From an uncultured Bacteroidota bacterium (lineage in GTDB: Bacteria; Bacteroidota; Bacteroidia; Bacteroidales; FEN-979), in contig CALMDO010000141.1 of NCBI GenBank assembly GCA_937862805.1, forward strand, positions 1 to 33,269: a stretch of DNA of 33,269 nt, read 5' to 3'. The first letter of the stretch is position 1, and the number at the start of each line of letters is the position of its first letter. The position numbers were made by a program, and so were the translations under genes. Positions 1 to 33,269 of the stretch are shown piece after piece. Under the pieces are notes generated by a model. The model was not told where the DNA came from. It saw nothing but the letters and a program-made list of their open reading frames with translations, and made no database searches.

Positions 1-57
1 ATAGAACGGAAGTTTCCTAAACTTTAAATCCAGGTTCGATTCCTGGTGGGGCTACCA
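1..57 (+). tRNA. tRNA-Arg (anticodon CCU), 5' part outside the window
   Basis: Only the 3' three quarters of the tRNA is present. Bases 4-7 (GAAC) fit the 3' strand of the D stem. Bases 9-13 and 21-25 pair as the anticodon stem, with one G-U at its base, around a seven-base loop (14-20). The anticodon is CCT at 16-18, preceded by the conserved T15 and followed by A19. The T arm is 30-34 with 42-46, closing a TTCGATT loop. The acceptor 3' strand is 47-53, the discriminator is A54, and CCA is encoded at 55-57. Anticodon CCU reads the AGG arginine codon. The terminal A of CCA (57) is also the first base of the next gene's ATG. Confidence 0.9.
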
Positions 58-734
58 TGCACCATTGGCTTGGTTTCTTTTTACTTTTCCTGTGTTCACT
101 GACCGTTTCAGGGCAAAAGCCATTGCTCACAGCCAGCGAAATTGACAATCAATTCTCAAAGGTCTGGAAAACCAGCGAAGCATCCCGGAAACTATACACC
201 TGGAAAAGCAGAACCGAGGTCGTCAGAAACGGTAAGGTCATCCAGGTTTTGGTTGAAGAATTTTCTTACGGTACTGATGGCCGGCAACTCCGTAAGATCA
301 TCAGCAACGAAGAAGCCCCCCTTCCGTCCGGTATAATAATACGCAGGATAGCGGAAGAACAGAAAGCGAAAATCATTGCTTTCATGAATGGGCTTCGCCA
401 ATTTCTTGAAAAATACTCACTGACAGACGATGACACAAGGCATGCTTTTTTTTCTGCAGCTACTACAAGCCTCCCTGACGCCAATGGGCAACTGCTGGTT
501 ACAGGTACCAACGTCTTTACCCGTGGCGATCTCCTGAAATGGTGGATCGATACCAAGTATTATACGATCACACGGGCCACTATCTCAACCGTATTTAAAG
601 AAACCAAGGCGGAATTTACAGCTACCTACTATTTGCTACCCGGACTGAATTACATGTCCAGTGCGATCATCAGGATCCCATCCCAGGGGATAGTAGTCAA
701 TCTGAAATTTTATGATTATACCAAAAAGAAATGA
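57..734 (+). CDS. Exported protein, possibly LolA-like (uncertain family)
   Basis: This 225-residue protein starts with a clear signal peptide: a hydrophobic run at about residues 5-18 ending near Ser-Gly-Gln. The mature part is about 205 residues, mixes beta-rich and charged segments, has no membrane span, and ends in Lys-Lys-Lys. The pattern loosely recalls the periplasmic lipoprotein carrier LolA and related folds, but I saw no diagnostic motif, so the family is a guess. The ATG at 57 is the only plausible start: the next Met is near residue 110, and the signal peptide needs this start. The start codon shares its A with the CCA end of the tRNA. The stop overlaps the next gene as ATGA (731-734), so the two are probably translationally coupled. 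Confidence 0.75.
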   Translation: MHHWLGFFLLFLCSLTVSGQKPLLTASEIDNQFSKVWKTSEASRKLYTWKSRTEVVRNGKVIQVLVEEFSYGTDGRQLRKIISNEEAPLPSGIIIRRIAEEQKAKIIAFMNGLRQFLEKYSLTDDDTRHAFFSAATTSLPDANGQLLVTGTNVFTRGDLLKWWIDTKYYTITRATISTVFKETKAEFTATYYLLPGLNYMSSAIIRIPSQGIVVNLKFYDYTKKK

Positions 735-1951
735 AAAAAATTCTCCTTGCAACAGGTTTATCGATTGTGTACACCTTTGCTGTCGCACAATGGACCACCC
801 TTTCAAGTGGCACATCAAACCATCTTGCTTCCGTATTTTTCACTTCTCCGGAAACAGGTTATGTTGCCGGTAATTCCGGTACCCTGCTGAAAACCATCAA
901 CGGGGGCGCTGACTGGATCCCTTTATCCAGTGGAACCAGCGAAGATCTCAACGCGGTCTGCTTCATCGATGGAAATACCGGATTTGCAGCCGGAAACCAG
1001 GGCACACTCCTTAAAACGACCGATGGCGGCTCGACCTGGGTTCCCTTGTCAAGCGGAACTACCAAGATATTAAACAGCCTCTGCTTCACAACGCCCGACA
1101 AGGGTTATGTTGTGGGTGGTGACGGTTTTTCATCGGCATGTATCCTCAAAACCTTGGATGGCGGGTTAACCTGGACGACCACTGCTCTTGCCTCCTCCAC
1201 GGTGTTTATGTCCATCTGTTTTGCAGATGAGATGACCGGTTATGCCGCGGGAATCAATGTTACGGCCATGCGGGGCGGCGTAATAGCAAAAACGACCGAT
1301 GGAGGTGAGACTTGGAACATCATCCAGCCCAGCGGAACCTGGTATGGATTGTATTCTATCGATTGTACCGATGCCAATACCGCTTTTGCTGCAGGAATGT
1401 TCGGTACCTTGATCAAGACCACGAACGGTGGAGCCGATTGGACCTCCACCCTTACGGGAAGCAGCACCAACCTGGATGGCGTTAAGTTTGCTGATAACCT
1501 TACCGGGTATGCTGTCGGGGGACTCGGTTTAATCCTGAAAACAGTGGATGGCGGAGAATATTGGGGACCGTTGACTTCCGGGAGCACCAACGAATTGTTT
1601 TCAATCCACTTTCTCAATCCAGATACCGGATATATATCCGGAATTTTTGGAACCATCCTGAAAACGACCAACGGGGGAGGATTTTTTGTCGGCGTTCCCG
1701 ACCGGTTACCGGTTTCTAACGGGTTGATAGTCTATCCCCTCCCCGCAACAGACAAAGTGACCATCGCAACGGGGGAAACCGCTGGGAGCAGCCTCATTGA
1801 AATCAATAACCTGAATGGCCTGCCTTTGATCAGTTACCGGCATACAGGTTCCCGGTCGGTCCCGGATGTTTCCTCCTTACCTGCCGGTTATTATTTGATC
1901 AGGGTGATCAGCGATTCCGGTGTTAAGACCGGTCGCCTGGTGAAAAGATAA
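731..1951 (+). CDS. Secreted YCF48/BNR-repeat protein with T9SS sorting domain
   Basis: This 406-residue protein has a signal peptide (residues 1-19). Seven repeats follow, each with the pattern aromatic-x-x-G-x-x-G-x-(I/L)-x-K-T-x-(D/N)-G-G-x-x-W, filling roughly residues 30-320. These are YCF48-type (photosystem II stability factor-like) beta-propeller repeats. The last ~75 residues (from Val-Tyr-Pro, including the Asp-Lys-Val-Thr-Ile segment, to Gly-Arg-Leu-Val-Lys-Arg) match the type A C-terminal sorting domain recognised by the Bacteroidota type IX secretion system. The protein is therefore inferred to be secreted or held at the cell surface. Its ligand is unknown. The start overlaps the previous stop by four bases. 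Confidence 0.9.
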   Translation: MKKILLATGLSIVYTFAVAQWTTLSSGTSNHLASVFFTSPETGYVAGNSGTLLKTINGGADWIPLSSGTSEDLNAVCFIDGNTGFAAGNQGTLLKTTDGGSTWVPLSSGTTKILNSLCFTTPDKGYVVGGDGFSSACILKTLDGGLTWTTTALASSTVFMSICFADEMTGYAAGINVTAMRGGVIAKTTDGGETWNIIQPSGTWYGLYSIDCTDANTAFAAGMFGTLIKTTNGGADWTSTLTGSSTNLDGVKFADNLTGYAVGGLGLILKTVDGGEYWGPLTSGSTNELFSIHFLNPDTGYISGIFGTILKTTNGGGFFVGVPDRLPVSNGLIVYPLPATDKVTIATGETAGSSLIEINNLNGLPLISYRHTGSRSVPDVSSLPAGYYLIRVISDSGVKTGRLVKR

Positions 1952-1962
1952 TCTTCCACCCG

Positions 1963-1981
1963 AAGGCTCTTAAAAGGCCTT
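1963..1981 (+). terminator. Weak hairpin between converging genes
   Basis: AAGGC (1963-1967) can pair with GCCTT (1977-1981) across a nine-base loop, followed by TT. It lies just after the stop of the YCF48-repeat gene and overlaps the end of the converging YqhD gene. Five pairs and a short T run make this only a weak candidate terminator. Confidence 0.25.
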
Positions 1982-3136
1982 TTCCAGGATCGTACGGCTG
2001 ATGGCAGGCGTCAGATCGCGGGTTTCAGAAAGTGCCGTCATCCCATGTTCCGTCAGTTGATCGACAATCTCATTCAGTTCATCCTTTCTGACCCCGTGTT
2101 GTGAAAGACGTGTCTTTACGCCCAGACTTTCGAAGAAAGCACGTGTCTTTTGTATGGCGCCGTCGATCTTCTCCTCTTCGGTACCGTTAAAAATTTGCCA
2201 TACCCGTTCAGCATACTGCAGCAGTTTTGCCCTTTTTTGTTCCCTGCGAACCTCCAGTAAGGAAGGCAGGACGATGGCCAGCGTCTGGGCATGATCTATA
2301 CCAAACCGGGCAGTGAGCTCATGACCGATCATGTGGGTAGCCCAATCCTGCGGAACTCCGGTTCCGATCAGCCCGTTCAATGCCATGGTAGCACACCAGA
2401 CAAGGTTGGCGCGGGCACCGTAATTTTCAGGTTCTCTGATCGTTAATCCCCCGGTTTCGATGAGGGTTTGCAAAATACCCTCGGCCATCCGGTCCTGAAG
2501 TTTGGCATCCACCGGATAAGTGAGGTATTGTTCTGTAGTGTGAACAAAGGCATCGATCACTCCGTTGGCCACCTGGATCGGGGGAAGGGTGAAAGTGATG
2601 GCAGGGTCTAATATCGAAAATTGAGGGAAGGTCAGGTCGCTCATTACCGGGAACTTGCCATTGCCATAACTCACCACGGCCCCATCGTTCATCTCCGATC
2701 CTGTGGCCGGAAGGGTCAACACGGTGCCGAAAGGGACAACATCCCCGACAACCGGGTGATTGATCCTGCGAAATCCGAATTTTAACAAATCGGTTGCCTC
2801 TCCTTTACAGGCAGCAGCCAACGCGATGAATTTGGTGCCATCGATGACAGATCCGCCGCCAACGGCCAACATGAAATCAATTTTTTGGGCACGTACTACC
2901 CCGGCCGCTTTTATCAAGGTTTCATAACGCGGGTTGGGCTCAATACCGCCAAATTCTTGCACGCGGCGGTTTCCCAAAAGTTTTTTGACTTTTTCAATCA
3001 ATCCACTCCTGACAGCGCTTCCCCCACCATAAGTGATGAGCACGGCAGCTTCTGCCGGGATCAGTTGGTCAATAGCTTCAAGTCTTCCCCTGCCAAATAC
3101 AATTCTCACAGGGTTATAAAAATCAAAATTATTCAT
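1970..3136 (-). CDS. yqhD: NADPH-dependent aldehyde reductase / iron-type alcohol dehydrogenase (YqhD family)
   Basis: This 388-residue protein is similar to E. coli YqhD along nearly its whole length, from the N-terminal Met-Asn-Asn-Phe to the C-terminal helices. It is a group III metal-dependent alcohol dehydrogenase. The nucleotide-binding glycine runs are GGGS at 37-40 and GGGSVIDG at 93-100. The metal ligands expected from YqhD are all present: Asp195, His199, His268 and His282. Members of the family use NADPH to reduce reactive aldehydes such as those from lipid peroxidation, and short-chain aldehydes to alcohols, in the cytoplasm. The gene stands alone. A TACCTTTG element lies 18-25 bases upstream of the ATG. 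Length and motifs are normal, so I expect it to be active. Confidence 0.95.
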   Translation of the reverse strand: MNNFDFYNPVRIVFGRGRLEAIDQLIPAEAAVLITYGGGSAVRSGLIEKVKKLLGNRRVQEFGGIEPNPRYETLIKAAGVVRAQKIDFMLAVGGGSVIDGTKFIALAAACKGEATDLLKFGFRRINHPVVGDVVPFGTVLTLPATGSEMNDGAVVSYGNGKFPVMSDLTFPQFSILDPAITFTLPPIQVANGVIDAFVHTTEQYLTYPVDAKLQDRMAEGILQTLIETGGLTIREPENYGARANLVWCATMALNGLIGTGVPQDWATHMIGHELTARFGIDHAQTLAIVLPSLLEVRREQKRAKLLQYAERVWQIFNGTEEEKIDGAIQKTRAFFESLGVKTRLSQHGVRKDELNEIVDQLTEHGMTALSETRDLTPAISRTILEKAF

Positions 3137-3153
3137 AGGTCTCAGTTTTTTTG

Positions 3154-3161
3154 CAAAGGTA
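3154..3161 (-). promoter_or_regulatory. Putative -7 element (TAnnTTTG) for yqhD
   Basis: Read on the minus strand this is TACCTTTG, an exact match to the Bacteroidota -7 consensus TAnnTTTG. It would place transcription start about 10 bases before the yqhD ATG. No clear TTTG -33 element is seen at the right distance, so the call rests on one box and its position. Confidence 0.4.
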
Positions 3162-3244
3162 CCACTTTTTATCAGCCCGGAGGGGAAACGGTTGTCACCA
3201 GGTGGTGCGAGGTATCTGAGAAAAGGCTCTTTGTCGGTTGTTAA

Positions 3245-3937
3245 TCAGGGTTTTAAATACTCAGTATCGGGCCCTGCCGGGGAATTTCTTTCGGGGATCT
3301 TTTTGAGATAAACCTTAAGCCAGCTATCGTTGAGTTTGACATTATGGCAGGGAGAAAAACCGTTTCTCAGGTAAAAATTATTGGATGAAGCCCCTGAAAT
3401 ATTCGAAGCTACCCGGTACATTCCCTTGCATTGCCAGTCCTGAAGCATTTCTTCAAAGGCGAAGACAAGGTGCTGCCCCAATCCATTGCTTTGGTGGTCA
3501 CGACTTACAGCGATAGAAAGGATTTCGGGTTTAACACTTTTACATTCCTTAAAAGAATGTTCTTTCACCGACCCCGAGATCAGCGGGTAAAGGACGATCT
3601 TGACAAATTTTATCAGGTTATGCCGGAAGAGGGATTCTACGATAAAGACCGCAATTGGCCATTGAAGGCGGAAAAGCAGCCGGCGAAATGTTTTACGGGT
3701 ATCCGAACATCCTGCAATGAACCCGATGACCTGGTAATCATGCAGGGCCACCCAAACCCCGGCCTGCGGTAAACGTGACAATTCGCTGTAGATTCGGCTC
3801 AACAACTGAATCCCCAGCAACGGGAGCACCCCGTGAAGGATTCGTTCAATGTGGATTTCGGCTACCTGTTGACAATATCCGGGCGGATGGTTCTCTGTTA
3901 ATTGTTCCAAGGAAACATCAAATCCCTGTAGTTTCAT
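3245..3937 (-). CDS. GNAT-family N-acetyltransferase
   Basis: This 230-residue protein has a GNAT fold in its C-terminal half. Strand beta-4 (Ile-Leu-Ser-Ile-Ala-Val, about 139-144) leads into the acetyl-CoA pyrophosphate-binding loop Q-S-N-G-L-G (149-154). The typical Asn-Phe-Tyr-Leu-Arg-Asn-Gly-Phe motif follows at 187-194. The central part (about 85-125) is unusually hydrophobic, with basic residues, and might rest against the membrane. The substrate is unknown. The gene follows the GtrII-like glycosyltransferase on the same strand with a 17-base gap made of CTGAAAC repeats, so a role in modifying a surface glycan or lipid is possible but not shown. Its ATG is itself the last, variant copy of that repeat. 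Confidence 0.85.
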   Translation of the reverse strand: MKLQGFDVSLEQLTENHPPGYCQQVAEIHIERILHGVLPLLGIQLLSRIYSELSRLPQAGVWVALHDYQVIGFIAGCSDTRKTFRRLLFRLQWPIAVFIVESLFRHNLIKFVKIVLYPLISGSVKEHSFKECKSVKPEILSIAVSRDHQSNGLGQHLVFAFEEMLQDWQCKGMYRVASNISGASSNNFYLRNGFSPCHNVKLNDSWLKVYLKKIPERNSPAGPDTEYLKP

Positions 3938-3958
3938 GTTTCAGGTTTCAGGTTTCAG
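3931..3958. repeat. Four tandem 7-base units (GTTTCAG/GTTTCAT) at a gene junction
   Basis: Three perfect GTTTCAG units (3938-3944, 3945-3951, 3952-3958) follow a variant GTTTCAT (3931-3937). On the minus strand they read as three CTGAAAC units then ATGAAAC. The TGA stop of the upstream glycosyltransferase gene (3955-3957) lies in the first unit, and the ATG of the acetyltransferase (3935-3937) begins the last. The unit is seven bases long, so slippage would change the spacing between the two genes. Confidence 0.85.
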
Positions 3959-5487
3959 GGTTGAATCCGGCTTAATTTTACCACCACGATACCGTCGATC
4001 AGGCCTACTGATCCTCGCCGTGGCCAAACGGGCATATGTTGAACCGAATCATGTACCTGCCTGCTGGTTTTGGATTCGGGAATCACCTGTAACTCTTCTA
4101 TCCCAAGGGTCCTGAAAAAACCAGTGATCCTCGATGGATTGCAATGATCCCATTCAAAAAAAGAGGCTCCGAAGATATCGGAATGAATGAAAAGCCGGTT
4201 GGCAGGATGCGAGTAGGCACCAAAAAAGACGACCGGTATCTTTTCGTCAGTCTTCGGAAATTCCATTGCATGGATTCTTTCCAGGAGCCGGTTGGCCAGT
4301 TCCCTGTCGGCTTGCCAGGTCATTGTGGAAGAGTAGAACAACCGGGTTGTGGTCGTCATGTTGTTGATGAAAACGACGAGTCCCAACACCAGCATCATTT
4401 GCTTCCAATAATTGCCCAGGCGTTCGAAAGGCAACCACCAGAGCATCGCCAGCATTAAAGGAAAGGCCAGCATCGACCGGACCTGCAATGGCGCCCCATT
4501 AAGGTACATCAGGGTGAATGGGGCAAACAGCAACACTACCACCAACCCTGTTCGGATCACTTTGTGTAACAGGTTTGTTTTCCCCCGAGATAACTGCCAA
4601 AAAAGCAAAGGAACAAGCAATATTACCGAAAGAACGGTGATATAACTGCCTGCAGGTATCATCTTTCCTGTAAAAAATTTCAGGGTTGACTGGTTCAGGT
4701 TGTCAAGAATCTCCCTGGCCGGCGCTTTCCCCCAACCCTTGTAGGCTTCGAGATAGGTCGCTCCGGAAATATTTGAACCATCGATGAAAATCCATCTTGC
4801 CACGATATCGCCTGCTTTGTAAATTCCCAAGGCAAAAACAGCGAGAAGGAGAAAAAGTCCTGCATCTTTAAATGAGCCGCGTAAAGGAACAGTTTCATTA
4901 TCGCGCAACGTCAATAAAAAGTGGAAGACAACAAGGGTCACGAAGAATGAAAAAAGGGCCTGGTAAATCGATAAAGCAAAGGCCAGCAATAAGGATGAAA
5001 ACAGAAATGATGATTTCTTACCACTTGACAGGCCTTTTACCGCCTCAGAATAACTGATAATAGTGAATATCATCCCGATCCCGAAAAAGGGATCGGCTGT
5101 GTTAAAAGCAAGGTAATAAGAATGAAACGGAGATGTTATGAAAATGGTGAGGAAGATAATTTTTGATGCCGTGCTTCCGGGCAGATTGCCTGCCAGTAAA
5201 ACACCACTCAAAGCCAGGCACAACACCCCCAAAAGAAAGGGAGCATAGGGGATGATCGATTGTGAAAACAACAGGTGATTCAGCAGGTAAGTCCCCCATC
5301 GACCGATCAGAAGATAGGTCTTACGACCATTGGCATCAGAAAAAGAGGCGATCTCTTCATCAATCGAGAGGGAGAAATTAAAGATTTCGTAACCGTAACA
5401 GAGGATCGCGATGCACAGCGAAAAAAGAAGGATGGCCTTATTTCGTACCCACCATGTTTTGAAATAACCATTGTAATCCTCAACCAT
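3955..5487 (-). CDS. Multi-pass membrane glycosyltransferase, GtrII-like
   Basis: This 510-residue protein has about ten or more hydrophobic membrane segments. The first span (about 17-37) is followed by an outer loop with an acidic Asp43-Glu44-Glu45 cluster and then Gly-Arg-Trp (62-64). Acidic residues in the first loop followed by a GRW-type motif, and a hydrophilic C-terminal domain of about 110 residues, fit the glucosyltransferase GtrII family. That family transfers sugar from a polyprenyl-phosphate carrier to surface polysaccharide on the outer face of the inner membrane. The family call is from architecture and motif memory, so it is moderate. No gtrA or gtrB partner is nearby. The next gene downstream is the GNAT acetyltransferase. 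Confidence 0.75.
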   Translation of the reverse strand: MVEDYNGYFKTWWVRNKAILLFSLCIAILCYGYEIFNFSLSIDEEIASFSDANGRKTYLLIGRWGTYLLNHLLFSQSIIPYAPFLLGVLCLALSGVLLAGNLPGSTASKIIFLTIFITSPFHSYYLAFNTADPFFGIGMIFTIISYSEAVKGLSSGKKSSFLFSSLLLAFALSIYQALFSFFVTLVVFHFLLTLRDNETVPLRGSFKDAGLFLLLAVFALGIYKAGDIVARWIFIDGSNISGATYLEAYKGWGKAPAREILDNLNQSTLKFFTGKMIPAGSYITVLSVILLVPLLFWQLSRGKTNLLHKVIRTGLVVVLLFAPFTLMYLNGAPLQVRSMLAFPLMLAMLWWLPFERLGNYWKQMMLVLGLVVFINNMTTTTRLFYSSTMTWQADRELANRLLERIHAMEFPKTDEKIPVVFFGAYSHPANRLFIHSDIFGASFFEWDHCNPSRITGFFRTLGIEELQVIPESKTSRQVHDSVQHMPVWPRRGSVGLIDGIVVVKLSRIQP

Positions 5488-5574
5488 GTTTCAATATTAT
5501 GTATATGTTATTCTAACAAAACACATATATCTATCCTGATTTTTTCTTTTCAATCTGGCCGTTTTTTACTTTGT

Positions 5575-6099
5575 TCACCGGTAGCAATGATCCATTAACG
5601 CCTGGTACCCGGGGATGGAACCAAGAATATTGGCCTGCCGGAAATCCTCACAAGCTGCATCAAGCTCTTTGAGTTGCAGCCGGATGAACCCCCGTTCGAC
5701 GTAGTAGCCGGCAAAGGCAGGTTCTGTCTGGATCAGAAAGTCGAAGTCCTGGATGGCTTCCCGGTATTTTTTAAGCTTCACCCGGGCGTAAGCACGACCG
5801 TCGTACGCGGCAAAATTACTGGGATCTAACTGCAGTACAATGGAAAGATCGTTCTCCATACCAGCATAGTCGCCCTGGAAATCTCTCGCGACGGCACGCA
5901 ATTCGTACAATTCAAAATCACGGGGATCCAGGTGAATGGCCTTGGTGGCGTAATAAACGGATGACTCATAATCGGCGACCATATCATACTCTGCCTGTGC
6001 CAGGTATTTATAGTAGTCGAGTGAATCTCTTTTTTCGCCAAACTGTGCCGTGGCCAGTAACGGAACTACCAGGAGGAATCCTGAGAAAAAGTATTTCAT
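5575..6099 (-). CDS. Exported tetratricopeptide-repeat protein
   Basis: The protein has 174 residues from the ATG at 6099. An in-frame ATG at 6123 would add eight residues before the signal peptide, so the shorter form (Met-Lys-Tyr-Phe-Phe, then a hydrophobic run ending Ala-Thr-Ala-Gln) is preferred. The mature part holds three to four TPR units of 34 residues with the usual spacing: Ala-Ile-x-Leu-Asp-Pro, Leu-Gln-Leu-Asp-Pro, then Ile-Gln-Thr-Glu-Pro. TPRs mediate protein-protein contacts, here presumably in the periplasm. The gene lies 71 bases after the end of the hydrogenase-4-like operon on the same strand. A perfect AT-rich palindrome sits between them. No specific partner can be named. 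Confidence 0.85.
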   Translation of the reverse strand: MKYFFSGFLLVVPLLATAQFGEKRDSLDYYKYLAQAEYDMVADYESSVYYATKAIHLDPRDFELYELRAVARDFQGDYAGMENDLSIVLQLDPSNFAAYDGRAYARVKLKKYREAIQDFDFLIQTEPAFAGYYVERGFIRLQLKELDAACEDFRQANILGSIPGYQALMDHCYR

Positions 6100-6152
6100 G
6101 ATTTTCCGGGGTATTTCCAGCATGATTTTATGGTTGATAAATCAAAGCGAAG

Positions 6153-6174
6153 ATAATCAATTAAAATTGATTAT
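6153..6174. repeat. Perfect 10-bp inverted repeat at the end of the hyf-like operon
   Basis: ATAATCAATT (6153-6162), two bases, then AATTGATTAT (6165-6174) form a perfect palindrome. The right arm covers the TAA stop (6171-6173) of the last hyf-like gene. The arms hold only two G/C bases in total, and there is no T run typical of an intrinsic terminator. It could be a weak transcript-end hairpin or a binding site for a dimeric regulator of the downstream TPR gene. Confidence 0.6.
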
Positions 6175-6929
6175 GGATGTCCTGTCATGTCGAGTACCCC
6201 GTTGATAAATGTCAAGGGATGGGGAGGATTCCCGGGCACCAGTAAATCGGGTTTGATGTGACTGGGAAACCACCGGTCGATGGCTCTTCCGTTTTGAAAA
6301 AGCCCTCCGCTGATGGCATCGCTTCCGGCCAATATGACCACTTTAGGTTCCGGAACGGCATCATAACAGATCTTCAGTGCGGCAGCCATGTTGGCTGAGA
6401 TCGGTCCGGTTATCACAATGCCATCGGCGTGGCGGGGTGAAGCCACAAACTCGATCCCGAAGCGGCCCATGTCGAAATTGACATTGCCTGCGGCATTCAA
6501 CTCCATTTCTGCAGCATTGTCACCGCCTGCCGAAACCTGACGGAGTTTGAGAGCATGCCTGAAGGTCCTGAGAATCACTTCCCTGATCCTTTCCGGATCG
6601 AGGCGGATGGGTCCGTCTTGCCCTGACCTCACGATCAATCGCTGTGGGTCGTTGGTAGCCAACCGGTAGTCGTTGGTAAAACGGATCTTCCCCGGGAAAG
6701 TAAACTCACACTCCCGGCAAAAAACACATTTCCCCAGATCGATGGAACAGGGATCAGCGGCAATAGCCGATACAGGGCACAGCCGCACCAGCCGGTCAGT
6801 TTCTTCCGGCGTGATCTCCCCGCTGATCATTGGCCTGCCTCTGAAATGTACGGGAGGTGCAGCCTTCCTCAAGTCAGGGATCGATTGCCGGCCATGGCGG
6901 AGAAGGATGGGTATTTCGCGGAGTATCAT
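6171..6929 (-). CDS. Fused HyfH/HyfI-like subunit: ferredoxin domain plus NuoB-like domain, Fe-S ligands largely lost
   Basis: In E. coli hydrogenase-4, HyfH and HyfI are separate proteins; here 252 residues carry both. Residues 25-100 resemble the two-cluster ferredoxin HyfH, but the first CxxCxxC is gone. What remains is Cys51-Pro plus C68, C71 and C74, enough for one [4Fe-4S] cluster. The Cys expected before the second Pro is Phe78. Residues 128-252 match the small (NuoB/HycG) subunit, including FGIEFVASPRHAD at 157-169 and ITGPI at 173-177. All four proximal-cluster (N2) cysteine positions are changed: Asp137, Ala140, Asp204 and Asn234. It sits in the cytoplasmic arm, 21 bases after hyfG. 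It cannot carry electrons the way a normal HyfI does. The frame is intact and the conserved fold segments argue against a pseudogene. Confidence 0.88.
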   Translation of the reverse strand: MILREIPILLRHGRQSIPDLRKAAPPVHFRGRPMISGEITPEETDRLVRLCPVSAIAADPCSIDLGKCVFCRECEFTFPGKIRFTNDYRLATNDPQRLIVRSGQDGPIRLDPERIREVILRTFRHALKLRQVSAGGDNAAEMELNAAGNVNFDMGRFGIEFVASPRHADGIVITGPISANMAAALKICYDAVPEPKVVILAGSDAISGGLFQNGRAIDRWFPSHIKPDLLVPGNPPHPLTFINGVLDMTGHP

Positions 6930-6950
6930 ACTGATATTTATATCCTTGCG

Positions 6951-8474
6951 TTAAAGATCATGGCCACAATATGAGAGGTTATAGCTTTTATTGCACAGCG
7001 GAAAATCGGAGATCTCCTGGTTCCTTACAGCCAGTGCCAGGGCCGTCCAGTTATGGAAAGAAGGATCTTTCACCTTGTACCGGAGCAGTTCTCCCTGTTT
7101 CCCGGTTACCGCCGCATGACAGATCTCTCCCCTCCACCCTTCTGTCAGTGAAACAGCCAGGGTTTCGGGTTGAAAAGGGAAAGTATAACAAGGTTCATTC
7201 ATTGATCCCGCTTCCTCCCATTTTCGGGCCAATTCCCGGATCATCATGATGGAATTCTCGACTTCCAGCTTGCGAAGCCGAGCCCTGGCCCAAACATCCC
7301 CTGAAGGGATGACCACCGGCTCGTAACGATTGTTAATCCGGCTCCCTGTCGGATGAGACCAACGGGTATCCCTCGCCAAACCGCTGCTACGGGCCGCCAT
7401 CCCGACGGCACCGATCGATAGCGCCTGCTGCTCCGTTACCTTTCCGATAGCCTCAAAACGACCCAGGACACTGGGCATCGAAAAAATCCGATCGGTGATC
7501 TGATGAAACCGGGACTCCACTTCTTCAAGATTTTGCAGCAGGTCGTTTTTCATTGCCGGTGTCAATGGATAGCGCGTACCACAAGGGCGGATCAGTCCCT
7601 TCCCGAAGCGATTGCCACACCATCGCTGGGTTGTGTTGATGACCAGGGTCCGGAGCGCTTCATTCACCACCTGTCCCAATTGATAAGCCACATCATTGCA
7701 CAAGGCAGCCATATCCCCGATATGTACCGCGATCCGCTCCATCTCCAGGGCAATCTCCCTTTCTATCGATAATTTCTCTCCTATGACTTTGCTTCCCAAT
7801 GCTTCGGTCAACAAGGCGTTAGCCAGGGAATGGCCGACAGCCGTATCCCCTGCAATACTTTCTGCCAAAACTGATCTCTTGAGGATTCCGGGTTGTTCGA
7901 TCAATGCATTTTCAACTCCGCGGTGTTGATAACCCAATTGGATCTCCAGGTGAAAAACGGTTTCGCCATGACAGATGAACCGGAAATAGCCCGGTTCGAT
8001 CACCCCGGCATGGATCGGTCCTACTCCCACCTCGTGCAACTCCTCTCCTTCGATGGTATAGAAGGGATAACCGCCCATCATCTCATGCTGATGATGGCGG
8101 TCGGCCGGATATCGGACGGGTTTCAGCCAGGGGTGTCCGGTAAAAGGAACTCCATGGTTTTCATACAGTTCCCGCTCGAACCCGTGAAAAGCAGGGTGAC
8201 GGGCTGTTAAGGCGTCGGGAGGCCTGTCCATGCCCGCCTTCCATTCATAGGAAAAGATACGGATGGCATGGCTCCTGTCCAACCCTATACAGCAGACCAT
8301 CCGTAACCGGTCGTGAAAAGGATAGGCAAAATAGGAGAGACAGTGGTTCCCTTTTTCTGCCATAAACGCATCCACCAACCTGAAAAAGAGAGGATAATCC
8401 AATATTGGTACCTCCGCCAAACTGATCGCGAACGGGTTGGATTTCACCTCAGCATAAGGATTGTTTCCGTTCAT
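6951..8474 (-). CDS. HyfG-like large subunit (NuoC-NuoD fusion) without [NiFe] ligands
   Basis: The protein has 507 residues from the ATG at 8474, which overlaps the hyfF stop as ATGA. A longer frame to 8792 exists but lies wholly inside hyfF. Residues 1 to ~130 resemble NuoC. From ~140 the protein follows the NuoD/hydrogenase large subunit, with GPIHAGVIEPGYFRF (152-166) and LGYQHRGVE (180-188) typical of group 4 hydrogenases. The N-terminal RxCGxC motif is ESIAGDT (205-211), with Ala208 and Thr211 at the ligand positions. The C-terminal DPCxxC motif is Asn-Leu-Ser-Tyr-Cys-Gly near 499-504, also without ligands; Cys503 is out of register. It therefore cannot bind a [NiFe] centre and is not a hydrogenase. 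This matches the energy-converting hydrogenase-related (Ehr) group. Substrate or quinone binding is unknown. Confidence 0.9.
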   Translation of the reverse strand: MNGNNPYAEVKSNPFAISLAEVPILDYPLFFRLVDAFMAEKGNHCLSYFAYPFHDRLRMVCCIGLDRSHAIRIFSYEWKAGMDRPPDALTARHPAFHGFERELYENHGVPFTGHPWLKPVRYPADRHHQHEMMGGYPFYTIEGEELHEVGVGPIHAGVIEPGYFRFICHGETVFHLEIQLGYQHRGVENALIEQPGILKRSVLAESIAGDTAVGHSLANALLTEALGSKVIGEKLSIEREIALEMERIAVHIGDMAALCNDVAYQLGQVVNEALRTLVINTTQRWCGNRFGKGLIRPCGTRYPLTPAMKNDLLQNLEEVESRFHQITDRIFSMPSVLGRFEAIGKVTEQQALSIGAVGMAARSSGLARDTRWSHPTGSRINNRYEPVVIPSGDVWARARLRKLEVENSIMMIRELARKWEEAGSMNEPCYTFPFQPETLAVSLTEGWRGEICHAAVTGKQGELLRYKVKDPSFHNWTALALAVRNQEISDFPLCNKSYNLSYCGHDL

Positions 8475-9850
8475 CGGGGAAGGGTGTTGATGATGGATTC
8501 TATTATATTCCGGAAAGGAGCCGGCTGGATGAAACAGAGGAAGATAACCAGTGCGAAAAGAAAGTATTGCGGAAGTGTTTCCCAGGGGGAGACTTTTCCA
8601 TGAGGATGTCCGGAAAGGGTGCGGGGTTGGGAATAAACGATGTGCAGTACGCGCGTCAGCAAGGCATACAACACGAAACAAAGGATGAGAATAGTAAGCA
8701 CAAGGTATACATAATTTCCGCGCGCGATCATGGCTTGCAACAAGTAGAGTTCGGAGATGAACATCCCGGAAGGGGGAATGGCCGTGATACACAGAAAGCC
8801 GACCAGCAATGCCGTGGCTCCGGCGGGTTGAAGTTTCATATAATTGCCCGATTCATCCAGTAAATAGCTTCCCATTACGCGGTAGGACTGTCCGATCTGG
8901 TAGAACAATCCGGCTTTGGTCAAAGAATGGAGCACCAGGTGCAGGATGGCGGCATAATACCCGATACCTCCAACCCCCAGGGCTATGGCCACAATGCCCA
9001 TATTTTCCAGACTGGAATAGGCCAACATTCTTTTGTTGTGTTTGGCTTTGAGCATGTACCCGGCCGAAACAAGAAGGGAGAGAAGCCCCGACAATAAAAG
9101 TACGTTGTTCATAAAAGGGAGGATGGTGGTGGCAGAAAACAAACCATAGATCCGGAAGATGGCGAGGAATCCGACATTCATCAGGGCGGTGCTGATGAAC
9201 GCGCTGACGGGGGCGGGGGCGACAGTGTGGGCATCCACCGTTACCGTATGCATGGGAAAGAGGCCCATTTTGGTGCTGTAACCTACCAGGACGAATATGA
9301 AAGCGATTTTCAGGTACAGGGGATTGGCCATTTTTGCGATTTCGGTAACACTGCTGAAGGAGAGATGCAGTAACCGTGCATCATGGACTGTGAATCCAAG
9401 AAAAAGAATCCCTAAATAGGCCAGTGCAATGCCCACCGAACAGACAAAGATATATTTCCAGGTTGCTTCCAGTGCTACCGGTGTACGATCATGGTAAATG
9501 AGTGCTGCAACAGCCAGGGTAGTGGCCTCCACAAAAATCCAGACCGTTGTCATCCCGTTGGCTAGGTAAGCGCCCGACATGGCAGTTATCAGGGCAAGAA
9601 GGGCAACGTGATAAAGCAGGTAATGGCGTGACGGGTCATTTTTCAGGTAGATAAAACCATGGATGACTGTCGTGATCGACAACAACGACAGAACCGACAA
9701 TAAAAGAACCCCCAAAGCATCGAGGGTGAAAAATTCAAAAAGCGTCTCATCCAGATGAAACCAGCAAAAGAGGGTAAATCCCACATGGATCACCAGGTAA
9801 ATGACCATGATGAACCGGACTAACGCTTTAATGGTTTTTCCTTTATTCAT
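8471..9850 (-). CDS. HyfF-like proton-translocating antiporter-type subunit
   Basis: This 459-residue protein has about 13-14 membrane spans and belongs to the NuoL/M/N and Mrp antiporter superfamily. The key charged residues of the half-channels are present: Glu108 in the fifth span (Val-Glu-Ala), Lys194 in Ser-Thr-Lys-Met-Gly-Leu-Phe-Pro-Met-His, and Lys312 in His-Ser-Leu-Thr-Lys-Ala. The Val-Asp-Ala-His-(x)4-Ala-Pro segment (205-214) is typical of the family. It should be part of the membrane arm and move protons (or Na+) across the inner membrane. The gene overlaps hyfE by eight bases upstream and hyfG by three bases downstream (ATGA). It has no lateral amphipathic helix like that of NuoL. 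Confidence 0.92.
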   Translation of the reverse strand: MNKGKTIKALVRFIMVIYLVIHVGFTLFCWFHLDETLFEFFTLDALGVLLLSVLSLLSITTVIHGFIYLKNDPSRHYLLYHVALLALITAMSGAYLANGMTTVWIFVEATTLAVAALIYHDRTPVALEATWKYIFVCSVGIALAYLGILFLGFTVHDARLLHLSFSSVTEIAKMANPLYLKIAFIFVLVGYSTKMGLFPMHTVTVDAHTVAPAPVSAFISTALMNVGFLAIFRIYGLFSATTILPFMNNVLLLSGLLSLLVSAGYMLKAKHNKRMLAYSSLENMGIVAIALGVGGIGYYAAILHLVLHSLTKAGLFYQIGQSYRVMGSYLLDESGNYMKLQPAGATALLVGFLCITAIPPSGMFISELYLLQAMIARGNYVYLVLTILILCFVLYALLTRVLHIVYSQPRTLSGHPHGKVSPWETLPQYFLFALVIFLCFIQPAPFRNIIESIINTLPR

Positions 9851-10460
9851 CTTTCAACAGGGTCAGTTCATGGGCATGTTCTTTCAGTCGCATGGTAAAT
9901 ATCCCGAGGATCAACACGCTCACAAAAATATCGAGCAGTATCCCGATATTGATCAACATGGGCATTTCGCTACCGATCGCCAGGGAAAGTAGCAATACCG
10001 CGTTTTCGAGGACGAGAAAACCGACCAGGTGGGCAAATATCTTACGATGCGAAATGATCAGGAACAATCCGGTGTAAACGGCAAAGAGGGCCACTGTAAA
10101 AAAGAGCATCTTTTCGGGCGTGGTATTCATCGACAGTGAAACCATAATGCTAAGGAGCAGTCCTGCCGAAACGATGATCAGGGAGTAGAAACCGGGCAAG
10201 GATTTTTCGTGGACTCTGGAGATACCCGTTTTGTTAATGATCCTGAAAAGCAACCAGGGAACGATGATCACCTTGAACACCAGGGTTTCCAGGGTAACAA
10301 ATATCAAAGTTGCTAACGTAATGGTATTCAATTCGATGAATGAAAGGACAAAGAGCAGCAAACCCTGAAAACCGATCAACCCTGCATAGATCCTGAAACG
10401 CTCGGTAATACTGAGGTATATCAACGAGATGGCGAAGATGACGACGATCATTGCGTTCAT
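9843..10460 (-). CDS. HyfE-like (NuoK-related) membrane subunit
   Basis: This 205-residue protein has about six to seven membrane spans and matches hydrogenase-4 component E, which carries a NuoK-like domain in its C-terminal half. Glu58 (Thr-Leu-Glu-Thr-Leu-Val-Phe-Lys) and Glu152 (Val-Leu-Glu-Asn-Ala-Val-Leu-Leu) are buried acidic residues in spans; Glu152 is the likely counterpart of the NuoK channel glutamate. Its role would be to carry part of the proton path linking the cytoplasmic arm to the antiporter subunits. Its ATG overlaps the hyfC stop as ATGA (10457-10460), and its end overlaps the hyfF start by eight bases, so translation is coupled. Confidence 0.88.
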   Translation of the reverse strand: MNAMIVVIFAISLIYLSITERFRIYAGLIGFQGLLLFVLSFIELNTITLATLIFVTLETLVFKVIIVPWLLFRIINKTGISRVHEKSLPGFYSLIIVSAGLLLSIMVSLSMNTTPEKMLFFTVALFAVYTGLFLIISHRKIFAHLVGFLVLENAVLLLSLAIGSEMPMLINIGILLDIFVSVLILGIFTMRLKEHAHELTLLKDE

Positions 10461-11368
10461 TGGCCCGGGATTATAAAAATGATCAGTAAAATCAGGATAA
10501 AAGCCACCATGGCAATGGAACTCAGGGTAAAGATGAATTGCGGGTTTTTTGCCAGTTTTTTGCGTGCCCTGAACGATTCGAGGAACCCGATCAGGGAGGC
10601 GAAGAGGCCCTGGATGACCAGTGAAAGGAGAATCAGCCAGATAAAAGTGCCGGTCGCCGGCAAGATGATGTTGGCAATGAGCGTACCATAGATCCCGAAT
10701 TTCAGTGCAGTAGCTGTCTGGATGATGGCCAGGTCAAACCCGCTGTAGTCTAAGATCATTACTTCATGAACCATGGTCAGCTCCAGGTGGGTTTTCGGGT
10801 CATCGACCGGCATACGGCTGTTTTCGATCATCGCTATCTGGATCAACAGGTACACCGCGATAAATCCGATGATGATCCCCTGCGGTCCGGCGAAACGGAA
10901 GGTGTCGAAAATGTCGGTCATGGATTGGTGGCCTGTAAGCAGGGCGAGAGAACCGAACAAAATAAAAAATGCAGGTTCTGCCAACATGGAATAGAGTGCT
11001 TCCCTGTTCGCTCCCATCCCTTCAAAACTACTGCCGGTATCGAGTGCTCCAAGGATGAAAAGAAATTTGCCCAAGGCAAGGAGGTAGGCCATCAATACAA
11101 AATCGCCCGGGAAAGTGAGCAATGGTTCAAAACCCGGTAGTGGCAGAAGCAAAGCAGCACAAAGGATGGTGGCCAGATAGACGGCAGGCGCCAGTCTGAA
11201 AATAAAACTGGTTACTGTACTGATGACACTTCCTTTTTGAACCAAAACCGCTACATTCTTCCAGGGCTGGAGGATGCCCGGGCCTTTCCGCCCGGAGGCA
11301 ATGCTCTTGGTGCGGAGAATGATCCCGGGAAAGAAAACAGCAGTAACGATACAAAAAAGAAGGGCCAT
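10457..11368 (-). CDS. HyfC/HycD/NuoH-like membrane anchor subunit
   Basis: This 303-residue protein with about eight spans belongs to the NuoH/HycD/EchB family, which anchors the cytoplasmic arm to the membrane. Diagnostic segments are Gly-Pro-Gly-Ile-Leu-Gln-Pro-Trp (29-36) in the first loop, LDTGSSFEGMGANRE (109-123), and ENSRMPVDDPKTHLELTMVHE (182-202). The last two hold the charged residues of the E-channel and the loop that meets the large and small subunits. All look intact although the partner subunits have lost their cofactors. Its start overlaps the hyfB stop by one base (TAATG) and its stop overlaps hyfE as ATGA. Confidence 0.93.
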   Translation of the reverse strand: MALLFCIVTAVFFPGIILRTKSIASGRKGPGILQPWKNVAVLVQKGSVISTVTSFIFRLAPAVYLATILCAALLLPLPGFEPLLTFPGDFVLMAYLLALGKFLFILGALDTGSSFEGMGANREALYSMLAEPAFFILFGSLALLTGHQSMTDIFDTFRFAGPQGIIIGFIAVYLLIQIAMIENSRMPVDDPKTHLELTMVHEVMILDYSGFDLAIIQTATALKFGIYGTLIANIILPATGTFIWLILLSLVIQGLFASLIGFLESFRARKKLAKNPQFIFTLSSIAMVAFILILLIIFIIPGQ

Positions 11369-13353
11369 TATACGATTTTCAGATAAAGCAGGATAAAAAT
11401 GATGAGGATATAGATAAAAGCATACAGGATATAGTGTTGGATATTGCCCGTCTGGAGCCTTGCAATCTTTTTCAGTGCCGTCATGGTAAACCCGGTCAGC
11501 CGGAGGATGGCTGAACGGAAACTGTCGGAGGGATGGATGGCGTAGTTGCGTTGCCGGGGGAATAATTCATCCTCTGTCAGCGGTGTAAAATCTTCTTTTT
11601 GTTGCAGCAGCGGTTGCGCCAGATCGCCGAAAGAGGAAGCATAGGAGGTGGCGGTATATTGTTGCCGGGATGTCCCTGCAGTATAACCGCAGCCCCAGGT
11701 AGGACCTTGTACCATCGTTTTCCTTTGCAAAACCCACTTTCTGAGAAGCAGGATCGCTCCGGTGGCCAGGATAAGGATAAGACTGATCAGGGAAACGGTT
11801 TGCAGGATTGTGTAAAACGTATCCGGGAGGGTACAGGGTGTTGCTTTAAAGCTGACAGCAACGATTTCCGCCAGGGGACGGATCAGCAACCAGGGAAGCA
11901 GTCCGATGAAAAGGATCAGGAGCAGTTGCAGGTACTGCGGAAAGAGCATTCCCGGGGTCGCTTCCCTGACTTTTGGCTCCGTGGTCTGTCGTGGAGATCC
12001 CAGAAAAACAACACCGAACGCTTTGGTGAAACAAAAGATAGCCAGTCCGCCGATAAGGGTCAGCGCGACCAGAACGCCCATCAGGGCAATCGAGTGATAG
12101 ACATTCCCGGCTGACAATCCCACGATCAATCCGCTGAAAATCAAAAACTCGGAAATAAACCCGTTGAGCGGGGGCAATCCGCAGATGGCCAGTGCAGCCA
12201 TCAGAAAAAGTCCTGCGGTATGGGGCATCCTGTGGATCACGCCGCCCAGCTTTTCCATGTTAAGGGTATGGTACGCCTGATAGACCGATCCGGCACTGAA
12301 GAATAAAAGAGGTTTGAACAACGAGTGATTCAATACATGCAGCAATGCACCGGCAAATCCCAGTGTGATTAAAAGCGGGTTGGCCAGTCCGATTCCTGTC
12401 ATGCCAACCCCTAAACTGATCCCGATGATGCCGATATTTTCAATGCTGTGATAGGCCAGTAGTTTTTTCAGGTTGTGTTGCACGATGGCCATCATCACAC
12501 CCATCAGTCCGGTCACCGAACTGATGATGAGCAGGATGATCCCGATCAATAAAAAATCTGACTGAACATAGGTCATAACCCGCACGATGCCATAAATGCC
12601 CATTTTGATCATTACCCCCGACATCACCCCTGACACGTGTGAAGGTGCAGCGGGATGGGCTTCGGGCAGCCAGGTGTGGAGGGGAATAAAACCTGCCTTG
12701 ATGGCAAATCCTGCAAAAAAAAGAAAAAACAGCGGCGCTGCCCGGTGTTGCGTAAAATAGATTTGTAAGGCATCAAAACGCATCGCCCCGGTACCCTCAC
12801 GGCAGATCAGAAAAGCGACCACCAGCATGAAAAAACCTACGTGCATCTGGATCAGATAGTTGACAGCCGTTTTGAGGGTTTCCCTCTTTTCGGCTTCAAA
12901 CAGGATCAGCATGAAGGAAGAAACGGCCATTAATTCCCAGGCAATGAGAAAGGCCAGGCCATCGTTCAGCATCAGTACGCCCAGCATGGAAAAGTGCAGC
13001 CAGACGAAACTGAAATTATGCAAGGCCAGTTCCGCCGGACTTTTTGACTGCCGGTACGAAGAGAGGTACCCCCGTGAATAAAGGAGCCCGGCGAGGACGG
13101 TAAAATGGGTGACCAGGATAAAAAAACCGCTGAGGGTATCAATCGTAAAAATGACGTGACCGCCAAGGCCTTTGGCATCAAAAGTAGTTACCGCTCCCCC
13201 GGGATGAAGGATCGCGTTGAAGGCCGGGATGGCAGTAATAAGTACAGCCAGCAAGGTAACTGCCAAAGTATAATAGTACCTTATCCCGGAGGGCATGACC
13301 AGGATCAGAAACGAGAGGAGTACCGGGATCAGGATGGTATAATTGTCCATCAT
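11368..13353 (-). CDS. HyfB-like proton-translocating antiporter-type subunit
   Basis: The protein has 661 residues from the ATG at 13353. The frame can be extended to a TTG at 13362, and another ATG is at 13350. It is a NuoL/M-type antiporter subunit closest in plan to HyfB/HycC, with about 14 core spans and a C-terminal soluble stretch followed by a final helix. Key residues (numbered from 13353) are Glu140 in Trp-Glu-Leu-Met, Lys219 in Ile-Lys-Ala-Gly-Phe-Ile-Pro-Leu-His, Lys250 in Met-Ile-Lys-Met-Gly and Lys347 in His-Ser-Leu-Phe-Lys-Pro. These are the residues expected for proton pumping. It is the first gene of the six-gene operon. About 93 bases separate it from the MacB-like permease gene upstream, with no convincing promoter, so readthrough from that operon is possible. 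Confidence 0.93.
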   Translation of the reverse strand: MMDNYTILIPVLLSFLILVMPSGIRYYYTLAVTLLAVLITAIPAFNAILHPGGAVTTFDAKGLGGHVIFTIDTLSGFFILVTHFTVLAGLLYSRGYLSSYRQSKSPAELALHNFSFVWLHFSMLGVLMLNDGLAFLIAWELMAVSSFMLILFEAEKRETLKTAVNYLIQMHVGFFMLVVAFLICREGTGAMRFDALQIYFTQHRAAPLFFLFFAGFAIKAGFIPLHTWLPEAHPAAPSHVSGVMSGVMIKMGIYGIVRVMTYVQSDFLLIGIILLIISSVTGLMGVMMAIVQHNLKKLLAYHSIENIGIIGISLGVGMTGIGLANPLLITLGFAGALLHVLNHSLFKPLLFFSAGSVYQAYHTLNMEKLGGVIHRMPHTAGLFLMAALAICGLPPLNGFISEFLIFSGLIVGLSAGNVYHSIALMGVLVALTLIGGLAIFCFTKAFGVVFLGSPRQTTEPKVREATPGMLFPQYLQLLLILFIGLLPWLLIRPLAEIVAVSFKATPCTLPDTFYTILQTVSLISLILILATGAILLLRKWVLQRKTMVQGPTWGCGYTAGTSRQQYTATSYASSFGDLAQPLLQQKEDFTPLTEDELFPRQRNYAIHPSDSFRSAILRLTGFTMTALKKIARLQTGNIQHYILYAFIYILIIFILLYLKIV

Positions 13354-13446
13354 GTCCTGCAAAATAACCGCTTTTAAACCAAATATTTTCCTGTCGCTCG
13401 CAGATTTTATGAACAGGCTAATGTTGGTTGCGGGCGTTCCATGAGG

Positions 13447-14667
13447 TTATTCATACCGGAGCGCGTCGATCGGATTCAGCCGGGCCGCTTTCCGGGCAGG
13501 ATACCAGCCAAAAAAGATCCCGATTGCTGAGGAGAAGAGAAACGACATCAGGATGGATTGTGAAGTGATCGTCACCGGCCAACTCAGAACAGAGGCAATG
13601 ATTTGTGAAACGATCATCCCCAGGAAGATCCCGATGAGACCACCCAGCAGACTGATCATCAATGCTTCAATAAGAAACTGCATCAGTACGTCGCGACCCC
13701 TGGCTCCCACGCTCATGCGGATCCCGATCTCGCGGGTCCGTTCGGTGACCGAAACCAGCATGATGTTCATAATCCCGATTCCTCCAACCAGCAGGGAAAT
13801 GCTGGCAATGGTAGCCAGAAGAACCGTCATGATAGAAGAAGTGGAGGTGGCCATCGCAGCGATATCGGTCTGGGTACGGATGGTGAAATCAGGATCCTCG
13901 GAAGGCCCCAGGTTGTGTTTAGCCTTCAGCACCTCTGTTATCTCCTGCGACGCAACCGGGATCAACGCTTCACTCTGAGCTGAAGCCAGCATGCTCTGGA
14001 CATACGTGATGGCCTGCATCCGCTTCTGAACCGTGGAAAAAGGTGCGATCACCATATCATCCTGATCTTGTCCAAATTGGTTTTGTCCTTTTCTTTCCGC
14101 TATAGCTACGATCTGAAAAGGAATTTTATTGATCCTGATGTAACTGCCGATCGGATCCGCATTTTCACCGAACAGTTCATTGACTATGGTTTGCCCGACA
14201 ACACACACTTTGGCTGCGCTTCGTTCATCGGCCAGAGAAAAGACCGTCCCGGAGGAGAGTTTCAGATTACGGATTTCAAAGTAGTTGGGATAAACACCAT
14301 ACACAGAAGTACGCCAGTTCACGTTCCCGGCTACGAGTTGTCCGCTGGTACGCGTCTGGGGTGTAATGTACTTAACTGACTGACAGCGTGTTTCTATGAT
14401 TTTTACATCTTCCAGGGTCATTTTTTGTGAAGAGCCGGCTTCCATCCTGACACCTCCGGTACTACTGGCCTGAGGCCAGATCATCAGGACATTGGTCCCC
14501 AGGGTAGAAATTTGTGCCTGGATAGAGGTTTTGGATCCTTGTCCGATAGCGATCATCGCGATGACAGAGGCCACGCCGATTATGATCCCCAACATGGTAA
14601 GAAAACTGCGCATTTTGTTTTTCGTCAGCGAACGAACGGCAGCCTTAATGAGATTTTTGATTTTCAT
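13447..14667 (-). CDS. MacB-type ABC transporter permease
   Basis: This 406-residue protein has the MacB/FtsX plan: one N-terminal span (about 18-40) after a basic Arg-Ser-Leu-x-Lys-Asn-Lys-Met-Arg-Ser motif, a periplasmic domain of about 230 residues, and three C-terminal spans (about 277-400). The [10 protein letters not shown] motif follows the second span, as is typical. E. coli MacB fuses the ATPase and the permease; here they are two genes with an ATGA overlap. It would work as a mechanotransmitter driving export through MacA and TolC. Last gene of the HK-RR-tolC-macA-ATPase-permease operon. The substrate cannot be read from the sequence. Confidence 0.93.
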
Positions 14668-15416
14668 AGCTCCTCCTCTGTTACAGCAGGTATCAGCAAT
14701 AATTCTTCCCTTGCAAGGCGGGGTTTTTCCACCACCACTTCACGTATAATTTTTCCGTCGCGGAAAGTAATGTTCCGCTTGGTAAAGGTGGCGATATCCG
14801 TTTCATGGGTCACGATGACTACGGTAATTCCTTGTTCGTTCAGCCGTTGGAAAATATCCATCACCTCAATACTGGTGCGGGTGTCAAGGTTTCCGGTGGG
14901 TTCATCAGCCAGGATCACGACGGGGTCGTTGACCAGTGACCGGGCAATCGCCACCCGTTGTTGTTCACCACCTGAAAGTTGGTTGGGCATATGGTGGGCA
15001 CGGCCGGCCAAACCAACTGACTCCAAGGCTGTGAGGGCCCGCTTGTGCATCTCCTTTGAAGAGATTTTCCGGTTGTACATCAGGGGAAGTTCAACATTTT
15101 CCATCGCCGAAGTGCGTGAAAGAAGGTTGAACGACTGAAAGACAAACCCTATCTTCAGGTTCCTCAGGTTGGCCAACTGGTCTTTAGCCAGGCTGCCGAC
15201 ATCTACCCCGTCGAGCAAAAATTCTCCGCGGGTAGGAACATCAAGGCAACCCAGGATGTTCATAAAGGTTGATTTTCCCGATCCGCTTTTTCCCAGGATG
15301 GCTACAAAATCACCCTTCTCGATGGTCAGGTTGATACCCCTCAGGGCATGGACTTCGACATCCCCCATGGTATATATCTTGACCAGGTTCTTGACCGAAA
15401 TGATCGCTTTGTCCAT
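14664..15416 (-). CDS. MacB/LolD-type ABC transporter ATP-binding protein
   Basis: The protein has 250 residues from the ATG at 15416, two bases after the macA stop (TAATATG). A longer frame to 15458 adds 14 residues lying inside macA and is not supported. All ATPase motifs are present: Walker [10 protein letters not shown] (42-50), Q-loop Gln94, signature LSGGEQQ (147-153), Walker B VVILADE (166-172) and H-loop His204. The Pro-Thr-Gly-Asn-Leu-Asp after Walker B is typical of the MacB/LolD/FtsE branch. A C-terminal tail of about 25 residues follows the ATPase core. It powers the adjacent permease. Confidence 0.95.
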
Positions 15417-15417
15417 A

Positions 15418-16722
15418 TTACCGTCCTCCCCTGCCACTTGGCATCCGCGGCGGACCAAAAGGATTTTGTTGTTGGGTTGACTGTGTAGAGGTTACGCCGT
15501 TACTTCCCAATACCACATCAGCTCCTTCTTTGAGATCCCTTCCTTTCACTTCGGTATAACTGCCATCGGTTAATCCGACCTTCACCCGGTGGGGTTTGAG
15601 TTGTTCTCCTTCCTTGACCCAGATAAGTCCCATCTTCGGACGGGCTGTGGGGGCATTACCTTTGGTCGGCGCCCCGGTGCCACGGGGTCGCTCTGCCACT
15701 CCTACGCCCATTCCCATTCCCGATGGCCGGTTTTTACTTGCTCCGGGTCCAAAGCGGTTTTTCACCGAATCGGGCAGGTTTTTCATCATTTCATCGATGT
15801 ACTCCTGTGGCGGCATAAACCTCAAGGCTGTAGCGGGAACTTTCAGGATATCCTTTGACTCCTCAATCATCACGGTGATGTTGGCCGTCATCCCGGGTAA
15901 AAGTTTCAGCTCATCGTTGGGCACATCAATGATCACGGTATAATTCACCACATTCTGACTGGTAACCGGTTGCAGACGCACCTGTTGTACAGTACCCCCG
16001 AAAGTAATTTCCGGGTAAGCATCCACGGTGAACGATACTTCCTGTCCCACCTTGATCTTTCCGATATCGCTTTCATCAATGCTGGCCTGTACCTGCATCT
16101 TGGTCAGATCGTTGGCAATGGTGAACATGGTTGGTGTGCTGAAGCTGGCGGCAACGGTTTGTCCGACATCGACTGCCCGTGAAACCACCACGCCTGATAT
16201 GGGGGCCAGGATTGTGGCATACCGCAGGTTGATTTTGGCTCTGTTCAACGCTGCCTGTGCCGATGAGGCATTGGTTACAGCCGTTTCATAGGTACTCAGG
16301 GCAAGATCGTAATCGGCCTGGGCCATTACCTTCTGTTCAAACAGGGTTTTGGTACGATCATAATCGCGTTTGGCTTGATTAACCTGGATTTCAGCTCTTT
16401 TCAACGATGCTTTTGCATCATCCACAGCCTGGGCCAGGTAGGTGGTATCAAGGAGTGCTATGATTTGCCCCTCCCTGACCACCGAATTAAAATCGACATA
16501 GATGTTCTTAATGATCCCTGAGACTTGTGTCCCGACTTGTACGGTGGTGACAGCCTGCAAAGTCCCGCTGGCTTTGACCGTGACCTGTACATCGCCCTTT
16601 TCTACCTTGGCGGTACGCCAGGTTCCCGCGGTTTCCGTTTTCTTTTTCCCGAAAAGAAACCAGGCTCCAATCGCGATCACAACGACCAATACTCCTGCTA
16701 TAATCCAATACTTCGTTTTCAT
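15418..16722 (-). CDS. MacA-like periplasmic adaptor (membrane fusion protein)
   Basis: This 434-residue protein has an N-terminal membrane anchor (about 6-24), a biotinyl-lipoyl half motif (Val-Gly-Thr-Gln-Val-Ser-Gly-Ile, 63-70), and an alpha-helical hairpin (about 95-165) rich in Ala and Lys. The second lipoyl half (Ile-Leu-Ala-Pro-Ile-Ser-Gly-Val-Val, 171-179) and beta-barrel and membrane-proximal domains follow. Residues about 324-364 are a Gly/Pro/Arg-rich low-complexity insert before the last domain, and the C-terminus is also Gly/Arg/Pro-rich. It links the MacB-type ABC pair in the inner membrane to the TolC channel encoded just upstream in the operon. Confidence 0.93.
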   Translation of the reverse strand: MKTKYWIIAGVLVVVIAIGAWFLFGKKKTETAGTWRTAKVEKGDVQVTVKASGTLQAVTTVQVGTQVSGIIKNIYVDFNSVVREGQIIALLDTTYLAQAVDDAKASLKRAEIQVNQAKRDYDRTKTLFEQKVMAQADYDLALSTYETAVTNASSAQAALNRAKINLRYATILAPISGVVVSRAVDVGQTVAASFSTPTMFTIANDLTKMQVQASIDESDIGKIKVGQEVSFTVDAYPEITFGGTVQQVRLQPVTSQNVVNYTVIIDVPNDELKLLPGMTANITVMIEESKDILKVPATALRFMPPQEYIDEMMKNLPDSVKNRFGPGASKNRPSGMGMGVGVAERPRGTGAPTKGNAPTARPKMGLIWVKEGEQLKPHRVKVGLTDGSYTEVKGRDLKEGADVVLGSNGVTSTQSTQQQNPFGPPRMPSGRGGR

Positions 16723-16769
16723 GGTTAACGCTTTACCTGTTGATGATTGATTTTGAAAATATTTTACAA

Positions 16770-18125
16770 CTAATTGATTTGTATGTCTTTACCCTGATAA
16801 AAGTCCAGGATTTTGCTTTTGAAAATGTAGTCATACTTGGCTTGTATGAGGTTCGACTGCGATTGAAAAAAATTGTTTTTCTGGATCAGAAAATCGGTCG
16901 CGTTCATGACTCCCACCCCGTATTTTTTTTCCGCGTTGAGGTAAGCAGCTTCGACCGCCCTGAGTTGTTCTCGTGTTGCTTCATATTTTTTAGAAGCAGC
17001 TTTCAGGTCGGTAGCGGTTTGTTCCACGTTTTTTCTCAGGACATTTTTCACATTTTGTTCATTCAAACGGGCATTCAACACGTTGATCTTTGCTCGGTCG
17101 ATGTTGCTTTTGATCTGGCGGTTGCTGTATATGGGGATGGACAATCCAAGATTCAGTGACTGGCCAATGTTGTCCCAGATTTGTTCAAAGAAAGGATATC
17201 CTTCGGGGTTCACGACGGAGCCCTGGGTGCGGCTGGAAGCAAAGTTGGTATTAAGGTTGGCGCCCAGGGTCAGCCGGGGCCAGCGGGCTCCTTCCGAAAC
17301 TTTCTGCGCCATGAGGGCGGCATCAGTTTTGATCGTATAGCCTGTAATCTGGGGCATGACCGCCAGTGAACGCCGGTAGATCTCCTCGTTGGTATTCAGG
17401 ATTTGCTGCGTGGGTTCCAGCATGGTAGGAATTTCCACGTCGAACAGGTCGGTCACCGGTATTTCCATCAGTTGCATCAGGGTGACTTTTGCCAAATCCA
17501 ATTGGTTTTGTGCCGTGATCACCGACAGGTTATCGGTAGCCTGCTGGGAGCGTATCTGGAGCAGATCGCTTTCGGGTGATTTGCCTGCTTCCACCATTTT
17601 TTGCGTCCGGTCGACCTGTGCGGCGGTAACTTCTGCCTGGTTTTTAGCGGCCGACAACACCTCATAAGCGAACAACACCTGCAGGTACCCGGTGGTGATA
17701 TTCAGCGTGACATCATTTTTTACTTTTTCAATGTCGTACTGTCCTGCTTCCACGTTCAGACGATTCTGGCGGATGGTGTTGGCATTTTGCAGGCCATTGA
17801 AAAGGTTGTAGCTGCCGTTGATCGACAGGTTGGTAGAGTGATAGGCCTGGGTCACAAACGAGTTGGTGGTCGGATCGACATTTTTACCAAGGCTCAGCCC
17901 TTCACTGGCATTGGCGCTCACGCTGGGAATCCGGCCCGCTTTGGATTGTTCGAGGCTCACTTTGTTCAGTTCATTGGTTAACCGGCTCTGGTTCACCGTG
18001 ATGTTGTGCACAAGGGCCGTGTCCAGGCACTCCCGGAATTTCCATCGCTTTACCTGGGCCGTGACCCCGTTTCCTGCAAGCAACAGGGGGATCATCATCC
18101 AAATCAGTTTATTCATCTTTATCAT
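16770..18125 (-). CDS. TolC-family outer-membrane efflux channel
   Basis: This 451-residue protein has a signal peptide ending at about Thr-Ala-Gln, then the duplicated coiled-coil and beta-strand plan of the TolC/OEP family. Long Asn-, Gln- and Ala-rich helices surround segments such as Ser-Ile-Pro-Ile-Tyr-Ser-Asn (second repeat) and Gly-Ser-Tyr-Asn-Leu-Phe-Asn-Gly (first repeat). It forms the outer-membrane exit duct for the MacA/MacB-type pump. Two starts are possible: 18125, or the Met at 18116, which gives a cleaner signal peptide. Both overlap the end of the LytTR regulator gene, so this gene is translationally tied to the two-component pair. Confidence 0.92.
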   Translation of the reverse strand: MIKMNKLIWMMIPLLLAGNGVTAQVKRWKFRECLDTALVHNITVNQSRLTNELNKVSLEQSKAGRIPSVSANASEGLSLGKNVDPTTNSFVTQAYHSTNLSINGSYNLFNGLQNANTIRQNRLNVEAGQYDIEKVKNDVTLNITTGYLQVLFAYEVLSAAKNQAEVTAAQVDRTQKMVEAGKSPESDLLQIRSQQATDNLSVITAQNQLDLAKVTLMQLMEIPVTDLFDVEIPTMLEPTQQILNTNEEIYRRSLAVMPQITGYTIKTDAALMAQKVSEGARWPRLTLGANLNTNFASSRTQGSVVNPEGYPFFEQIWDNIGQSLNLGLSIPIYSNRQIKSNIDRAKINVLNARLNEQNVKNVLRKNVEQTATDLKAASKKYEATREQLRAVEAAYLNAEKKYGVGVMNATDFLIQKNNFFQSQSNLIQAKYDYIFKSKILDFYQGKDIQIN

Positions 18126-18846
18126 CCTGTTTTTTATAGTTGATTCGCTTGTATAATTCTTCCCGGTAATAATCGCTTACCGGGATCTCCTTTTTCCCGA
18201 TAGTCAGGAGTTGTTTTTGCACACTTTCAATTTTCGCGAAAGCCACGATATAAGAGCGATGAACCCTGAGAAAATCGCGGGCAGGAAGTTTTTCTTCCAG
18301 CGATTTCATGCTCATCTGGGTGATCACCGGGCGATCGCCGGTATAGATTTTCACGTAATCTTTTAAGCCCTCTATATATGTAATATCTTCAAAACTGATT
18401 TTTACCAGTTTGTAATCGGATTTAACAAACAGGCAGGTGGGTATGCGTGACTTTCCCTCAGAAATTGCCAGAATGCCAGCATTTTCGCGGAGATCAATGT
18501 ATTCTCTCACCTTGTTAACAGCCTTCAGGAATCTTTCGAAGGAGTAGGGTTTTAGCAGGTAATCGATGACATCCAGATCATATCCTTCGCGGGCATAATT
18601 GGAATAAGCCGTGGTAAAGATAACCAGTGGGCGGTTTGTCAGGCTTTTCAGAAGCTGGATGCCTGAAATATCCGGCATCTGAATGTCGAGAAAGATCAGG
18701 TCGACCATGTTTTCCCGCAAAGCATCCATCGCTTCGGCAGCGCTCCGGCACCGCTGCACAAGTTCCAGGAAGGGAACCTTCCGGATGTTGTCTTCCAGCA
18801 GGTCAAGCGCCAACGCTTCATCATCAATGGCAATACAACGGATCAT
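18109..18846 (-). CDS. LytTR-family response regulator
   Basis: This 245-residue protein has an N-terminal receiver domain (1 to ~120) with acidic Asp8-Asp9, phosphoacceptor Asp54 (Phe-Leu-Asp-Ile-Gln-Met-Pro), Thr78-Thr79 and Lys99 (Leu-Lys-Pro-Tyr-Ser). A LytTR DNA-binding domain (about 140-240) follows, with Tyr-Ile-Glu-Gly-Leu-Lys-Asp-Tyr-Val and Arg-Val-His-Arg-Ser-Tyr-Ile-Val. Such regulators bind direct repeats upstream of their targets. The partner is the adjacent LytS-like kinase, whose stop overlaps this start as ATGA. Position in the same operon as the tripartite pump suggests it controls that pump. Confidence 0.95.
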   Translation of the reverse strand: MIRCIAIDDEALALDLLEDNIRKVPFLELVQRCRSAAEAMDALRENMVDLIFLDIQMPDISGIQLLKSLTNRPLVIFTTAYSNYAREGYDLDVIDYLLKPYSFERFLKAVNKVREYIDLRENAGILAISEGKSRIPTCLFVKSDYKLVKISFEDITYIEGLKDYVKIYTGDRPVITQMSMKSLEEKLPARDFLRVHRSYIVAFAKIESVQKQLLTIGKKEIPVSDYYREELYKRINYKKQDDKDE

Positions 18847-19880
18847 GATTTAAAGTTTATGATCAGCCCTATTTCATATTGATTGTCGCTTTCCCGGGTG
18901 ATCAGCTGATGTTTCCCCGGATAGAGCAATTCGAGCCTTCGTTTCACATTTTTCAGACCAATGCCCGAGCCGGGATCGGGTAACTCTTTAACCGGTTTTG
19001 CTATCCTGTTAATCACTTTGAAGTGTAATTCTTCCGGAAAAGCCATAAGGGTTATAGAGATCTCTGCTTCATCGAGATAACTGATCCCGTGTTTAAAAGC
19101 GTTTTCAATAAAAGGAATCAGCAACAAAGGGGCAATCGAGATTTGCTCGGGATGTCCTTCGACGGTAAAGGTCACCTTTACTTTGTCGGAGATCCTCATT
19201 CGTTGCAGATCGATGTAATTCCTGAGGTATTCCACCTCCTGGTCGAGGCATACCGATTCATCTTTTGAATCCTGCAGCATGTACCGCATGATTTGCGATA
19301 GTTTGATGATGGCGTTTTCGGTATTATCAGATTTTTTCCGCGCCAGCGAACAGATGTTGTTCAGGGTATTGAAGAGAAAGTGTGGATTCACTTGTGATTT
19401 TAAAAAAGCAAGTTCGGCAGAGAGTTTTTCCGCTTCCATCTCCTTTTTCTGCCGTTCGTTTTTAAAGTACTCCATGATAATGCGGGTGGCGCTGCTAAGA
19501 GCAAAGGCCAGCAGAGCAGGATAGACAGGGAATGTAACGGTACGCCAGAAATTGAAGGGATGGTGGTGTTCGATCAGCTTGCCGGTAGCGATGGCAAAGA
19601 GTACGTTCACCATGCTCATTGCCACCAATCCCAGGATCAGCATGAGAATATAGGCCCCGATTTTTTTCCGGAGAAGGAACCGTGGCACCAACAAGGAGTA
19701 ATTATAATAAAAGTAAAGAAGGGTGAGTAGTTGCATGAACCATCCCATGATCATGAACCGTTCCCGCCCGGCAGCGGATTCAAAGAAAAAAAGAGGGACC
19801 ATGAAGTAAGCGGTCCAAACCAGAACATGAATCCAGGCGGAGGAAGGGTTTGACTTTAAGTCGGGAAGGGATCCCATCAT
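18843..19880 (-). CDS. LytS/YehU-type sensor histidine kinase
   Basis: This 345-residue protein has four predicted membrane spans (about 15-33, 44-62, 75-99, 115-136) with very short loops and no large outer domain, so it probably senses within or near the membrane. The His_kinase-family motif Val-Asn-Pro-His-Phe-Leu-Phe-Asn-Thr-Leu-Asn (164-174) carries the phosphorylated His167. The ATPase part has Ile-Glu-Asn-Ala-Phe-Lys-His-Gly (Asn260) and GSGIGLKN (304-311). It forms a two-component pair with the next gene. First gene of the efflux operon; divergent from rpoN across 140 bases. An ATG at 19877 is an equal alternative start. Confidence 0.94.
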   Translation of the reverse strand: MMGSLPDLKSNPSSAWIHVLVWTAYFMVPLFFFESAAGRERFMIMGWFMQLLTLLYFYYNYSLLVPRFLLRKKIGAYILMLILGLVAMSMVNVLFAIATGKLIEHHHPFNFWRTVTFPVYPALLAFALSSATRIIMEYFKNERQKKEMEAEKLSAELAFLKSQVNPHFLFNTLNNICSLARKKSDNTENAIIKLSQIMRYMLQDSKDESVCLDQEVEYLRNYIDLQRMRISDKVKVTFTVEGHPEQISIAPLLLIPFIENAFKHGISYLDEAEISITLMAFPEELHFKVINRIAKPVKELPDPGSGIGLKNVKRRLELLYPGKHQLITRESDNQYEIGLIINFKS

Positions 19881-19920
19881 GGTTGTTTTTCTGCGAAATT
19901 ATCTAAATCCGGGGGATCTT

Positions 19921-19951
19921 TTTGTGAAATTAGACAGGTTCTCTATATTTG
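19921..19951 (+). promoter_or_regulatory. Bacteroidota housekeeping promoter for rpoN
   Basis: TTTG (19921-19924), a 19-base spacer, then TATATTTG (19944-19951) match the Bacteroidota sigma-factor consensus of TTTG at -33 and TAnnTTTG at -7. The distance is as expected. It would give a leader of about 60 bases before the ATG at 20021. A second TATATTTG at 20007-20014 has no -33 partner. Confidence 0.65.
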
Positions 19952-20020
19952 ACGACCGAATTGATTTTTTCACCGACGAGGTAAACAATCAAACGGGATT
20001 AATTGTTATATTTGTTACCT

Positions 20021-21505
20021 ATGCTCAACCAGAAACTCCAGCAACGGCTCATACAAAAGCTATCACCGCAACAGGTGCTGGTCATGCGTTTGCTGCAGGA
20101 ACCCTTGTTGTCGCTTGAACAACGGATCAAGCAGGAGATAGAGGAGAATCCGGCTCTGGAGGAGGCCAGCACGGAAACAGAAGATCAGGAATTGCAGGAG
20201 GAAGCAACCCTCGATTCCATCGATTCGGAAGAGGATGAGTTCACGGAAAACGAACCTTCCGGTTCACCGGAAGATGAATTTTCTTTTGAAGATTATGTGG
20301 ATGAAGATGAGATCCCTTCCTACCGGATGGTTGCCGATAACCGCAATCCGGATGAGGAAAACCGCGAAATTCCTATCGTTTCAGGGATCAGCTATCAGGA
20401 TTTCCTGATCGCCCAGATCGGGATGCACCCCTTTACCGATGAACAGTACATCATTGCCACCACCATCATCGGGAACCTCGACGAATCAGGCTATCTCCGC
20501 CGTGAAATTCCGGCACTCTCTGACGATCTGGCCTTTAACCAGAACATTGAAGCCTCCCCTGAGGAGATCCTGGAAGTGTTGAAGATCGTTCAAACATTCG
20601 ACCCGCCCGGTATTGCTGCACGGAACCTTCAGGAATGTCTGCTGATCCAGCTTGAGAATAAACCAGAAAAAAGTTATGCCACTGATTTAGCCGCCATCAT
20701 CGTCCGTTACTATTTCGATGAATTCAGCAAAAAACACTACGAAAAGATCCTCCAAAAAGGAAACATTGCGGAAGATGAACTGAAAGAGGCGATCGAAGAG
20801 ATCCAGCGCCTGAACCCGAAACCCGGAATTACCATTTCGGAGGTTTCGCGCGACAGCCAGTATATCGTTCCCGACTTCATCATCACCAACATCGACAACG
20901 AACTGGAGCTCACCCTCAACAGCCGCAACACCCCCGAACTTTCACTCAACCGGGATTATATCAACATGTTACAGGAATATGGCGGATCCCGTCACAAACC
21001 CGGGGAAAAAGCGGCAATGACTTTTATCCGTCAAAAACTGGAATCGGCACGCAACTTCATCGAAGCCATCAGACAACGACAGGATACCTTGTACACCACC
21101 ATGAAAGCCATCATGGATTACCAGCATGACTATTTTCTGACCGGTGACGATACCAAGCTGCGACCCATGATCCTGAAAGACATCGCATCGATCGTCAACC
21201 TCGATATCTCTACCATCTCCAGGGTAGCCAACAGTAAATACGTTCAAACCCCCTTCGGCACACTCCTTCTGAAGAGTTTCTTCAGCGAATCGATGCTGAA
21301 TACAGAAGGAGAGGAGATCTCAACCCGCGAGATCAAGAAAATTTTAGCGGATACCATCGATGCTGAAAATAAATCCAAACCACTCACCGATGACGAACTG
21401 ATGGATATCCTGAAAACAAAAGGTTATACCATCGCCCGGCGAACCATTGCCAAGTACAGGAAACAACTAAACATCCCTGTGGCCCGCCTCAGAAAAGAAC
21501 TCTAA
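20021..21505 (+). CDS. rpoN: RNA polymerase sigma-54 factor
   Basis: The protein has 494 residues from the ATG at 20021; an upstream TTG at 20003 would add six residues that do not fit. Region I opens with Leu-Asn-Gln-Lys-Leu and carries Gln-Gln-Val-Leu-Val-Met-(x)-Leu-Leu. A strongly acidic region II (about 45-100) follows. Then come the core-binding domain (Asn-Leu-Asp-Glu-Ser-Gly-Tyr, Phe-Asp-Pro-Pro-Gly-Ile-Ala-Ala-Arg) and the helix-turn-helix region (Ile-Val-Asn-Leu-Asp-Ile-Ser-Thr-Ile-Ser-Arg). The RpoN box reads ARRTIAKYRK (472-481), nearly the canonical form. It directs transcription from -24/-12 promoters with NtrC-type activators, none of which is encoded here. It is followed 14 bases later by a PAP2-like gene. 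Confidence 0.97.
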   Translation: MLNQKLQQRLIQKLSPQQVLVMRLLQEPLLSLEQRIKQEIEENPALEEASTETEDQELQEEATLDSIDSEEDEFTENEPSGSPEDEFSFEDYVDEDEIPSYRMVADNRNPDEENREIPIVSGISYQDFLIAQIGMHPFTDEQYIIATTIIGNLDESGYLRREIPALSDDLAFNQNIEASPEEILEVLKIVQTFDPPGIAARNLQECLLIQLENKPEKSYATDLAAIIVRYYFDEFSKKHYEKILQKGNIAEDELKEAIEEIQRLNPKPGITISEVSRDSQYIVPDFIITNIDNELELTLNSRNTPELSLNRDYINMLQEYGGSRHKPGEKAAMTFIRQKLESARNFIEAIRQRQDTLYTTMKAIMDYQHDYFLTGDDTKLRPMILKDIASIVNLDISTISRVANSKYVQTPFGTLLLKSFFSESMLNTEGEEISTREIKKILADTIDAENKSKPLTDDELMDILKTKGYTIARRTIAKYRKQLNIPVARLRKEL

Positions 21506-21519
21506 CCCGCTTCCGGCGT

Positions 21520-22131
21520 ATGCAAAATCTTTTGGCCAGGGTTATCTCCTATCTCCTGCACCCGCTCCTGATCCCAGTCTATGTCCTCCTGCTGGTGCTC
21601 AACACAAGTGACACCAGTAACCTGATGATCCCATTCAGCTATAAAATAACGCTGTTCGGAATGGTCGCCCTTACTGCCGTTCTCTTTCCGCTCTTTTTGA
21701 CGTTTCTCCTCTTCAGGTTTCGGTTGATCTCGTCCATCTACGTTGATCAGCGCGAAGAAAGAGTTTACCTGATCCTGGCCGTGGCAATCTTTTACTATTT
21801 GACCTATTACCTCCTGAAGGGAGTATCCCTTTCGATCATCTTTAATTATTTCATGTTAGGGAGTGCACTGCTTGCCCTCGTCACCCTGATCCTGAACTTT
21901 TATTTCAAGGTGAGCCTTCACATGATAGGAGTCGGAAGCCTTTGCGGATTGCTTTTAGGGATCAGTATCAAATACGGCGTCCGGGCAGAAATACCTTTGT
22001 ACCTCTCGATCCTCGCATCGGGTATCACAGGATTTGCACGACTGGAGCTCAATGCTCACAGACCTTCGGAAATATATTGGGGGTATTTTTTAGGAGTGAC
22101 CGGAATGGCCCTGATGATGCTGCTGCGCTAA
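21520..22131 (+). CDS. PAP2-like integral membrane protein
   Basis: This 203-residue protein has six predicted membrane spans. Near the C-terminus, Ala-Arg-Leu-Glu-Leu-Asn-Ala-His-Arg-Pro-Ser-Glu-Ile lines up with the third PAP2 phosphatase motif (Ser-Arg-x-x-x-x-x-His-x-x-x-Asp): Arg and His are kept, but Ser and the final Asp are replaced by Ala and Glu. The middle His of Ser-Leu-His-Met may match the second motif, whose usual form is Pro-Ser-Gly-His. With these changes, phosphatase activity on lipid phosphates is uncertain. It is probably cotranscribed with rpoN (14-base gap) and converges with the next gene. Confidence 0.8.
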   Translation: MQNLLARVISYLLHPLLIPVYVLLLVLNTSDTSNLMIPFSYKITLFGMVALTAVLFPLFLTFLLFRFRLISSIYVDQREERVYLILAVAIFYYLTYYLLKGVSLSIIFNYFMLGSALLALVTLILNFYFKVSLHMIGVGSLCGLLLGISIKYGVRAEIPLYLSILASGITGFARLELNAHRPSEIYWGYFLGVTGMALMMLLR

Positions 22132-22145
22132 CCAGGAAAACCGTT

Positions 22146-22856
22146 TCAGAAAGGCATCAGCATCAATCCTACCGTGATCGGATAAATCTCCGGGCCCTTG
22201 TCTTTCATGAAAATATTGGCCAACGAATAGTAACCGTTCACATGGATCCATTTGAAGCCAACCCTCAACGTAGGACCATAGGTAAACCGTTCAATGTTCT
22301 TAATATCTTTAACAGAGGTACGAAGTGTTGTAGAGGAATTGTAAAGATAATCGTCGCCTACCCATTTGGTATGGGCATACATCATGTACCCGACCTTAAA
22401 GCCTACACCGACCGCAATCTTGCTCTTTGATCTGAACCTGAATTCGAGAGGTAGTTCAAGATAAGGAAGGGTCAGCTTACTTCTTTTATAACTAATATTA
22501 TCAGGGATTTTAATGAATTGCAGAGAATCGTTGTTGCCGTTGAACATGTAATTCCAATAAAGGTTATGGACGCTAAGGCCCAGCCCGATTGAAAATCCAA
22601 AATTACTTTTTCCAAAAGGCACGTTGTACGTAGCAAACACGTTGACTCCCTGGTTGATCGTCCGGGTTTTCATGCCATCCGGCGTATTCATCCAGATATC
22701 GGAAAAGAGGCCGAACCCGATGCTGATGCGTTTTTTGGTAGCCTCTTTGACCACCTGGGCGGCGGCGTCATGAGGCGCCAGGAAAAGTAACATAACGGCG
22801 CTGATACAAAAAACTTTCAGGATATGTTTGAAGGGCATAATTTTCATGTGTTCCAT
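22146..22856 (-). CDS. Outer-membrane beta-barrel protein (PorT-like)
   Basis: The protein has 236 residues from the ATG at 22856; ATGs at 22847 and 22838 are alternatives, and a TTG at 22877 lies inside the putative promoter. A signal peptide ends near Ala-Ala-Ala-Gln. The mature part alternates hydrophobic and polar residues, with Gly/Tyr/Phe-rich strands such as Ile-Ser-Ile-Gly-Phe-Gly-Leu-Phe and Leu-Pro-Tyr-Leu-Glu-Leu-Pro-Leu-Glu-Phe-Arg-Phe. The last residue is Phe, as is usual for barrels inserted by BamA. The Leu-Glu-Leu-Pro-Leu motif is common in Bacteroidota PorT-like barrels. Its function is unknown. Confidence 0.85.
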   Translation of the reverse strand: MEHMKIMPFKHILKVFCISAVMLLFLAPHDAAAQVVKEATKKRISIGFGLFSDIWMNTPDGMKTRTINQGVNVFATYNVPFGKSNFGFSIGLGLSVHNLYWNYMFNGNNDSLQFIKIPDNISYKRSKLTLPYLELPLEFRFRSKSKIAVGVGFKVGYMMYAHTKWVGDDYLYNSSTTLRTSVKDIKNIERFTYGPTLRVGFKWIHVNGYYSLANIFMKDKGPEIYPITVGLMLMPF

Positions 22857-22874
22857 AAAAGAGGTGTTAGCCTG

Positions 22875-22882
22875 CAAAAATA
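22875..22882 (-). promoter_or_regulatory. Putative -7 element (TAnnTTTG) for the beta-barrel gene
   Basis: Minus-strand TATTTTTG fits the TAnnTTTG consensus 19 bases upstream of the ATG at 22856. It implies the start cannot be the TTG at 22877. No TTTG is seen at the -33 position. Confidence 0.4.
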
Positions 22883-22925
22883 GGTATTAGCAAGGATAAA
22901 ACGGCAGGAAGGTGAAAAAATTGGG

Positions 22926-23834
22926 TCATCCCCATAAATTTTCAGGGTATTCTCCCTGTTCTACCAACGTCCTGATCATTTTGACCACCATCTCGCGGTC
23001 TTCGCGATAGGTCATTCCAAACCACTGCACCGGTCCGTTCAGTACTTTTACAGTGGCTGTGTTTTTCCTGATCAGGTCGTTGACCACTGTGGGAATGTAA
23101 AATTCCGCTTTAGGATTATCGCCGTCGTCATTAATAAAACGGGTGAAGCCATCTTTCAGGTGATCGAAAAACGACGGGGTAAAGCCCCAGAAGTTCATGG
23201 AAACGAGGGTTTCGGGGCTGATCGGCCGGGTCGTTCCGGTTTCATCCCGGTACACGATCATGTGGCCTTTTCTTTCAATATGGGTTCTTTCGACAACATC
23301 CATCAGCAGGTTCCTTTCGTCGGCGCGGCAGATACCGCGCGAAACTGCTCCGAATTCCGACAGCGTGCGGCCGACCGGGTACCCAACCATGCAATAATCA
23401 TGGTCACCGGCAGGAGTCCAGTCGCGGTAGTAGGAGGACAATAACTCAAAAGCTTTTCTGCTGTAAAAATCGTCCGCGTTGATTACAGCGAAAGGCTCCT
23501 TGATTTTTTCTGCTGCCATCATGACGGCATGACCCGTACCCCATGGTTTTTGGCGATTCCCAGGGACCCGGACCCCTTCTGGCACCATCCGGAGTTCCTG
23601 AAAGACATAATCGGCAGGGAACTTGTCACGGAGTTTTTCAATAAAGATCTCCCGGAACTCCCGTTCAATGTCCTCTTTGATGATGAAGATCACTTTCCCG
23701 AAGCCTGCCCGCATCGCGTCGTACACCGAATAATCGATGATCGTCTCTCCTGAAGGGCCGATGGGGTCGAGTTGTTTGAGTCCTCCGTAGCGGCTGCCGA
23801 TACCGGCGGCAAGGATCAGTAATGTCGGTTTCAT
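22926..23834 (-). CDS. Sugar-phosphate nucleotidyltransferase
   Basis: The protein has 302 residues from the ATG at 23834. The frame can be extended to 23939, but the extra part lies inside the transporter gene, and the domain begins directly at Met-Lys-Pro-Thr-Leu-Leu-Ile. The NTP-binding loop is LAAGIGSRYGGLKQL (8-22), with Lys20 where the family's catalytic Lys is found. The Gly-Thr-Gly-His-Ala motif (99-103) contacts the base or sugar, and Asn-Ala-Asp-Asp-Phe-Tyr (119-124) holds the metal-binding Asp. It should join a sugar 1-phosphate to an NTP, giving an NDP-sugar. It lies five bases after the MFS transporter stop, so it probably acts on a sugar imported by that transporter. No kinase gene is adjacent. 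Confidence 0.88.
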   Translation of the reverse strand: MKPTLLILAAGIGSRYGGLKQLDPIGPSGETIIDYSVYDAMRAGFGKVIFIIKEDIEREFREIFIEKLRDKFPADYVFQELRMVPEGVRVPGNRQKPWGTGHAVMMAAEKIKEPFAVINADDFYSRKAFELLSSYYRDWTPAGDHDYCMVGYPVGRTLSEFGAVSRGICRADERNLLMDVVERTHIERKGHMIVYRDETGTTRPISPETLVSMNFWGFTPSFFDHLKDGFTRFINDDGDNPKAEFYIPTVVNDLIRKNTATVKVLNGPVQWFGMTYREDREMVVKMIRTLVEQGEYPENLWG

Positions 23835-23839
23835 AGGTT

Positions 23840-25192
23840 TTAAATTTTCCATGTTTTGACTTTGTGCCCCCACAGGGCGAATCCGATGATGCAAAGATAG
23901 CAGGGAATTCCCAACCAATAGGCTTGCTGCGGCGACCATACATCAGAAAGGTAACCCCAAAGCAGAGGTAGCAGGGCGCCTCCCGCGATGGCCATGATGA
24001 GCAGCGCAGAACCGGTTTTGATATAAGGGCCTAACCCGTGGATGGCTAAAGGCCACACTGCCGGCCATACCATGGCGTTGGCCAGTCCCAGTAATCCTAC
24101 AAAAAGACAGGTCCAGGGAAGGATGATCTCCATGGGAGTCAGGGTCATAAGATCCATGAAAGGGATGACCAGCCGGGTTTCGGGAGAGAGAACCGTGATC
24201 AGCACCGTGAACAGAACCCCCAGAATCCCTGACCAGGCCAGGGCGGCCTTCTGCGATAAGACACGCGGGATCAGAAGAATTCCCAGAATGTAACCCACCA
24301 CCATGGCAATGAGCACGATGGAGGTAAAATTTTTGGCCGATTGAAGCGGTACTCCCAGCGACAATCCGTACCGGATGATGGTATCTCCTGCGATCACTTC
24401 AATGCCAACATAGAAAAAGAGTGTGATCACCCCCAGTATCAAGTGAGGAAAATGAAAGATCGATGGTTTCCCGGCTGCCGTTCTTTCCTCAACAACACCC
24501 TCTCTTTCAGTTTCGATTTCGGGTAGCGGAGCCCGGCGGATGAACAAACCCAAAAGAAGCAGGACGGCAGACATGACTGCATAAGGACCTATGACCCTTC
24601 TGGCCAGACCGTTGAGCGCCAATATACGACCCTCTTCAGTCATTCCCTGCAATCCTTTAACGAAGACATCGCCGTCGCTGAGAATAAAGTAGGCCAGGAT
24701 AAGCGGTGCAACGGCTCCGGCTAACTTGTTGCAGATTCCCATGATGCTGATCCTCCGGGCAGCAGTTTCACTCGGACCGATAATCGTAATGTAAGGATTG
24801 GAGGCCGTTTGCAGGATCGCCAATCCGGTTCCCATGATAAAAAGACCCAACAGGAACAAAGCATAATTTCGCAAAAGAGCTGCCGGGATAAACATCAAAG
24901 TACCCAAAGCCATCACCCATAAACCCACCATCATGCCGCGCTTAAAACCCGTTTTTTTCAGGAGCCGGCTGGAGGGCAAAGCCATCAGCGTGTAAGAGAT
25001 GTAGAAGGCAAAAGCAACAAACAATGCTTGGAAATCAGTCAATTCACAGGCGATCTTCAAATAAGGAATCAGAATGCCGTTTAACCATGTAACAAAACCG
25101 AAAATGAAAAAAAACAAACCGATAATCGAGATGGAAACGATATAATTGTTCCCTGCTCCCTCCTTCCGGGAGGCCGCCTTAGTAGTCATCAT
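23840..25192 (-). CDS. Sugar MFS transporter, FucP/GluP-like
   Basis: The protein has 450 residues from the ATG at 25192. A longer frame begins at 25264, but a promoter-like box at 25235-25242 and the basic, polar lead-in support the shorter form. It has twelve spans. Phe-Val-Thr-Trp-Leu-Asn-Gly-Ile-Leu-Ile-Pro-Tyr-Leu-Lys in span 1 and Leu-Gln-Thr-Ala-Ser-Asn-Pro-Tyr-Ile in span 5 are characteristic of the fucose/glucose/galactose:H+ symporters. Leu-Leu-Lys-Lys-Thr-Gly-Phe-Lys-Arg-Gly fits the MFS loop 2-3 motif. It imports a monosaccharide by proton symport in the inner membrane. It is the first gene of a two-gene unit with the nucleotidyltransferase. Confidence 0.92.
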   Translation of the reverse strand: MMTTKAASRKEGAGNNYIVSISIIGLFFFIFGFVTWLNGILIPYLKIACELTDFQALFVAFAFYISYTLMALPSSRLLKKTGFKRGMMVGLWVMALGTLMFIPAALLRNYALFLLGLFIMGTGLAILQTASNPYITIIGPSETAARRISIMGICNKLAGAVAPLILAYFILSDGDVFVKGLQGMTEEGRILALNGLARRVIGPYAVMSAVLLLLGLFIRRAPLPEIETEREGVVEERTAAGKPSIFHFPHLILGVITLFFYVGIEVIAGDTIIRYGLSLGVPLQSAKNFTSIVLIAMVVGYILGILLIPRVLSQKAALAWSGILGVLFTVLITVLSPETRLVIPFMDLMTLTPMEIILPWTCLFVGLLGLANAMVWPAVWPLAIHGLGPYIKTGSALLIMAIAGGALLPLLWGYLSDVWSPQQAYWLGIPCYLCIIGFALWGHKVKTWKI

Positions 25193-25234
25193 AGCATTGG
25201 TTTTTAGGACTTTATTCGAAGTCAACCGTTGCGG

Positions 25235-25242
25235 CAAAATTA
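25235..25242 (-). promoter_or_regulatory. Putative -7 element (TAnnTTTG) for the sugar transporter
   Basis: Minus-strand TAATTTTG matches TAnnTTTG and lies about 43 bases upstream of the ATG at 25192. No -33 TTTG is present at the usual distance. It favours the shorter transporter start. Confidence 0.4.
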
Positions 25243-25274
25243 ATGGATTTTTTTCCAGAATCATATATTTATAA

Positions 25275-25282
25275 TACTTTTG
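25275..25282 (+). promoter_or_regulatory. Putative -7 element (TAnnTTTG) for the hybrid kinase operon
   Basis: TACTTTTG fits the -7 consensus 56 bases before the ATG at 25339. The -33 area is a T run without TTTG at the correct spacing, so support is partial. It would drive both tandem kinases. Confidence 0.4.
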
Positions 25283-25338
25283 TAAAGATTGTGTTATCAG
25301 GATTATTTCCCGTTGACAGCAGCTTTTAATTCATCACC

Positions 25339-27372
25339 ATGATACCATCACAGGAAAAATTCAACATTCTGATTGTTGATGATCGTATAGAGAACCTGAT
25401 CACCCTGGAAAGCATCATCCGGAGTGATGAACTGAACATCATCAAGGCCATTTCGGGAAATGAAGCGCTGTCGCTCATGCTGGAGCATGATATCTCCCTC
25501 GTTTTACTGGATGTAAACATGCCGGTGATGGATGGGTTTGAAACTGCTGAATTGATGCGGGGTAGCGAACGCACAAAAAGCATCCCGATCATCTTCATCA
25601 CCGCTACCTTCAGACAACCCAAACAAATCTTCAGGGGATACGAGACAGGCGCCGTCGATTATCTTTACAAACCTTTAGACCGGAAAATACTTCAAAATAA
25701 AATCAGGGCCTATATCGAATTCTTCAAACAAAAGCATGCCCTGCAGATCACTACGCGGGAACTCCAGAAGACGATCGAGGCGCTTGACAGGGCTAAAAGG
25801 ATCGCTGAAGAGGCCACCATTGCAAAAAGCTCTTTCCTGGCTAACATGAGCCATGAGATCAGAACCCCGCTCAATGGAATCATCGGGATGACCGACCTGA
25901 TCCTGATGGATACGGATATCCCTGAACAATATTACGAACACCTGACCGACATCAAACAAAGCAGCGAATCGTTGCTGGAGATCATCAACGAAATATTGGA
26001 TATTTCAAAGATTGAAGCCGACAAACTGGAAATTGAAATAACCAGTTTCAGCCTGCGCGACATCATTGAAAAAGTGGTTCACCTGTTGTCCGTCAAAACG
26101 TACCAAAAAAAACTGGAATTCTTTTGCCACCACCTCCCCCTGATGCCTGATAAGTTGTCGGGCGACCCTACCCGCATCCGTCAGATCCTGATCAACCTGC
26201 TGGGCAATGCCATCAAATTCACCGACCAGGGCTCCGTTACCCTTACCGTCGAAGTGAAGGAAAAGGAAGCGGGGGCCGCTTTACTCAAATTCTCGGTGAA
26301 GGATACCGGTATCGGAATTGATCCCGGAAGGTTCGATGCGCTCTTTGAATCGTATGAACAGGGCGATCGATCGATCACCCGTTCGTACGGAGGAACAGGA
26401 CTGGGACTGACTATCACCAAGAGACTGGTTGAATTGATGGAAGGCGAACTGAATATTAAAAGTGAACCCGGCAAAGGGAGCACTTTCTTTGTCTCCATCC
26501 CGGTCCACCTGCTGCCTGACCCCGATCCGGTCCGGAAACCTGACCAGCCTGCAACCGCTGCTGCTCCCTGTTTTCTGATCCTTGAAAACCAAGAACAACA
26601 CAGCCATCAACTTCTTGATTTTTTGAACGAATGGCAAATCCAGGCCGACCTGGTGACCACAGAAAAAGAGGCCCTGGAATTGATCAGGAGCAATAAAGGA
26701 AAAAAATATTCAGCCATCTTTATCAGTTCCCGGCTGCTTTATTGTTCGGGGATTTCCCTGATTCCAATGATTACCGCCGAATATCCTGATCTGTGTGCAC
26801 CGGTTTTTGTCTTGCTGACCGATGATAAATCGATCCATTCATTAAGGATGATGCAATCAGAAGGAATCAAATTTTTTCTCTATAAACCGGTTTTGCAACG
26901 GGAACTTCAAAACCTGATCAAACTCCTGTGTGATCCTTACCGGGAGCAGGGATCCGACCGGAAAACGAACGATTCCCGTACGATGATGGGGAAAATCACC
27001 CGCAAACTCAGCATCCTGCTGGTTGAGGATCAACTGATCAACCAGAAAATCGTGGTTCAGTTGCTAACCAGGAAAGGGTGGGAGGTCACCACTGCTTTGA
27101 ATGGTATTGAAGCCGTTGAAAAAGCCAACCTGTCTCCCTTCGATCTCATCCTGATGGATGTAATGATGCCGGAAATGGACGGATTCGAAGCCACCCGCGC
27201 GATCCGGAACACCTCCGGCGGAAAAAATGCCAAAACACCGATTGTCGCACTCACCGCCAACGCGATGAAGGGCGACCGCGAAAAATGCATGGAAGCCGGC
27301 ATGGATGATTACATCTCCAAACCGCTTCACCCGGAAGATGTCTTTACTACCATCGAAAAATTTTGTTTCTAA
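25339..27372 (+). CDS. Soluble hybrid histidine kinase: REC-HisKA-HATPase-pseudoREC-REC
   Basis: This 677-residue protein has no membrane span. Receiver 1 (about 8-128) has Asp14-Asp15, phosphoacceptor Asp58 and Lys111. After a short coiled coil, HisKA carries His172 in Ser-His-Glu-Ile-Arg-Thr-Pro. The ATPase domain has Asn290, DTGIGID (322-328) and GGTGLGL (351-357). A second receiver-like domain (about 410-530) lacks the acidic pair and has Ser at the phosphoacceptor place (Phe-Ile-Ser-Ser), but keeps Lys516. It looks non-phosphorylatable. The last receiver (about 557-677) is complete: Glu563-Asp564, Asp607, Thr639 and Lys661. There is no DNA-binding output. The N-terminal receiver suggests it takes phosphate from another kinase. 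The gene for a second hybrid kinase follows after 15 bases. Confidence 0.95.
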
Positions 27373-27387
27373 ACACGCGAGGCTACC

Positions 27388-30300
27388 ATGATCAAAAAAT
27401 ATTTCAACAGGCTAAAAGAGGCAATTACGGGATTTGATTATCGTACGTTGAAAAACATGGGAATCGGAAAAACCCTGCTTCTCTGGTTCCTGGTCATTTC
27501 CCTGATCCCTTTGACCACCCTGAGCTATATCAACTTCTTTTACTATTACGAAGGATTGAACGTAATGGTGAAAAAATCACTTTTCACCACCGCGCAATTG
27601 CGGATGAATTATCTCAATACTTATCTCCAGGAATTGACAGACTACCTCGAGGAATTATCCCGCGACCGGAACACCCTCCGGCTTTTCGAGCAACTCGACA
27701 ACGATTACCGGAAAAGCAATGAAGGAGCTGTGAAAGGGAAAACTTCCCCCGAGATCGCTGCCATGGCGCACCAGTTGTCGGTTTCCATCGAAAAAGCTTT
27801 CATGCCTGAAGGGATCGTCGACCTTTGTTTTGTCAACGCTAAAGGAAGGCTCCTTTTTGATATGAATGACGCTCCTGAAAAGGGAGAGGATGTTTTTTCA
27901 GGTCCGCTTTCAGAAACCGAGTTTGGAAAAACCTGTAAGAAGATTCTTTTTACAGGCAAACCCATGTTCTCGGATCTGGAACGATTCCCGCCGGGGAACA
28001 ATGACCTTTACAGTTTTATGGGACGGGTCGTTTATAACGAGGCAGGAGAAAAAATGGGAGTTGTTTTGATTAAGATTTCTCCCGAAAAGATTGACAAGAT
28101 CATTCAGTATGGGATCGGGTTCGGCACTACCGGTAAAGTGTATCTGATCGGAATCGATCTGAAGCTGCGATCGGTAAGCAAAACCGGTGATCGTTCGCAG
28201 TTGTTGAACCGCAAGGAAGAAAACGATAAAACCAAAATGTGGCAGGGGGTGAAGGTTAACAACATATCACTGGCTGCCGATGCGCGTCCCATTATTGAAG
28301 ATGTGAGTATCTATAAAAATTCAGCCGGGGCTTATGTCATGGGACTCTATCAGAACATCAGCATCCTGGAAAGAATGGGCGTCAACTGGGCCCTGGTTGA
28401 AGAGATTGACCTGGACGAAGCCCACCTGGTCGCCCGGAAACTCTCCTCTTTCGCCAAGATTTCGCTCATCGTTACCACGATCATGGTGTTGATCATCTCC
28501 ACCTTTGTGACCCGCCGTTTTGTGTCACCCATCAAGAAAATCTCGGAATGGGCCAAACAGGTGGCTCACGGAGAACTGATCCTCCGGGATGTAAGGGTCG
28601 CCAACAATGAGGTGGGAGAGATGAAAGATACCTTCAACTGGCTCGTTAACTCCCTTCGATCCTTCGCCGATGTGAGCCAGAGCGTCGCCCTGGGCGATTA
28701 CAGTAAAACAGTCACGGTCAGAAGTCCCAAGGATGTAATGGCCCTCTCCATGAACCAGATGGTAGAGAGCTTTAAGAATGTCGTGAAACAGGCCAAAGCC
28801 ATCGCCAGCGGTGATTATTCTACCAATGTGATGCCCCGCAGCGAAAAGGACACACTGGGAATCGCCCTCTATGAAATGACCATGAAACTCAGGGAGGCCT
28901 CCATTGAGATCATGAACCAGGATTGGTTGAAAACCGGGATTAACGAACTTGCACTGAAAATCAGGGGAGAAAAAAACATACCGGATCTGTCGAACGAAAT
29001 CATCAGTTTCCTCTCCCGTTACCTTAACGCCCAGTTCGGGTTGCTGTACCTCAAAGACGATAGCGGGCTGCTGCGGCTTGCAGCCACTTTTGCCGCCAGT
29101 CGGGATGAAAAACTTAAAACCACGTTATCGCCCGGAGAAGGAGTCATCGGCCAGGTAGCAAAAGAGGGGAAATCCATCAGCTTTTTTGCTTCGGAGTATG
29201 ATACTCCGACGGTCAACATTGGTCCGGAAAAAATTCAACCTCAGCATTTTATTGTTACTCCATTCCATTTTGAAGGACAATTGACAGGGGTTATCGAACT
29301 GGGTTCATTTGAGCCCTTTGATGAACAAAAACAAACCTTCATCGAAGTCAGCATCGACAGTATATCGGTGGCCATCAACACGGCCCGGTCCCGTGACCGG
29401 GTGCAGGAATTGCTCTCCACCACCCAGGAGCAGGCCAAAGAGATGGCCGAACAGAAAGAGGAGCTGCGGCAGATCAACCAGGAACTCGAAGAACAGACCA
29501 AAGCCTTAAAGCTTTCAGAAGAGAACCTGCAGCATCAGCAGGAGGAGTTGCGTGTGATCAATGAGGAGCTGGAGGAACGGACCAAAGCCCTTGAACTTCA
29601 ACGGGATGATATCCGTAAGAAAAATGATGCATTGGAGAAAGCCCAGCAAGAGATCCGGAACAAAGCAGAAGCTCTGGAGATCGCCAGTCGTTACAAATCG
29701 GAATTCCTGGCTAATATGTCACATGAGCTCCGGACCCCGCTCAACAGCATCCTGGTACTCTCAGAGCTACTGGCTACCAACAAGCACCAGGGGATGACCG
29801 CCGAAGAGGTGGAATTCTCAAATGTCATCCACTCCTCTGGAAAAGACCTGCTCGACCTGATCAATGATATTCTTGACCTCTCCAAAGTAGAAGCGGGAAA
29901 GATGGAGATCGATATTGAAGAGATGAACCTGGAAGAGTTGCAGGATTTCGTGATTCGGACTTTTTCGCCCTTGACAAACAAGAAAGGGATCGACCTGATA
30001 ACCTCCCTGGCAAAGGACATCCCCCCGTACATCCTGACTGATTCGCAGCGTGTGATGCAGATCCTTAAAAACCTGATGTCGAATGCCATCAAATTCACGG
30101 AAAAGGGCAACGTGACTTTCAGCATTTTCCGACCCGATGCACAAACACGTTTTACACTGGAGGAACTGAAAGCAGGGGAAGCGATAGCTATTCGGGTAAC
30201 CGATACCGGAATCGGAATATCTCCTGAAAACACGAAGGTGATTTTCGATGCATTTCAGCAGGCCGACGGTACCATCAGTCGGAAATTTGGAGGAACCGGG

Positions 30301-30957
30301 CTTGGTTTGACCATTTCGCGTAACCTGGCCAGAATTCTGGGAGGAGAAATTCAACTTGAAAGCGTCGAGAATGTCGGCTCCTCCTTTACTCTTTACCTGC
30401 CACTTGAGGGATCACAAGCCACCATCCCCGCGGAGGAAAAGAGCATAAAAGAAGTTACTTCGGCTCCGAAATTCCAGCCTTCCGACCCCGGGGAACTCTT
30501 TGTCTCCAGTCAGCTTCCCACAAGGGAAGAAGTCCTCAGGGAGGCTGTCCATACACCCCCGGGTTTCCTCCCCGATTCCATTTTTGAGAATAAAAAAATC
30601 CTGATCTGTGATGATGACATGCGCAATGTCTTTGTTCTTTCAAAGATCCTGGAAGAGAAAAAAGTCCATATCCTGATCGGTAAGAACGGACGGGAAGGGA
30701 TTGAGAAGCTCAGGGCCCATCCCGACACCAACCTGGTGCTGATGGATATCATGATGCCGGAAATTGACGGCTATACCGCCATGCGTGAAATCAGAAAAGA
30801 CCCTCGTTTTCAGCAACTGCCCATCATCGCGCTGACCGCTAAAGCGATGAAAGGCGACCGTGAAAAATGCATCGAAGCGGGAGCTTCAGATTACCTCTCC
30901 AAACCGGTTCAGATAGAAAAGCTGATGACCTTGCTCAGCGTCTGGCTTCAGAAATGA
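27388..30957 (+). CDS. Membrane hybrid histidine kinase: sensor-HAMP-GAF-HisKA-HATPase-REC
   Basis: This 1189-residue protein has span 1 at about 28-52, an outer sensor region of about 300 residues (Cache-like in length and style), and span 2 at about 358-378. A HAMP domain follows, then two further HAMP-like units with Gly-Asp-Tyr-Ser. A GAF domain lies at about 513-675 and a long Glu/Gln-rich coiled coil at about 680-768. HisKA carries His779 (Ser-His-Glu-Leu-Arg-Thr-Pro). The ATPase domain has Asn899, DTGIGIS (from 939) and GGTGLGL (about 968-974). The C-terminal receiver starts with Cys-Asp-Asp-Asp near 1073 and carries Asp1120 and Lys1172. There is no output domain. It is cotranscribed with the soluble hybrid kinase just upstream, a plausible phosphorelay partner. 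It converges with the partial kinase gene on its right. Confidence 0.94.
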   Translation: MIKKYFNRLKEAITGFDYRTLKNMGIGKTLLLWFLVISLIPLTTLSYINFFYYYEGLNVMVKKSLFTTAQLRMNYLNTYLQELTDYLEELSRDRNTLRLFEQLDNDYRKSNEGAVKGKTSPEIAAMAHQLSVSIEKAFMPEGIVDLCFVNAKGRLLFDMNDAPEKGEDVFSGPLSETEFGKTCKKILFTGKPMFSDLERFPPGNNDLYSFMGRVVYNEAGEKMGVVLIKISPEKIDKIIQYGIGFGTTGKVYLIGIDLKLRSVSKTGDRSQLLNRKEENDKTKMWQGVKVNNISLAADARPIIEDVSIYKNSAGAYVMGLYQNISILERMGVNWALVEEIDLDEAHLVARKLSSFAKISLIVTTIMVLIISTFVTRRFVSPIKKISEWAKQVAHGELILRDVRVANNEVGEMKDTFNWLVNSLRSFADVSQSVALGDYSKTVTVRSPKDVMALSMNQMVESFKNVVKQAKAIASGDYSTNVMPRSEKDTLGIALYEMTMKLREASIEIMNQDWLKTGINELALKIRGEKNIPDLSNEIISFLSRYLNAQFGLLYLKDDSGLLRLAATFAASRDEKLKTTLSPGEGVIGQVAKEGKSISFFASEYDTPTVNIGPEKIQPQHFIVTPFHFEGQLTGVIELGSFEPFDEQKQTFIEVSIDSISVAINTARSRDRVQELLSTTQEQAKEMAEQKEELRQINQELEEQTKALKLSEENLQHQQEELRVINEELEERTKALELQRDDIRKKNDALEKAQQEIRNKAEALEIASRYKSEFLANMSHELRTPLNSILVLSELLATNKHQGMTAEEVEFSNVIHSSGKDLLDLINDILDLSKVEAGKMEIDIEEMNLEELQDFVIRTFSPLTNKKGIDLITSLAKDIPPYILTDSQRVMQILKNLMSNAIKFTEKGNVTFSIFRPDAQTRFTLEELKAGEAIAIRVTDTGIGISPENTKVIFDAFQQADGTISRKFGGTGLGLTISRNLARILGGEIQLESVENVGSSFTLYLPLEGSQATIPAEEKSIKEVTSAPKFQPSDPGELFVSSQLPTREEVLREAVHTPPGFLPDSIFENKKILICDDDMRNVFVLSKILEEKKVHILIGKNGREGIEKLRAHPDTNLVLMDIMMPEIDGYTAMREIRKDPRFQQLPIIALTAKAMKGDREKCIEAGASDYLSKPVQIEKLMTLLSVWLQK

Positions 30958-30971
30958 GGATTGTTCTTTAT

Positions 30972-33269
30972 TCAATCAGGGAATTCAGCCCTATTGGGAA
31001 ACCGAATCCGGAAAAAGGTTCCGGATTGTCCCGTCAATTCGACGGTTCCTTCCAATTGCCTGCTCAGAATCTGTACAATTTGCAGCCCCATGGTTTGAAC
31101 CCCGGCATCAAAAGAAAAGCCGGCAGGTAATCCGACTCCGTCATCAGCAATAATCAGGGAGAGGGTCTTTGTCTCCCTTTCATTTTTCATTATGACCTTT
31201 ACCTCTCCTTCACGATCGGCAGAAAAAGCATGCTGGAAAGCATTATTCAGGATTTCATTAATGATCAATCCGACCGGAATGGCCGTTTCAATATGGAGCG
31301 AGGCTTCTTCAACTTCGACAGTAAGCCTTACCATCGGGAGGTTATAGGTGGCAGCGATAACGGAACTGAGCGATTGAAGGTAATCAGAAAATGAGATTTT
31401 TTCAAAATCAGCGGAATGGTACAACATTTCATGAACCAGGGCCATGGCTCTGATTCTCAACTGAAGATTTGACAGGGACTGGTTGACCTCAGCGTTGTTT
31501 GACTGATCGATCTGCATGTTGATCAGGCTTACCAAGATGGCAAAGTTGTTCTTTACACGATGGTGAATCTCTTTCAGCAGGTTCTCTTTTTGATGGGTGT
31601 TTTCCATAATTTCCAATTCACGGTGTTTTTGTTCGGTAATATCACGGGTCACTCCCACGATCTCACGCAATTGATCGGTCTGGGGGTCAAAGAGTGGGTT
31701 CAAGAGACTTTCAACCCAAAAATAAGATCCGTTTTTGTGACGGGTGCGGTAGATGAATTTTCTGATCTCCCGTTCCTTCAACATAATGGAAACGGCTTCC
31801 TCGTATTTTTCCAGGTCGTCGGCATGTATAAGGTCTGTAGGTTTATGACGCAGCATTTCGGTCACGGTGAAACCATACATCGGATAGCAGGAAGGAGAAA
31901 CGTAAATCCGTTCTCTGGCATCGTTAAGATGGGTAATTAAATCGACTGTATTTTCGGTAAGGAAACGGTATTGATATTCCCTTTCCTGCGTTTGATGACG
32001 TATGTTTTCCAATTCCGACTTTTCGCGCACGAGTCGTTTATTGATGGACTGGTGTGCTTTTCTCAAAGTCCGGGTTCTGCCATAATAGGCCAGGAATACC
32101 ACAATTCCCATAGCAGCCATCCCGGCGAGGCCGCGGATCAGGTCTGTCTGATTTTTCTGATTCTGGAGGTTGGTTTCGCTGATTTCTTTCTGTTGCTTTA
32201 AAATGTCGTTGTTCCTTTGAATTTCCATAATCTTACGATCTGCTTCGATAATGGAATAGTTGGCCTGGTTCTTCATGATCAATAGTGAATCAGCATAGGA
32301 TGCATATTTCCTGTAAACTTCCAGCGCCTCTTTCCATGCTCTTTTCTTAACAAGGTAATCATAAAGATTTCCATACCCCTCTACCATCAATTGTAACATA
32401 TTGTTTTTTTGAGCAATGGCTAATCCTTCATTCAGAAAAAGGAGCGCAGAATCAGGACGTTTCAGTTGGAAATAGTTATCGGAGATGTCGATCAGCGAAC
32501 CGGCGATGCTTTTTTCGTCGGAGGATTTTTGCATTAACAGGAGGGCTTTTTGATTCCATTCCAGCGATTTGGCCGGTTCCGATTTTTTTGAATAGAGATA
32601 GGCGATCCGGGCCATGACATGGCTTTTCATGAAGTCATCAGCATCATCGAGAGATTGTCGGAGGTTCTGGTAAAATTGCAAAGCTGAATCAAAGCGCCCT
32701 GATTCGGTGTAGAGGGTTCCCAGACCGTCACGTATTTCGTATTCCTGTTGATTATTGCCGAGTTTTCGGGCGACCTTCAATGCCTCATGATAAAACTTCT
32801 CTGCATCGTCCGGATGCCCTGCCATCTGCCGGGTCCGGGCAATCTGGTATAAGAAAGATGCAATTCTTTGATTATCTTTTTGTTGGCGGGCTACTTCAAT
32901 GCCGTGGTTAAAAAATTGTAAGGCCGTCGCATAATCTTCTTGTTCCCGATTGATCGAGCCCGCTATTTCAATACATATCAATGCATTGTCATAGTCACCC
33001 GCCTGTTCCAGTATTTTCATGGCGGCCGTCAGGTTATCAAGCGCCAGGTGCGTTTCTCCTCTCATCCGGAAGAACTCTCCCAACATTCTTCGGGCGTATC
33101 CTTTCATCGCCAGGTCTCCCGATCGGTTGGCCCGTTGCATGGTTTTGGTCAACAGGGCAAGTGATTGATGAGGCAACGTATCTAATAATTGAGCTGCCAT
33201 GATCAACATCACTTCGCTACTGCTTTCTTCGGAAAGTAAGGGTAATAACTGCTCTAATTGATGATAGAG
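30972..33269 (-). CDS. TPR-PAS-HisKA_2 sensor histidine kinase, N-terminus outside the window
   Basis: The frame stays open to the right edge. A GTG at 33212 is only an internal valine of a longer protein (Glu-Val-Met-Leu in frame), so the real start and any signal peptide lie outside. About 765 residues are visible. First come TPR repeats over most of 32,300-33,269, then one membrane span (about 32,080-32,145) and a coiled coil. A PAS domain (about 31,640-31,960) contains Tyr-Val-Ser-Pro-Ser. The HisKA_2 motif Glu-Ile-His-His-Arg-Val-Lys-Asn-Asn (31,545-31,571) is followed by an ATPase domain with Ile-Asn-Glu-Ile-Leu-Asn-Asn-Ala and Asp-Asp-Gly-Val-Gly-Leu. The periplasmic TPR sensor with HisKA_2 kinase plan is common in Bacteroidota. 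No receiver is attached. Confidence 0.9.
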   Translation of the reverse strand, partial: LYHQLEQLLPLLSEESSSEVMLIMAAQLLDTLPHQSLALLTKTMQRANRSGDLAMKGYARRMLGEFFRMRGETHLALDNLTAAMKILEQAGDYDNALICIEIAGSINREQEDYATALQFFNHGIEVARQQKDNQRIASFLYQIARTRQMAGHPDDAEKFYHEALKVARKLGNNQQEYEIRDGLGTLYTESGRFDSALQFYQNLRQSLDDADDFMKSHVMARIAYLYSKKSEPAKSLEWNQKALLLMQKSSDEKSIAGSLIDISDNYFQLKRPDSALLFLNEGLAIAQKNNMLQLMVEGYGNLYDYLVKKRAWKEALEVYRKYASYADSLLIMKNQANYSIIEADRKIMEIQRNNDILKQQKEISETNLQNQKNQTDLIRGLAGMAAMGIVVFLAYYGRTRTLRKAHQSINKRLVREKSELENIRHQTQEREYQYRFLTENTVDLITHLNDARERIYVSPSCYPMYGFTVTEMLRHKPTDLIHADDLEKYEEAVSIMLKEREIRKFIYRTRHKNGSYFWVESLLNPLFDPQTDQLREIVGVTRDITEQKHRELEIMENTHQKENLLKEIHHRVKNNFAILVSLINMQIDQSNNAEVNQSLSNLQLRIRAMALVHEMLYHSADFEKISFSDYLQSLSSVIAATYNLPMVRLTVEVEEASLHIETAIPVGLIINEILNNAFQHAFSADREGEVKVIMKNERETKTLSLIIADDGVGLPAGFSFDAGVQTMGLQIVQILSRQLEGTVELTGQSGTFFRIRFPNRAEFPD

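Follow-up and report, generated by a model that had tools for sequence, protein, structure and literature searches.

The window, i.e., the whole analysed stretch of 33,269 nucleotides, contains a block of six genes in the order B-C-E-F-G-(H+I), all located on the - strand at 13353-6171 (Table 1). Consecutive genes overlap by 1, 4, 8, and 4 bases in turn, and a 21-base gap precedes HI; the coordinates thus confirm the gene order and the spacing given in a sequence-only reading of the same DNA. Residue numbers of G used here start from 8486; those counted from the ATG are lower by 4.

Table 1. Subunits encoded by the six-gene block and their positions in the window.
Gene	Assignment	Coordinates	Strand	Details
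B	HyfB/EhrA-like antiporter-like subunit	11368..13353	-	661 aa; ATG at 13353
C	HyfC/HycD/NuoH-like subunit	10457..11368	-	303 aa; Pfam PF00146 (NADHdh) 3.4e-23
E	HyfE-like membrane subunit	9843..10460	-	205 aa
F	HyfF-like antiporter-like subunit	8471..9850	-	459 aa
G	HyfG/EhrL-like large subunit without first [NiFe] CxxC	6951..8474	-	507 aa; ATG at 8474
HI	Ferredoxin domain (HyfH-like) fused to NuoB/HyfI-like domain	6171..6929	-	252 aa

B and F both match the Pfam family PF00361 (Proton_antipo_M; 5.7e-49 and 2.3e-41, respectively), G matches PF00346 (Complex1_49kDa; 1e-27), and HI matches PF01058 (Oxidored_q6; 9.8e-16), while the Pfam scan of E gave no match. The best NCBIfam matches of B, E, and F are hydrogenase-4 subunits (subunit B at 4.7e-149, the membrane subunit at 2.8e-13, and subunit F at 8.4e-69, respectively), each under its curated cut-off; E scores 50 bits, where the cut-off is 136. 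The subunit types and the gene order match those of E. coli formate hydrogenlyase/hydrogenase 4.

With antiporter-like and HyfC-like membrane subunits in a single operon, the block is an Ehr (energy-converting-hydrogenase-related) complex. It shares with the Ehr of Geobacter (EhrA-C/L/S), mycobacteria (Rv0082-Rv0087), comammox Nitrospira, and ammonia-oxidising archaea a large subunit lacking the [NiFe] CxxC, a small subunit, and HyfB/C/E/F-like membrane subunits. The proposal of a new machine family is not supported; the block is a derived Ehr. Likewise, the lack of hyfA and hyfD, to which special meaning had been attached, and that of the [NiFe] site are normal for Ehr, since relatives bearing cluster N2 have the same six genes.

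The solved folds nearest to G and HI are HycE and HycG, respectively, of E. coli formate hydrogenlyase/hydrogenase 4; in contrast to that system, the window operon lacks HyfA/HyfD, the first [NiFe] CxxC, and the proximal cluster ligands. Two marks of group 4 [NiFe] hydrogenases are missing: the first CxxC is absent, and searches of the genome, which is 92% complete, found neither HypD nor a [NiFe] large subunit, in line with the earlier remark that hydrogenase maturation genes are lacking. Respiratory complex I (NuoB, C, D, H, L/M/N) has the arm and E-channel subunits in common with the block, whereas the window operon contains neither the NADH module nor the N2 ligands, and Gly213 of G aligns with, and replaces, the quinone-site Tyr of Nqo4. 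The scanned ORFs of the window include no NADH-module family and no formate dehydrogenase. Mrp cation/proton antiporters, described in PMC9568556 as exchanging ions without redox, share Proton_antipo_M subunits with the block. Unlike them, however, the block has C, G, and HI, its six genes hold no MrpA-G set, and although B and F also hit Mrp A/D models, their hydrogenase-4 hits rank higher.

Iron-sulfur ligands of the small subunit

In solved relatives, the N2 position passes electrons to the active site. The predicted model of HI (pLDDT 83) has HycG (7z0s_G) as its top Foldseek match (1.3e-10). Its H part retains one [4Fe-4S] cysteine set, C51/C68/C71/C74, and its I part has no N2 cysteine: upon alignment to MbhJ and NuoB, the N2 ligand positions are D137, A140, D204, and N234. 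The N2-type [4Fe-4S] ligands kept by N2-bearing Ehr relatives are thus absent. Together with 58 further loci, the window forms an N2-less group that has lost the ligands of two clusters, namely N2 and the N6a-like outer cluster of the ferredoxin domain. N6a cysteines I-III are present in none of these 59 loci, and the cysteines of the middle cluster (N6b-like) are kept in all of them. Position 137 is D in 57 loci and E in 2, position 140 is C in 28, A in 19, and others in the rest, position 204 is D in 52, A in 6, and N in 1, and position 234 is invariably N. Because the same losses recur in 59 loci, they are more than chance, and a single-genome or assembly artefact is ruled out.

N2-bearing relatives possess all four N2 cysteines in 54/54 loci, by definition of that group, and all eight ferredoxin cysteines in 47/54. 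The N6a ligands are wholly or partly missing in seven (L050, L113, L114, L115, L132, L135, and L174), which suggests that short wires are tolerated. Loci with unreadable N2 positions (L071, L125, L136, L176, and L179) were set aside, and an earlier comparison of these positions omitted L001-L003 and L033, which are either canonical complex I loci or duplicates. Ehr without a [NiFe] site is known; what is unusual here, and distinguishes the window from N2-bearing Ehr, is the loss of N2 and the outer cluster from HI.

The replacement letters may mean that the N2 site has been rebuilt, with D137, D204, N234, and sometimes C140 binding a divalent ion or mononuclear Fe in a structural or redox-active role. 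The letters are uniform (D/E in 59/59, N in 59/59, and D in 52/59), while simple decay would scatter them, and the scaffold is largely kept, including E141. However, D204 gives way to A or N in seven loci, Asn would be an unusual ligand, and Asp/Asn could serve a charge or hydrogen-bond role in an empty pocket; we regard such a metal site as rather improbable. The retention of C140 in 28 loci suggests that some chemistry at the site may persist.

The large subunit and the membrane arm

G matches HycE of 7z0s with E-values of 1.9e-30 by sequence and 2.6e-23 by fold, and it reads A-G-D-T where HycE has C-G-I-C. Inspection by eye suggests that the second CxxC, expected close to the C-terminus, is missing too. 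Given the A-G-D-T of G, a single four-cysteine set in H, and no N2 cysteine, the description of the head as nearly cofactor-free holds. G retains the GPxH motif and the quinone-site Asp, which we take, like the Tyr of Nqo4, to act at the quinone site.

In the N2-less loci G conserves 87/96 invariant columns; a simple gate might do with fewer, so this degree of conservation is a point in favour of real chemistry in this subunit. Residues H159, D265, D214, H219, D510, and C507 are conserved across N2-bearing and N2-less forms (C507 in 57/59 N2-less loci). C49 and C263 are near-fixed in the N2-less loci (58/59 and 57/59, respectively), but neither is a new compensating cysteine: of the three N2-bearing loci closest to the group, all have C49 and two have C263. 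The G pocket might host non-redox chemistry, such as a small molecule being hydrated or hydrolysed, coupled to ion movement, for which CO2-hydrating complex I relatives provide a model. Besides the six conserved residues, this agrees with the surroundings of L111, which adjoins a SulP-type transporter gene and what we take, by eye from the sequence, to be kdp-like genes. However, the SulP neighbour was noticed at this one N2-bearing locus only, and no neighbour recurs widely; the chance of this explanation appears smaller still than that of a rebuilt metal site.

The pump residues E140/K219/K347 of B and E108/K194/K312 of F, pointed out in the sequence-only reading, are present in the window and in 100% of the N2-less loci compared. 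In the latter, B retains 16/16 invariant charged/His residues (D294 at 96%), C retains 20/21 at at least 96% (D38 drifts), and E retains 4/5 invariant charged residues (R21, K63, E152, and D177; R138 drifts), L125 and L136 being omitted from this comparison. In C, the acidic E-channel loop comprises E182, R185, D189, D190, E196, and E202. Loss of channel residues in homologues, named earlier as an observation that would speak against the pump, was not seen, and the view of a complete pump arm on a single-cluster head is supported.

N2-bearing relatives have 323 invariant columns. Of these, the N2-less loci keep 285 at a level of at least 90% and replace four, namely three N2 ligands (so by definition of the group) and one column in F. 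F, although antiporter-like, keeps only 31/43 invariant columns, with H201 in 67%, which speaks against the redox-silent translocator considered below. The difference between F and G identity is about +0.14 to +0.18 in the window's family, -0.02 to -0.10 in other N2-less loci, and -0.12 to +0.01 in N2-bearing loci; constraint has therefore shifted to the membrane arm in the window's family only, and such a shift is not general.

In five close pairs, third codon positions of B, C, F, G, and HI differ by 32-52% and second positions by 3-16%; these subunits are under purifying selection. A functionless, decaying Ehr relic would fit the loss of catalytic ligands, and the Geobacter Ehr is called non-functional in a passage of PMC13194489. 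Selection in the five subunits tested, gene order kept in 52/58 loci, and the uniform replacement letters make a relic very improbable.

Relatives, origin of the N2 loss, and genome context

The search for the six-gene block suggested by the sequence-only reading found the same genes in Ehr relatives of many phyla. They are complete in 32/46 named relatives, and contig ends truncate several of the rest; HI was found in 43, and N2 is readable in 42 and kept in all 42. This comparison does not extend to the loci described in the literature for mycobacteria, Nitrospira, and archaea. About 23% of the sampled genomes in the window's order carry Ehr. In a set of 40 regions of this order, hand-picked from a list and not a random sample, 30/32 readable loci are N2-less; L146, L155, L170, and L181 yielded no HI, and L182/L183 (G 27% identical) were omitted as another family. 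The nearest N2-bearing loci, L111, L144, and L174, have the same gene order and 51-52% identity in G. Searching plasmid records with G yielded 88 records, all <60% identical, the best at 42%.

In an earlier tree of 53 loci, which included the ligand columns but not L144/L174, the N2-less loci formed one clade (0.999). In later trees (93 and 35 loci), L144 and L174, both N2-bearing, fall together within the N2-less group with FastTree as well as IQ-TREE; support for this placement is weak (0.25; SH-aLRT 80), and a single origin of the loss is not rejected (AU p 0.198). The trees omitted similar Holophagaceae and truncated loci, and the 35-locus tree also most close relatives. N2 may have been lost once or twice, the trees being compatible with either.

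The block is uninterrupted in 52/58 N2-less loci. None of the linked genes listed is widely recurrent among the N2-less loci, the commonest other gene family being found beside the block in 7/58. An HTH + PTS-IIA gene precedes B in 13/67 loci of one survey and in 0/46 N2-less loci. It was rejected as a lost driver since the N2-bearing L111, L144, and L174 also lack it; it looks like a regulator.

A canonical complex I is encoded on other contigs of the genome that contains the window. Formally, this is the module elsewhere in the genome that had been named as contrary evidence; however, that complex has its own antiporter subunits, and no such module was found in genome G654 (1 contig, 99% complete), which carries an N2-less Ehr. 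In G654, the HI gene is the sole Oxidored_q6 match, G the sole Complex1_49kDa protein, and B and F the sole Proton_antipo_M matches; no [NiFe] large subunit and no further NuoB-, NuoD-, or antiporter-type gene was found. The Ehr proteins are thus the sole members of the complex I/Mrp families tested there, and supply of the missing cluster by another module is rejected, since G654 has no other NuoB-like gene.

Possible modes of operation and significance

Overall, the N6b-like cluster is retained, as are the conserved parts of the G pocket for the most part and those of the membrane arm almost in full. With two of three Fe-S clusters lost, the machine may be driven or gated by something besides the usual relay of electrons. 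We tentatively assume, giving it close to an even chance, that the block is a functioning Ehr-derived ion translocator without an N6a-N6b-N2 relay, likely redox-silent and Mrp-like, and gated by its head. The six proteins would still assemble as a complex I-shaped machine moving H+ or Na+, in which the antiporter-like subunits B and F, together with the C/E channel, would exchange ions and the former catalytic head (the G pocket, the D/D/N site, and one structural cluster) would act as a ligand- or metal-sensing gate. It also seems quite possible, although we lean slightly against it, that something other than electrons arriving at N2 drives or gates the intact pump arm, and that the former N2 pocket now forms an Asp/Asp/Asn site.

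Alternatively, the complex may still be redox-driven, either by a ferredoxin, flavoprotein, or dehydrogenase docking at the N6b-like cluster or by two electrons or a hydride exchanged in the G pocket. The N6b cysteines are perfectly kept, so electrons may still use this cluster; the pocket is largely conserved, and N2-bearing loci with incomplete N6a ligands also exist. In passages of the respective papers, a formate dehydrogenase-Ehr complex was proposed (PMC6349859) and the Ehr protein of Geobacter rose with formate (PMC7894505); these proposals tie Ehr to formate dehydrogenase, and their authors expect redox coupling, contrary to the redox-silent reading. However, the ligands are gone at the N2 position, where PMC9474812 places the HycG cluster of E. 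coli hydrogenlyase, proximal to the active site. A docking partner, as envisaged in the sequence-only reading, is possible; however, none of the genes flanking the block recurs widely as a candidate, and we consider a redox-driven complex unlikely.

How electron transfer at the N2/quinone site drives distant ion channels is an open question for complex I, and N2-less Ehr beside N2-bearing sisters provides a comparative test of coupling. If the pump arm indeed works without electrons arriving at N2, nature would offer a way to test whether electron flow is needed at all for long-range coupling in complex I, and a complex I-superfamily machine independent of an internal Fe-S relay would have spread through one bacterial order. 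These data also suggest that Ehr, which papers on it describe as being of unknown function, need not be an electron-driven enzyme.

Gene content and identity of the operon

The operon consists of six tightly packed genes, and its junctions turn out as the sequence-only reading had them, with overlaps of 1, 4, 8 and 4 bases and a 21-base gap before HI, the fused HyfH-like ferredoxin and HyfI/NuoB-like subunit. The other five genes are named B, C, E, F and G after their Hyf counterparts.

Coordinates, families and remarks for the operon and for features of related loci
Feature	Position	Strand	Remarks
B	window 13353-11368	-	Proton_antipo_M (Pfam); best NCBIfam match hydrogenase-4 B, under curated cut-off
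C	window 11368-10457	-	NADHdh (Pfam)
E	window 10460-9843	-	Best NCBIfam match hydrogenase-4 E, under curated cut-off
F	window 9850-8471	-	Proton_antipo_M (Pfam); best NCBIfam match hydrogenase-4 F, under curated cut-off
G	window 8474-6951	-	Complex1_49kDa (Pfam); residue numbering starts at 8486, minus 4 gives numbering from ATG
HI	window 6929-6171	-	Oxidored_q6 (Pfam)
Type IX secretion tail (would fit Bacteroidota)	window 731-1951		
Efflux operon	window 13447-19880		MacB/HlyD/OEP with LytTR two-component pair (Pfam); adjoins Ehr
Inserted cassette	L099:5167-9483		Same-genus genome; five ORFs between E and F, resembling RhuM-like and abortive-infection/nucleotidyltransferase genes (by eye)
Two ORFs	L155:7258-9665		Between F and G; one resembles DNA cytosine methyltransferase
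Lone G gene	L170:9953-11473		Without the other five subunits
SulP-family transporter gene	L111:4811-6571		Pfam; follows an N2-bearing operon with kdpA/kdpB-like genes (by eye) on the opposite flank

In a comparison of structure models, the predicted fold of the large subunit G (pLDDT 79, below 50 in segments 1-7, 122-146, 149-187 and 491-511) is nearest to HycE of E. coli formate hydrogenlyase (2.6e-23), and that of HI (pLDDT 83) to HycG of the same enzyme (1.3e-10). Compared with HycE, G reads A-G-D-T at the C-G-I-C of the former. Scanning a named-genome collection with G yields 46 relatives in many phyla (best-segment identity 39-49%), whose record titles name Myxococcota, Planctomycetota, Acidobacteria, Spirochaetes, Geobacter and others. 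The complete six-gene set is found in 32 of them, and the shortfall in most others reflects contig ends or detection limits.

The classic papers on the energy-converting-hydrogenase-related complex (Ehr) are reportedly Coppi 2005 and Marreiros 2013. Excerpts of PMC6349859, PMC10284858 and PMC10432482 present Ehr as kin of group 4 hydrogenases without [NiFe]-binding residues. Given the gene content of the relatives, this definition and the A-G-D-T of G, the absence of hyfA, hyfD and the [NiFe] site is the norm in the Ehr family. Excerpts of PMC10284858 and PMC6728331 give the function of Ehr as unknown or yet to be determined, and those of PMC6349859 suspect redox-coupled charge translocation and propose a formate dehydrogenase-Ehr complex. 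According to an excerpt of PMC7894505, Geobacter Ehr (GSU0739-45; EhrA, EhrC, EhrL and EhrS named) is raised on formate. It includes EhrA and EhrS, unlike the Geobacter-type loci L047, L058 and L075 as read here, which show C-E-F-G with no B or HI in the locus DNA examined.

Clusters lost and residues kept

In the HI alignment, 54 loci have all four cysteines of the terminal cluster N2; 47 of these also have the eight ferredoxin cysteines, and the remaining 7 lack one to four ligands of the outer ferredoxin cluster N6a. The N2-less set comprises the window and 58 further loci (n = 59), none of which retains more than one N2 cysteine. At the four N2 positions, assigned by alignment with the MbhJ and NuoB chains, these loci have D (57) or E (2); C (28), A (19), T (5), G (3), N (2), V (1) or S (1); D (52), A (6) or N (1); and N (59). 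In the first ferredoxin motif all 59 lack cysteines I-III, and 55/59 also lack cysteine IV of the second motif, so that no complete N6a is left; C51, C68, C71 and C74 are present in all 59. By the usual 2[4Fe-4S] ferredoxin wiring, we take this to mean that the outer N6a-like cluster is gone and the middle, N6b-like one whole. The HycG cluster occupies the N2 position, as stated in an excerpt of PMC9474812. No description of N2-less Ehr was seen among the matches listed in the open-licence literature.

Taking columns invariant (≥95%) in N2-bearing loci as reference, those kept (≥90%) in N2-less loci number 68/72 in B, 47/50 in C, 10/13 in E, 31/43 in F, 87/96 in G and 42/49 in HI. Replacement is confined to four columns: one lies in F, and the three in HI are N2 ligands, whose loss defines the group. 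The pump Glu/Lys residues of B and F, which the sequence-only reading had noted in the window, are conserved in N2-less loci, as are the E-channel carboxylates of C. Conservation of the arm is not perfect: D38 of C, R138 of E, and H201 (67%) and H304 (90%) of F drift. Between the members of five close pairs, B, C, F, G and HI differ at 3-16% of second codon positions and at 32-52% of third positions.

Distribution, history and neighbourhood

G is matched at E < 1e-100 in 29/43 genomes of the window's family. An even draw from the order gives a match at 1e-30 in 75/295 genomes, or 69 once five about 27% identical (something else) and one 35% identical are set aside. An even draw from the phylum (completeness ≥80%) gives 18/394, the window's own genome included; HI was found in 16 of the others, where it is N2-bearing in 15 and N2-less in one (L080/L112). 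Of 40 hand-picked order regions 38 are Ehr-like: 30 N2-less, 2 N2-bearing, 2 unreadable and 4 without HI found. One genome, G031, has two N2-less operons (L103, L104) from different tree branches.

The N2-less loci may form either one clade or two; in trees the N2-bearing L144/L174 fall inside them, though weakly supported, and the data do not reject a single origin (p 0.198). It is plausible that the wire was shortened in steps, since the seven N2-bearing loci have also lost N6a ligands wholly or partly.

The six-gene block is unbroken in 52/58 loci, and no neighbour family sought over these 58 recurs in more than 7. The commonest neighbours are efflux and regulator genes, mostly around close relatives; an efflux/LytTR operon like that of the window also adjoins Ehr in L105-L108, from four sister-genus genomes, where it lies on the opposite flank with its orientation reversed. 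Tandem B genes produce a seven-gene variant with three antiporter-like subunits in 12/58 loci (L104, L109, L110, L146, L150, L151, L154, L157-L159, L177, L178) and occur in several Holophagaceae loci too. At L155, B, C and HI were looked for and none was found. A helix-turn-helix/PTS EIIA fusion gene (domains by Pfam on one example) directly precedes B in 13/67 loci of one set (L034-L036, L038, L045, L049, L054, L067, L076, L113-L116) and in 0/46 N2-less loci of another; whether Ehr is tied to PTS-type regulation may merit study.

Possible mode of action

Contig C142 of the window's genome carries a canonical complex I, and contigs C58 and C254 hold more antiporter-like genes; searches of this genome found neither a [NiFe] large subunit nor HypD. 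The single-contig genome G654 has no matches to the Pfam families of HI, G, B and F other than its N2-less Ehr proteins, and therefore nothing found there could lend an N2-bearing subunit or an arm; a search of G654 found no [NiFe] large subunit. The other single-contig genome, G626, has additional complex I-type genes. Some [NiFe] large-subunit match occurs in 35/43 genomes of the window's family, and Ehr thus often coexists with other hydrogenase kinds.

Two of the three clusters are without ligands, most of the rest is conserved, and no neighbour is widely recurrent. The six proteins would assemble and move ions, and the G pocket would have no electron relay reaching it. As the most likely mode we see a redox-silent translocator of Mrp-like type that is gated by the head, a reading that we give slightly less than an even chance. 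After it we rank redox chemistry that runs through the single cluster or takes place in the G pocket itself, then a rebuilt metal site and, last, non-redox chemistry. The uniform D/D/N letters and the good conservation of the G pocket speak for a specific task that the head still performs.
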